A DNA stretch of 41,361 nucleotides. It comes from a virus. Below, one piece after another: positions 1 through 41,361 of the stretch (positions are counted from its first letter, which is position 1; each line of letters begins with the position of its first letter). The stretch spans positions 1 to 41,361 of the IMG/VR virus record IMGVR_UViG_3300010413_000078; one strand, given 5' to 3'. The notes under the pieces are model-generated. The model was not told where the DNA came from. It ran no database searches and saw only the letters and a program-made list of their open reading frames with translations. The position numbers and the translations under genes are program-made.

Positions 1-2
1 AT

Positions 3-134
3 AAATGCGGTGGATCGTGTACGCGCATCCTGTCACAGACATCCCCGCCGCGTGGGTTCGGTGAGTCTGCGATTGACCGTGTCAACAAGAATTGGGACAA
101 GCCACCTGGTCTGAAGGGCAAGCGAGGCAAGTGA
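3..134 (+). CDS. C-terminal part of a small ORF cut by the left edge
   Basis: An open frame enters from the left edge (first codons K-C-G-G-S-C) and stops at TGA 132-134. That stop overlaps the ATG of the CHAP gene as TGATG, an arrangement typical of translationally coupled phage genes. The visible 43 residues are basic (ends GLKGKRGK), contain two cysteines spaced CGGSC, and match no family I know. If the right edge joins the left edge, the frame continues back to GTG at 41346, giving a complete 49-residue protein. The function is unknown. That it is coding is inferred from the overlap and from the junction continuity only. Confidence 0.45.
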   Translation, partial: KCGGSCTRILSQTSPPRGFGESAIDRVNKNWDKPPGLKGKRGK

Positions 135-646
135 TGTGGAGACAAGAGCTTCCGTTTGAGCTTGTGGCCTTGCTGTGTGCCAAAGATACTGTCGGACTAC
201 GTGAGCAAGCAGGTAACCGTGGTCCAGCTATTGAGGTGATTCAGCGAGCCGCTAACGTATCCATTGGCGCACCTTGGTGTGCAGCGTTCGTCAACTGGTG
301 CGCCGAATATGCATCTGTCGTAAAAAATGAACGAAGTCCACTTGAAAGCGTGGAGTTCCAGGCGTACGTACCCAGTTACCATAAATGGGCAAAGGATAAC
401 GGTCTCACAATCCCGTTTGAAGAGGTCTATCCAGGTTCCATCTTTCTTAAGTGGAGCCTCGACAAACGACGGTGGGGACACATGGGCTTTATTGAGTACC
501 ATATTAATGACGGTGTCGTGAGACAGATTAAAACAGTTGAAGGTAATAGTAACGATACAGGTAGTAGTGAAGGGCTGGAGGTCGTAAGACTGGTCAGAGA
601 TGTTGATGTTGGAACGTACGCTTTCATTGATTGGAGGAAGAGATGA
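134..646 (+). CDS. CHAP-domain peptidoglycan hydrolase (candidate endolysin)
   Basis: 170 residues forming a single CHAP domain, the NlpC/P60-like cysteine amidase/endopeptidase fold that cleaves peptidoglycan. With the start at ATG 134, the catalytic cysteine is C49 in G-A-P-W-C-A-A-F-V, the histidine is H116 in W-G-H-M-G, and the third polar residue lies in V-E-G-N (E136/N138). The conserved N-terminal helix with an R-G-P segment precedes the cysteine, as in phage CHAP proteins of this size. ATG 134 has GCGAGG about 8 bases upstream and overlaps the previous stop (TGATG); an in-frame TTG at 92 is less likely. No signal peptide or cell-wall-binding domain is seen, so export would need a holin; the next gene is a membrane protein. 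It sits at the head of the rightward operon, away from the tail genes where an endolysin is often found, so an entry-related role cannot be excluded. Confidence 0.82.
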   Translation: MWRQELPFELVALLCAKDTVGLREQAGNRGPAIEVIQRAANVSIGAPWCAAFVNWCAEYASVVKNERSPLESVEFQAYVPSYHKWAKDNGLTIPFEEVYPGSIFLKWSLDKRRWGHMGFIEYHINDGVVRQIKTVEGNSNDTGSSEGLEVVRLVRDVDVGTYAFIDWRKR

Positions 647-933
647 CGCAGGGACCACAAGTATCGGCCTTGTCGCCCATCGAATGGGTACTGCTCAGTA
701 TGCTGGTGTTCCGTGCGACTGGGCTGGCTACGTACCCGCTATGGGTTTTTTATGCGGTACTGTTTGGCTGGGTTGCCTTGTTGTACACCGACCTGCATCG
801 CAGGAAGAAAAAGTTGCTACAGATGAAGGAAAAGATTGACGCGGACCTAGACTACCTGCTTGACAGGTTACCAGAACCGCCAGATCCGTTGAACGACAGC
901 AACGTATTCTTCAACTCCAAGGAGATGCATTGA
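643..933 (+). CDS. Small two-helix membrane protein, possible holin partner of the CHAP enzyme
   Basis: 96 residues. The ATG at 643 overlaps the CHAP stop (ATGA) and follows a strong GGAGGAAGAG ribosome site. Two hydrophobic segments (about residues 12-30 and 34-52) are followed by a basic stretch (HRRKKK) and a charged, probably helical C-terminal tail ending in a proline-rich segment. A short membrane protein directly behind a peptidoglycan hydrolase is the usual holin arrangement, but there is no family-specific motif, so the holin role is inferred from position and topology only. It could instead be a superinfection or membrane-stress protein. Confidence 0.6.
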   Translation: MTQGPQVSALSPIEWVLLSMLVFRATGLATYPLWVFYAVLFGWVALLYTDLHRRKKKLLQMKEKIDADLDYLLDRLPEPPDPLNDSNVFFNSKEMH

Positions 934-1235
934 ATAAGCCACTACTGGAGAAGAGGCGGTGCAAAGCTTGTCATCAATATCTGCCTGAGAAGAAGCCTGA
1001 TGGCGGGAATATTGTATACGGCGAAGGCACTGGATACCTTGCGTTGACACCTGAAGGTCGTAAGCTTATGATGAAGAGTATGATAAGTGAGTGGCAACGC
1101 AATATCATCGAAGTATGCTCTTACGTCATAGGCAAAGGAGTCAAAGGCGAGCTAACGGCAGACGATAGTGTCTATGTCGCGGCCAGCGAACTTCTGCAAG
1201 CCGCCATTGACAATTTCCCGAAGAGGGTAAAGTAG
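930..1235 (+). CDS. Hypothetical protein with one CxxC knuckle
   Basis: 101 residues, starting at TTG 930 inside the end of the membrane-protein gene, with AAGGAG five bases upstream, which makes the unusual start credible. The N-terminus has C-K-A-C-H, half of a zinc-ribbon-like site with no second pair in the chain. The rest is predicted helical. Its stop TAG overlaps the next gene's GTG start. I do not recognise the family. Its place between a lysis-like pair and nucleotide-related enzymes does not define a role. Confidence 0.55.
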   Translation: MNKPLLEKRRCKACHQYLPEKKPDGGNIVYGEGTGYLALTPEGRKLMMKSMISEWQRNIIEVCSYVIGKGVKGELTADDSVYVAASELLQAAIDNFPKRVK

Positions 1236-1855
1236 TGAGCGATTGGATCGAAACGTTCTCCGGCAAGAAGTTCCTGCCGCAAGCACCAGATCCACGCAAG
1301 ATCGATATTGTCGATATCGCACACGCACTGTCAATGAAGTGTCGGTACGGCGGCCACACCAGACAGTTCTATTCCGTGGCCCAGCATAGCGTCATTGTCA
1401 GTACCGTTGTGCCAGAAGAGTACGCACTTGAAGGCTTACTGCACGACGCTGCAGAGGCCTATATGCCGGATATACCCAGGACAATGCGTACACACCTGGT
1501 TGGGGCAGATGAGTTTGAGAATCAGATTCATTTAGCAGTTGCGCACAGGTTCAGTCTTGTGTATCCTTATCCAGAGATTGTCGTTCAGGCTGACGACAGG
1601 ATACTGGTGGACGAGGCGCGTGACCTGATGCATAGTTGTGGGGCAGAATGGGAATGGGAATCGTGGGGCTTGTCAGGGAAAGGATACGGCATTAAGGTGA
1701 AGCCGGTACTGCCCAAAGAAGCGCACGAGATGTTCGTTACACGTTATGCCTCACTCATTGAGACCAGAGACGTAGAAGACCCGTGGCACTTCAAGTCTAT
1801 TATGAAAGAGAGGAGAACGAGTAATGACAAGAGAAGAGCTAAGTCGTACTCTTGA
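1235..1855 (+). CDS. HD-superfamily phosphohydrolase (YfbR-like nucleotidase type)
   Basis: 206 residues. The metal-binding HD signature is visible: H51 in S-V-A-Q-H-S, H70-D71 in L-L-H-D-A-A-E, and an aspartate around D120/D121 in A-D-D-R. This is the pattern of small HD hydrolases such as YfbR, which dephosphorylate deoxynucleoside monophosphates; phage versions are thought to adjust the nucleotide pool. Substrate specificity cannot be read from the sequence. The GTG start at 1235 follows GAGGG and overlaps the upstream stop by one base. The last about 25 residues are very basic and overlap the next gene by 32 bases. No thymidylate synthase, dCTP deaminase or polymerase lies nearby, so the pathway context is missing. 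Confidence 0.8.
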   Translation: MSDWIETFSGKKFLPQAPDPRKIDIVDIAHALSMKCRYGGHTRQFYSVAQHSVIVSTVVPEEYALEGLLHDAAEAYMPDIPRTMRTHLVGADEFENQIHLAVAHRFSLVYPYPEIVVQADDRILVDEARDLMHSCGAEWEWESWGLSGKGYGIKVKPVLPKEAHEMFVTRYASLIETRDVEDPWHFKSIMKERRTSNDKRRAKSYS

Positions 1856-2219
1856 CGTAGTGTTCCAGGAATGCAGAATGTTGCGCGATGCCGGACAGAA
1901 GGAGTACGCCCGTCAAGAAGAAAATGCGTTTGGCAACTTTGAGCGGATTGCCGCATGGCTTGACGGCATGACTATCAACAGGGAGACTGTAGTACTCGTC
2001 TACGCACTGAAGCATTTGGATGGCATTCTATCGTACCTGAATGGACATAGGAGCCAGCGTGAGGATGTGCGTGGACGGGTCAATGACCTGATAGTGTACC
2101 TGGGCATCCTACGCGGCATGATCGATGAGACCGAAGGATATGGGCACACCTTTGACGATGCATTAGATGACGATGACTTCGACTACGATGAACTTATACC
2201 ACTGGAGATACCAAGATGA
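1824..2219 (+). CDS. Conserved phage protein, helical with acidic tail
   Basis: 131 residues. The body contains Q-K-E-Y-A-R, N-A-F-G-N-F-E-R, Y-A-L-K-H-L-D-G and R-V-N-D-L-I-V-Y-L, a pattern I recognise from a widespread small phage protein family of unknown function found among early genes. The C-terminus is a run of Asp/Glu (about residues 110-125), suggesting a nucleic-acid-mimicking or metal-binding tail. The ATG at 1824 has GGAG seven bases upstream and lies inside the end of the HD gene. It is coupled to the next gene by ATGA at 2216. Confidence 0.6.
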   Translation: MTREELSRTLDVVFQECRMLRDAGQKEYARQEENAFGNFERIAAWLDGMTINRETVVLVYALKHLDGILSYLNGHRSQREDVRGRVNDLIVYLGILRGMIDETEGYGHTFDDALDDDDFDYDELIPLEIPR

Positions 2220-3301
2220 GCGACTGGGGAAACACTTGGACGGACGAGGAAAAGGCTAAGCTGGTCAAGATGAATAACATGAACTACTCTTGGGCAGAGA
2301 TCGGTGATATGCTCGGGCGATCCGGGAAGTCGTGCAAGAGTAAGTTCGAAAGGATGGTCAAGAAGGGCGTGACCGCTGAGGCTAAAGCGATCAGACCAGA
2401 ATTTGCTGAAGACTACCATTGGCCGGAAGAGGTTGACTGGCGAGAATGGATTGATATTTGGGGCGAACAGCTTGAGAAAGAGAAGAAGATAGACCCCATT
2501 AATACCAAGCTTACCATTAACTTGAAGAAAACTGACGAGCCGATCAATATAGCATTCGCAGGCGATCTGCACATGGGCGGCGGGTTCACCAACCATAGTC
2601 TGATCAGGAGCACAATTGAGTTCATCCTGGACACGGACAATATGTACGTTGCACTGGTTGGCGACGTTATTGAAGGGTTCCTGCCCAACTTCCGGTCCGC
2701 AGAGGCCAGAGAGCAGATGCCAGCCAGCGTCAAGGCACAGATCAATGCGTATGGCTCGCTGGTGAACGAACTGTTGTCTGAAGGTAAGCTGTTGTGTGCG
2801 TCGTGGGGCGACCATGACGGGATGTGGTTTGAGAAGGCTGTAGGTATGAATGTCATCAAGCATACAATACACGACAGGGTGCCGTACTTCAGTGGACGCG
2901 GCTTGGTGACTGTTATGCTGGGCGGCCAGAAATACTACATTATCGCCAACCACAGGGAGAACAGCAGGAGCCAGTGGAACAGGACACACCCGTCCCGGCG
3001 ACAGTTCGACAAGTTCTTCCCAGCCGATATTATGGTGACAGGGCACACGCACTCGCCGTCCTACCAGATGGACTACCAGTTGATGGACGCGAGAGAGGCA
3101 GGACTTGACATTGGCGGCAAGGTATGGTATGTTGTTACAGGCACCGCGAAAACGGGGCCGGACGTATACACAATTCGTGGCTGGAATAAGGGAGTGTTCG
3201 GTGTACCGACAGCCACACTGTTCCCGGACAAGCACGACATCGAGATGCATTCCAGTCCGTTGTACGCTCACGCATTCACGGAGGGCATCAAAGCACTATG
3301 A
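2216..3301 (+). CDS. Calcineurin-like metallophosphoesterase with N-terminal Myb/SANT-like segment
   Basis: 361 residues. The metallophosphoesterase signature is complete: D117 and H119 in G-D-L-H, D150 in G-D-V-I, G-D-H-D (198-201), H246 in A-N-H-R, and H277/H279 in G-H-T-H. These enzymes use a dinuclear metal centre to cleave phosphodiesters or phosphomonoesters. Residues 1-55 (W-T-D-E-E, W-A-E-I-G-D-M-L-G-R-S, C-K-S-K-F) look like a Myb/SANT helix-turn-helix, so the enzyme probably acts on or near DNA. A charged linker (about 60-105) joins the halves. It overlaps its neighbours by ATGA at both ends, so it is part of the early operon. Whether it is a nuclease, a phosphatase or a DNA-end processing enzyme is open. 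Confidence 0.8.
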   Translation: MSDWGNTWTDEEKAKLVKMNNMNYSWAEIGDMLGRSGKSCKSKFERMVKKGVTAEAKAIRPEFAEDYHWPEEVDWREWIDIWGEQLEKEKKIDPINTKLTINLKKTDEPINIAFAGDLHMGGGFTNHSLIRSTIEFILDTDNMYVALVGDVIEGFLPNFRSAEAREQMPASVKAQINAYGSLVNELLSEGKLLCASWGDHDGMWFEKAVGMNVIKHTIHDRVPYFSGRGLVTVMLGGQKYYIIANHRENSRSQWNRTHPSRRQFDKFFPADIMVTGHTHSPSYQMDYQLMDAREAGLDIGGKVWYVVTGTAKTGPDVYTIRGWNKGVFGVPTATLFPDKHDIEMHSSPLYAHAFTEGIKAL

Positions 3302-3549
3302 CAACGCAGGACAGTATTGACGAGATCCTGGAGCTAATGAGAACCGTTGTCGATAAGAAAGGGACAACCCATATCTCAGACGGCCACTGCACGTTCGGTG
3401 TCGAGTATCCATCGCTATCCAGACAGAGCGATGGTATAACATACTTCTCGGCACTGGACTTACACGGGAGATTCTTTTTTACTGACAAGACGATGAAGGG
3501 AGTGTTACAGCGTGTACGTAAACACATCAAAGAGAAGCACGGACTATAA
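3298..3549 (+). CDS. Small hypothetical protein
   Basis: 83 residues, ATGA overlap with the phosphoesterase gene. It has an amphipathic helix at the N-terminus, a middle with many aromatic residues (F-S-A-L-D-L-H-G-R-F-F-F) and a basic helical C-terminus (R-V-R-K-H-I-K-E-K-H). No family is recognised. The 38-base overlap with the next gene is long but in a different frame. Confidence 0.5.
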   Translation: MTTQDSIDEILELMRTVVDKKGTTHISDGHCTFGVEYPSLSRQSDGITYFSALDLHGRFFFTDKTMKGVLQRVRKHIKEKHGL

Positions 3550-3979
3550 CCGTACCTACGTACGACCAGGGTGGCTACCTGAAGATCAAAGGAGATGGCG
3601 AGTGGTACAGGAGTTACCACGTTACGAAATTTCTAACGATGGGCTGGTAAGGGTAAGGGCTGACGAAAACAGGCTACCGTTGTACGTTATGCAGCCAAGG
3701 TGGACAAAGGGTAGCCTGTGCGTGTTTTTGTTGGGGGCTGACGGCCGAGATAAAGTCAGGAGGATCTACAGGCTCATGGAACAATATTGGCCGAAAGCAT
3801 GGTATCCGTCTGGGTGGCAAGCACCAGTATACCAGCCTGACCCGCGCAAGGACAGAAGGTTCAAGATTACAGAAGTGCAACGTCAGGAGATAATGCAGTC
3901 TGGCTTACGACCACCACAATTGGCAGAGCTATATCCGTTGAACGAACGCACAATAAGACATATCAAGTATGGCAGGTGA
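3512..3979 (+). CDS. NUMOD4-like protein with C-terminal helix-turn-helix, no HNH nuclease
   Basis: 155 residues. Residues about 29-95 read W-R-V-V-Q-E-L-P-R-Y-E-I-S-N-D-G-L-V-R-V, matching NUMOD4, a DNA-binding module usually found in front of HNH homing endonucleases. The C-terminus (E-V-Q-R-Q-E-I-M-Q, A-E-L-Y-P-L-N-E-R-T-I-R-H-I) resembles a short helix-turn-helix. No HNH histidine-asparagine motif exists, so cleavage activity is not expected. The start is uncertain. GTG 3512 keeps the conserved first tryptophan of NUMOD4; GTG 3602 has the better ribosome site (AAGGAG) but loses that tryptophan. It could be a DNA-binding regulator derived from a homing-endonuclease module. Confidence 0.65.
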   Translation: MYVNTSKRSTDYNRTYVRPGWLPEDQRRWRVVQELPRYEISNDGLVRVRADENRLPLYVMQPRWTKGSLCVFLLGADGRDKVRRIYRLMEQYWPKAWYPSGWQAPVYQPDPRKDRRFKITEVQRQEIMQSGLRPPQLAELYPLNERTIRHIKYGR

Positions 3980-4196
3980 CTGGAAGACGGTGCGTGAGAT
4001 ACCACGGTATGAGATTGCGCCTGACGGGAAGGTACGTATCCGCGATGGCTTTCGTAACGCCGGATACGTCGTTCAGAGACTTAGACGAGGGAAGCTAGGC
4101 TCTGAATACGTTTACCTGTTCCAAGATGGAACACGGTACAAGAGAAGTATCAATTCACTCATTGGCCGATACTGGCCAGAAAAGGAAGATGCCTAA
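3969..4196 (+). CDS. Second, shorter NUMOD4-like protein
   Basis: 75 residues, paralogous to the N-terminal half of the preceding protein: D-W-K-T-V-R-E-I-P-R-Y-E-I-A-P-D-G-K-V-R-I against W-R-V-V-Q-E-L-P-R-Y-E-I-S-N-D-G-L-V-R-V, and both end the module with Y-W-P. It lacks the helix-turn-helix tail. It overlaps the upstream gene by 11 bases and the next by one (TAATG). The tandem pair suggests local duplication. Function unknown; DNA binding is inferred from the module. Confidence 0.6.
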   Translation: MAGDWKTVREIPRYEIAPDGKVRIRDGFRNAGYVVQRLRRGKLGSEYVYLFQDGTRYKRSINSLIGRYWPEKEDA

Positions 4197-4501
4197 TGCC
4201 TTACACTCAGCAATGCCACGTAGTAGCATCTGGATCGTTCCCTGACGAGGGGCTGTTTATGTTTGTGCCTAGCAAGACGTACTTTGATTTCGACCAGGAG
4301 CCTGGCAAGGTACTGCGTGTTGCACTTGACCCTGATAAATACCATATCGCTGAGCTACCACCACAAGGTTGGTGGGTAGCTGGACTATTGGCTGGAGAAG
4401 ATTGCTCCAGTGAAGCATTCAAGGGATGTTTGCAATCTATTGACGAGATTTACAACAGCCGAGGTAAAGCCTATGCACTTGCACTGGAAGACGAAGGCTA
4501 A
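4196..4501 (+). CDS. Small hypothetical protein
   Basis: 101 residues, with its start in TAATG at the end of the previous gene. It has an acidic pI by eye, two cysteines near the C-terminus (D-C-S-S-E and G-C-L) and no signal or membrane segment. No recognised family. It is co-transcribed with the rest of the rightward operon. Confidence 0.5.
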   Translation: MPYTQQCHVVASGSFPDEGLFMFVPSKTYFDFDQEPGKVLRVALDPDKYHIAELPPQGWWVAGLLAGEDCSSEAFKGCLQSIDEIYNSRGKAYALALEDEG

Positions 4502-4784
4502 GAACCAGAGAGCACAGATGGCAATCTATGAGCAACTAGCAAATATATCGTCCAACGTCGCTGACTTGGCAGTGTTCCAGAGCCAACTATCACAGGACAG
4601 ATATAGCGAGCTTGTTGAATGGGTTGAAGATATACAGAAATGTATTGAGCTAACACAGTGTAAGCATTGTGATGGAGAGGGTAACGCAGAAGGGCTGGAC
4701 GTTAAGTGTGCGGCCTGTGCGGGGCTTGGTGTACGGATCTATATATCTGATCCGCCACTACTCATCCAATTGCTCAGTGATTAG
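4473..4784 (+). CDS. Small protein with DnaJ-type CxxCxGxG zinc motifs
   Basis: 103 residues from ATG 4473, which has CGAGG eight bases upstream; ATG 4518, just after the upstream stop, is an alternative. A helical first half is followed by C-K-H-C-D-G-E-G and C-A-A-C-A-G-L-G, two CxxCxGxG elements as in the DnaJ cysteine-rich zinc domain but only one pair. Such mini zinc proteins occur in phages and are thought to bind zinc for protein contact. It is the last gene of the rightward operon, and its TAG overlaps the stop of the converging minus-strand gene. Confidence 0.6.
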   Translation: MHLHWKTKAKNQRAQMAIYEQLANISSNVADLAVFQSQLSQDRYSELVEWVEDIQKCIELTQCKHCDGEGNAEGLDVKCAACAGLGVRIYISDPPLLIQLLSD

Positions 4785-5485
4785 AGTATAGCAGCCAACA
4801 GTACGGCGGCAACTCCAATCCCGATCCCGATGCCCACTTGGGGGATATTGATTTTCCCTCTTGTGGGCAAATCGGGGTCAATGTTATTCATGCACAATAT
4901 ATCGTCAATAGTTACTGGCATATCGCCAAAAGATACATCACACTTGGCCACACCAGCATCGTCTCTTGATAATGCAATCGTTGGGGTCAGCCCTACCTCA
5001 TACTTCAAAGACGCGCTACCAGTCCTAGCGTTCGTGTCTATCGTTACCTTGCCGTCCGTGGCTATATATCCGTCCTCGAAGTTCGATCTATCGCTTATCT
5101 CGGCTGATACCGTGTCACCTTCAACAGTGACATTGTCGAGTGCGGTTTCAAGCTCATATTCCAATCGGGTATTCATCGAAGACAGAAACTCTATCTGGTG
5201 GTTCTGCTCATGGATATAGGCAGTCAGGTCAACAATAACATGATTCATGCTATCGGCAATGGAAGCGAAGAGTTCATTTGAGTTACGATACTCAAATGAT
5301 ATGCGCTCGAATGCATCTCTGGCCTCTGATAACTGTACATGCGTCACGGAATCAGATACGGCCAACGCATTGTTCCTGGCCAGCAGTTCATCTATTGTCG
5401 GCTTACCAGACCACCGACCTATCCATATCCCGGCAGATAAGGCTACCACCGTAGCCAAGATTGACCCTACTGTGCTTACTTTCAT
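4781..5485 (-). CDS. Membrane-anchored coiled protein, candidate spanin
   Basis: 234 residues, the last gene of the leftward unit. An N-terminal hydrophobic anchor (about 5-24, with V-G-S-I-L-A-T-V-V-A-L) is followed by a long polar helical region (about 30-115), then a beta-rich acidic segment, and finally a second very hydrophobic C-terminal segment with Gly-Ile repeats (about 214-234). A protein anchored at both ends with a coiled middle would fit a unimolecular spanin bridging the cell membranes, or a tail/virion membrane protein. No lipobox is visible. It follows a short membrane protein with TAATG overlap, so a lysis cassette is plausible but unproven. Confidence 0.5.
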   Translation of the reverse strand: MKVSTVGSILATVVALSAGIWIGRWSGKPTIDELLARNNALAVSDSVTHVQLSEARDAFERISFEYRNSNELFASIADSMNHVIVDLTAYIHEQNHQIEFLSSMNTRLEYELETALDNVTVEGDTVSAEISDRSNFEDGYIATDGKVTIDTNARTGSASLKYEVGLTPTIALSRDDAGVAKCDVSFGDMPVTIDDILCMNNIDPDLPTRGKINIPQVGIGIGIGVAAVLLAAIL

Positions 5486-5769
5486 TAAGATTTCTCCGTC
5501 ACACCGGTCTGTACGCTCGCTTTCTTCGTATCAACGAATGTTGCCCTGCCTTTATTGATGCCGTATCCACCAAGGCCAAGCCAAGCTATACCGTCACGAA
5601 AGCTGTTAACGAATCCCTCCCATTGTGTCCATTCCTGTCCGGCAAATCCAATACGCCAGCCGACAAAAGAATAGCAAACGAAAAGTGAGAGTACAGCACT
5701 AATGAGTGCCACACGCCCAGCACTTACTTTATTGGGATCGTCAGGACTCCTAATTACTGACTTTATCAT
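5485..5769 (-). CDS. Small membrane protein, holin-like
   Basis: 94 residues. One clear transmembrane segment (about 19-40, A-L-I-S-A-V-L-S-L-F-V) and a weaker hydrophobic stretch (I-A-W-L-G-L-G-G-Y-G) are followed by a charged C-terminal tail. Size, topology and place between two other membrane proteins fit a holin, but no family signature is certain. It starts three bases after the upstream stop (TGAACAATG, GCAGG ribosome site) and overlaps the next gene as TAATG. Confidence 0.5.
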   Translation of the reverse strand: MIKSVIRSPDDPNKVSAGRVALISAVLSLFVCYSFVGWRIGFAGQEWTQWEGFVNSFRDGIAWLGLGGYGINKGRATFVDTKKASVQTGVTEKS

Positions 5770-5772
5770 TGT

Positions 5773-6222
5773 TCACCTGCTGGCTAGTGGCTCTGCACCG
5801 CAGACCTGTAGTAATGTAGCTGCACTATGCTGCGTATTGGGATCGTCGTGTACACGTATCGCACACAGCGTCCAGGTGGAGAGTGACACCAAATAGTTAA
5901 TATCTCGGTCAAACGAGTCCACCCTGTCTCGTAAATGCTCTACATTGCTTGCTATCTCTACATTCTTATCGTAGTTAGCCTGTACTTTATCAGGTAGCGT
6001 CGTAAATCCAACAAACATCGCTCCTACCGTAAAGCCGAACGTAAGAACAGTTAAAAGTGCAAGCACATTTCTAGTCGTGTCTGACAGGTTCGAGAACCAT
6101 CCTCCAGTTGTAGCCATCATAATCATCGCCGCATCCTGTAGATGTTCTAGTGTATGTTCAAAAGATCGTATCGTAGCATCATGTAACCATGATGCCGCTG
6201 TTTGGCCAATGTGGTGTTCCAT
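5773..6222 (-). CDS. Membrane protein with soluble coiled C-terminus
   Basis: 149 residues from ATG 6222 (an in-frame GTG at 6231 is the alternative; AGGTG precedes the ATG at good spacing). The N-terminal third is His/Met-rich and amphipathic. A transmembrane segment lies at about 53-75 (V-L-A-L-L-T-V-L-T-F-G-F). The rest alternates charged residues as in a coiled coil (V-E-H-L-R-D-R-V-D-S-F). It is the first of three consecutive membrane proteins after the fibre genes; function unknown, possibly lysis. Confidence 0.5.
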   Translation of the reverse strand: MEHHIGQTAASWLHDATIRSFEHTLEHLQDAAMIMMATTGGWFSNLSDTTRNVLALLTVLTFGFTVGAMFVGFTTLPDKVQANYDKNVEIASNVEHLRDRVDSFDRDINYLVSLSTWTLCAIRVHDDPNTQHSAATLLQVCGAEPLASR

Positions 6223-6236
6223 AACCCACACCTATG

Positions 6237-6638
6237 CTATGAGACAGCAAGCGTTACATCTCCCTCTCCCCAGATTTCACCTTTTTCGCCAGTATAAATA
6301 CTGCTATTTGCTGACAAAAGTATCTGAATATCATAATACCTGTGCGTAGAGCCAATGGCCCTGGTATCGGCAGGCACTAAGTCAAACCTCAAGATCGGGT
6401 CTCCATCACCACTGCCATCGTCCTCAAGTTGGCCGGTCCCAGGGACGTCGGAAGTTGTGATTTCCTTCTGGATGATTGCGTCAATATCGGCGTCTGATTC
6501 GTCGTCCTTGATTGTCAACCATCCCTTGGTAATATACACACCAATCGGTAGATTGCTCGCAGTACGATCAATCGTTCGTCGTATAAGTAATGAGTCGCCA
6601 GTGGCAAACCCTGAAATCGTCGCAGAGAAATTAGGCAT
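6237..6638 (-). CDS. Small virion-associated protein of unknown function
   Basis: 133 residues, beta-rich, starting inside the end of the giant fibre gene (8-base overlap, ATGCCTAA). It has recurring Thr/Ile/Asp strands (I-R-R-T-I-D-R, W-L-T-I-K-D-D-E, Y-Y-D-I-Q-I-L-L-S) without cysteines or membrane segments. Small proteins of this type behind tail-fibre genes are often fibre accessory or adaptor proteins. I infer that role from position only. Confidence 0.5.
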   Translation of the reverse strand: MPNFSATISGFATGDSLLIRRTIDRTASNLPIGVYITKGWLTIKDDESDADIDAIIQKEITTSDVPGTGQLEDDGSGDGDPILRFDLVPADTRAIGSTHRYYDIQILLSANSSIYTGEKGEIWGEGDVTLAVS

Positions 6639-9600
6639 CGTCCCAAACCTCGTAGTCTACATAGTTCAATATAACCGTATCTGTGTTAGACAGCAACAAC
6701 GACATTGTTGCCTCGTTTTTGTGCATAGCGACAAATGACGGGACAAGTATGTTGGAAAGATTTCCAAACAATGTCGCTGTCCCTGTAATGGAGGCCGATG
6801 CCCCTCTGATTACATTGTGTATTTCTGCTATCGTTGCGGTTGCTGAAATACTTGCCGACGCTCCGAAATCAATCACAGCGTCTGCCGCTGTCGTGCCGAT
6901 GCCAAAGATAGCAGAAGCACCAGTCCTGACTCTTGTTGGTGCGGCATTAACAGTCGCAGAGCCGGTTATCGTCGCAACGCCAAACTCTAACGTGCCAGTA
7001 CGTCCAGTGGCCGAAACCGTTGCTGTGCCTGTAATCGCGGCAGTGCTCGCCAGCGTAATGGATGCACCAGCGGCGACTGTAGCTGTCCCAGATATACTGG
7101 CAACCCCAGAAACCGCACCGGCCAGTGAACCAACAGCGTTTACCGTAGCTACGCCGGAAATACTGGCTGTGCCGCCAACATCCCTTGTTCCGACAGCATT
7201 CACAGTCGCTGTCCCAGATATACTCGCGACACCAGATAGTGCGCCAGTCACCGAACCTACAGCATTAACTGTTGCCGTACCAGATATAGAGGCTGCACCA
7301 GGAACGTCCTTAGATGGCACAGCGTTAACGCTTGCTGCTCCTTGGACGGAAGCGGAAGCGGCAAACAAGGCAGTTGCTGTTGCCGATACAGTCGCTGTGC
7401 CTGAGACACTTGCGGTGGCAGAGTGTATTGTGCCGCCGCCTGTCTGGTCAGCCTTCAGTTCCGTGTCGAGGGCGGCAATGTCGGCGTCGGACAACGCGGT
7501 GTTGAATATCGCAGCCGCGATCAGATACCCGCCGGTCATGTACAGCGATGGCGTCGCGCTGGACGTCGCGCCGAACCGGAGCGGGAGCGCATTGGCGAGC
7601 GTTGCTGTCGTGCCGTCCGTGCCGGGCGAGCCCGTGCCCGTACCATTCAGGAACGCTTCGAGATCGTCGTCCGTCGTGTTCCGAACACCCACGACCGTGA
7701 CTTCCGACCCGCCAGTGCCAGCGTCACCCGTGACATCGACCGCGGCGTTGCTAGACTCCGATATATATACGGTGCAGGTCTCGTTTGAATTCTGCTTGAT
7801 CCTATACCCTGGATTCGCGCTCCCGTCGTCCTCCACTTTGGCTATGAGGTACTGTGTACTCGTAGGGTTGTCGATTGGCCGGAACGCCACCGCGAACGTG
7901 AAATCATCGGCCGCGCCGAAGTCGAGGTCCGCGTGGTCCGCTACCTCGAAGTAGTCGTCATTCTCGACATACATCAAGTTCCGGTTGACGACCCCAACCT
8001 CGGCCACATTGTTGCGGGTGATTGTCATCGTTACGGCGTTGGAACTGTTCTCGACGTAAGACGTAGCGTTAGATGCAAGCGACTCGTTCACGAAGTCGCT
8101 GTGGTGGGCCAGCGTGCTACCAAGATCGCTGTACGCCTTGATGTCGTAGAATACGCCGACTGGAGCACTCGCTGACAGCATACCAATGATATTCAGCCAC
8201 CCGTCACTCGCGTCCGTCGCGCCGGTGTTCGCGTCGGTCTGCGCCGTGCCGAGTTCCGTCCATCCGTCAGTGTCCAACACACGCCAGTAGAACCGGCACT
8301 CGCTCTGACTCGATCCGTTGTCCTGATCGAACGTGACACGAAGCTTGCGGCGCACACCGTCCGTGAAGCTGATCGCAGCGGACGATGTGTACGTGACGTT
8401 CGTATTGGATACGCGGCGAGTAACGAACAGGTAACCGTTGTTGATCCCGAACGTGAAGTCTATGTCCGCATCGGAACCACGCTTCACCCAGAATATCTGG
8501 TCACTCGCCACAACCCAATCGTGCAGCGCAACGTCGTAGTGTAGCTCCTGGTCGCCCGTTATTCGTGCGTGGGCATCATCAGCGGTCCAAATGCTCCCGC
8601 TGTAGTCACTCGAAACTGGACGGAATACACCCTGTTCACCTTCTGTGGAATAATCCACGAACACGGGATCGTTGCTGTCTGCACCACCAGTTGAGCCGAA
8701 CTGCGCGTGGTGCCCGTTCCCGCTCTGGTCAGGCCACGACTGACCGTCTGTCGATGGGTCGTACCTGTCGGCGTGCCACCAGGCTATCGCTGTGCTTAGA
8801 ATATTGGTTGGGACTGTGCCAACAGCACTGACTGTAGCTGTACCAGATATACTGGCAGTAGCCACTTTTTCTACAGCACTAGACGCACTGACTGTAGCTG
8901 TGCCAGTAATTGCTGCAACACCAATTACAGTTTTCGATGGTGCCGCAGATACGGTTGCAGTACCGGAAATACTTGCAGTCGCCGCCTTCTCAACCGACCC
9001 AGGAGCATTGACAGTTGCCGTGCCTGAAATGCTGGCCGAAGCTGAGTGTATTGTACCGCCACTAACTGTTTGGTCGGCCTTTATTTCCGTGTCGAGAGTC
9101 GCCATGTCCGTATCGGACAGGGCAGACTGAAAGACCGCTACAGCGATGACTGGTCCAGGATAGAAATATGAGTAATTACCGGAATTGTAGTCCACACCAA
9201 ACAGAAGCGGGTATGGATTCGCCATTCCAGCGGTTAGATCGTCGGTGTCCGGGCTTCCTGATCCAGTCCCGTCCACGAACGTCTCTAGTGTGCTCCCTGC
9301 GACTCGGACGAAGCCCGACCCAATGTCGCCCGCGACCTCGGACCCACCAGCCAACGCGTCGTAGGCCCACTGATCGTTGTCGCCCTGAATCATACTCTGG
9401 GCTTCACCTGTCGTTCCTGTCCGGAGGTAGTATCCATGGTTGCCCGCGGAGTTTGTTTGTGCCTGCTTCTTTTGGAGAATGATTCTGGTGGCGGACACTA
9501 CCGACAGGGACCGATAGGCAACGTACACAGTCCAGTCATCTGTGAGGCCGGGGTCCAGGTCCGCATGGTCAGCGACTTCGAAGTAGTCGTCGCCGGTCAG

Positions 9601-12600
9601 CAGCCACAGATTCCGATTGACGACCACGGGTTCGAGTGCGGTGCCGCGATAAACCGTTACCGTGTCGCCATTGGATGACGACTCCGTAAAACTTGCGACA
9701 CCGGGAGTGACGTTGACCTCGTCCGTACAGTCGATGTCTACAAACGCAGTCCCGTCGATCCCGTTACGCAACGTCAGTCGATACAGGTCGCACGTTTCGA
9801 CCGCAATCCCCGCCTGCACTGTACCGAAGTTCAGGTCATTTGTGCTGTCTGTAATACTGGTGGTCGCACCACCTGTGACAGTAGAGCCTAGCTGGGAATA
9901 GGAACCGCCAGGCACGCGTGTATAGAACTTTACATCGTAACCACTCGCACCGTTGTCGATATCAAGCGTGACCTTGATCTGTAGCCGGTCCCCATCCGAC
10001 ACAGACGGTGCGGCGGTAGACTCCGCGAATCGCTGCGTGCCGGATTCGTTCCAGTAAAGGATGAAGGTGCCACCCGACTGAACCCGTACACCATAAACGA
10101 TTCTAGATCCATTATACTTCTGAAATATGTAATGGCCCCCGACAGTCCAGTCATTCAGCGCAACATCCAGTTCTACTTCTAAGTCGCCGCTTGTATAACG
10201 CGTGGACGGATGATTAGTGATCTGAAGCCTGTTGTCTGGCAACCCGCCAACCGAGTTGTAGCAACCGATATACTGCGTCCCGTCATACGGCAGGAACGTC
10301 GGATCATTACTGTCAGCCCCACTCGACGACCCCAACTGAGCATGATGCGCGTTCCCGCTCTGGTCCGGCCAGGACTGTCCGTCTGTCGATGGGTCGTATC
10401 TATCCGCGTGCCACCATGCGATGGCCGTACTGAGGATACCTGACGGTACAGTACCGACAGCATTTACTGTAGCTGTACCTGATATTGATGCGGATGCTGA
10501 GTATGCAAGCGTGGCTGCGGCAGTTGTGGTGGCCGTGCCAGATACTGAGCAAGCACCGCCAACATCTCGTACAGGTGCTGCGTTGACAGTAGCTGTGCCT
10601 GAAATGTCTGCGACACCTGTAATAACTTTTGTAGGTGCGGCTGAGACGGTGGCAGTACCAGTAATGGCGACTGTTCGTGCAATGCCCAGAGATGGTGCGG
10701 CTGTGACACTGGCTGTACCGGATATGGAGCTACTGCCGACCACACCTTTTGACGGGACAGCATTAACGGTTGCTGTGCCGGATATAGATGCGGCCCCCTG
10801 CTCTATAGTGCCAGTCGTTCCGACAGCATTGACAGTTGCCGTACCGGAAATACTACTGACGCCAGTAAGTATCTTTGATGGAGACGCTGTGACAGTTGCA
10901 GTGCCAGATATGCTTGCAGAGTTATTACGGTCTGCACTTGGGACTGCGTTTACTGTTGCGGTACCGGATATATCTGCCAAGCCGACCAGGTCTAACCGCG
11001 CAAGACCGCCAGCAGTCGCAGTTCCTGTTATATTGCTAACTGCAAGCAGCATCAATCCGCCAGTGACATTGACAGTGGCAGTACCTGAAATTGCCGACAC
11101 CCCAGTTCTTCCCCTGGAAGGCGTGGCAGTTGTGGTTGCGGTTGCGGTAATTGCCGCTGACGCTGACAGTATGCGTGATGCAGATGCTGCAACAGTAGCT
11201 GAGCCGGTAATGGAGGCCGCACCGGTAACCTCTGTGGCTACTGCACCGACCCAGCCCGTTGTGCTGATTGTAAAGTTATCAAGCCTAATCTCTGACGCGG
11301 CATCCATCTGAGTGCCGATGTCGCCAAGGAATACACCGTCAAGTGGACGGTTCAGTCCTTCACCACTGATCGTACCGGAGTTAATGGTCGAGTCGTTGAC
11401 CCGCCATTCCCAAGCGGTATTCGTGATGTCCCAGCGCATCTCCAGCCGATAAAGCGTATCGACTGAGATATCTACGGATTCAAAGTTGGTGCTTCCGCCG
11501 TCGTACCATATCTGAGCTTCAATCCGCAGAACGCCGCCAGACGTCTTGTACAGGATATACTGGTAAAACTTCTCGTCCTGCGAATCACGGGTGGACAGAA
11601 AGTGGACGCTGTCCGAGTTCGCTAGCGACTCCGACTCGATGATGACTTCCAGCCGGGAGTAGTGGATCGGCAGTCCGTCTGTCGCACCGCCCCAGTCACG
11701 GTGCAAAACATAGCTGTCCTCACCGCCGACAGATGCTATGCGCAGACATTTATCACCCCACCAAGCCGGTGCGTTGGTGACTGAACTGGTCGGATAGTCG
11801 GAGTCCAGGACAGCAGAGCCAGTTACTGTCTCACCGATACTCCACGTTTCGTCGTAGCCAGTAGCCTCGAACCGTTCGTCCCACAGGTAGATCCCTGTGA
11901 CAGTAGCAGTTGGCGTGGATGTGGCCGTACCGGAGATACTGGCAGAGGCAGACTTGGTGACGCTGGCACCGGCAACTACAGTAGCTGTGCCGGATATGGA
12001 TGCTACACCATAATCTATCGGGACTTTAGCTACGGTAATGCGAGGCGTAACTGAATACGCGTCGGTGGCAGAACCGGCATCGTATACCCTGAAATCCAGT
12101 GTGTCACTGTTATTGACATCCGCATCAACAATGTATACACAGAACTCACACTCGAAACAGTCGTTCTTTGTGGCAATAGTTGACTGTGCGGTTGCGCCGT
12201 CTACCTCGTCTGCGTAGCCAACGCCCTCAAATACGCCGGCAGATCCAGCACTCAGAAGCTGAGTAGAACATGTGTCACCGTCAGCATACTGACTGGATAG
12301 TGTGGCCTGTACGACGCTTGACGATCCCGTGACCGCTGTTTCTTCGCCAGCGAACGATCCGCTATTACGAGATACATAAAGTGTAGGGGTGAACGACGCT
12401 AGTTTGTCGTTTGTCTCGTCAAGGACGAACCGGATACGGAACCTGTTACTGGTACCGGTCCCGATGGCAGATGCTGGGTTGGTGTCTTGTACGGCCAACC
12501 AGCCACTATCGGTATTGAGTGCGGCAGAATCGTCACGAACCCGGAAGTGTACCTGGTTCCAAGCTGGAGCACCAGCCGTTATCTCACGCGCTATCTGTAC

Positions 12601-12654
12601 TGAACGCGGGATGGGCCAAATATCAGGCGGAGTGACTACCCACCAATCACTCAT
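6631..12654 (-). CDS. Giant repetitive tail fibre/adhesin with two LamG-like modules
   Basis: 2007 residues. N-terminal domain about 1-205 (W-W-V-V-T-P-P-D-I start, probable virion attachment). Then about 30 copies of a short motif, consensus S-I-S-G-T-A-T-V, separated by 8-15 variable residues, in blocks at about 208-250, 478-735, 1200-1280 and 1740-1975. Between blocks lie a beta-sandwich-like insert (about 255-478) and two large paralogous modules (about 739-1195 and 1284-1738). Both modules begin with the same A-I-A-W-W-H-A-D-R-Y-D-P and carry D-Y-F-E-V-A-D-H-A-D-L-D, a LamG/concanavalin-like carbohydrate-binding pattern. The repeats likely form a beta-rich stalk. It overlaps both neighbours by 8 bases and sits in the fibre region, so it is probably a receptor-binding fibre. 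The module DNA looks richer in G+C than the repeat DNA, suggesting acquisition or duplication. Confidence 0.75.
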   Translation of the reverse strand: MSDWWVVTPPDIWPIPRSVQIAREITAGAPAWNQVHFRVRDDSAALNTDSGWLAVQDTNPASAIGTGTSNRFRIRFVLDETNDKLASFTPTLYVSRNSGSFAGEETAVTGSSSVVQATLSSQYADGDTCSTQLLSAGSAGVFEGVGYADEVDGATAQSTIATKNDCFECEFCVYIVDADVNNSDTLDFRVYDAGSATDAYSVTPRITVAKVPIDYGVASISGTATVVAGASVTKSASASISGTATSTPTATVTGIYLWDERFEATGYDETWSIGETVTGSAVLDSDYPTSSVTNAPAWWGDKCLRIASVGGEDSYVLHRDWGGATDGLPIHYSRLEVIIESESLANSDSVHFLSTRDSQDEKFYQYILYKTSGGVLRIEAQIWYDGGSTNFESVDISVDTLYRLEMRWDITNTAWEWRVNDSTINSGTISGEGLNRPLDGVFLGDIGTQMDAASEIRLDNFTISTTGWVGAVATEVTGAASITGSATVAASASRILSASAAITATATTTATPSRGRTGVSAISGTATVNVTGGLMLLAVSNITGTATAGGLARLDLVGLADISGTATVNAVPSADRNNSASISGTATVTASPSKILTGVSSISGTATVNAVGTTGTIEQGAASISGTATVNAVPSKGVVGSSSISGTASVTAAPSLGIARTVAITGTATVSAAPTKVITGVADISGTATVNAAPVRDVGGACSVSGTATTTAAATLAYSASASISGTATVNAVGTVPSGILSTAIAWWHADRYDPSTDGQSWPDQSGNAHHAQLGSSSGADSNDPTFLPYDGTQYIGCYNSVGGLPDNRLQITNHPSTRYTSGDLEVELDVALNDWTVGGHYIFQKYNGSRIVYGVRVQSGGTFILYWNESGTQRFAESTAAPSVSDGDRLQIKVTLDIDNGASGYDVKFYTRVPGGSYSQLGSTVTGGATTSITDSTNDLNFGTVQAGIAVETCDLYRLTLRNGIDGTAFVDIDCTDEVNVTPGVASFTESSSNGDTVTVYRGTALEPVVVNRNLWLLTGDDYFEVADHADLDPGLTDDWTVYVAYRSLSVVSATRIILQKKQAQTNSAGNHGYYLRTGTTGEAQSMIQGDNDQWAYDALAGGSEVAGDIGSGFVRVAGSTLETFVDGTGSGSPDTDDLTAGMANPYPLLFGVDYNSGNYSYFYPGPVIAVAVFQSALSDTDMATLDTEIKADQTVSGGTIHSASASISGTATVNAPGSVEKAATASISGTATVSAAPSKTVIGVAAITGTATVSASSAVEKVATASISGTATVSAVGTVPTNILSTAIAWWHADRYDPSTDGQSWPDQSGNGHHAQFGSTGGADSNDPVFVDYSTEGEQGVFRPVSSDYSGSIWTADDAHARITGDQELHYDVALHDWVVASDQIFWVKRGSDADIDFTFGINNGYLFVTRRVSNTNVTYTSSAAISFTDGVRRKLRVTFDQDNGSSQSECRFYWRVLDTDGWTELGTAQTDANTGATDASDGWLNIIGMLSASAPVGVFYDIKAYSDLGSTLAHHSDFVNESLASNATSYVENSSNAVTMTITRNNVAEVGVVNRNLMYVENDDYFEVADHADLDFGAADDFTFAVAFRPIDNPTSTQYLIAKVEDDGSANPGYRIKQNSNETCTVYISESSNAAVDVTGDAGTGGSEVTVVGVRNTTDDDLEAFLNGTGTGSPGTDGTTATLANALPLRFGATSSATPSLYMTGGYLIAAAIFNTALSDADIAALDTELKADQTGGGTIHSATASVSGTATVSATATALFAASASVQGAASVNAVPSKDVPGAASISGTATVNAVGSVTGALSGVASISGTATVNAVGTRDVGGTASISGVATVNAVGSLAGAVSGVASISGTATVAAGASITLASTAAITGTATVSATGRTGTLEFGVATITGSATVNAAPTRVRTGASAIFGIGTTAADAVIDFGASASISATATIAEIHNVIRGASASITGTATLFGNLSNILVPSFVAMHKNEATMSLLLSNTDTVILNYVDYEVWDDA
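6668..6696 (-). promoter_or_regulatory. Weak candidate promoter for the last four genes
   Basis: Minus strand: TTGCTG, 17-base spacer, TATATT, inside the 3' end of the giant fibre gene. It shares the TTGC / TATATT form and spacing of the three intergenic promoters but lacks their extended TG. Being inside a coding region, it may be chance. Confidence 0.3.
7420..10445 (-). repeat. Intragenic duplication of a LamG-like module
   Basis: Two copies of a module of about 1.36 kb lie within the giant fibre gene, at about 7440-8805 and 9070-10440, separated by four SISGTATV motifs. The starts are close at DNA level too: both contain CCGTCTGTCGATGGGTCGTA and nearly the same surrounding bases (about 8720-8790 and 10360-10430). 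The interiors have diverged more, showing an older duplication with different selection along the module. Confidence 0.75.
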
Positions 12655-12976
12655 CTTTGGCCTCCTCTCTCAACCGGTCCCAAAGCGCAAGGAATTCGTC
12701 ACGCCGTGGCATCCATCTACCGGCACGTACACAGGATATCAGGTGTCCGAAATGGGAGAGTTGGTCCACAAGCCCGGAGTCGCCAACTTCATACCAAAAG
12801 CCTAAATCTGACCGGTACAAATAAAAATCACCATTACCGACCAGTGCTTTGTCTGCCGTGCTTTCTACGTGCGGTTGAGATACAGCTACACAGCCCCACA
12901 CAGGGGATTCGTGCGGCTCTCCGTCTGTGTCGCTGAATGTACTGCCATCATCGTAGTAAAGACGCCAACGGAACAT
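12647..12976 (-). CDS. Conserved small phage protein (WRLYYDDGSTFSD type)
   Basis: 109 residues from ATG 12976. The longer frame begins at 13066, but that portion lies inside the upstream membrane-protein gene. The opening F-R-W-R-L-Y-Y-D-D-G-S-T-F-S-D, the following G-E-P and W-G-C-V-A-V, and the later D-F-Y-L-Y and F-W-Y-E-V match a common phage hypothetical family seen near tail-fibre genes. Function unknown. It overlaps the giant fibre gene by 8 bases (ATGAGTGA). Confidence 0.6.
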   Translation of the reverse strand: MFRWRLYYDDGSTFSDTDGEPHESPVWGCVAVSQPHVESTADKALVGNGDFYLYRSDLGFWYEVGDSGLVDQLSHFGHLISCVRAGRWMPRRDEFLALWDRLREEAKDE

Positions 12977-12995
12977 ATAACGGTCTCGCAATGCT

Positions 12996-13208
12996 TTACG
13001 TAGGTGAAGTTCCGGCGCGTCTCTCCAAGTAGTACAGAATTGAGAATACACAGGCCAGGAGCACACCGATGATAATGTTAATCACACCAGGGACGAACGA
13101 GATCATCCCGGAGAACAGTGCCCCAAGTGACCAGCCAAGGAATCCGCCGAGCAGCATCGCTGCAAGCCATCTCCAAGCGTAAAGCCACCCTACAGTAATA
13201 TATTTCAC
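12996..13208 (-). CDS. Small two-helix membrane protein
   Basis: 70 residues. It is almost entirely hydrophobic: segments at about 12-32 (W-L-A-A-M-L-L-G-G-F-L-G) and 38-60 (V-I-N-I-I-I-G-V-L-L-A-C-V), with a short polar tail. It overlaps the upstream membrane gene by 4 bases. The topology fits a holin or antiholin; the pair with the 110-residue gene is suggestive, but no family is certain. Confidence 0.5.
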   Translation of the reverse strand: MKYITVGWLYAWRWLAAMLLGGFLGWSLGALFSGMISFVPGVINIIIGVLLACVFSILYYLERRAGTSPT

Positions 13209-13537
13209 AATCCCCCCAAAATTAGCGCAAGCGCATGTACAAGAAACGTGGGTGTCCAGAAGTCGAAGAACCCGTCGATAACCTTCTTTGGCGGGATCGG
13301 CGTACCGTACTTGATCCTGTCTGCGATGTACGGCTCTAAGTCTCTGGTCTCGCGACCAAGGAAATAGGCAGTGGCAGCAGTGGCACAGACTGTCCAGTTA
13401 ACACCAGAAGTAAGAAGGCCAATGAGAGCCACAATGAAAAATATAAGAAGGCCAAGAAACCCATGACCTAGCCAAGTCTTCCAATTGACATCAGTGATCC
13501 AGTCAAAAGACGAGATAATCCTGTCCTTGAAACCCAT
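13205..13537 (-). CDS. Membrane protein, possible holin
   Basis: 110 residues. Hydrophobic segments at about 27-46 (F-L-G-L-L-I-F-F-I-V-A-L-I-G-L-L) and 90-110 flank an amphipathic middle, with a weaker hydrophobic stretch at about 49-60. A GAGGAG ribosome site precedes the ATG. It is the first gene after a strong hairpin at 13567-13592 and is followed immediately by another membrane protein. Holin-like by topology; unproven. Confidence 0.5.
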   Translation of the reverse strand: MGFKDRIISSFDWITDVNWKTWLGHGFLGLLIFFIVALIGLLTSGVNWTVCATAATAYFLGRETRDLEPYIADRIKYGTPIPPKKVIDGFFDFWTPTFLVHALALILGGL

Positions 13538-13563
13538 CTGCTCCTCCTGGGATACGGATTAGT

Positions 13564-13595
13564 GTAGCTGGGGCCGTTTGTCTGACCCCAGCCAC
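13564..13595 (-). terminator. Stem-loop after the 138-residue tail gene
   Basis: A perfect 7-bp stem GCTGGGG/CCCCAGC (13567-13573 with 13586-13592) is extended by GTG/CAC beyond a small internal loop, with a 12-base loop. It is in the intergenic gap just after the stop at 13613. No U-run follows on the minus strand, so it may attenuate or stabilise RNA rather than fully terminate. Confidence 0.5.
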
Positions 13596-13612
13596 ACACG
13601 ATTGAACGTTAC

Positions 13613-14029
13613 TTACGCAAGCGTAATGTCAAGGTCGCCAGTGGCAAACTTGAACGTATCGTCCGTATCTACAGCCTTAGAAGCACTAAGTGCTCCGTGG
13701 AACAGAAGGTTGCCGGTCGTGAGGGCATCATAGACACCGAAGTTGGCAATAGTGCCCCAACTGGCAGTGGCCGTCGTAAACGTGATATCGCCGTTGTTGT
13801 CCGTAAGGCCGTCAACGTGCGTATTCCAGTACGGCGACGTAGCACCGTCGTTCTCTACAAGCTCCCTGGCGTACGAGCCTGTGCCGGTCGGCTCATTGGC
13901 GGTTCCGCTGTTATCCTCGCCAAACGTCGCCGTTGCAAGCGCGATGTACGTCGAAGGCGCGGTATACGCCGTATTCTGAAACAGAAGGTCGGCCAGCTTA
14001 CCTTCCAAGTAGTTACTCATTGCTGACAT
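13613..14029 (-). CDS. Small tail/fibre-associated protein
   Basis: 138 residues. The opening M-S-N-Y-L-E-G-K-L-A-D-L-L-F-Q-N-T-A-Y-T-A-P, then Y-I-A-L-A-T-A, S-Y-A-R-E and the closing D-A-L-T-T-G-N-L-L-F-H-G match a widespread phage protein family found in tail-fibre regions and often annotated only as a structural protein. A strong GGAGA site precedes the start, and it has its own promoter just upstream, suggesting high expression. Probably a virion protein. Confidence 0.6.
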   Translation of the reverse strand: MSAMSNYLEGKLADLLFQNTAYTAPSTYIALATATFGEDNSGTANEPTGTGSYARELVENDGATSPYWNTHVDGLTDNNGDITFTTATASWGTIANFGVYDALTTGNLLFHGALSASKAVDTDDTFKFATGDLDITLA

Positions 14030-14077
14030 TATTCATTCTCCATAAGTTGTTAGTTGCGCAACCACAACATTGGTGCA

Positions 14078-14106
14078 AATATAACACTATAGCTTGGCAT
14101 ACGCAA
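14078..14106 (-). promoter_or_regulatory. Promoter for the 138-residue tail protein and downstream genes
   Basis: Minus strand: -35 TTGCGT, 17-base spacer ending in TG-T, -10 TATATT. It lies in the 91-base gap after the large spike gene and shares AGTGTTATATT with the promoter at 34029-34057. Confidence 0.7.
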
Positions 14107-14120
14107 GCGAAGCATTTTAT

Positions 14121-17100
14121 TCATCTTGCACCAGGCAGGAACGCGTCCCATTCCACGAAATCTTCTGCGTCAGGGGTCATACTTGCCGTTCTATTTGCAG
14201 TTGACTGTGAATACCACGAAACACCGTAAGGGTCCGTGTCCGGGTTACCGGTGACACTAAAGCTACCGTAAGCTGTGTCACCAGACCAGTTAGTCACCTT
14301 CAGTCTTATTTTATCGTCTGTGCCTTCAAAGCCAGAGACAGACAGGACGCTGTTGATGTTTGAATACGTCACATCTACATCTCCTATATCGTAATCTGCA
14401 TCTATAACCCATTCGTGTGTTGCCCTGGTTATCCACCCTTCAGTTGCATTATCGTAGCTCTGGATTGCAAGGTTAAGCGTGACCTGTCTTGGCGGCTTAC
14501 CGGACAAAGTGGGCGCACTTAGCGTGATATTAACGTCAAACGTTACCGTGTACGAGTCGTCGTGCGCTGGCAGTGTCTCGGTCGTCAGGTTGGCCTCTTT
14601 GGTGGTTGTCGCCCAATCTAAGGCGCGAATCGAACCAGCCGCAAATCCAACATGCTCCAACGTTGCAGTGCCAGTCTTCTGGTACAATTGGGCACGTAGA
14701 TCAAATCCGGTATTGTCAAGGTTGACAGCCTTACGGTCCATGTAAACAGGTATCGTCGTTGAGAATGACGTATCACTCCAGTTGGCCGTACGCGGCTCAC
14801 TGACAGCCCCACCACGTATGACAACCACCGGGGTATCTACAAATGCTGGCGAGAATGTTACAGAATCGCCATGTTGTCCAATGCCAGACTGTCGCGATGC
14901 AGTAGAACTGAATGATCTGTTCGCAATTGGTCTGAATTCGTCAATGGAGCCACCAGCATCCCCAATAGTTACAGTCTGCGGGGCTACTACCCACGCAGAA
15001 AATGTCGCGCCTGTCCGTGACCGGACAGCAACATTCCAAGAGCCATTAGGGAAGTTGGACGCGATAAGCTGTTCGTCCCCAATAGGTGCGGTACCAACGA
15101 TGAAATAATCCCCACTGGACGTAGTCAAACGCCGCCCAACCTCATGCACTGCTGTCCCGCCAGTCTGGTCGGTCCAAGACGTTGTGATAACACCAGACAC
15201 CTCACTCACGGAAACACCAGTTGGCGCAGTTGGTGTAGACCCTGACGCATAGGCAACAGCACCAATGGTCCCACTGTCGTGTGCTGCTCCGTCCAAGTTG
15301 GCGTTCGTCGGTGCCCAGCCAGCCTTTACCCACTGATGGAGTGCTTGCGGGTTATACGATGTATTCCACGCACCTGTATTCATCAGCCGGAATTCGGCCA
15401 TCATATTCGTAGTGGTACCTGTCCCACCAAGGGACGCATCCCACGTTGCGGAGTTTCTTGTATTGTCCAAGAACGAAGGGTTCTCATCTACATCATTAGC
15501 ACCGTAATCAACGCCATACGACGCCGTTGAAAACGTTACTTCGTATGGTCCTTGTCCTGCGTATCGCCCACCGCACAGATACGAACAATTATAGTCCGCA
15601 CCGGAGGCAGTCACGATGTCCGCAACCGGATCAGTCGGTTCTTCCGCCGTAAGCGCACCATCACCACTTGTAACCGCCCACGCAAGATTGCTCTTAAGCT
15701 CTGCAATCATTCCAGCATGTCCTGCGTATGTCTCACCTACAGTTACGCCGGTGGAGTACCCATGCTGGCTACCTTCAACGCAAAACGTGTTATGCAGTGC
15801 CTTGACTGTTAAGAATGAGCCACCAGCACAAGTAATCATTGTGCCTGATTGATCGCCAGTACCCTGATTGGGCAAGACGATACAGTTCTGGACAGTGACA
15901 GTTTTAGCTTCCGATGGACTACCCATCCCCATACAGTCACCAACTGCACTTGATCCCGTGTACTCAAAGATCCAGCCATCGTGCGTTGTGTTGACAACTC
16001 CGGTATTGGATGCGTGCGGCAAACTCACGAAGTGTGGATTCGTGGTGTCTGTATCAGTAATGAAATAATTGTTGAGGCAATTGAACGGGAAATTGGCGGA
16101 GCCTACCTGCTCTTTCCAGATCAGATTGTTCTTGAAGCTGGCAGGCATCTGTCCTGTAGCGGACAGTGCGACAGGACTGCCTGCCGTGGCTATTACATTA
16201 TCCTCAATCGTATAATCTTTAAGGTTGTATCCAATAGTCTTGTCAACATAGTTGCGCTGGAACGATCTCGTGCCACTTGTTAGTGGTGCACTATAGTGTG
16301 ACAGGAAGAACGAATAAGAACCTAACCCATTCTTAAAGTTGTTATCGTTGATAATCGTTGAGTACCCATCTACGGAATGACCAGCCTGACGGAACTCACC
16401 ACAGCCATCAAACGTGCAGTGCGTAACGACCAAACTGGGGCATACAGTAGACGATGGATATGGCGAAAACCCATAATTCGACGCATCTCCAATATCGTAG
16501 AAGTCAGTATACGTAGCTACAACCATCCCACCACGTAGCCAGCCACCGTTGGAGAATCTGCCATTCCCGCCAGAGGTGTTCGACTGGCAGGTGCACCTGG
16601 AGCCAGAGGTGCCATTGAACGACAGTCTGCCTACAGGGTTAGCGTTGTGGCCTGTGCCAAGTGTCCAGACGTACGTGGTAGTGGTTGGACTAGCACCACT
16701 GGAATCGAACGTTATTCCACCACCAGCACTCACATCTGCATTGATCCCATTGGTCTGTAAAACATTACCTTTTACAGTAAGTGTAACACCAGATGCAATA
16801 GTCAATGCTGCATTAAGAGTCAGGACAATAGACGTAGAGTCACCTGGACTGTCGCCTATCGTTGTGTTCGTGTTCACTGTGACAGCGTGGTTTACTGTTG
16901 CTGTGTCACCATCTCCGGGAGGCCCAGATCCGCCCCATGTAGCAGTAGAACTCCAGTTCCCTGATTGCGTGGTTGTAAACGCTCCTCCTCCACCACCACC
17001 ACCAACACTATACTCGTCAGCACCAATGTCCCAAGAAGACCGAGTCTCTCCATCTATATCGTCCGTAAAAGTACCAGATAGGTCTGTGCCAGCACCATAA

Positions 17101-17948
17101 CCACTATCAGCAGTTGAGTTCAGGTGATAGTCCCTTGATGCCAAGGTCGCATTAGTATCGTCAACGTAGTCAATCGTCGGCGTGTCGGAGCTATCGATGC
17201 TGTTCGTGCCCCAATATGTGACACCGGACGCATCGCCGTCCGTTAGGTTGTAGTCGGACGCGGAGTCGATGTTGCTGACCGTCGAGCATACGACTGTGCA
17301 ATTCGTGACCCGTACGTTCGTAAGTTTGTGCCCACCGTAGGAATTGTAGACACCCTGGTAGCAGTCGTCTATGGTTACATTTTCAGCGATGATCTTCGCG
17401 CCCGTCCCGGCGTTACCAATCCCGTTCTGGAGGCCGTAGAGGAGCGAGTTCCGGACCCAGATGTCGTGCAGCGGCTCAGAGTTCCAGATCCCATCCGGTG
17501 CGGCGGGCTTACTGGACGGTCCCATCACGATCAACTTGTCGATCTCGGTCTGGCCCACCGCATCGAGTGACGTTCCAGATTGATATCCACTGGCGTTCGA
17601 CCCGGCAGACGTCAGATTGCACTGAATCCCGTCGAGCATCAGGTAGTTGACGGAGTTATTCGTGATCGTGGCGGCGGAGTTGACCAGTCTGTAGCACGAG
17701 GTGCTCCACACACCTCCGTGATCATCCACCGCCCGAACGATTACTCTGTACGTAGCACTCGTGGTAATCGTAGCCGAGATGCTACAGGCAGTCGTGTCCT
17801 CGAAGTTGTAGCAGTCTAAATAGATGTTCCCAGGATTCCCTGACCCGTTGTCTGTGGTCAGGTCTACCCCGTTCAATCCAGCGAACGCCGCGTTCAGACT
17901 TGCGTAGTCTCCGCCGGACGACTTGACGGTGTATGTAACATCAGCCAT
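14121..17948 (-). CDS. Large beta-helix tail spike with G8-like and FN3-like segments
   Basis: 1275 residues. Residues 1-312 have the Gly/Asn/Thr-rich periodicity of a right-handed parallel beta-helix (V-K-S-S-G-G-D-Y start, ending D-I-G-A-D-E-Y). A run of glycines (about 314-321) links to a G8-like segment (N-W-S-S-T-A-T-W-G-G-S-G-P-P-G-D-G-D, then L-T-I-A-S-G-V-T-L-T-V). A second beta-helix follows to about 900, then a fibronectin-III-like domain (about 905-1005, with S-W-T-D-Q-T-G and W-N-V-A-V-R-S) and a beta-rich C-terminus. Phage proteins of this build are tail spikes that bind or degrade surface polysaccharide; no catalytic residues can be assigned. The G+C-richer first 800 coding bases suggest a shuffled N-terminal module. 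Confidence 0.7.
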   Translation of the reverse strand: MADVTYTVKSSGGDYASLNAAFAGLNGVDLTTDNGSGNPGNIYLDCYNFEDTTACSISATITTSATYRVIVRAVDDHGGVWSTSCYRLVNSAATITNNSVNYLMLDGIQCNLTSAGSNASGYQSGTSLDAVGQTEIDKLIVMGPSSKPAAPDGIWNSEPLHDIWVRNSLLYGLQNGIGNAGTGAKIIAENVTIDDCYQGVYNSYGGHKLTNVRVTNCTVVCSTVSNIDSASDYNLTDGDASGVTYWGTNSIDSSDTPTIDYVDDTNATLASRDYHLNSTADSGYGAGTDLSGTFTDDIDGETRSSWDIGADEYSVGGGGGGGAFTTTQSGNWSSTATWGGSGPPGDGDTATVNHAVTVNTNTTIGDSPGDSTSIVLTLNAALTIASGVTLTVKGNVLQTNGINADVSAGGGITFDSSGASPTTTTYVWTLGTGHNANPVGRLSFNGTSGSRCTCQSNTSGGNGRFSNGGWLRGGMVVATYTDFYDIGDASNYGFSPYPSSTVCPSLVVTHCTFDGCGEFRQAGHSVDGYSTIINDNNFKNGLGSYSFFLSHYSAPLTSGTRSFQRNYVDKTIGYNLKDYTIEDNVIATAGSPVALSATGQMPASFKNNLIWKEQVGSANFPFNCLNNYFITDTDTTNPHFVSLPHASNTGVVNTTHDGWIFEYTGSSAVGDCMGMGSPSEAKTVTVQNCIVLPNQGTGDQSGTMITCAGGSFLTVKALHNTFCVEGSQHGYSTGVTVGETYAGHAGMIAELKSNLAWAVTSGDGALTAEEPTDPVADIVTASGADYNCSYLCGGRYAGQGPYEVTFSTASYGVDYGANDVDENPSFLDNTRNSATWDASLGGTGTTTNMMAEFRLMNTGAWNTSYNPQALHQWVKAGWAPTNANLDGAAHDSGTIGAVAYASGSTPTAPTGVSVSEVSGVITTSWTDQTGGTAVHEVGRRLTTSSGDYFIVGTAPIGDEQLIASNFPNGSWNVAVRSRTGATFSAWVVAPQTVTIGDAGGSIDEFRPIANRSFSSTASRQSGIGQHGDSVTFSPAFVDTPVVVIRGGAVSEPRTANWSDTSFSTTIPVYMDRKAVNLDNTGFDLRAQLYQKTGTATLEHVGFAAGSIRALDWATTTKEANLTTETLPAHDDSYTVTFDVNITLSAPTLSGKPPRQVTLNLAIQSYDNATEGWITRATHEWVIDADYDIGDVDVTYSNINSVLSVSGFEGTDDKIRLKVTNWSGDTAYGSFSVTGNPDTDPYGVSWYSQSTANRTASMTPDAEDFVEWDAFLPGAR

Positions 17949-17951
17949 GAC

Positions 17952-19901
17952 TCACTCCGGGTTGTTCAGCCAGTAAATGCTTCGCTGGCTTTGGAAGTAG
18001 TTCTCGTTGTCCAGCTTCGGTGTGTAGTACCACGCATCACCGTTCGTCCGATCCTGCGCGTACCAGATGCCCTGGATCAGCGTGTCCGCCATCGTCCAGT
18101 AGGTGCTGTCACCCGTCTCCTTGAACAGCCAGGCGAATAGAGTGAGAGCCATCCCGGACTGCTGTACGCCAAGATCGTACAACCCGCCAACATGCCCCCA
18201 GTAGGTCGAATGTTCGGCGGGGTGCGCGGCGTAGTGGACCTTCTGATCGATCAATGGCGCACCGTCGCCCATTGACAGAGAATCATTTTGGTGGTCATAA
18301 TGGTACTGCCACGCCAGACGGTAAACAGCCGAATCATCTATAGCAGATGGGAACGTGTCTACCCCGCCACCCCATGAATACTTCGTGGTGGAACGGTAGC
18401 GTCGGAGCCACACGATCATACTGTCCGCTACGTGGTGATTATTGAGTCGCGCCGTATCAATCAGCGATGTGTCTACTCCAGCCATATAGAGAATGTTGTG
18501 GTCGTCTCCAGGGTTCGTACCACCATACCCTGGCTCGTATCCACCGGGGGCTTGGCCAACATACACAGAATCACGGAAGTACTGAGCAGCCGTCTCAGCC
18601 CAAGATAACACAGAGTCGTAGACATCACCAGTATCTGCTTGAATGATGAGATCGACGTATCGCATCAGCGTATACATCGCCGTATGATGGACCTGCCACG
18701 CTACATGCGCATCACCGTAGGTAGTCAGCGACCATTTCCCGCGCCTTCCGCTTCTGTCCTGCACGTAGTCCGCGAAATACAGCAGTGAGTCCAGACCTTC
18801 TGTGAATGCACTCTCCCATGTACCACTCGGAAGATACTGGCTGTATCCCGTCGTGTCGTAGTCGAGCCAATAAGCCATAAACAGGCCGAGAGCTACCCTG
18901 CCCTGCGTACGCGCATCACCCCAGTAGTCGCCACTCCACCAGCCAGTCCCGTTGTCCACGAAACCCGTGTAATCGAACTTCGCCGCCTGCTGAGCTACAC
19001 GCAGGTCAACAGTGTCACCAGTAAGACGATAGTGGACGTTCAGTCCTTCTGTGAACTGTCGGTACGGTTGGATTGAAGAGTTCGGTGCCCAGTAACAGTC
19101 CCGGATATGGCGCAGGTAAGAGTTACCTTTGTTCATCCACGCCGTGTCGCCAGTTCGCCACCACTTCGAGTACATGATGAGCGGTCGGTCGTAATAGGTG
19201 TGGCCTTCTACGAATAGCTGCGCACACAGTGAATCAGCGACGGTATAGAGTGATGTCCAAAGTGTCGAACTGCGACCGCTGACAGACCCCGCCGAATCCG
19301 CCAGCACTGAGTCTGCCGTCCAGTCAGCCCAACGCCACAGCCCGTACCAGAAGTCGTAAATACTGTCGAATCGTGTGCCCCAAGTCATGTTTGAGACGCC
19401 GATATCTGCAAGATACGGGTATCCTATAATGTCAGCAATCACTGCTGAGTCAGCAGAGGAAAGACCAAGATCCCCCAAACCTGGCGTACTTCCTGGGGCA
19501 TTCATAGCAACTACGTACGGCTGAGGCTCTCCAAGCCCCCACGATGCCCACATAGACACGGTAGTGGCAGAGTCAAGTACTGTCGCACCAGCCACGGTAT
19601 CGTATGTCATTACAAGCACAGAGTCTGTCGCTTGGTTAAAAAATACAAGGCGTCCTGCACCAGTAGTTGCGACAGGGAATAACGATGTGTCCGGGACTAT
19701 AAGACCGTCTACTGTATCCAAAGAAGACACAACATAGACAAATATCGCAGCACCGAACGTAGTGTCACGCTCTGCGATCTCACTCATCCACGCATCGTAC
19801 TTTTCCTGCTGGTTGATTTCATGGTACACGCTGAACTGGTTGAGTCCCAAGAATACGAGTCCCATGACCAGCCAACCGATTAACCCGTGGCTTCTACTCA
19901 T
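17952..19901 (-). CDS. Membrane-anchored protein with toroid-like helical domain (paralogue of 38035-39618)
   Basis: 649 residues from ATG 19901, which overlaps the tip-protein stop (ATGA) and has GGAAG upstream; a longer frame to 19982 would lie inside the tip gene. An N-terminal signal-anchor (about 8-24, G-W-L-V-M-G-L-V-F-L-G-L) precedes a beta-rich segment (to about 170). From about 200 to the end there are repeated helical, aromatic-rich units (Y-Y-D-R, W-W-R-T-G-D, I-R-D-C-Y-W-A-P-N, E-G-L-N-V-H-Y) resembling (alpha/alpha) toroids of glycosidases or lyases. The same order of motifs appears in the protein between terS and terL, so they are paralogues. A polysaccharide-active or -binding role is inferred; the family is not identified. 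Confidence 0.6.
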   Translation of the reverse strand: MSRSHGLIGWLVMGLVFLGLNQFSVYHEINQQEKYDAWMSEIAERDTTFGAAIFVYVVSSLDTVDGLIVPDTSLFPVATTGAGRLVFFNQATDSVLVMTYDTVAGATVLDSATTVSMWASWGLGEPQPYVVAMNAPGSTPGLGDLGLSSADSAVIADIIGYPYLADIGVSNMTWGTRFDSIYDFWYGLWRWADWTADSVLADSAGSVSGRSSTLWTSLYTVADSLCAQLFVEGHTYYDRPLIMYSKWWRTGDTAWMNKGNSYLRHIRDCYWAPNSSIQPYRQFTEGLNVHYRLTGDTVDLRVAQQAAKFDYTGFVDNGTGWWSGDYWGDARTQGRVALGLFMAYWLDYDTTGYSQYLPSGTWESAFTEGLDSLLYFADYVQDRSGRRGKWSLTTYGDAHVAWQVHHTAMYTLMRYVDLIIQADTGDVYDSVLSWAETAAQYFRDSVYVGQAPGGYEPGYGGTNPGDDHNILYMAGVDTSLIDTARLNNHHVADSMIVWLRRYRSTTKYSWGGGVDTFPSAIDDSAVYRLAWQYHYDHQNDSLSMGDGAPLIDQKVHYAAHPAEHSTYWGHVGGLYDLGVQQSGMALTLFAWLFKETGDSTYWTMADTLIQGIWYAQDRTNGDAWYYTPKLDNENYFQSQRSIYWLNNPE

Positions 19902-22741
19902 CGTCTTATTACGCTTCCTATCACCGAGTCGTTTTCGTTCGGCGTAAATGTCGTCCAAGTGGTCGTACCCAAATATTCCCAACCGCCAGAAATTGCACGG
20001 CGTATAGCTACAATGTTCTTTGCTAACGTAGCCAAGCCATCTCCAAACCTGGTTGTATCAGTGCCAACGTATGCCAAGTACCTAGACAGCGATCCGGTAC
20101 CTGTGGCCAAGTCGGTCAGTGTAATTGAGCCTGCCGGCACGGTGAAAGACGCGCCGTTCGGGTGAGTGAATAGCCAGTCCTCCCCACCCCAATACATCCA
20201 GCCGTCGTCCGTTCCCTCAGCACCGCCACTTGAGTTACGTACAGGCGATACAGGGATATATCCACCAGAAGCTATCTCACCTGTTGGCGGCAATTCATCG
20301 TCGTCCAATACGTTGCTCACCTCTGCCAAGAACAACGCACCGTATCCAGAGGTTGTAATGGCAACTGCTCCCACGTATACCAAGTTGCTACGCCTGATGC
20401 TAGTGAGGTGTATTGGGCTAGTGGTAGCCATTGTCTGGGCCAACACTTCCGACAAAGTCGGATAGTCAAACATATCAGCCTTAACCTTCACACCGATGAC
20501 ATCATCGGTCTGAGCGGACCAAGCCATTGACACCAATCCGGTATATGAGACCTCTGGCACGAACAAGACAATGGTATTGGCACCGCCAGCAGGCAGATCC
20601 GGGACAGTACCAGTAGTGACAGAGTCAGACACCATGTCCGATTTGACGCCTACTTTGTTAACTGAAATAATACCAACATTATAAGTAACCCCAGGCTCGA
20701 CGGGCCCGATCATAGCCAACTGCGAGCCTGACGATGCTTGGAATGGATATACAATCCCTGATAGTTGCCATTCGCTTGCAGAGGCTTTCTTGTAGAATAC
20801 TTTTTCATGGTCCAGATTATACGCAGCACTCTGTGTCCAAGTCGCTTTGATTTGCTGGACCATTCGGTCGCCACTGTCAAGCGTTAGCCTGGTAGTATCG
20901 TCCGACAGCAACGTCAAGCTGGTGGCAGACGGAACGTACAGTGGGCTTGGAATATTCGTGCCAGGGTTCTCGTTCGGCAGATACGTGCCGGCTGTCGTGT
21001 AAACGTTGGAATCGTATTCCTGTAGTGTCAGGTCTATCGTGTTGTCTTCAGCAATGCCAATTGACATTACCCAAAACAACTTCTGATCCCAGCCAGCACT
21101 ATCGTCTGTCAGCTTGACAACGCTACCGATATTCAGCTTCAAGGCTTCTTCGCGTGCCTTCAGCTTAACAACAGTATTGTTGCGTGCCTCTTTGAGCATG
21201 ATTTCGGCAATACCAAACGCTACAGCAGGATGGCTGCTCAGCGGCAATTCATACTTCAGCCTTGACTCTATGTTATTGTCTTCAGTAAGGTACGGATTAG
21301 AGGCACCTGGTTCTGGGTAGATGATAGTGTCTACGGTCCAGTCGGCATGAGGGTTCAGAAACGTGATTTCTACAACGTTTGGTGTATCTTCTGATCCAGG
21401 CCTGAATATTTCTATTGAGTCTATGTTCGTACTGGCATCAAGCTCAAACGTTTCTGCTGTTTCAGGCTGTCTGATCCACAGGAAAAACTTGCCGTTCTCC
21501 CAGTACAGGCTACCGCGCATTGCCGCCAAAAGTGCTTCGATGTTGGCCCTATGCCCAGCATCGGTCATCAGCGCACCTGATGCGATATACGGGTACGTAT
21601 TGGCCTCGTCCACAATCTCCCACGACATATTCGTGTCAGCCGATGGGAAGTTAGTAGTCACGCCGATCAGCAGTAGTGAGCCTGACAGCAGGGACGGGTT
21701 GGACGCAAAAGTATAGTCGCCAGCGTTTGCGCCAGATGTAATGCGTAGCGTGTCACCAGCCTTTGCGTATGTCAACAGTGCAACAGTACTTGGGTTGGCC
21801 CAGTCATCGGCAGTAGCAACTGTTGTGCTACCTGCCGTGTTCAGCCCTGTACCTGACGCCACAACAAGATCGAATGCGTCAGAGCTACCGTCGCAATAGT
21901 TTGCAGCGGAGATAAATGATGTAGAGTCAATCTCTGTTGAGTCAATACCGAGACCGTACCTGTCGCTAGTGAGATAGTCGTACAGGTTGAGTGCCGGATT
22001 GTCTGACGCTGCATAAGTGACTGGTTCGTCGCGTATATCCGCCACCTTTATACCGTCAACAATGAATCTAAGGTCTGGCAGTGCGGAGAACCGAGCATTA
22101 TTTGCATCGTCAGCGAAGTCATACTTGAACTTGTTGACCATGTAGGCCAAACCGTTACCCTTGGATGTGGTCGGCCAAGCCTGCGATGACGCATCGTTCA
22201 TCATCGGGTCAACAGCGTTGTCGGCACTTGTGCCTGTATGGGCATTGTACCAATATAGACCTTGGTACTTATAGGCAACGCCATTGCCACTGCCACCGTT
22301 GCCTGCAACGCTGTACGTGCCATTCGTAAGGTCGTTGGCCAGACTGACGCCGCCTTCGGACGCCAAGATAACGTTCTTGACTCCGCCAATACCGTACCCG
22401 TTGTCAGGTGCCACACTGAGTACGTTGACGGTATAGAGATATTCGCCGTTTGTCCCGCCTGCGAATATGTCAGCGATTACTGATCCAGTCTTAACGTTCG
22501 TGCCGTACAGGATCGGGAGTGCCGCCTGAGTGCCCCTTGTTGTGGACTGGATGCCCATCTGGTCTTTGGCAAGCTTCTCTTCAAGTGCGGCTTGTGCCAG
22601 GAGACTGCCAGCGTATGCTATAGTCAGTGCGCCTACGTTATAGGCAATCAGAGCTAACCCGGCAAGCGGAGGGGCAAAGATAGCCAGTGCGGTACCGGCC
22701 AACATCAGTAGTGAGCCAAACGCTCCCTTTTGACTACCCAT
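19898..22741 (-). CDS. Tail tip / central fibre protein (lambda gpJ-like)
   Basis: 947 residues. A glycine- and alanine-rich hydrophobic N-terminus (about 8-55) precedes the J-like region: L-P-I-L-Y-G-T (about 74-81), D-E-P-V-T-Y-A-A-S-D-N-P-A-L-N-L-Y-D-Y-L-T-S-D-R-Y-G-L-G-I (about 238-268), and fibronectin-like segments after about 600. These are the landmarks of the phage tip-attachment protein that closes the tail tube and contacts the receptor. It follows the three small tip genes in the usual order and overlaps the preceding gene as TAATG. Confidence 0.8.
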   Translation of the reverse strand: MGSQKGAFGSLLMLAGTALAIFAPPLAGLALIAYNVGALTIAYAGSLLAQAALEEKLAKDQMGIQSTTRGTQAALPILYGTNVKTGSVIADIFAGGTNGEYLYTVNVLSVAPDNGYGIGGVKNVILASEGGVSLANDLTNGTYSVAGNGGSGNGVAYKYQGLYWYNAHTGTSADNAVDPMMNDASSQAWPTTSKGNGLAYMVNKFKYDFADDANNARFSALPDLRFIVDGIKVADIRDEPVTYAASDNPALNLYDYLTSDRYGLGIDSTEIDSTSFISAANYCDGSSDAFDLVVASGTGLNTAGSTTVATADDWANPSTVALLTYAKAGDTLRITSGANAGDYTFASNPSLLSGSLLLIGVTTNFPSADTNMSWEIVDEANTYPYIASGALMTDAGHRANIEALLAAMRGSLYWENGKFFLWIRQPETAETFELDASTNIDSIEIFRPGSEDTPNVVEITFLNPHADWTVDTIIYPEPGASNPYLTEDNNIESRLKYELPLSSHPAVAFGIAEIMLKEARNNTVVKLKAREEALKLNIGSVVKLTDDSAGWDQKLFWVMSIGIAEDNTIDLTLQEYDSNVYTTAGTYLPNENPGTNIPSPLYVPSATSLTLLSDDTTRLTLDSGDRMVQQIKATWTQSAAYNLDHEKVFYKKASASEWQLSGIVYPFQASSGSQLAMIGPVEPGVTYNVGIISVNKVGVKSDMVSDSVTTGTVPDLPAGGANTIVLFVPEVSYTGLVSMAWSAQTDDVIGVKVKADMFDYPTLSEVLAQTMATTSPIHLTSIRRSNLVYVGAVAITTSGYGALFLAEVSNVLDDDELPPTGEIASGGYIPVSPVRNSSGGAEGTDDGWMYWGGEDWLFTHPNGASFTVPAGSITLTDLATGTGSLSRYLAYVGTDTTRFGDGLATLAKNIVAIRRAISGGWEYLGTTTWTTFTPNENDSVIGSVIRR

Positions 22742-23184
22742 TACGGTGCTCTGTATGCAACATAATCATCTAAACCCCAGAACAAGTGTGTTGCCACGCA
22801 CACGAACCTATTATCTAGTTCATCGGCAACCATAGTGTTTTTCCCACAAACGAGTGCGATATTCTGGAACCCATCCGACTCCGGTTCCTTCGGGAATATC
22901 AAGTCACCGTGGACAGTGCGCGACAAGGGAACCTCGTACCCGCCGACAGATTCTAGTTGCTTTTGGATCAGCCCTATTCTGTCGTATACGAGAGCAGCAT
23001 CTTCCCTTGTCGAATATTCAGGTACTAGCTCTCCTAGTATATCCCAGCCAGTCGATATTTCCCAAGCTCTGCGTGCCATCCAAACGCAATCCGTATCACC
23101 GAACACGAACGGAGTATGGTCTACAGTCTCTTGGGCAAATTTGACGATTTCTGCCGGTACATTGAACTTTCTATATTCAGGCAC
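22741..23184 (-). CDS. NlpC/P60-like tail tip assembly protein
   Basis: 147 residues from GTG 23184, preceded by GGGGG at 8 bases; the longer frame would run inside the previous gene. F-V-F-G-D-T-D-C-V-W-M-A carries the cysteine of NlpC/P60-type tail proteins. The later H-G-D-L-I-F matches the expected G-D segment, and Y-S-T-R-E-D-A is typical of the small tail families of this position (lambda gpK region, DUF6950-like). It may cut peptidoglycan during DNA entry, but the histidine is not clear, so it could be structural only. Confidence 0.6.
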   Translation of the reverse strand: MPEYRKFNVPAEIVKFAQETVDHTPFVFGDTDCVWMARRAWEISTGWDILGELVPEYSTREDAALVYDRIGLIQKQLESVGGYEVPLSRTVHGDLIFPKEPESDGFQNIALVCGKNTMVADELDNRFVCVATHLFWGLDDYVAYRAP

Positions 23185-23189
23185 TGCTA

Positions 23190-23879
23190 TTACCCCCACG
23201 GTATACTGCCAGAACCAGGCCAGTTCCAACCCCAACCGCCAGTACCACCAGAATAACCAAGGTTCGTGGCAGACTGTCCCCACTGAATTGTACGCTCGTT
23301 GAGCTTCGGGACATTCTGGAAAAATGTATCGCCAGTCGAATCGCCACTACGCTTCAGCATATCATTATGCGACGTAATGTTAGACATAACACTGCGTATA
23401 TAGTTTACTTTCGTAAGTTTCGTCACAGCGCGTGTGGATACTGTGACAAGGCCAGGCTGGTCACCTGCCTGACTGGACGTTATAGAGTACGGCTCTTTCT
23501 GCACACCATCGAACACCAGTAGCGGGGAGCCGATTATAGCACCTGTGTCGTCATCCAGCCAAGCTTTCCAAATCTTAATTGGGCGGCCCCGCATGTTGTT
23601 CGCAAGGACAATAGCAATGATCGTCTGGTCCACGCCGTCAAGCGATACATCAACACCCATGCCGGCAAAGTCTGTGTTCTCTGTAACCGAGGCAACGGAC
23701 AGAGCGAGGCCGGACCCTACAAATGTCTCCGCACCGGACCCGACATCTGCATCGATATCGTGTGCGGCGTTTGTGAGGCTTACCGACTCTTCAGAGTCTC
23801 CGTCCCAATAGTATATCTTCAGGAGGTCAACAACTGTAGAGTATGCGGCAGAAACGCCAGATGGTACGGTTCTGGTCAT
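23190..23879 (-). CDS. Minor tail / baseplate-hub protein (DUF2163-like)
   Basis: 229 residues. The first half (L-K-I-Y-Y-W-D-G-D, V-S-L-T-N-A, D-V-S-L-D-G-V-D-Q-T, R-G-R-P-I-K-I-W-K-A-W-L-D) fits the hub proteins of siphophage tail tips that lie just after the tape measure and distal tail genes. The C-terminus is Gly/Trp-rich (G-G-W-G-W-N-W-P-G). ATGA overlap with the upstream gene. Confidence 0.6.
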   Translation of the reverse strand: MTRTVPSGVSAAYSTVVDLLKIYYWDGDSEESVSLTNAAHDIDADVGSGAETFVGSGLALSVASVTENTDFAGMGVDVSLDGVDQTIIAIVLANNMRGRPIKIWKAWLDDDTGAIIGSPLLVFDGVQKEPYSITSSQAGDQPGLVTVSTRAVTKLTKVNYIRSVMSNITSHNDMLKRSGDSTGDTFFQNVPKLNERTIQWGQSATNLGYSGGTGGWGWNWPGSGSIPWG

Positions 23880-24514
23880 TGCGGTGCCTCTCTAAACGAG
23901 AGAGAGAAGCCTTGGTACCAGAACGCATTACCTACAGGCGGCCAGGTTGGTTGGTCGGCAATGACAGCGTTGATTGTTACGTCGGTCGTCGTTATCACTG
24001 CATTATCTAACGGCTCACTGCCAACAAAGATCGGAGGATTGACAGACAGCGTGGCATCACCAGCACCATCGCTGTTCGCATCGTCCACTACCTGTAACAC
24101 TGAGCCGACGCCGACGACACTGATAACATCGCCAGCACGCGCCACGTTGGATGTGCTGATCGGCCAGCCGTCCGTGATTAACGATGTGCCAGACTGAGCA
24201 CTACCCTTAACGTATACAGTTGAGTCACCGACACCGTTAGGCGCAATCCCGGAACCTGGTGTCGTTAAATGCTTTATCGTGAAAGTAGCTCCTGTATTCC
24301 AAGCCCAGCGTACCCATGCCAGCCAGCCTTCAACTTCTGGCTTGCCAATGAACATTGGGTTATACGTCTCTGTCCAGCCACGCCCTCGCATCGTTGAGCC
24401 ACGCGATTGGATAACGCCGCTACGCGTAATCGTGCGTAGCGGGCCAGGGACGCTGAATGCTGTGACAGTCTCACAGGTCAGGAACGACGGTCTCGGGAAT
24501 ACTGAGCTAGGCAT
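23876..24514 (-). CDS. Distal tail / minor tail protein
   Basis: 212 residues. The opening P-S-F-L-T-C-E-T-V, the central W-L-A-W-V-R-W-A-W-N-T-G and the end F-W-Y-Q-G-F-S-L-S-F-R-E resemble the tail-tip protein directly after the tape measure in siphophages (lambda gpM/gpL position). Overlaps the tape measure stop and start by one base. Assigned chiefly from order. Confidence 0.55.
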   Translation of the reverse strand: MPSSVFPRPSFLTCETVTAFSVPGPLRTITRSGVIQSRGSTMRGRGWTETYNPMFIGKPEVEGWLAWVRWAWNTGATFTIKHLTTPGSGIAPNGVGDSTVYVKGSAQSGTSLITDGWPISTSNVARAGDVISVVGVGSVLQVVDDANSDGAGDATLSVNPPIFVGSEPLDNAVITTTDVTINAVIADQPTWPPVGNAFWYQGFSLSFREAPQ

Positions 24515-27258
24515 TAATGAATCCTCCGTCTGAGCGATGTGCTCCTATCAATACTGTTAACCGTAATCCCGGTTATCGTATCTCGTTCCTGTACGAGCAT
24601 TTCCCTTACGCTCCTGCTATCCAGAGCTTGGATCGTGAAGTTGTTGTTGACTACCACAGTATCTTGCATCTGTGGGGTCATCTGGAGGTTCGGTGTGGCG
24701 GCGAAATTCACACCGCCGAGTGGACTAGAGTATCCGCTGTAGTGACCGACTGGCGATCCTGGCCCAATCGCAGTTGTCGTGAATCCACTCTGTGTAGGCT
24801 TACTGATACCAAACAGACCTTGGAAGCCAGGTAGACTACCAAGTAGCCTCATGATCTGGCTACGCAGAAGCTCAGCGACAATAGTTTTGATCATATCAAC
24901 TACAGCTTCAGTAGCGTTACCAGATCCTGTCACAATCGCCTCCGTGAACTCCATGAACCCGTCCGCAATGCCAGTAATCACTTGTTCCATCAGCCTGAAC
25001 TTAGACTGCAAAGAGGCCAAGTTGAGATCGTCCATCTTTTTCTGCCACTGGTTGTACAGCTTTTCGTGTTCGGTCTCAAGTTGTTCTGCGGCATCCTTGG
25101 CTTCCTTGAGGGCTTGTGCGTAATCCCACAAGGCCATCAGTGACTCCACTTGCTGCGGATTGAAGCCCATTGCTGTCCACATCCTCACGTACGAATCCCT
25201 GAGACCTTCAGTACCACGCTCTAGCTCGTCTATCTCATCAAGCAGTTTACCGAGTTCGCCCTCGTAATTTATGACCCTATCTTGCGCTTCTTTCTCTGCA
25301 CGGTTAAGTGCAGCTTGCGCTGTTCGTTGCTTCTCCAGTTCCGCAGATAGCTCGTGCCTCCTAATGATCATCGTTTCGATATCTGGGATCATTGAGTTGA
25401 GCAATATGTACTCGTTACGTTCGGCCCTCGTTAGCTTATCGCCAGCCGCTATTCTTTCCTGATATGCAGCGTATAATGCACGAGCACTTCTTATAGTCTC
25501 ATCTGTATCCCACATATCATCCCACGGGATGTCGGCTGCCTGTGCCTTCATGCGAGCTATATCGTTGGCAAGATTAGTGTGAATATCACCAAGCCGTGTA
25601 GCTGCTTCTTCAAGTCCTGCCGGCACTTCGAAGCCGTTTATTCTGCGCTGAAGTTCCTCAAGTGCATCAATGCCTGTTCCTGCAAGAGACATCAGTGCCT
25701 TCGTCAAATCTAACGCAGACATCTTTTGCCCACTTTCGATCACACTGTCAATAAACAAGCCAAACCGAACCTTCATCTGATCAAGTTTGGCCTCGTCGCC
25801 CTCAAGTGATTCGGTCACATCTCTGAATATCGAGGCTATGTTATTAAGGTTATTCTTGAGGGATACCTCATCTACAAGGCCGGATATATCTTCTCCCTCA
25901 CTCAGCAAATAGGTTACAATGTCTAACCACTCTCCTCCGAAAGCATTTAGACTCTCAAGCTGCATAGTTAAGTAGTCTTCTAGCTTGTCCTTTTCAATAA
26001 CCTTGCCAGGCCAAATCGCAGACAACCCTTCATTGTAGTCACCCTTAAACCTTGCTTTGTCACGGATCGCGCCAAATTTCTGCGCCACTCCGTCCAGTGC
26101 TCGCTCAAGTGCTTTAGCTCTATCGGGGTCCATCAAATCATAGAAATAGGGGTCCGTAAGAATCCTGTTTCTGCCCCGTGCCATTTGTAGCCTGAGCTTC
26201 AACATTTTTTCGGCTATTGGGAGCCATTCTTCTCCCAGTTCACGACGAAGCTCACGGGTTGTATTATTGAGAAGTACTATCTGGGATGGCATAATCTCAA
26301 GAAATCGTGCGTACTCCTGCTGGATGGACACGTTATCTCTGAATGCTTGGGCCGAGAGGTCCAAGTTCTCGATCAGGTCCAACTCTGCCTGCGACAATGC
26401 AATCACAGCCAAGCGTGCGCGTGCATCCAGTACGTTTGCCAGTGCGATGCCTTCCTTGGTGCCCCTGGCGACAGCATTGATGACTTTCAACAGCGTGCCT
26501 GTTGGATCTTCCTTCCTCATCTTGGAGAACGCAACAGGGACCATACCTGCGGCAGCAGCAAAAGCTTGCACCTTATCTGGCGAGGTCATCTCCTGCATTA
26601 ACCTACGCAGTCGAGTACCGGCGCGAGTCGCACTTTCTGACACGACGTTCATTGTAGCAGATAGTGCGGCGATCTGGTCAACAGAGAATCCCATACGTGC
26701 GTACTCTGGTGCCATACGCCGCATATTCTCTACGATCTCGTTAGCAGAAGTGGCTGTAGTATTTGAAAGCTCGTTAATTGAGCTTGCCATTCTGTCAATA
26801 TCGCTGATTGGGAGCTTGGTCTGTTTGGCAATACGGGCAAGAGCATCCGCTGCGGCAGTAGACGTAATATCCGTCGCAACGCCCATCATCCCCATAGTTT
26901 CTGTAAACTTGAGGATATTCTGACTACCACGAATACCAAGACGGGCGGCAGTTGCGGCGACTTCCGACAACTCCTCACGCGCCAGAGGCATCCTTGTTGA
27001 CATATCTGCTATTGCTTGCGATATCGGGAAGGCTTCTGTCTGACCAAGTAGTTTAGTAAGCTCAGCGACCTCCCTCTGGAACGCAATTGTCTCCTTGATC
27101 GCTTTGCTGACGTATCTTACTCCGAAGTACGTAAACGCGAAGCCGACAACGCCAAGCTTACCTGCAACAGTCCCCAGAGCACCTGTAAGCTTCCTGAGTC
27201 CCTCAACTGCTGGCGTCGTGTCCATCCCGAAGACGGATTTAACATACCCAGTTTCCAT
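24514..27258 (-). CDS. Tape measure protein
   Basis: 914 residues, long and helix-rich, with hydrophobic patches near 30-50. It contains the phage tape-measure signature region (I-S-Q-A-I-A-D-M-S, A-A-T-A-A-R-L-G-I-R-G-S, M-N-V-V-S-E-S-A-T-R-A-G-T-R-L-R-R-L) found in TP901-type tape measures. It spans the tail lumen and sets tail length; 914 residues would correspond to a tail of roughly 135 nm at 0.15 nm per residue (inference). It starts right after the stop of the T frame, as expected after the G/GT chaperones. Confidence 0.85.
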   Translation of the reverse strand: METGYVKSVFGMDTTPAVEGLRKLTGALGTVAGKLGVVGFAFTYFGVRYVSKAIKETIAFQREVAELTKLLGQTEAFPISQAIADMSTRMPLAREELSEVAATAARLGIRGSQNILKFTETMGMMGVATDITSTAAADALARIAKQTKLPISDIDRMASSINELSNTTATSANEIVENMRRMAPEYARMGFSVDQIAALSATMNVVSESATRAGTRLRRLMQEMTSPDKVQAFAAAAGMVPVAFSKMRKEDPTGTLLKVINAVARGTKEGIALANVLDARARLAVIALSQAELDLIENLDLSAQAFRDNVSIQQEYARFLEIMPSQIVLLNNTTRELRRELGEEWLPIAEKMLKLRLQMARGRNRILTDPYFYDLMDPDRAKALERALDGVAQKFGAIRDKARFKGDYNEGLSAIWPGKVIEKDKLEDYLTMQLESLNAFGGEWLDIVTYLLSEGEDISGLVDEVSLKNNLNNIASIFRDVTESLEGDEAKLDQMKVRFGLFIDSVIESGQKMSALDLTKALMSLAGTGIDALEELQRRINGFEVPAGLEEAATRLGDIHTNLANDIARMKAQAADIPWDDMWDTDETIRSARALYAAYQERIAAGDKLTRAERNEYILLNSMIPDIETMIIRRHELSAELEKQRTAQAALNRAEKEAQDRVINYEGELGKLLDEIDELERGTEGLRDSYVRMWTAMGFNPQQVESLMALWDYAQALKEAKDAAEQLETEHEKLYNQWQKKMDDLNLASLQSKFRLMEQVITGIADGFMEFTEAIVTGSGNATEAVVDMIKTIVAELLRSQIMRLLGSLPGFQGLFGISKPTQSGFTTTAIGPGSPVGHYSGYSSPLGGVNFAATPNLQMTPQMQDTVVVNNNFTIQALDSRSVREMLVQERDTITGITVNSIDRSTSLRRRIH

Positions 27259-27456
27259 CTATCTCGCCTTTTGCTTGAGCTTCTGGTGCATTCTGTCAAG
27301 CTTATCTAAGTCACCTGGTCTGACACCAGAACGTTCATCCATTTTAATTTGCGAGGCATCCACTAAGTGAAACATCTCGTACCACGACAGCCCGTATAAA
27401 CTAGATGGTCCTAAGTACGTATAGCCTAGCTCGTGGAGGTCACTCTCCAGTGCCAT
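27259..27456 (-). CDS. T domain of the tail assembly chaperone (read by -1 frameshift)
   Basis: The 65 residues after ATG 27456 are probably not a separate protein. In the -1 frame, reading from the slippery site at 27498-27504 passes without a stop into this frame. It is rich in charged and aromatic residues (L-G-Y-T-Y-L-G-P, W-Y-E-M-F-H) and sits directly before the tape measure, as lambda T does. The fusion product GT would be about 207 residues. Confidence 0.75.
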   Translation of the reverse strand: MALESDLHELGYTYLGPSSLYGLSWYEMFHLVDASQIKMDERSGVRPGDLDKLDRMHQKLKQKAR

Positions 27457-27473
27457 TAGGCTATCACTAAAGC

Positions 27474-27881
27474 TTAGTTCTCTGCCTCGCTTCTTGCGTT
27501 TCCCTGGCCATCATCCTCGCTGATAAACAACCTACCAAGGCCACTAAAGAAAAACACAGCTTGCACTAAGTCCTCGATGGTCCAAGGGTCAAAGTTGTTT
27601 TCCATGTCCTCGACATTTTCGGCATCAAAATCCGGGAACACCAGATGTTCCTTGAGGAGTCTGTATTTCTCCTCTGGAGACCAGTCACTTAGAGCCTCAC
27701 CGAAACTTTCGTAGTTACGCGACTCGCCATAAAGAAGCGGCTTAACGAGACAAGGCAGCATAAGGTTTGGGGTGGCTCCCTCAACAGGGAGCACAGCCCC
27801 ATCCTTATCCCGCTTCACTCGTAGAGGCGCGACTTTCAAGTTAGCGATAAGCTCTTGCAAGCTCTCCTTCCTTGTAGCCAT
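27474..27881 (-). CDS. Tail assembly chaperone G
   Basis: 135 residues, between the tail tube and the tape measure. Acidic, helical C-terminal half (E-D-M-E-N-N-F-D-P-W-T-I-E-D-L). Near its end the zero-frame codons CAG GGA AAC form the heptamer G GGA AAC, a classic -1 slippery sequence, so a share of ribosomes should make the longer GT. G and GT coat the tape measure while the tail tube assembles. Start ATG 27881, preceded by GAGAGGAAT. Confidence 0.8.
   Translation of the reverse strand: MATRKESLQELIANLKVAPLRVKRDKDGAVLPVEGATPNLMLPCLVKPLLYGESRNYESFGEALSDWSPEEKYRLLKEHLVFPDFDAENVEDMENNFDPWTIEDLVQAVFFFSGLGRLFISEDDGQGNARSEAEN
27498..27504 (-). promoter_or_regulatory. Programmed -1 ribosomal frameshift site GGGAAAC
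   Basis: The minus-strand heptamer GGGAAAC sits in the frame G GGA AAC, eight codons before the G stop. Slipping back one base gives codons CGC AAG AAG CGA and continues to the stop at 27259. Lambda G/GT uses GGGAAAG at the same place. No strong downstream stem-loop is evident by eye. Confidence 0.85.
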
Positions 27882-27900
27882 TATTCCTCTCAGTGTTTAG

Positions 27901-29109
27901 TTATACGGCGGCCATCGCAATGCTCTTGCCCTGGAACGTATTGTCCACGGACAAGACCGCCATTCCGGTGTCTCTAGCAATGCTTCCGAGTGAAGTCATT
28001 GCGGCACCGGACAGTGTTACCGTTCCACCCGACAGAGTCCAGACAATGTCCGACTCCACGGTCCGCAGATGGTCGATCATAGCATCGTACGATGCAGTCG
28101 GGCCAAATACGGAGGCGTTAAGGTTGATCGTGCGCATACCCTCGGACAACGCCTTGCCGATTGAGTAGATCGTAGAGTTGGTCTCAATCCCGTTGTCAAT
28201 GCTGATCGACACAGACGAAATGTCGGCATCGATGCCCAGCGGACTTCCGCCACGCGTGATGGTGTCGCCCAGCAAATTCTCGTACGACGTTCCGATGGCA
28301 GACCCGTGAGAGCCACTGCCGAGCAGCGGAATCCCGAGATCGCCTTCACGGTCGTCGTAGGACGCCGATCCGTAGATGACCATCAGCGTATCGGTACCAC
28401 TCTTGACAATGATGTCTCCGACACACTCAGCATCCAGCAGAGCCGCATCAATCGACGCAAACGAAGCAGACGTAGTCTGGGGAGTAGTGCCGCTAAGTCC
28501 AACACCCTCAGACGTACCAGCACCAACATCCTCGATGGTCAATGTCTGCGTTGTGTCTGCTGTCGATGTGCTCTCAACCGTCAGTGTACCACTGGCAGAC
28601 GGCTGGTCCACCTGATACGCTCGCAGTTTACGGCACATGTAGTCCAAAGTAACGACAATCGGGTCGCCACTCTCAGGCTCGCCGCCGAGATTGACACTAT
28701 TGATCTTGGCACCGGTGGCAACGTAGTAAATATAGGAACCGCCACTTTGGACGCCATCGTCACCAGATCGTGCCCTACCGACGACAGTATGCGAAGCCGG
28801 AAGCTGACCATCAGTCAGACGCTTCATTCCGTCGCCTGCGGCATCCAGGGGATCGCCACTTCCGTTCACGAAGAACCTTTGCAGGTCGTACGTAACAGAG
28901 AACTCGTGTGACTCGGTGCCAGAGTTAAAGTTGACTACATCGGGGGTACCGATGTTCCCTCGCGGACTGACAGACGCTTGCGGAGAGACCGAAAACGACT
29001 GAACGGCATCGCTATACAGAAGCCATGCCGGATCATCCGGGGGCGTATTGTAAGTGCTTTCGCGCACAAACTCCAATCGGAGGGCGCGAATTCCACTCTC
29101 GTAAGACAT
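27901..29109 (-). CDS. Major tail tube protein
   Basis: 402 residues, beta-rich (alternating Thr/Ser/Val/Asp), with the opening G-I-R-A-L-R-L-E-F-V-R-E-S-T-Y-N-T-P-P-D and a long Ig-like C-terminal part. It lies between the tail terminator and the chaperones, the expected place. The larger size than typical tube proteins (about 200-250) suggests added surface domains. The start TAATG overlaps the 80-residue gene and has a strong GGAGA site identical to that of the 14029 gene. Confidence 0.75.
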   Translation of the reverse strand: MSYESGIRALRLEFVRESTYNTPPDDPAWLLYSDAVQSFSVSPQASVSPRGNIGTPDVVNFNSGTESHEFSVTYDLQRFFVNGSGDPLDAAGDGMKRLTDGQLPASHTVVGRARSGDDGVQSGGSYIYYVATGAKINSVNLGGEPESGDPIVVTLDYMCRKLRAYQVDQPSASGTLTVESTSTADTTQTLTIEDVGAGTSEGVGLSGTTPQTTSASFASIDAALLDAECVGDIIVKSGTDTLMVIYGSASYDDREGDLGIPLLGSGSHGSAIGTSYENLLGDTITRGGSPLGIDADISSVSISIDNGIETNSTIYSIGKALSEGMRTINLNASVFGPTASYDAMIDHLRTVESDIVWTLSGGTVTLSGAAMTSLGSIARDTGMAVLSVDNTFQGKSIAMAAV

Positions 29110-29351
29110 TATTCATTCTCCTTAAGATCGACTTCGGTTGGCTCCACAGCCTCTTCTGGCGGGAGTTCTTCCTTTGCCTTCTTAGTCTTTGGTTTGGAAA
29201 GTGAAGGGACCATAGCTAGGACAGCATCAAGATACTGGTCCTGAACTTCCGCTTCACCGTTGTCGTCAAAGCGCACTTCGATAACGTCGCCGTCGATTGT
29301 TAATCTGAGCGACTTAGTACCAGCGCCCTTCGGACGTTGGACTTTACCCAT
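29109..29351 (-). CDS. Small basic-then-acidic protein
   Basis: 80 residues. A basic N-terminus (G-K-V-Q-R-P-K-G-A-G), a short beta-hairpin-like middle (L-R-L-T-I-D-G-D-V-I-E-V-R-F) and a Lys/Glu/Pro-rich tail. No family recognised. It lies between the tail terminator and the tube protein and shares its stop with the tube start (TAATG). The 71-base gap upstream of it carries only imperfect dyads. Confidence 0.5.
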   Translation of the reverse strand: MGKVQRPKGAGTKSLRLTIDGDVIEVRFDDNGEAEVQDQYLDAVLAMVPSLSKPKTKKAKEELPPEEAVEPTEVDLKENE

Positions 29352-29422
29352 TGCTGTCTCCTATCTACGTGCGCCGTATACCGTTTCGGCCCGTGATATG
29401 TCTGAGCGTATAACTTTTCGCT

Positions 29423-29899
29423 CTATACAACGAACGTGGTTCGATACACGACACGCACTTCGTTGTCAATCCGAAACAGTACTGGCTTCAGTCTTGTCTC
29501 GGTTGCGTCTTCGTACCCAGTCCAGGAAATGAAGTCAAGGTCAGAGTCAGAAAACGTATTCTCTTCTATGATTCTCTTCACCTCTTTCGATGCTTGGTAA
29601 ACCCATTCTTTCGGGTTCACTGACAGGCCCATCTCGTGATGTGCCCAAACACCGACAGTGAGATATAACATACAGCGTCTTACAAGCGTCCCATTACCAC
29701 CGAAAGCGGACACACCAGTAACTCCACCGTCTACCATAGTGTTTCCGCTTGTAATCGTCAGTTGCGGCTCAGCTTGCCACGCCTGATTGTACCAGCCTGT
29801 GTGGATTTTTGGAGTCACACCTGAAACATTCGCAGGATTCCAATTGTCCACTAACAGTGTACGTAACTTAACCTTCGGATCGGTAGTTAGCAAGTTCAA
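29423..29899 (-). CDS. Tail terminator / tail completion protein
   Basis: 158 residues. The opening D-P-K-V-K-L-R-T-L-L-V-D-N-W-N-P and the middle V-G-V-W-A-H-H-E, with K-E-V-K-R-I-I-E, match the general form of small siphophage tail terminators (lambda gpU position). ATGA overlap with the stopper-like gene. Assigned from order plus weak pattern. Confidence 0.55.
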   Translation of the reverse strand: MNLLTTDPKVKLRTLLVDNWNPANVSGVTPKIHTGWYNQAWQAEPQLTITSGNTMVDGGVTGVSAFGGNGTLVRRCMLYLTVGVWAHHEMGLSVNPKEWVYQASKEVKRIIEENTFSDSDLDFISWTGYEDATETRLKPVLFRIDNEVRVVYRTTFVV

Positions 29900-30264
29900 A
29901 CTCGCTTTCTATATACCAGAAATCGGATCGCTCCAATCTTGGAGTTTTCCATTTCCATAACTTCGTAGTCAAGACCCTTATGCGTCAGAACTGGCGGTTT
30001 ATCTACAGCCGTATTCTCAGGGATAACCACATTATCCAACACAAAGAACTCAAGTTGCATCATATAGTAGTGCCCTAATTCGCCCCTTCTGTCGAATGGC
30101 AACCTGGTATTAGTGGACGTACTAGGGATGCAGTATTCAAAATCGTACGTCGTTTCCGTCCAAACAGTATCACCTTGGCTATCAACACCGTTCGCTGTGT
30201 ACATCGTCAGCGTGGCGGGATCGCCAACCTTATTGAACAGATGCGGCATTAACATTGGTCTCAT
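29896..30264 (-). CDS. Head-tail stopper / neck protein
   Basis: 122 residues, mainly beta. G-D-P-A-T-L-T-M-Y-T-A-N-G-V-D-S-Q-G-D and the later H-K-G-L-D-Y-E-V-M-E-M-E fit small head-closure proteins (SPP1 gp16 type). It is between the connector and the terminator, in the expected order. Function from position; moderate certainty. Confidence 0.5.
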   Translation of the reverse strand: MRPMLMPHLFNKVGDPATLTMYTANGVDSQGDTVWTETTYDFEYCIPSTSTNTRLPFDRRGELGHYYMMQLEFFVLDNVVIPENTAVDKPPVLTHKGLDYEVMEMENSKIGAIRFLVYRKRV

Positions 30265-31245
30265 TTATTCACCGCCCATCATATCACCATGAAGCTCAAA
30301 TGTCCTTCCGCCGCCGCCGCTACTCTTAGACCAAGACATACGCCTGTCAACGAAATCTGAACCCTCTCCTATCTTGCCCGCGTACGCTCTGCCTTGTTCT
30401 ACACTTGCGTTAATCATCTCAAACTCTGTTGCGCCGACAGCCATTGTCGCCCACAGGAACCCTGTATCGTAAATGACTCGGTCCCTCTTTGGTAGCCTAG
30501 AAAGGATCTCTTGTGCAACTGGATCGTTCTGTGCCGCCTGCGACAGCCCCCAGGTCTTTTTACTGGTACTTGGATAGTTCTTGATGTTACGTCGTGCGTT
30601 AGCTACCACCTTCTTGGCCAGCTTCTCGAATTGGTTGGTCGGGTTAAGTAAAGTGCCCCAGATAAAGCCTGCCGTAGCACGACCAGCTTCACGACGAGCG
30701 ACACGACCAACAGCATCGCCACGTAGTACACCATACATATCCCCCAAAAACCGCTGTCCTTCGTACAGTCCGGTCCTGCCACGCCATATCCCTTCTTTCA
30801 AGCTTTTGGCTGGCTTTAGTGCACGACCAGACCACGTACCTGGTCCGTACCCGCTGAACGCGTTACTGCGAAAGTGCTCATTGACTGCCTGCACTAACGC
30901 ATCCCTGTAGAAGTAGGTCGGAGGGTACGGCAATCCGTTCCAGTTATGTACGAAACCGCGATCTACCCATCCAGCATACCGTGTCATATTGCCAACCCAG
31001 TACTCAGATGAGTGTGCGGCCTTAAGTAAGTCGTTCAGATACCCCATAAACTGAGCAAATGCGAATAGTCCGAAGATGCCGAAATGAGACTTGGCCAGCC
31101 CATAAGCCCTACCAGCAGACCAACCAAGTGCACGATTGCGTACACGGTTTTGTATTGCTTGTGTGGTTGGTGTGCCCCCGACCCCAAGGGCACTCCAATC
31201 GCCAAACTGTCTGGCTACCCTCTTGATATCCGGGATGCCTGCCAT
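30265..31245 (-). CDS. Neck-region protein of unknown function
   Basis: 326 residues, basic and rich in Trp, Arg and Gly (F-G-I-F-G-L-F-A-F-A-Q-F-M-G-Y near 55-70). It holds the place where many siphophages have an HK97 gp10-like protein, but it is more than twice that length. No recognised domain; a head-tail joining or virion-internal role is inferred. Overlaps the adaptor stop by one base. Confidence 0.5.
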   Translation of the reverse strand: MAGIPDIKRVARQFGDWSALGVGGTPTTQAIQNRVRNRALGWSAGRAYGLAKSHFGIFGLFAFAQFMGYLNDLLKAAHSSEYWVGNMTRYAGWVDRGFVHNWNGLPYPPTYFYRDALVQAVNEHFRSNAFSGYGPGTWSGRALKPAKSLKEGIWRGRTGLYEGQRFLGDMYGVLRGDAVGRVARREAGRATAGFIWGTLLNPTNQFEKLAKKVVANARRNIKNYPSTSKKTWGLSQAAQNDPVAQEILSRLPKRDRVIYDTGFLWATMAVGATEFEMINASVEQGRAYAGKIGEGSDFVDRRMSWSKSSGGGGRTFELHGDMMGGE

Positions 31246-31649
31246 TAGTCGTCCGAGCTTGGCACAGGTGGATTGTCCATCATACCGTACCAGAAGATCG
31301 CAGGATCGTCCTGGTCCATAACGTCGCTCGCAACGAACGAGAGGCCGGATGGCACTGCCTCGGCATCATTTGCGGTCTTTCTATGTTTTTCTGCAAGAGC
31401 CATATAGTGTGCGTACGCATCACCGGCATCCTGCCATAACGTACTGAATCTATAGTTCACATCACGGGCAAACTTTGCCGCGATGACTTCGCAGGCGTCT
31501 GCCGCCGTCAGGTACAGAGCATTGCTGTTATTAGCAAGCAGGAATTCGATCTCTTCATCTTCCATTAGCAATACGTCGTTATTCGTATCGCCAATGAGCA
31601 GTCGGACCTTATCCCTATCCTTCACCAGAGATTTATCGTAAAGAGACAT
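31245..31649 (-). CDS. Head-tail adaptor (gp6/gp15-like)
   Basis: 134 residues, all-helical: K-V-R-L-L-I-G-D-T-N-N-D, E-E-I-E-F-L-L-A-N-N, A-A-D-A-C-E-V-I-A-A-K. These are the marks of HK97 gp6 / SPP1 gp15 adaptors that form a ring below the portal. It directly follows the capsid gene after an inter-gene hairpin. Confidence 0.75.
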   Translation of the reverse strand: MSLYDKSLVKDRDKVRLLIGDTNNDVLLMEDEEIEFLLANNSNALYLTAADACEVIAAKFARDVNYRFSTLWQDAGDAYAHYMALAEKHRKTANDAEAVPSGLSFVASDVMDQDDPAIFWYGMMDNPPVPSSDD

Positions 31650-31668
31650 TACCGGTCCTTATAGTGAA

Positions 31669-31710
31669 TCGGGGTGACTAACTAGACGTACGCCCAGATA
31701 GCCACCCCGA
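31669..31710 (-). terminator. Stem-loop after the major capsid gene
   Basis: TCGGGGTG (31669-31676) pairs with CACCCCGA (31703-31710). CTA/TAG pairs extend the stem inward past a mismatch. It lies just after the capsid stop, with no U-run on the minus strand, so partial termination or mRNA stabilisation is likelier than full stop. Confidence 0.55.
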
Positions 31711-31730
31711 AGATTCAACTATCAGATTGT

Positions 31731-32708
31731 TTAGGCAGTCGCCGCAACAATCGTGTTGAAGTACACGCCGAGATCAGCAGAAACCAGCTTAATGTCGGTC
31801 GCGGTGCGAATCTCGTAGTGGTCGCTGTGCGCGAATTCGTCACGCCCAGTCATAATCACGCCACCCATCGCATTGGTAACACCGGGGATAAGCCCAGTCC
31901 AAGCAAACGTGTAGCCAGCGGACGGGGTGTTAAGTCCCGGTCGCGGAGCCGCATAAACGAGCAACGCATCATTATCAGCACTAATAAAGCTGAAGCTGTC
32001 AGTCGCGCCCTCAACGGCAGTGTTCTGAACCGAACGCGGAACCAGCACCTGTTCGAGGCCGAGAGCGGCTGCGATCAGGTCGGTATCGATGATACCGGCT
32101 CGCGTGTACTTGAAAATGTCCTTCAGCTTGTCGTGATTACGGAATACCCTGTAAGCCCGTGCACCAAGCACCAGCTTATTCGGAGTAACCGCAGCAAGCT
32201 TCTTCGTGGCTTCCTTGTACTCATCAATCAGAGCCATCGGGTCGCCCGTACTCGGGTAAGCAATCTGAGTGAAATCAGTATCGGCGTTACCCTCAAGGTC
32301 TCCAGTCCAGACGCCAGTGGTCATGTAGGTCGCAGCCCACCGGACATCGTTGTTGACCATAGCCTGCGACATCAGAAGCTCCATAGCCTCACGACGCACA
32401 GAAATAGGATCATCAGCGTTCGTAGTTACGCGGTCATCCGCCTTGTAAGCAAGCGCACGCTCTTCGCAGCTATACGATCCGTCCGTCTTGGACCATTCAG
32501 CCACATCAGCACGCCCACCAAGGGGCCTCACGCCCATCTGGTCACGCCAGTAATCCCCACGATTAAAGATCACGTACTTATCACTCGCCTTGCGGACCGG
32601 CACGACAGGGAAAACCTTGTCATGCACGAAGTCACGCGATTCCTGGGCGAACGACACAGACAGATTCGTCAAATATCTGTCTACGTGAAGTTCATTGGGA
32701 GTCGGCAT
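31731..32708 (-). CDS. Major capsid protein
   Basis: 325 residues. The opening V-D-R-Y-L-T-N-L-S-V-S-F-A-Q, the early V-F-P-V-V-P-V-R-K-A-S-D-K-Y, the spine-like helix region (A-M-E-L-L-M-S-Q-A-M-V-N-N-D-V-R-W-A) and the later P-N-K-L-V-L-G-A-R-A-Y match HK97-fold capsid proteins that need no N-terminal cleavage domain. Best ribosome site in the window (AGGAGAATAACAAATG). It sits after scaffold and decoration genes, behind a dedicated promoter. Confidence 0.85.
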   Translation of the reverse strand: MPTPNELHVDRYLTNLSVSFAQESRDFVHDKVFPVVPVRKASDKYVIFNRGDYWRDQMGVRPLGGRADVAEWSKTDGSYSCEERALAYKADDRVTTNADDPISVRREAMELLMSQAMVNNDVRWAATYMTTGVWTGDLEGNADTDFTQIAYPSTGDPMALIDEYKEATKKLAAVTPNKLVLGARAYRVFRNHDKLKDIFKYTRAGIIDTDLIAAALGLEQVLVPRSVQNTAVEGATDSFSFISADNDALLVYAAPRPGLNTPSAGYTFAWTGLIPGVTNAMGGVIMTGRDEFAHSDHYEIRTATDIKLVSADLGVYFNTIVAATA

Positions 32709-32727
32709 TTGTTATTCTCCTAGTTAT

Positions 32728-33105
32728 TTATGCAATTGTTCCAGCAGGCGCACCAGGACAGGCAAGGAACTTAATCACTTGTCCATCTACACCATCTTCC
32801 AACGCGACCCCCACGATATAGTCACCAGTCGTCGCTGGAATAGCGTGACCAGTCGTGACTTCGTTCGTGAGGAATTCGCCAGCCGCCACAGCAGCACCGG
32901 CGATAACCTTACCCTTACCTGCAAGCAGGATCGTTCCATTACCAGAAGCCGGAGTATCCAGCAGTACGAACCCACCCGTGCCACCAGTGGCAGCAAGCGC
33001 AAGTTCGGCAGATCCGTCGAGAACGACGATCTTATACTGATGGGCACTCAGATCCCCGGATACAGGGTGGCTATCACGGATCTGAAGCATTCCCTCAAGA
33101 GCCAT
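32728..33105 (-). CDS. Capsid decoration protein (DUF2190-like)
   Basis: 125 residues, beta-rich and Gly/Ala/Val-rich: V-I-A-G-A-A-V-A-A-G-E-F, D-Y-I-V-G-V-A-L-E-D-G-V-D-G-Q. This matches DUF2190-type decoration proteins that stabilise the capsid lattice and are usually encoded just before the capsid gene. Ribosome site AGGAGA. Confidence 0.7.
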   Translation of the reverse strand: MALEGMLQIRDSHPVSGDLSAHQYKIVVLDGSAELALAATGGTGGFVLLDTPASGNGTILLAGKGKVIAGAAVAAGEFLTNEVTTGHAIPATTGDYIVGVALEDGVDGQVIKFLACPGAPAGTIA

Positions 33106-33128
33106 TATATTCTCCTATAACCTTGTTA

Positions 33129-33992
33129 TTACTTGTAATACTCTCGTCCAAGCTCGGGATTCCTGTCAACCACAAGCTCAACAGCCTTGTGATACGCGAC
33201 ACCCTCACTCTTCATAATCGACTTGGCTTCTTCGTCAATTCTGCCCCAAGCGTCAGCATTGTACACGCGACCAGGCGCGGCAGAGCCGACTTCCTCGAAC
33301 GCGATCTTGGCTACGTTGGAAGCAGCACGAAGCATCTCAAGCGTTTCCTCAAGTGCCTCTTCACCTGCGGACTCGGCAACTGCCTTCAGGATTGGAGCGA
33401 TTTCGTGAGGCGTACGGGTCAGAGAAAGGTCGGAGACCATCTCCCTGTACTTCGCCAGTGCTCTCTCCTGCTTCAGTTCCTCGACCTCAGCCTTCAGAGT
33501 CTCAAGGTCTTCGTTCACTTCTTTTACAGGCTCTTCGACAACCTCTTCAGCCTCGTCCTTGACGGCTTCGACTGCGACAGGTTCTGCATCGGCGGGAGCC
33601 TCTTCCACTACTTCCTCTTCTGCGACCTCTTCCTCTACCTCTTCCTCTTCCTTTTCCGTGGACACTTCATCTTCCACTGTCTTGAAAGAAAGGGATTTGG
33701 CGATTTCATCTAGGTCGGACTCGGTGAACGAGTCGCGGAAAGCAGCAAGGATACGAGACACCGCAACGGCAGCCTGCGTCGTTCCGGCGTCCTTGTCGGC
33801 GGACTTAAGCGCCTCGACTAGAGACTCTTCGTTTTCCGCCTGAGTTTCCGTAATTACTTGGATCACTTCATCCATTGGACTATCCTCTTGATGTTTTGTG
33901 ACTAAAAACTCACGCTTATTCGCTGGTCTCTTAACGAGGGAGACCCTTTTCGGCCTCACATCGAACATATAGCCTTCTACTGGACTTGACAT
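33129..33992 (-). CDS. Capsid scaffold-like acidic protein
   Basis: 287 residues from the second in-frame ATG, 33992, which has GGAG at better spacing than the ATG at 33998. The first 30 residues are basic (V-R-P-K-R-V-S-L-V-K-R-P-A-N-K-R), the middle (about 105-180) is a very acidic Glu/Val-rich coiled segment, and the C-terminus is helical. Low complexity and place between protease and capsid fit a scaffold that is removed by the upstream protease. Confidence 0.6.
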   Translation of the reverse strand: MSSPVEGYMFDVRPKRVSLVKRPANKREFLVTKHQEDSPMDEVIQVITETQAENEESLVEALKSADKDAGTTQAAVAVSRILAAFRDSFTESDLDEIAKSLSFKTVEDEVSTEKEEEEVEEEVAEEEVVEEAPADAEPVAVEAVKDEAEEVVEEPVKEVNEDLETLKAEVEELKQERALAKYREMVSDLSLTRTPHEIAPILKAVAESAGEEALEETLEMLRAASNVAKIAFEEVGSAAPGRVYNADAWGRIDEEAKSIMKSEGVAYHKAVELVVDRNPELGREYYK

Positions 33993-34028
33993 CGGCATTC
34001 TCCATCGCGTAAGTCATACATTGTCGCC

Positions 34029-34057
34029 AATATAACACTTTCCATTTTCTCTTGCAA
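34029..34057 (-). promoter_or_regulatory. Promoter for scaffold, decoration and capsid genes
   Basis: Minus strand: -35 TTGCAA one base after the upstream stop, 17-base spacer ending TG-T, -10 TATATT, then the scaffold start about 37 bases on. It shares AGTGTTATATT with the promoter at 14078-14106, supporting a common late-promoter class. Confidence 0.7.
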
Positions 34058-34058
34058 G

Positions 34059-35300
34059 TTAGCTAACAAGAATCGTGCCAGGATCGATGCGTGTCATAGC
34101 GTCAATACTGAACCCAGTATACTCTCCAGCCTTTACCTTTTCCCATTGTACGGGATCAGCAACATGCACTCCCATAACCCAAGAACCGGCCTTCACCGGT
34201 TTGCCGCCAAGTACCGTATCTTCAGGTGTGACCCACGATTCCACCGGCACTGCGTCAATCTCTTCACGCGAGTGGTTGGTGTCGATCATCCTGTAGTTCT
34301 CCATAAAGTGATGTGCGGCTTTTTCGATCTCGTCCGCTGTCGTCCAGTTGAAGTCGGTGTCATTCTCGTTCGGCTCCATAACGACACCGTACACGATCTG
34401 ACGTTCAGGACTAGAATGTTTGACAATCTCGCACGACAGATGCACATCCCCGTTGTCAAGAGACTTCTTAAGCCGATGCATCTTACGTTCGACCTCACCA
34501 GTATTACCCCAGATCCTGATTGCTCGCGGATGAGGAACCCACTCTGCCGCTATGTCCTTCAGTGCACGGTGTGCGGTCTTACCAAGTGCGACAATTACCA
34601 TTGGGTCGGCATCACGGAGTTCATCAACGAACGCTGGTAGTGCGGCTGCAATTTGCTCAGCCGAAGGTTCTGTCGCGTTGCCGTTCTCGTCCTCGATGTA
34701 CTCCTTGACGATGGTAGTCATGTACACATCGTCTTCCTTCAACTCTAGCGGCTGTATGTACAGTTCTTCTAAAGTCTTACCGACCATACCAGAGAACGGA
34801 CGCTTACGAATTGTGTCCAGCTTGGACGGTGATGCACTGACAAACGCTACCTTTGCCCCGCGTCGCCCGCGCCCAGGCAGTGGCTGTTCCTCTGTCTCTA
34901 CAACTGTAGCCACTTCCGCCGTATCTTCTTCTGTAGAGCCGACATAGTTTGTCCAACTACTGTCCAACTCTTGTACGATAGGCAGGTACTTAACGCTGTC
35001 CAGGAGTCCTGCATCCTTCAGCGTGAGGTACAGCGTCTCTGCTTTATCAAGCGTATCGAAATACTCTGAGTTCAGATTCGCCATCTGGAGCTTCAATTCA
35101 TCAGGCTCAATGTCACCTTTGAAAATCTCCTTGATCTTCTCCCACATTGTATTTTCTCCATGTTTGCTAATGTCAATGTCGCCCATCGCTATCCCTTGTG
35201 CGAGGGCTTTCTTGCGAGCGTTGCTACCGGTGTAGCATTTACCACCGTCGCCCCACTTCCAGCCGCTGACTCCGTCTGCACTACATCTTTTCAGTGGCAT
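34059..35300 (-). CDS. XkdF-like prohead protease with an embedded UDG-like domain
   Basis: 413 residues from ATG 35300 (GAGG six bases upstream; a longer frame to 35354 overlaps the portal gene). Residues 1-40 have K-C-Y-T-G-S-N-A-R-K-K-A-L-A-Q-G-I, a short motif seen at the start of some phage structural proteins. Residues about 149-285 follow the uracil-DNA glycosylase family 4/5 plan: V-A-F-V-S-A-S-P-S, R-P-F-S-G-M-V-G-K-T-L, D-V-Y-M-T-T-I-V-K, V-I-V-A-L-G, and H-P-R-A-I-R. The usual G-E-x-P-G acid is absent, so activity is doubtful. Residues about 290-405 match XkdF: D-T-N-H-S, V-E-S-W-V-T-P-E-D, G-S-W-V-M-G-V, G-F-S-I-D-A. Predicted to process the head. Confidence 0.7.
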   Translation of the reverse strand: MPLKRCSADGVSGWKWGDGGKCYTGSNARKKALAQGIAMGDIDISKHGENTMWEKIKEIFKGDIEPDELKLQMANLNSEYFDTLDKAETLYLTLKDAGLLDSVKYLPIVQELDSSWTNYVGSTEEDTAEVATVVETEEQPLPGRGRRGAKVAFVSASPSKLDTIRKRPFSGMVGKTLEELYIQPLELKEDDVYMTTIVKEYIEDENGNATEPSAEQIAAALPAFVDELRDADPMVIVALGKTAHRALKDIAAEWVPHPRAIRIWGNTGEVERKMHRLKKSLDNGDVHLSCEIVKHSSPERQIVYGVVMEPNENDTDFNWTTADEIEKAAHHFMENYRMIDTNHSREEIDAVPVESWVTPEDTVLGGKPVKAGSWVMGVHVADPVQWEKVKAGEYTGFSIDAMTRIDPGTILVS

Positions 35301-36705
35301 CGTCTTCCTCATCGTCTGCGGGGCTGACACCCTTCGGGTCAACACCGCGACCATTATAGAATGGCTGTGTCGTCGGCTGTTCCATCACCTCGATGCTCTT
35401 CGGCGGCAGACCAGCCTGCGAAGCCAAGTGCTCTCTGACTTGTTCTTCCGTAAGGTCAAGCCCGACACCAGCAAGTGCGTTAATGTATTTCGCAAGTTCC
35501 GTGAGATCGACAGTCTCAACGTCGCCATGAATCATGCGCGGCATCTCTGACCGAGTGATACCGTTCAACTGCAAAAGCCGTGGAATCGCAACACGATTGA
35601 ATTGCTCGCAAATCGTGTCCATGTACGACCCGATGGCGATACTGAACACCTTGGTCTTACTGGACGCCAAAGCAAACGAGCCTACGCCGTCCTGCCCAAT
35701 GACAACAAAGTCGGCCAGCATGGACGTAGCGATGGCACGGTTCATGCGCGTGATAATAGCGTTCGTATCAAATCCGCGCCTACCGAGCGTAGTCAGCAAT
35801 TCAAGCTTGACAAGCTGGTTGCCGAAGTCGTCGTACATAGCTGGTAGCACAATACCGGCCTGCGAGTCGTTACGGATATTGCTGACCATCTTCTCGACAG
35901 CGTTCTTCATCTGGATCTCGTCGGCACTTGCCGCTGACGACAATGCCTTCGGCGGGATATAGGCTACCGGCAGGCCATTCAGGTCGCGCTCCACACCGAT
36001 GCCTTCTACCTCTTCCATCCGCTTCTTGAAGAACCACTGCCTGTACGCATTACGCAGGATTGACCGGCCTTCAGGGTTGTCTTTCCATACTGACGTACGA
36101 AACAGGATACCACGGTCAATCGGTATCTCGCGTGGCTCGTACGTGGGAGCCGGACGCTGGACCAGTGCCTTCAGGCTCCCATTTGCATCAAAGACCCAGG
36201 AGTCCAGTGAGTCCTGTGAACGTATCCCGAACTTCTTCCAACCTATACGCTGGTCGTTATACTTGGACCCGTTCTCCAGGTCAAGGATATTACCATCTCG
36301 CACCTTATATACTATCTCAAAGAACGACCAGCCGAACACGATCATTGACATAATATCAGAGATCAGTTCACCGAACGGTCGGTCCATATCCTCCAGACAT
36401 TCCTCAATGAATTCCGCGTCGCGTACATGGCGCGGCTTATCGGAGAATGGTTCTATGGTGAACTTCGATTGTCTGACAAGATTCAATATCGCCATCATAA
36501 CGGCCCCGATGACGGGGTCGTTGTCACGCATCTCCTTGTAGACTCTGATTGATTGGTTGCCGTACAGTTGAGTGAGGAACTCTTCCTGGATCTGGCCACC
36601 ACTGACAACCAAGCCAGTTCTACCGGATTCGTACGAGATCCGTGAAGGCACACTACTTGCCGCCTTCGTGGTCTCGACCAGTTCAAACGTCATTTCATCG
36701 GCCAT
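35281..36705 (-). CDS. Portal protein (DUF935 / Mu gp29-like)
   Basis: 474 residues. R-D-N-D-P-V-I-G-A-V-M-M-A-I-L, V-R-Q-S-K-F-T-I-E-P, F-G-W-S-F-F-E-I-V-Y and the long alpha-helical wing region (E-G-I-G-V-E-R-D-L-N-G-L-P-V-A-Y-I-P) are typical of DUF935-type portals. Forms the dodecameric channel at the packaging vertex. Follows the large terminase after 12 bases with a GAGG site. Confidence 0.85.
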   Translation of the reverse strand: MADEMTFELVETTKAASSVPSRISYESGRTGLVVSGGQIQEEFLTQLYGNQSIRVYKEMRDNDPVIGAVMMAILNLVRQSKFTIEPFSDKPRHVRDAEFIEECLEDMDRPFGELISDIMSMIVFGWSFFEIVYKVRDGNILDLENGSKYNDQRIGWKKFGIRSQDSLDSWVFDANGSLKALVQRPAPTYEPREIPIDRGILFRTSVWKDNPEGRSILRNAYRQWFFKKRMEEVEGIGVERDLNGLPVAYIPPKALSSAASADEIQMKNAVEKMVSNIRNDSQAGIVLPAMYDDFGNQLVKLELLTTLGRRGFDTNAIITRMNRAIATSMLADFVVIGQDGVGSFALASSKTKVFSIAIGSYMDTICEQFNRVAIPRLLQLNGITRSEMPRMIHGDVETVDLTELAKYINALAGVGLDLTEEQVREHLASQAGLPPKSIEVMEQPTTQPFYNGRGVDPKGVSPADDEEDDATEKM

Positions 36706-36717
36706 TGTAACCTCTAG

Positions 36718-37992
36718 TTAGATCATTGTCCACGGTGATTCTCTGCCAATCAAGATCGGGGCCACTGGTGTACCCTGCCGCTTCTGCTTGTCCTTCCACA
36801 TCTTTACAGCCATCGCTAGTGCGTCCACACAGTCATCGTGGACACCCTTCGGTGCGGAATACAGGACTCGCCCAGAATTCGGCAGTATCTGGTACTCGAA
36901 TGCCTCAAGCTCGTCAACTATCGGCCCTACCGGGAACGTGATTTCTTTTGTATTAATAGCTATCGCCAGCCCTAACATAAGATCCTGCTTCGACCTGGCA
37001 CCGCCAAACAGGTAACCCCTGAAGTTACGGTGCCCGTCAGTGTGGAGTCGTTCTATGAATTGGTCGCCGCTACCGGTCGAGTCAATCATAGCTGACACTC
37101 CACCTGTGATACTGTGTACCTTGGCGTACGTACTATCCCATGAATCCTGCCATCGATGGAACTGACACGTATCGCCATTCTCGTCCAACGCGATCCCGAC
37201 TGTCCAGTTATTGTGTTTGGCTACATCCCAGCCCCAAGCAAAAGGTTTACCGTCCGTCATCGGCCCAATACATTCCTGTATCGAAGTGATGCCGAACGGG
37301 TTACCGCCATCGTCGCCTGGCTCAGCAAGATATAGTTCCTTAAAAACCGGTTCCGGGTAAATCTTCTTCGCGTCTTCTATTTCCTTGTACGAAATGACGC
37401 CGGCCTTGGCCGCATCGAACGCCGTAATCTTGACGTAGTGCATATCGGGGTCGCCCTGTTGGGCAAGACGGGCCAAACGGTACATCCAGTTGGCGCGTCC
37501 CTTCACATTCCCGATAATCCGTACCGGTGCTTCCGTGGCAGTTACCGTGGACCGCAGTGCATACCATGAGTCGGGCTTCACACGGCTGGCCTCGTCCACC
37601 ACGGCACCGTATACATCTTCGCCGTACAGTGAGTCCGGCTTATCACCGGACTTGAACCAAATGTACGCACCGTTAGTCATCTTCAGGTACTTACGGCTTT
37701 CGTTCGCCGTATACATATTACTCGGGATCATCTCTTTGATCCGCCTGAACGCGATATCGGCCTGATCGGATACCGGTGCTACCCACCAGTAGTGTCTGCC
37801 TGGTGCACCCTCAAGTATCGCTTTCTCGCAAATCCATACCGCACAGCCGATGGTCTTACCGCTTTTGGTTGACGCCTCAATAATGGCGTACCTTCGTGTA
37901 TTGAAGATACCTTCTAGCTGTTTCTCGTATAGCCACGGGCGTACATAACCCAAACTGTTCTCAGGTGTGTCCCTGATAACCTCAACTGTCAT
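36718..37992 (-). CDS. terL: Terminase large subunit
   Basis: 424 residues. ATPase: Walker A E-A-S-T-K-S-G-K-T (39-47), Walker B V-V-D-E-A (131-135), and a coupling-like G-N at 161-162. RNase-H-like nuclease: D256 in W-G-W-D-V, D304 in M-I-D-S-T-G, and the aspartates of H-D-D-C-V-D-A-L-A (386-390). These drive DNA translocation and cut the concatemer. The gene is separated from terS by an inserted exported-protein gene, and its own ribosome site is weak (AGG at five bases). Confidence 0.9.
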   Translation of the reverse strand: MTVEVIRDTPENSLGYVRPWLYEKQLEGIFNTRRYAIIEASTKSGKTIGCAVWICEKAILEGAPGRHYWWVAPVSDQADIAFRRIKEMIPSNMYTANESRKYLKMTNGAYIWFKSGDKPDSLYGEDVYGAVVDEASRVKPDSWYALRSTVTATEAPVRIIGNVKGRANWMYRLARLAQQGDPDMHYVKITAFDAAKAGVISYKEIEDAKKIYPEPVFKELYLAEPGDDGGNPFGITSIQECIGPMTDGKPFAWGWDVAKHNNWTVGIALDENGDTCQFHRWQDSWDSTYAKVHSITGGVSAMIDSTGSGDQFIERLHTDGHRNFRGYLFGGARSKQDLMLGLAIAINTKEITFPVGPIVDELEAFEYQILPNSGRVLYSAPKGVHDDCVDALAMAVKMWKDKQKRQGTPVAPILIGRESPWTMI

Positions 37993-38009
37993 ATATGCCT
38001 GCCATCACA

Positions 38010-38030
38010 CCGCATTTCCCTGAAATGCGG
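38010..38030 (-). terminator. Perfect 9-bp hairpin between the inserted gene and terL
   Basis: CCGCATTTC (38010-38018), loop CCT, GAAATGCGG (38022-38030), all paired, directly after the stop at 38035 and before the terL start at 37992. No U-run on either strand, so it may be a processing or attenuation hairpin. Its place fits an inserted gene that brought its own 3' end. Confidence 0.55.
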
Positions 38031-38034
38031 GTGC

Positions 38035-39618
38035 TCATGGGCCATCGTCTTTCAGCCAGTACAATGCACGTTGCGATTGCCAGTAGCTCTGATTCCACTG
38101 TTTACCGCCCGACCCTATCCAGTATGTATGGTCCAGCATGGCATTCAGTATAGCGAGTGCACGGTCGCGGTACACCGGATCTTTCGTCTCGCGGTACAGC
38201 CACGCGAACGCTGGCATCAGCAGACCGTTCAGGTCGTTGGCGATTTCTCCACCGCACGATCCTTCCGTGTTCAGCGTCCACGAGACATACGGAAACAGCG
38301 TATCCGCGTTCCGCATCGTCCACAGCGTGTCTGCCGTCGCTTTGATGACGGGGAAAATCTGGTCGTACCGGTCGGTGGATACGTAGTCGTTGTACCGTTC
38401 CATCGCGTATAGCACGGCGTGGAACGCCTGAAAGTGTGCCTGCCCTCCACAGTACGAGGTCATACTCCATTTGCCGGGGCCGAGCGGTTGACGGTCGTAC
38501 CAAGCGAGCAGGCTATCGACACCAGCGCGTCCTTTGTCGGGGTCACGGTAAATTTCACCGAGGATCGTTCGGCCCTGTACCCGACCGTCCAGCCATTGTG
38601 TGCTGGTTAGCTGTCGCCACCACACATTGGTCAGTGCGGTAGTGAGTTTATTGTACGTGGTGATTGAGACAGGATCACCGGTACGGTAGTAGTGGACCAA
38701 CAGCCCCTCGGGGAATATGCGCCTCGGCTGGATGTACCCGTTCGGTACCCAGTACCAGTCACGGATCGTCTCAAGATAGGAGTCCCCTCTCACCGCCATC
38801 TCCTCGTTACCGGTACGCCACCAGTACTCGTAGTGCGACATCATCCGGTCGTAGTACGTGTAGAAGATGAAGGGGTCGGCACGGGTCGCCGTATCCCTGT
38901 CCGCTACGAACCTCTCCCAGAACTGGTCGCTGTATCGGAGGAACACGGAGTCGTAGTCCGCGAGCCGCTCCCACTCGTATGGCTGTTCGCCCTGTGCGAA
39001 CCCCATCATCCGGGCAATAGCCAGCGAGTCTGGGTCAAGTGGGACAGTCGGGATCGTATCCGGTGGGTCGGGGTCGGTTGGCGGGTCCGGCGGCTCGTAC
39101 CCCGTCACGTTCAGAATCCCCGTGTAGGACTCACCTGGCGACTGTCGGAATTCCAGTGATACTGGACCTGACAGTGTATTTGGCACCCGCCATCCATTCA
39201 ACACACCAGCATTATCTCCACCTAAAGTATAAGGTGCAGTCCTCTCTGAGTTTACGAGCGTTCCATTCACGTATATCCCCACACTGCCCTGTACGGTGGC
39301 ATCGGCCAGGAAAACGTAGATCGTCTCACCGACAGCCGCTGAGCCGAGTGCAATTGTGTCCGTCAGTGTGGCTGTATTCGACCGTGCAATGAACGGGCCG
39401 GTCGGCTCAGGCGGCGGAGTACAGGTCCAGCCGTCCGGGCATACCTCGACCGGGATCTCAACGGTCACGGTCTCCGGTGGGGCTTGGATCGTGTCCGGGA
39501 TGATATGCAGTACACCGGATTCCAGTCGGCCACCAGTAACCTCGACGGTCTGGCCGGTCAAGTGTGCCGGTACCAGAAGCGACAATGCAGCCAGTAACCC
39601 CAAAACCTTATATTTCAT
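38035..39618 (-). CDS. Secreted protein with toroid-like helical domain, inserted between terS and terL
   Basis: 527 residues. Clear signal peptide (K-Y-K, then L-L-A-A-L-S-L-L-V-P-A, cleavage near H-L-T-G-Q at about 22). A beta-sandwich-like part (about 75-175, with I-Y-V-N-G-T-L-V) leads to a Pro-rich linker (P-P-D-P-P-T-D-P-D-P) and a helical aromatic domain (about 205-527: Y-Y-D-R, Y-W-W-R-T-G-N, I-R-D-W-Y-W-V-P-N, E-G-L-L-V-H-Y, G-K-W-S-M-T). The last domain is paralogous to 17952-19901. Predicted exported; a polysaccharide-active or -binding role is inferred from the toroid-like pattern. Its place splits the terminase pair, so it behaves like a moron gene. Start with GAGG at six bases, two bases after the terS stop. 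Confidence 0.65.
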   Translation of the reverse strand: MKYKVLGLLAALSLLVPAHLTGQTVEVTGGRLESGVLHIIPDTIQAPPETVTVEIPVEVCPDGWTCTPPPEPTGPFIARSNTATLTDTIALGSAAVGETIYVFLADATVQGSVGIYVNGTLVNSERTAPYTLGGDNAGVLNGWRVPNTLSGPVSLEFRQSPGESYTGILNVTGYEPPDPPTDPDPPDTIPTVPLDPDSLAIARMMGFAQGEQPYEWERLADYDSVFLRYSDQFWERFVADRDTATRADPFIFYTYYDRMMSHYEYWWRTGNEEMAVRGDSYLETIRDWYWVPNGYIQPRRIFPEGLLVHYYRTGDPVSITTYNKLTTALTNVWWRQLTSTQWLDGRVQGRTILGEIYRDPDKGRAGVDSLLAWYDRQPLGPGKWSMTSYCGGQAHFQAFHAVLYAMERYNDYVSTDRYDQIFPVIKATADTLWTMRNADTLFPYVSWTLNTEGSCGGEIANDLNGLLMPAFAWLYRETKDPVYRDRALAILNAMLDHTYWIGSGGKQWNQSYWQSQRALYWLKDDGP

Positions 39619-39619
39619 G

Positions 39620-40162
39620 TCAGTCCTCTATCTCGTAGTCGGCCACGATCTCTTCGGCGTCACCGTTACGGTGTGCGGTTATTCTCGCGGATTGCGGGGT
39701 TGCACCCCCGATATTCAGGGTGAACACACCTGACTGGCCACGGTCGTTTTTGATTACTTGACGCAGGGCGAACTCTTCCGGCCACCGACGTTCCAGTATC
39801 CACGCGTTGGCTTGCCATTTCTGGCGGTCTTCACCGGCCTCCATGATCCGTCTGAGCAGGGTCTCCTTCATCTCGGATTCGGCGTCTTCGTATTCGGTGA
39901 GGAACCAGAGATAGTCGTCGTCGTACGGTGTGAGCCGTGCGTTCTCGTCGGCGTCCCTGGCATCGCGTACGTCCTGACCTTTGTACAGCCATTCGTAAAG
40001 TGTACGGCGAGAGACGCCCCCACGTTGCGCGGCCATGTCCATTGTGGCACCGTCTTTTAAGGCTTTGATAACTTTACGGGCACGTTTACGGTCACGCGAC
40101 ACTATCGGGGGGCGTCCCTGTTCCTTCGGTGTGTCCGGCTTAACCAGCGCGTTCTCTGTCAT
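39620..40162 (-). CDS. terS: Terminase small subunit
   Basis: 180 residues from ATG 40162 (GGGAG at nine bases; a GTG three codons upstream touches that site and is less likely). Helix-turn-helix at about 40-62 (T-M-D-M-A-A-Q-R-G-G-V-S-R-R-T-L-Y-E-W-L), helical middle, and a C-terminal tail. It recognises phage DNA and delivers it to the large subunit. Second gene after the late leader. Confidence 0.8.
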   Translation of the reverse strand: MTENALVKPDTPKEQGRPPIVSRDRKRARKVIKALKDGATMDMAAQRGGVSRRTLYEWLYKGQDVRDARDADENARLTPYDDDYLWFLTEYEDAESEMKETLLRRIMEAGEDRQKWQANAWILERRWPEEFALRQVIKNDRGQSGVFTLNIGGATPQSARITAHRNGDAEEIVADYEIED

Positions 40163-40163
40163 A

Positions 40164-40628
40164 TCAGACACTCCCGTGCAGTTCGGGGTCGTACGGCACC
40201 CAGGTCGGGTCGATCTCCGTGACCAGCGCGGCTGGCGCGTTCTGGGCCGCCAGTACGTCTGCCGGTGTTACCCCGACCTCCGGGTCACTCGGCGTTACGT
40301 TGTCCGGGTGGACAAATGGGTAGGTACGTGCTGGGTTCGTCAGCCAACTCGCGATATCACTGCGTAGCTGGGCCTTGTCCACCTCGCCACCGTCCATCGG
40401 TACCTCGTAGGCACCTGGCAGATCGGCACGGTTGGCCGCGAAACTGCCGATAACAGCCAAGTCCAGCAGATCGATCCGCTGGTCACTGTACGTGTAGTAC
40501 CGTGCGTCACCAGTATCCACGTAGATCGCCGGCTCGCCCAGCCGCAGTCGGCTCAATACAAACTTGATGATGGTCCTTTCCTTGACACTGAGCCCGTCAA
40601 ACGCCGTCTTCGTTATCCCGATCAGCAT
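40164..40628 (-). CDS. Hypothetical protein upstream of terS
   Basis: 154 residues: an N-terminal helical part (S-V-K-E-R-T-I-I-K-F-V-L-S-R-L-R-L-G), then acidic and Pro-rich. No recognised family. First well-supported gene of the late unit, 25 bases downstream of the tRNA-like RNA, with a GCGGGG site. Ends two bases before the terS ATG. Confidence 0.55.
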   Translation of the reverse strand: MLIGITKTAFDGLSVKERTIIKFVLSRLRLGEPAIYVDTGDARYYTYSDQRIDLLDLAVIGSFAANRADLPGAYEVPMDGGEVDKAQLRSDIASWLTNPARTYPFVHPDNVTPSDPEVGVTPADVLAAQNAPAALVTEIDPTWVPYDPELHGSV

Positions 40629-40637
40629 AATACCCCG

Positions 40638-40886
40638 CTATTCCTGGTGTGATGGAGACGGCGGGAATCGAACCCGCGTACTGGTGTTCACCGTTCGTGA
40701 ACCGTGAACATCGCCAGTCGATACCTGTACGTCCCCCCAAGTTATGTACGATGGCTGGTATGGCACAAATGGCGTGTATGGCTCGTATGGCACGTACCGG
40801 TAGTCCGAAGCCGGATACCTGCACTCCAAACATACCACCAGTCGCTCCAGTAAATCCAAAAGCCGGTCCATACGCTGGTCGTCCAT
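40638..40886 (-). CDS. Small Tyr/Pro-repeat ORF overlapping the tRNA-like RNA
   Basis: 82 residues from ATG 40886 (GGGGG at five bases). Helical start (D-D-Q-R-M-D-R-L-L-D-L-L-E-R), then an x-P-Y repeat (Y-V-P-Y-E-P-Y-T-P-F-V-P-Y-Q-P-S-Y), encoded by GCCATAC-type DNA repeats (about 40752-40800). Its last third is read through the tRNA-like gene, which is unusual. It could be a real leader protein or an ORF without a product. Confidence 0.35.
   Translation of the reverse strand: MDDQRMDRLLDLLERLVVCLECRYPASDYRYVPYEPYTPFVPYQPSYITWGDVQVSTGDVHGSRTVNTSTRVRFPPSPSHQE
40653..40736 (-). ncRNA. Mini tmRNA-like / tRNA-like RNA
   Basis: 84 nt. The acceptor stem GGGGACG (40736-40730) pairs with CGTCTCC (40660-40654), with a G3-U70 wobble and discriminator A73: the alanine identity elements. 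T-arm GCGGG-TTCGATT-CCCGC (40677-40661) is canonical. The 5' part, CAGGTATCGACTGG, resembles the reduced D-arm of tmRNA (GGATTCGACAGG in Bacillus) rather than a normal D-loop with GG. The middle folds as a long stem (GTTCAC / GTGAAC) with a 12-base loop, not a 7-base anticodon loop. No tag reading frame fits. CCA is not encoded (TCA follows). Alternative: a degenerate class II tRNA. Confidence 0.65.
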
Positions 40887-40916
40887 ATCAACCCCCACAA
40901 TGTAAAACCAGTCACG

Positions 40917-40946
40917 AATATAACAGGTTTGTGTAATGTTTCGCAA
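40917..40946 (-). promoter_or_regulatory. Late promoter of the minus-strand unit
   Basis: Minus strand: -35 TTGCGA, 18-base spacer ending TG-T, -10 TATATT. First promoter for the RNA and packaging genes; same class as those at 34.0 and 14.1 kb. Confidence 0.65.
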
Positions 40947-40967
40947 GTTTGTTTTTTACTATTTTTC

Positions 40968-40983
40968 TGGCACACTTCTTGCC
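40968..40983 (+). promoter_or_regulatory. Sigma-54-like promoter 1
   Basis: TGGCACACTTCTTGCC: GG at 40969-40970 and GC at 40981-40982, ten bases apart, matching the -24/-12 form TGGCAC-N5-TTGC. Reads rightward. GTATAC repeats and a TTACAT/ATGTAA dyad lie just downstream. A TTGCCT/TATACC sigma-70 reading is possible but poorer. Confidence 0.6.
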
Positions 40984-40985
40984 TG

Positions 40986-41016
40986 TTACATAGTATACCC
41001 TGTATACCCCATGTAA
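40986..41016. repeat. Nested dyad TTACAT...ATGTAA with two GTATACCC copies
   Basis: TTACAT (40986-40991) and ATGTAA (41011-41016) flank two GTATACCC copies (40993 and 41002). It lies at the predicted start region of promoter 1, so it could be an operator. No protein is assigned. Confidence 0.5.
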
Positions 41017-41020
41017 ACCG

Positions 41021-41060
41021 GTAAAAGAAAAAGAAAACTTAGTGTAAAAGAAAAAGAAAA
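41021..41060. repeat. Direct repeat of a 17-base A-rich block
   Basis: GTAAAAGAAAAAGAAAA occurs at 41021-41037 and 41044-41060, 23 bases apart. The A-runs would bend DNA or bind regulators. It is non-coding: the ATG and GTG here meet stops at once. Confidence 0.75.
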
Positions 41061-41136
41061 AAACACCGAGGAGAACCCTCGCCCGAAAAGCCGAGCCACA
41101 CCTCTGCCCACCAAGTCTGCGCCTGGTCTGTAACTC

Positions 41137-41152
41137 TGGCATAATTCTTGCG
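41137..41152 (+). promoter_or_regulatory. Sigma-54-like promoter 2
   Basis: TGGCATAATTCTTGCG: GG 41138-41139, GC 41150-41151, N10 exact. The A-T change at the last base of TGGCAC is tolerated in known sites. Rightward. Exactly 30 bases upstream of promoter 3. Confidence 0.6.
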
Positions 41153-41166
41153 TGCCCGATACACTG

Positions 41167-41182
41167 TGGCACAATCCTTGCA
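41167..41182 (+). promoter_or_regulatory. Sigma-54-like promoter 3
   Basis: TGGCACAATCCTTGCA: GG 41168-41169, GC 41180-41181, N10 exact; the best match of the three. A start near 41193 would lead into the operator array and then, if the ends join, the rightward operon. Confidence 0.65.
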
Positions 41183-41256
41183 TACGCCTGCCCGTGTGAG
41201 AAGTTAAATGGAGTTCACTGCGCCTGCGAGGAAGGGCGCACCCTGGACGCATTGTA

Positions 41257-41332
41257 CGTTGCATTTTGCAATAATCGGACGCCCCATTGCACAATGCAAT
41301 GTTGCCCCGGAGCTACATTGCATTTTGCAATG
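41257..41332. promoter_or_regulatory. Array of three 17-bp dyad operators
   Basis: CATTGCA-CAA-TGCAATG at 41285-41301 and CATTGCA-TTT-TGCAATG at 41316-41332 are perfect inverted repeats. CGTTGCA-TTT-TGCAATA at 41257-41273 is a weaker copy. Centres are 28 and 31 bases apart, about three helical turns. A fourth half-site (ATTGCA) follows at 41333. They lie between the sigma-54-like promoters and the first rightward ORF, so they suit a repressor, an enhancer-binding activator or a replication initiator. No phage-encoded binder is obvious. Confidence 0.75.
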
Positions 41333-41345
41333 ATTGCACAATATT

Positions 41346-41361
41346 GTGAAAAAAGGTGCGA
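41346..41361 (+). CDS. Possible 5' end of the ORF that re-enters at the left edge
   Basis: GTG AAA AAA GGT GCG then one base to the edge. Joining position 41361 to 1 keeps the frame open into the 3-134 ORF, giving 49 codons. No ribosome site is evident before the GTG. Depends on the ends being adjacent. Confidence 0.3.

Follow-up and report, generated by a model that had tools for sequence, protein, structure and literature searches.

What is a uracil-DNA glycosylase (UDG) doing in front of a viral head protease? The question is raised by one gene of IMG/VR virus record IMGVR_UViG_3300010413_000078, of which positions 1 to 41,361 (41,361 nucleotides) are the window analyzed here. The original prediction, made from the sequence alone, described the gene product as a UDG-like domain fused to an XkdF-type prohead protease. 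Two roles were proposed for the extra domain: DNA sensing or scaffolding in head maturation, or a packaged base-excision function. Head proteases enter the prohead and act there.

A UDG fold and a head protease in one polypeptide

The reading frame of the fusion gene is open further upstream, up to position 35354. MPLKRC was taken as the start because the homologues L011 and L174 start likewise. The gene coordinates and the string H-P-R-A-I-R (residues 257–262) agree with the original prediction, and both protease motifs that it quoted are present, D-T-N-H-S around H343 and G-F-S-I-D-A at S398. It was also right that the acid of GExPG is absent; S-A-S-P-S is found instead. The features of the gene and its neighbours are listed in Table 1.

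Pfam model PF03167 (UDG) matched residues 142–260 with an E-value of 1.5e-12 (48.2 bits, cut-off 24.3). PF14550 (Peptidase_S78_2/XkdF) matched residues 291–402 with 116.7 bits (cut-off 24). The NCBIfam type-4 UDG equivalog model matched with E=4e-16, yet its 59 bits fall far short of the curated cut-off of 250. When PDB sequences were searched with phmmer, UDGs were the sole convincing matches (top 4zbx, E=6e-8). The AlphaFold model, built from a 68-sequence alignment, has pLDDT values of 93–98 across residues 141–280. Its top Foldseek matches were UdgX and family-4 UDGs (E about 1e-11; UdgX 2e-11). Alignment with the family-4 UDG of T. thermophilus (1ui1) by VIA-align gave a Z-score of 18.8 and an rmsd of 1.9 over 144 residues.

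Residues 137–285 are a genuine family-4-type UDG fold, and the structure prediction gave no different fold in residues 149–285. By its sequence, the segment 291–402 is an intact XkdF head-maturation protease. The fusion of a UDG-like domain to an XkdF-type protease is therefore borne out by Pfam, AlphaFold, Foldseek and VIA-align. As judged from the sequence, two domains of disparate kind stand on one polypeptide, a UDG fold whose activity is doubtful and a protease. The N-terminal hairpin module MPLKRCSADGVSGWKWGDGGKCYTG (pLDDT 85–94 over residues 1–42) was common only to the window and its close relatives L011/L012 and L174 when all ORFs were searched by regular expression.

Table 1. Coordinates of the fusion gene, its parts and the neighbouring head genes in the window.
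Feature	Position	Strand	Basis or remark
UDG-XkdF fusion protein CDS	34059..35300	-	413 aa; start MPLKRC
N-terminal Cys-containing hairpin module MPLKRCSADGVSGWKWGDGGKCYTG..., residues 1-42	35175..35300	-	Regular expression over all ORFs
Low-confidence linker 5' of UDG fold, residues 119-134	34899..34946	-	pLDDT <50
UDG-fold domain, residues 137-285	34446..34892	-	Pfam, Foldseek, VIA-align Z 18.8
Degenerate motif A SASPS for GE(A/G)PG, residues 155-159	34824..34838	-	Alignment with 4zbx and 57 UDG domains
D162, acidic position	34815..34817	-	Alignment of 57 UDG domains
F169, equivalent of uracil-stacking UdgX F65; retained	34794..34796	-	Alignment
T196, where UdgX has uracil-contacting N91 (Asn)	34713..34715	-	Alignment
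Motif B, H257-P258	34527..34532	-	Alignment
UDG/protease low-confidence linker, residues 285-296; candidate processing region	34413..34448	-	pLDDT <50; K-A/S/T-D/E enrichment at equivalent junctions of relatives
XkdF / Peptidase_S78_2 protease domain, residues 291-402	34095..34430	-	Pfam E=8.4e-34
H343, candidate catalytic His	34272..34274	-	Alignment; 49/49 covering sequences
S398 in G-F-S, candidate catalytic Ser	34107..34109	-	Alignment; 48/48 covering sequences
Terminase large subunit	36718..37992	-	PHROG and Pfam
Portal protein (Mu type), directly upstream	35281..36705	-	PHROG and Pfam; 20-base overlap with fusion gene
Probable scaffold, VSLVKRPANKREFLVTK N-terminus, downstream gene	33129..33998	-	Synteny across relatives, weak PHROG match; role inferred
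Small head protein	32728..33105	-	PHROG 673 'head scaffolding protein'; decoration-like by position
Major capsid protein	31731..32708	-	PHROG 1005

Position among the head genes

The fusion gene lies between the portal gene and the scaffold-like, small head protein and capsid genes, with the terminase gene upstream. Lambda-J-like tail fibre and tape-measure genes occur elsewhere in the same record, which indicates a long-tailed phage.

The VSLVKRPANKREFLVTK segment is common to the scaffold-like genes of relatives and some XkdF proteins (Exiguobacterium-type phages, Dulem virus 37). It is possibly a processing or docking signal. Elsewhere in the window, the protein at 2216–3301 (+) combines a Myb-like DNA-binding domain with a metallophosphoesterase match, and an ORF of 362 aa (2183–3271) runs antisense to it. 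The tail region encodes two large proteins, one of 2007 aa (6631–12654, -) and one of 1275 aa (14121–17948, -), the latter without a PHROG match.

Recurrence of the fusion in viral contigs

No fusion came up when the entire window protein served as query in direct protein scans. A scan of IMG/VR with the UDG-XkdF fragment gave the first one, L008, which is 34% identical across both domains. From an alignment of the two fused cores a large further set was obtained, and an alignment of the UDG clade added more, again in IMG/VR. About 50 distinct metagenomic viral contigs carry the fusion, and head genes adjoin it nearly always. Chance, or an assembly or frameshift artefact, was rejected as the explanation because so many distinct contigs share it; split ORFs (L045/L173, L139, L158, L135) were handled with care.

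Counting each UDG domain once, and only where XkdF shares its ORF, gives 53 non-redundant ORFs: 24 with UDG and XkdF only, 5 with a phosphoesterase as the only addition, and 24 polyproteins. In more than 40 contigs the portal gene is followed by the fusion gene and then by the genes for scaffold, small head protein and capsid, as traced by homologues of the portal, scaffold-like and/or capsid genes. One UDG-XkdF ORF came from a Methylococcaceae MAG (L091).

Among the named phages of INPHARED, we found only XkdF without UDG, or UDG in other genes, chiefly SPO1-type polymerases. UDG was absent from the five named XkdF proteases examined in full (HSTV-1, psiM100, Summit, Dulem virus 37 and LL12). 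The HSTV-1 protease had matched over residues 181–402; it lacks UDG, and we judged the upstream stretch of the match spurious. The label 'DNA methyltransferase' on vequintavirus proteins that match XkdF was rejected as an annotation artefact, the LL12 protein being a protease of 139 aa. PHROG 1530 is named 'DNA methyltransferase' and matches XkdF proteases, and vequintavirus head proteases bear the same label; the name looks like a misannotation. By eye, L007 has a probable intein within a head-morphogenesis-like protein (3465–5492, +), and a homing-endonuclease-like ORF lies inside it on the opposite strand (4455–5378, -).

Larger relatives are head-gene polyproteins

About half of the fusions are single-ORF polyproteins of 1000–1850 aa. 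They have up to eight segments per polypeptide, and the ORFs start with ATG (for example, L144 3820–7539 and L138 3856–7641). The usual order is N1, Pol-beta-type NTase, (D12 methyltransferase), class I methyltransferase, ATP-dependent DNA ligase, UDG, LigD-type 3'-phosphoesterase (PE) and XkdF. With a domain set that varies, these polyproteins occur in L018, L025/L032/L146/L177, L028, L031, L138, L141, L143–L145, L147, L151, L154, L159–L161, L163, L164, L167 and L168. In strikingness they outdo the window protein.

In L018, Pfam identified the ligase (E=1.6e-18), UDG (1.1e-21), XkdF (1.1e-32) and a methyltransferase (1.4e-11). The D12 methyltransferase was found in L032 with E=1.8e-19. One segment has the pattern G-S...D-x-D, from which we take it to be a Pol-beta-type NTase. 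The PE domain is weak in Pfam (E=0.0017), and its predicted model has pLDDT mostly of 84–95. Compared with the archaeal LigD PE 3p43, the model gave a Z-score of 13.8 and an rmsd of 2.1 over 123 residues. The modelled structure thus confirmed the domain as a LigD 3'-phosphoesterase.

The H-x-D-x-R signature is retained in most PE domains. Of the aligned ligase domains, 25/30 have the motif-I Lys, and the remaining five are gapped there. The ligase EG-x-V-x-K motif is largely retained, and most of the domains have Asn for the Asp of K-x-D-G. With the ligase and PE motifs retained, many polyproteins look like working enzymes by their sequence, the change in UDG motif A apart.

Related proteins without UDG were also observed. 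L021/L022 (4297–6357) encode a related polyprotein of this kind, N1-PE-XkdF in L021. When host genomes were searched with the polyprotein PE domain, only three clear genomes were found, and there was none among 299 genomes of the L091 phylum. L192 (976–3582, minus), in a genome of the L094 phylum (Bacillota), encodes a LIG-D12-PE-XkdF polyprotein without UDG. L186, from a genome of the L131 phylum (Anaerolinea), has NTase, ligase and phosphoesterase pieces of the same kind; L193, from a genome of the L106 phylum (Omnitrophota), has a ligase and a phosphoesterase. No UDG or XkdF occurs in the about 3.5 kb examined of the L186 and L193 bacterial stretches, which are possible prophage remnants.

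The glycosylase pocket is eroded in the window protein

The pocket was numbered after UdgX. The window residues at UdgX E52, F65, N91, H178 and R184 are A156, F169, T196, H257 and I263. The T-N motif of UDGs reads T-T in the window (T195-T196), a change that the original prediction did not mention. Motif B, which reads HPS..(L/V)R in catalytic family-4 UDGs, retains His-Pro, with Arg (R262) at +5 and Ile at +6, where the polyproteins have Arg. There is no Cys within residues 137–286, so the four Fe-S cysteines, a feature of family-4 UDGs, are missing. Also absent from the window sequence are the KRRIH loop and GEQPG, which define UdgX (PMC10359453).

We aligned 57 UDG domains, including two outside UDGs (L181 and L052). 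The motif-A Glu has changed clade-wide, mostly to Ala (46/57). The His-Pro of motif B is present in 56/57, and position 162 is E or D in 56/57. In the polyproteins, Asn (N91 equivalent) is present in 19/21, Phe in 18/21, His (H178) in 20/21 and Arg (R184) in 20/21. The corresponding numbers for the minimal UDG-XkdF proteins are 11/18, 6/18, 18/18 and 3/18.

Could the window domain still work as a glycosylase, perhaps a slow one, or read lesions, and be packaged to repair the phage genome by base excision? The acid would then come from another residue, for example D162. H257, F169 and the acid at 162 are retained, and UdgX E52A keeps its activity, only one to two orders of magnitude lower (10–100-fold slower; PMC10776899). 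The UDG of close relatives is under purifying selection (see below), and relatives join UDG with PE, NTase and ligase, a would-be repair set. However, Thr replaces the uracil-contacting Asn in the window, and the UdgX mutants N91A and H178A are inactive (PMC10776899, PMC10359453). The domain also lacks the K-R-R-I-H loop, GExPG and the cysteines, and the polyproteins are more plausible carriers of such a function. We consider an active window glycosylase unlikely. Because the motif-A acid and the uracil-contacting Asn are both lost, the window UDG is probably inactive, and most likely it is no active or useful glycosylase. From the residues that they keep, the polyprotein UDGs could be slow glycosylases.

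These results separate the two roles originally proposed. For the window protein, the evidence best supports DNA contact or scaffolding without catalysis. Packaged base excision is unsupported there, with the equivalents of UdgX E52 and N91 missing; it may still apply to the polyprotein relatives, whose pocket Asn, His, Phe and Arg persist beside ligase, 3'-phosphoesterase and NTase.

The non-catalytic role could also be one without any DNA-related function. The UDG fold would then be purely a protein-protein or scaffold module for prohead targeting, or a spacer in the lumen. The loss of catalytic residues agrees with this, as does a fusion without an obvious separate targeting domain, and the XkdF of Dulem virus 37 and psiM100 bears scaffold-like segments instead. 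But a simple spacer would not need the HP motif and the pocket acid, which are near-invariant in the clade, and the same UDG stands among DNA enzymes in the relatives. A pure scaffold is, in our judgement, improbable.

Selection on the UDG domain

Pairwise dN/dS of the UDG segment was about 0.03–0.18 in close pairs and similar to that of the protease; these pairs are non-independent, exclude the window sequence (nearest relatives ~60% identical), and several of their dS values are near saturation. The minimal forms are in the same range, with the UDG-XkdF-only pairs L010/L011, L014/L149 and L165/L166. The low ratios indicate that the UDG domain is maintained, and in close relatives it appears to be under strong purifying selection. 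The UDG could be no more than a passenger, left over from the decay of a larger polyprotein and retained because it lies in frame before an essential protease. We judge this very unlikely. The step-by-step gradation between full polyproteins and UDG-XkdF and the rarer pocket residues of the minimal forms would fit, but UDG-XkdF-only pairs, none including the window, have these low ratios, and the UDG fold is predicted with high confidence.

Candidate processing sites

At inter-domain junctions not preceding XkdF, K-A-(D/E) was observed 28 times where 8.3 were expected (maximum of 18 in 1000 shuffles). In domain interiors the count was near expectation (31 observed, 25.3 expected). The junction directly before XkdF is the conserved N-terminus of the protease and is not independent. 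Since the motif was chosen post hoc, from the same related sequences in which it was counted, the enrichment is a lead and no proof. The window protein has no K-A-D/E motif, and IVKHSS precedes its protease. Scaffold-like neighbours carry a similar segment, FL(V/I)xK-(S/N/E/Q/H).

Discussion

On balance, though by little, we favour a UDG-fold module that the protease takes along into the prohead. In the window it would serve DNA contact or structure and not base excision, and in the polyproteins it would be packaged repair cargo. In this tailed phage, the head-maturation protease bears an N-terminal UDG-fold domain. It presumably reaches the prohead by the head-assembly pathway, and its N-terminal fusion partners would therefore enter too. 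In relatives, this N-terminal cargo would comprise a Pol-beta-type NTase, methyltransferase(s), an ATP-dependent DNA ligase, UDG and a LigD-type 3'-phosphoesterase. XkdF at the C-terminus could separate the cargo enzymes inside the prohead, and the freed enzymes may work on the genome after packaging or just after injection. In the window, the cargo would be cut down to the UDG module, as a non-catalytic domain that contacts DNA or lies in the prohead lumen. Packaging, cleavage, delivery and DNA binding are steps that we infer.

A fuller form of this proposal is plausible but held more tentatively. A tailed-phage lineage may encode a repair kit (NTase, ligase, 3'-phosphoesterase, UDG and methyltransferases) as a polyprotein with its own head protease. 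Maturation would free the enzymes in the head, for the packaged genome or for cell entry, and the window protein would be a reduced, non-catalytic UDG reader. We read the window protein as a reduced member from the erosion of its pocket.

Iyer et al. 2017 (PMC5512222) describe polyvalent proteins of phages and conjugative elements, single chains that unite several enzyme domains of unrelated kinds and that, as proposed there, are packaged along with the DNA and injected with it. Some have an assemblin-like peptidase, always C-terminal (PMC5512222). In the fusions, XkdF is C-terminal. By this analogy, release by a C-terminal peptidase and delivery with the DNA may apply here. Unlike those proteins, the fusions use the phage's own head-maturation protease at its normal gene position, and their cargo is DNA-repair-like. 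When the text of PMC5512222 was searched, no UDG domain, DNA ligase domain or XkdF was found in it.

Known XkdF/Peptidase_S78_2 proteases (PF14550, PHROG 3017) share the protease domain, the invariant His and Ser and the place after the portal, whereas the known members examined are without UDG. With family-4 UDG and UdgX, the window domain shares the fold, the HP of motif B, the stacking Phe and an acid six residues past the motif-A Glu position. It differs in having no motif-A Glu, Asn, Fe-S cysteines or R-loop, and in its fusion to a capsid protease. SPO1-type family-A DNA polymerases also have a UDG-fold domain fused to a phage enzyme, but the partner and the genome location differ. The UDG domain of these polymerases is the closest sequence match of the window UDG in named phages (phiLo polymerase 9qhs, Z=13.1).

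LigD joins a ligase to a 3'-phosphoesterase, as the polyproteins do. It also has a polymerase domain and is not known to carry a capsid protease or UDG. In ANMV-1, a methane-seep archaeal virus (KP703175; L180 3200–5800), a ligase and a PE-like domain share one ORF of 868 aa between the portal and terminase genes, and this ORF has no XkdF or UDG. The 'MutT-like phage hydrolase' gene beside it matches phage portal PF06381. In the literature searched, outside which most subscription journals lie, neither a UDG nor a DNA ligase was described as fused to a head protease; the one paper there that mentions both a prohead protease and a uracil-DNA glycosylase deals with a staphylococcal phage transcriptome. 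Named phages gave no such fusion.

Specialists would not expect the ORF of a prohead protease to contain a DNA ligase, a LigD phosphoesterase and a UDG as well. The architectures are graded, and where the other enzymes are absent the glycosylase pocket is eroded. The system offers a testable scheme of phage polyprotein processing, in which the candidate cut sites lie where domains join. The larger relatives suggest that the virus head is assembled with repair enzymes inside. Every virion faces the practical problem of damage and single-strand breaks in its packaged DNA, and a direct solution would be repair enzymes that the maturation protease places in the head.

Follow-up and report, generated by a model that had tools for sequence, protein, structure and literature searches.

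Three elements of the type recognized by RNA polymerase carrying sigma-54 lie together in the control region of a tailed phage known from a virus record in IMG/VR, 41,361 bp long and classed as linear; the whole of this record is the stretch of DNA that was analyzed and is called the window below. Recognition of the three elements by sigma-54 is very likely on the evidence of motif, spacing and recurrence, and their use as host sigma-54 promoters for a predicted rightward phage operon is likely but unproved. Early and middle transcription in phages is normally ascribed to sigma-70 or to phage-encoded polymerases. If sigma-54 elements are broad among phages, the timing of infection would be coupled to the host activators that govern motility, pili, nitrogen use and envelope stress.

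The control region and its three elements

The genes for terminase, portal, capsid and tail run leftward in this phage, from about 40,630 to 4,781, and at 92-4784 the + strand carries genes for an endolysin, an HD phosphohydrolase and a Myb/phosphoesterase, the distal end of a module on that strand that starts outside the contig. The left contig end interrupts a gene and the last bases at the right end, at 41361, are an SD-like AAAAAAGGTGCGA, so that the genome is not closed. The elements are intergenic and directed toward the right contig end, with the leftward gene block confirmed on their other side. From the elements to that end there is no confident gene start; as the contig stops there, the rightward operon lies outside the window, and the “early” character given to it in the initial annotation is an inference. 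Table 1 lists the features of this part of the window.

Table 1. Features at the right-hand end of the window
Feature	Position	Strand	Description
Terminase small subunit	39620..40171	-	PHROG 4102, E 6e-23; near start of leftward late operon
Control region	40834..41361		leftward terminase/structural operon on one side, predicted rightward operon beyond contig end
Element 1, sigma-54 type (-24/-12)	40968..40982	+	TGGCACACTTCTTGC; rank 3 of cross-phage matrix in whole window
Two 17-bp A-rich direct repeats	41021..41060		GTAAAAGAAAAAGAAAA; between elements 1 and 2
Element 2, sigma-54 type	41137..41151	+	TGGCATAATTCTTGC; rank 2 of cross-phage matrix in whole window
Element 3, sigma-54 type	41167..41181	+	TGGCACAATCCTTGC(AT); rank 1 of cross-phage matrix in whole window
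Three palindromes TTGCA-N3-TGCAA	41259, 41287, 41318 (41259..41330)		about 30 bp apart, downstream of element 3

Direct reading of the sequence confirms what had been claimed for these sites: three TGGCA-N6-TTGC elements on the + strand within 215 bp, each with exact GG-N10-GC spacing, two of them (elements 2 and 3) 30 bp apart and the first 169 bp from the second, for a total extent of 214 bp. All three match the pattern TGGCAY-R-N4-TTGC within about 215 bp, with the consensus Y and R bases present in every case. The base that follows TTGC is C, G and A in elements 1, 2 and 3, respectively, so that the consensus W is found only at element 3, and this departure in two of three sites counts against the reading as sigma-54 promoters. 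When the whole window was scanned with a matrix built solely from the sites of other phages, the three elements were the three best matches of the 41 kb.

That such a cluster could be an artefact of chance or composition is practically negligible: nothing speaks for it except that the window has few sites, and it is already refuted by shuffles, a Markov model, and the spacing controls and recurrence described in the next section. TGGCA-N6-TTGC occurs four times in the window, compared with 0.26 expected, and none of 100 shuffles reaches four; the fourth occurrence, at 22275 on the - strand, lacks the sigma-54 Y and R bases. For TGGCAYRN4TTGC, an order-2 Markov model predicts 0.10 sites per window, and the analytic chance of three same-strand sites in 215 bp is about 3e-9. 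The confinement of all three to 215 bp of a 41-kb sequence is a strongly skewed placement.

Recurrence of the motif and probable identity of the binding protein

A scan of IMG/VR for paired sites exactly 30 bp apart found 34 stretches, many of which are intergenic arrays of 2-8 sites. When the gap between sites was allowed to vary, pairs with sigma-54 spacing were found in at least 120 stretches of IMG/VR, compared with 12 in an otherwise identical scan with a spacer one base longer (largely simple repeats by appearance) and 2 with a spacer one base shorter. In the first scan, for which TGGCA and TTGC alone were fixed, the positions left free in the search proved to be those of the sigma-54 consensus, with Y at 92%, R at 84%, and W after TTGC at 92%. 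The 150 viral loci among the matches listed fall into 68 nucleotide groups, 56 of them with good arrays; there are at most as many independent origins, because many of these groups share a distant terminase family. Across 41 records the pattern has 231 sites and its reversed form 2, a ratio that is descriptive only because the records were selected for their sites; as a rule, the sites of a genome form a single cluster. In a family of 14 members, the motif columns are 97.0% identical, compared with identities of 82.7% at inner positions, 82.0% in the spacers, and 86.4% in the flanks; by this alignment the -24/-12 bases alone are held constant. One search of plasmids returned a single weak match.

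The sigma-54 assignment made in the initial annotation is thus sustained by the consensus at unsearched positions, the strict spacing, the selective conservation of the -24/-12 bases, the recurrence of the sites in unrelated phages, among them phages of Vibrio and Pseudomonas, and their near-absence from haloarchaeal relatives. The same evidence bears on the possibility that the sites are operators of some phage- or host-encoded DNA-binding protein and the motif merely resembles that of sigma-54. Dense arrays and inverted pairs do look like operator arrays, and the window has in addition a separate triple of palindromes, operator-like in appearance and resembling a repressor operator triple, for which a regulatory function may be supposed. 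The sigma-54-type motif is nevertheless asymmetric, and a 15-bp consensus of fixed spacing that recurs in as many as 56 nucleotide-unrelated groups and agrees with sigma-54 at positions that were not searched makes a different binding protein improbable.

Relatives of the window phage offer a further view of how such sites are placed. Scans of IMG/VR with TerL or MCP as single proteins found none; relatives were recovered with a three-member alignment of the tail-module protein encoded at 27901-29109 (the gp27901 family). One of them (L267/G058; TerL 71%, capsid 62%) is a contig that begins inside TerS. A second, of 58 kb (L268/G059; TerL 55%, portal 48%, capsid 49%), has six sites and no match to the control pattern, with the sites more spread out than those of the window. 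Two of them, at 805(-) and 3819(-), face leftward genes and precede their longest predicted frames by about 80 bp; one of these genes is of primosomal type (PHROG 9327, DUF1376), and an exonuclease gene comes after the other. The gap that precedes the terminase operon has a divergent pair and, in addition, a third + site. This placement before replication-type genes is promoter-like, as judged from the predicted frames, and because the genes are co-directional with the sites and of primosomal type or linked to an exonuclease, it lends indirect support to early-gene control. In a further relative (L043; portal 40%, capsid 35%), a tandem pair 45 bp apart has a sigma-70-like promoter downstream, so that the main promoter at this locus may be a different one. 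Among eleven records of distant members, including haloarchaeal-type viruses, there is one non-consensus match, and Hardycor1 has no site.

Two minor features of these genomes may be mentioned. The tail-module protein encoded at 27901-29109 (-) is 39% identical to a protein of the haloarchaeal virus Hardycor1, which is also matched by the window TerL; the tail module is, on these protein similarities, shared across domains. In the 58-kb relative (L288, contig 37125-40013), a 963-aa TerL frame has an intein-like insert (PLDAMVYTPTGPVRMGDISVGDTV) after its N-terminal part.

Proposed promoter use and polymerase capture

Host RNA polymerase carrying sigma-54 would bind the three -24/-12 elements and wait there as a stable closed complex, from which an active host enhancer-binding protein would trigger firing. 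The three would then serve as tandem promoters for a rightward operon beginning just past the contig end, and this operon would be tied to a host program run by sigma-54, be it one for motility and pili, for nitrogen, or for the envelope or stress. That the sites are bound and transcribed from, which activator takes part, and which genes of the window phage are served are predictions in this scheme. As neither an RpoN gene nor one for an enhancer-binding protein (PF00158) was found in 50 array-bearing virus records, the window included, activation would have to come from the host. No NtrC-type activator site (GCAC-N7-GTGC) was found in the window.

The closed complex of the sigma-54 holoenzyme rarely opens by itself (PMC6028918), a property that fits promoter use and polymerase capture alike. 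A second way to read the clusters is as titration arrays, whose sites, regardless of orientation, would hold host sigma-54 polymerase in closed complexes that are inactive. As replication of the phage multiplied the sites, they would soak up the polymerase and shut down host sigma-54 programs such as appendage synthesis or the phage-shock response. Stable inactive complexes of the holoenzyme are on record (PMC6028918), as is the binding of many intragenic sites by it in Escherichia coli (PMC4591121). The architecture of the larger arrays also suits capture: many arrays of at least four sites, in several unrelated phages, strictly alternate between strands with a repeat unit of 43-50 bp (clusters 0, 42, 45, 46, and 48), and convergent stacks of this kind are better suited to holding polymerase than to promoting transcription. 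Strict two-strand alternation with the 43-50 bp unit is seen in L140, L125, L136, L149, and the L046 family, and not every such cluster can therefore be a plain promoter set. The sites are usually gathered at one locus, and in the main set no same-strand neighbors are closer than 25 bp.

For the window itself, such a role is unlikely. It has just three sites, all of one orientation and 169 and 30 bp apart, which makes promoters more likely there than polymerase capture. Other three-site arrays are mostly one-way as well (11 of 14 groups), and one-way arrays favor divergent gaps that face a gene: among 24 non-coding cases, 13 are in divergent gaps facing a + operon and 2 in convergent ones. A divergent gap between gene blocks is also the commonest arrangement among the other array-bearing phages. 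The single sites directly upstream of genes in the 58-kb relative are likewise at odds with titration.

Sigma-54 polymerase bound at the control region could also be a roadblock or silencer, for example by pausing the entry of T5-like DNA or by repressing a nearby sigma-70 promoter. Suggestive of this are the sites of T5-like vibriophages, located in the large pre-early gap beside DnaA and LexA-like boxes, and the sigma-70-like promoter that adjoins the tandem pair of L043. In the control region of the window, however, a scan of the + strand returned no sigma-70-type promoter at its threshold, and the single sites upstream of genes in the 58-kb relative would be left unexplained; this role is accordingly given a very low probability.

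Promoter use thus stays the preferred reading for the window, and the occurrence of site clusters in many unrelated phages indicates that some phages probably let the host sigma-54 signal time the switching on of their genes. A broader generalization, that sigma-54 clusters are a widespread and repeatedly evolved phage device for reading or sequestering host sigma-54 polymerase, with the alternating arrays as DNA sponges, is doubtful at present. If it is true, sponge arrays would represent host takeover by DNA sites alone, with sigma-54 polymerase diverted from host programs.

Host factors and comparison with known systems

For the window phage, a search through relatives returned scattered, weak ones and identified no host, and comparison of the window region with the DNA of isolate phages gave nothing useful. 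Such sites are present in two named groups of isolates. In the T5-like vibriophages they are found in the pre-early control region: VCPH, with a genome of 120 kb, has six, confined to 3 kb, and pVp-1 and KIT04 have three each. Pseudomonas phage vB_PpS_SYP has nine sigma-54-type sites. Like the window, these four phages carry perfect sites of sigma-54 type in control regions between genes, but their genomes, of 107-120 kb, are unrelated to it, and their sites are of mixed orientation. VCPH and pVp-1 differ further in their DnaA and LexA-like boxes: in these two, the gap beside the A2 gene (L262 2305-3577 in VCPH, L257 2466-3399 in pVp-1) brings sigma-54-type sites together with boxes of DnaA type and with LexA-like CTGTATAAATATACAG boxes, and so unites sites for several host regulators. 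Coliphage T5 is described in PMC7472727 as transcribed by sigma-70.

In cellular genomes, a three-site scan was restricted to irregular arrays because its matches were mostly true tandem repeats. RpoN is encoded in seven of the eight cellular bins with irregular arrays; in the remaining array-bearing bin, of Dadabacteria, no RpoN match was found. Near arrays, IHF-type sites are enriched (17, compared with 1-5 in permuted controls). They flank the arrays on both sides instead of taking their usual upstream position, and IHF was rejected as an upstream bender on that account. No LexA or CRP boxes were found near arrays in general, and DnaA boxes are scattered.

The phage sites share the -24/-12 consensus and spacing of bacterial sigma-54 promoters, as represented by an E. 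coli ChIP-seq set (PMC4591121); element 1 (CTGGCACACTTCTTGCC), for example, differs from the E. coli glnK site CTGGCACACCGCTTGCA of that set at 3 of 17 positions. They depart from bacterial promoters in being clustered in control regions, sometimes on alternating strands, and in having no known activator site. The nearest described system is that of the CtrA-site clusters of alphaproteobacterial phages, which are reported to have evolved independently at least five times and are treated under the name “lytic deferment” (Mascolo et al. 2022, PMC9437464). In both, sites for a master regulator of the host are packed into a single large gap, in several lineages; the gap often separates divergent gene blocks, of which the window shows the leftward one. 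For CtrA, binding and regulation have been proven by experiment (PMC9437464), whereas the regulator is here sigma-54, known from motifs alone, and the range of phages is far wider. The main text of PMC9437464 makes no mention of sigma-54 or RpoN in the spellings tried, and phage promoters that depend on sigma-54 were not described in the open-access literature searched. PMC3162934 calls sigma-54 a central controller of the bacterial exterior, and timing by the state of host appendages, by a logic like that of CtrA, would be an attractive analogy.

Several loci seen in the course of this work are of separate interest. In a Methylococcaceae MAG (L205 2516-2734), six one-way sigma-54-type sites lie between an ihfA-like gene and a primase-like element gene, and the locus is possibly an integrated satellite. 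Record CAKLQF020000004.1 (L265), labeled “Acinetobacter phage,” has a near-consensus sigma-54 site in front of a pilin gene and looks like host DNA labeled as phage. In the window, an 87-nt RNA gene at 40650-40736 (-), first in the leftward operon, matches Rfam tmRNA at both ends (61.7 bits) and is without the mRNA-like part; this mini tmRNA, consisting of the tRNA-like domain only, could be a phage-borne mimic or the remnant of an integration site.
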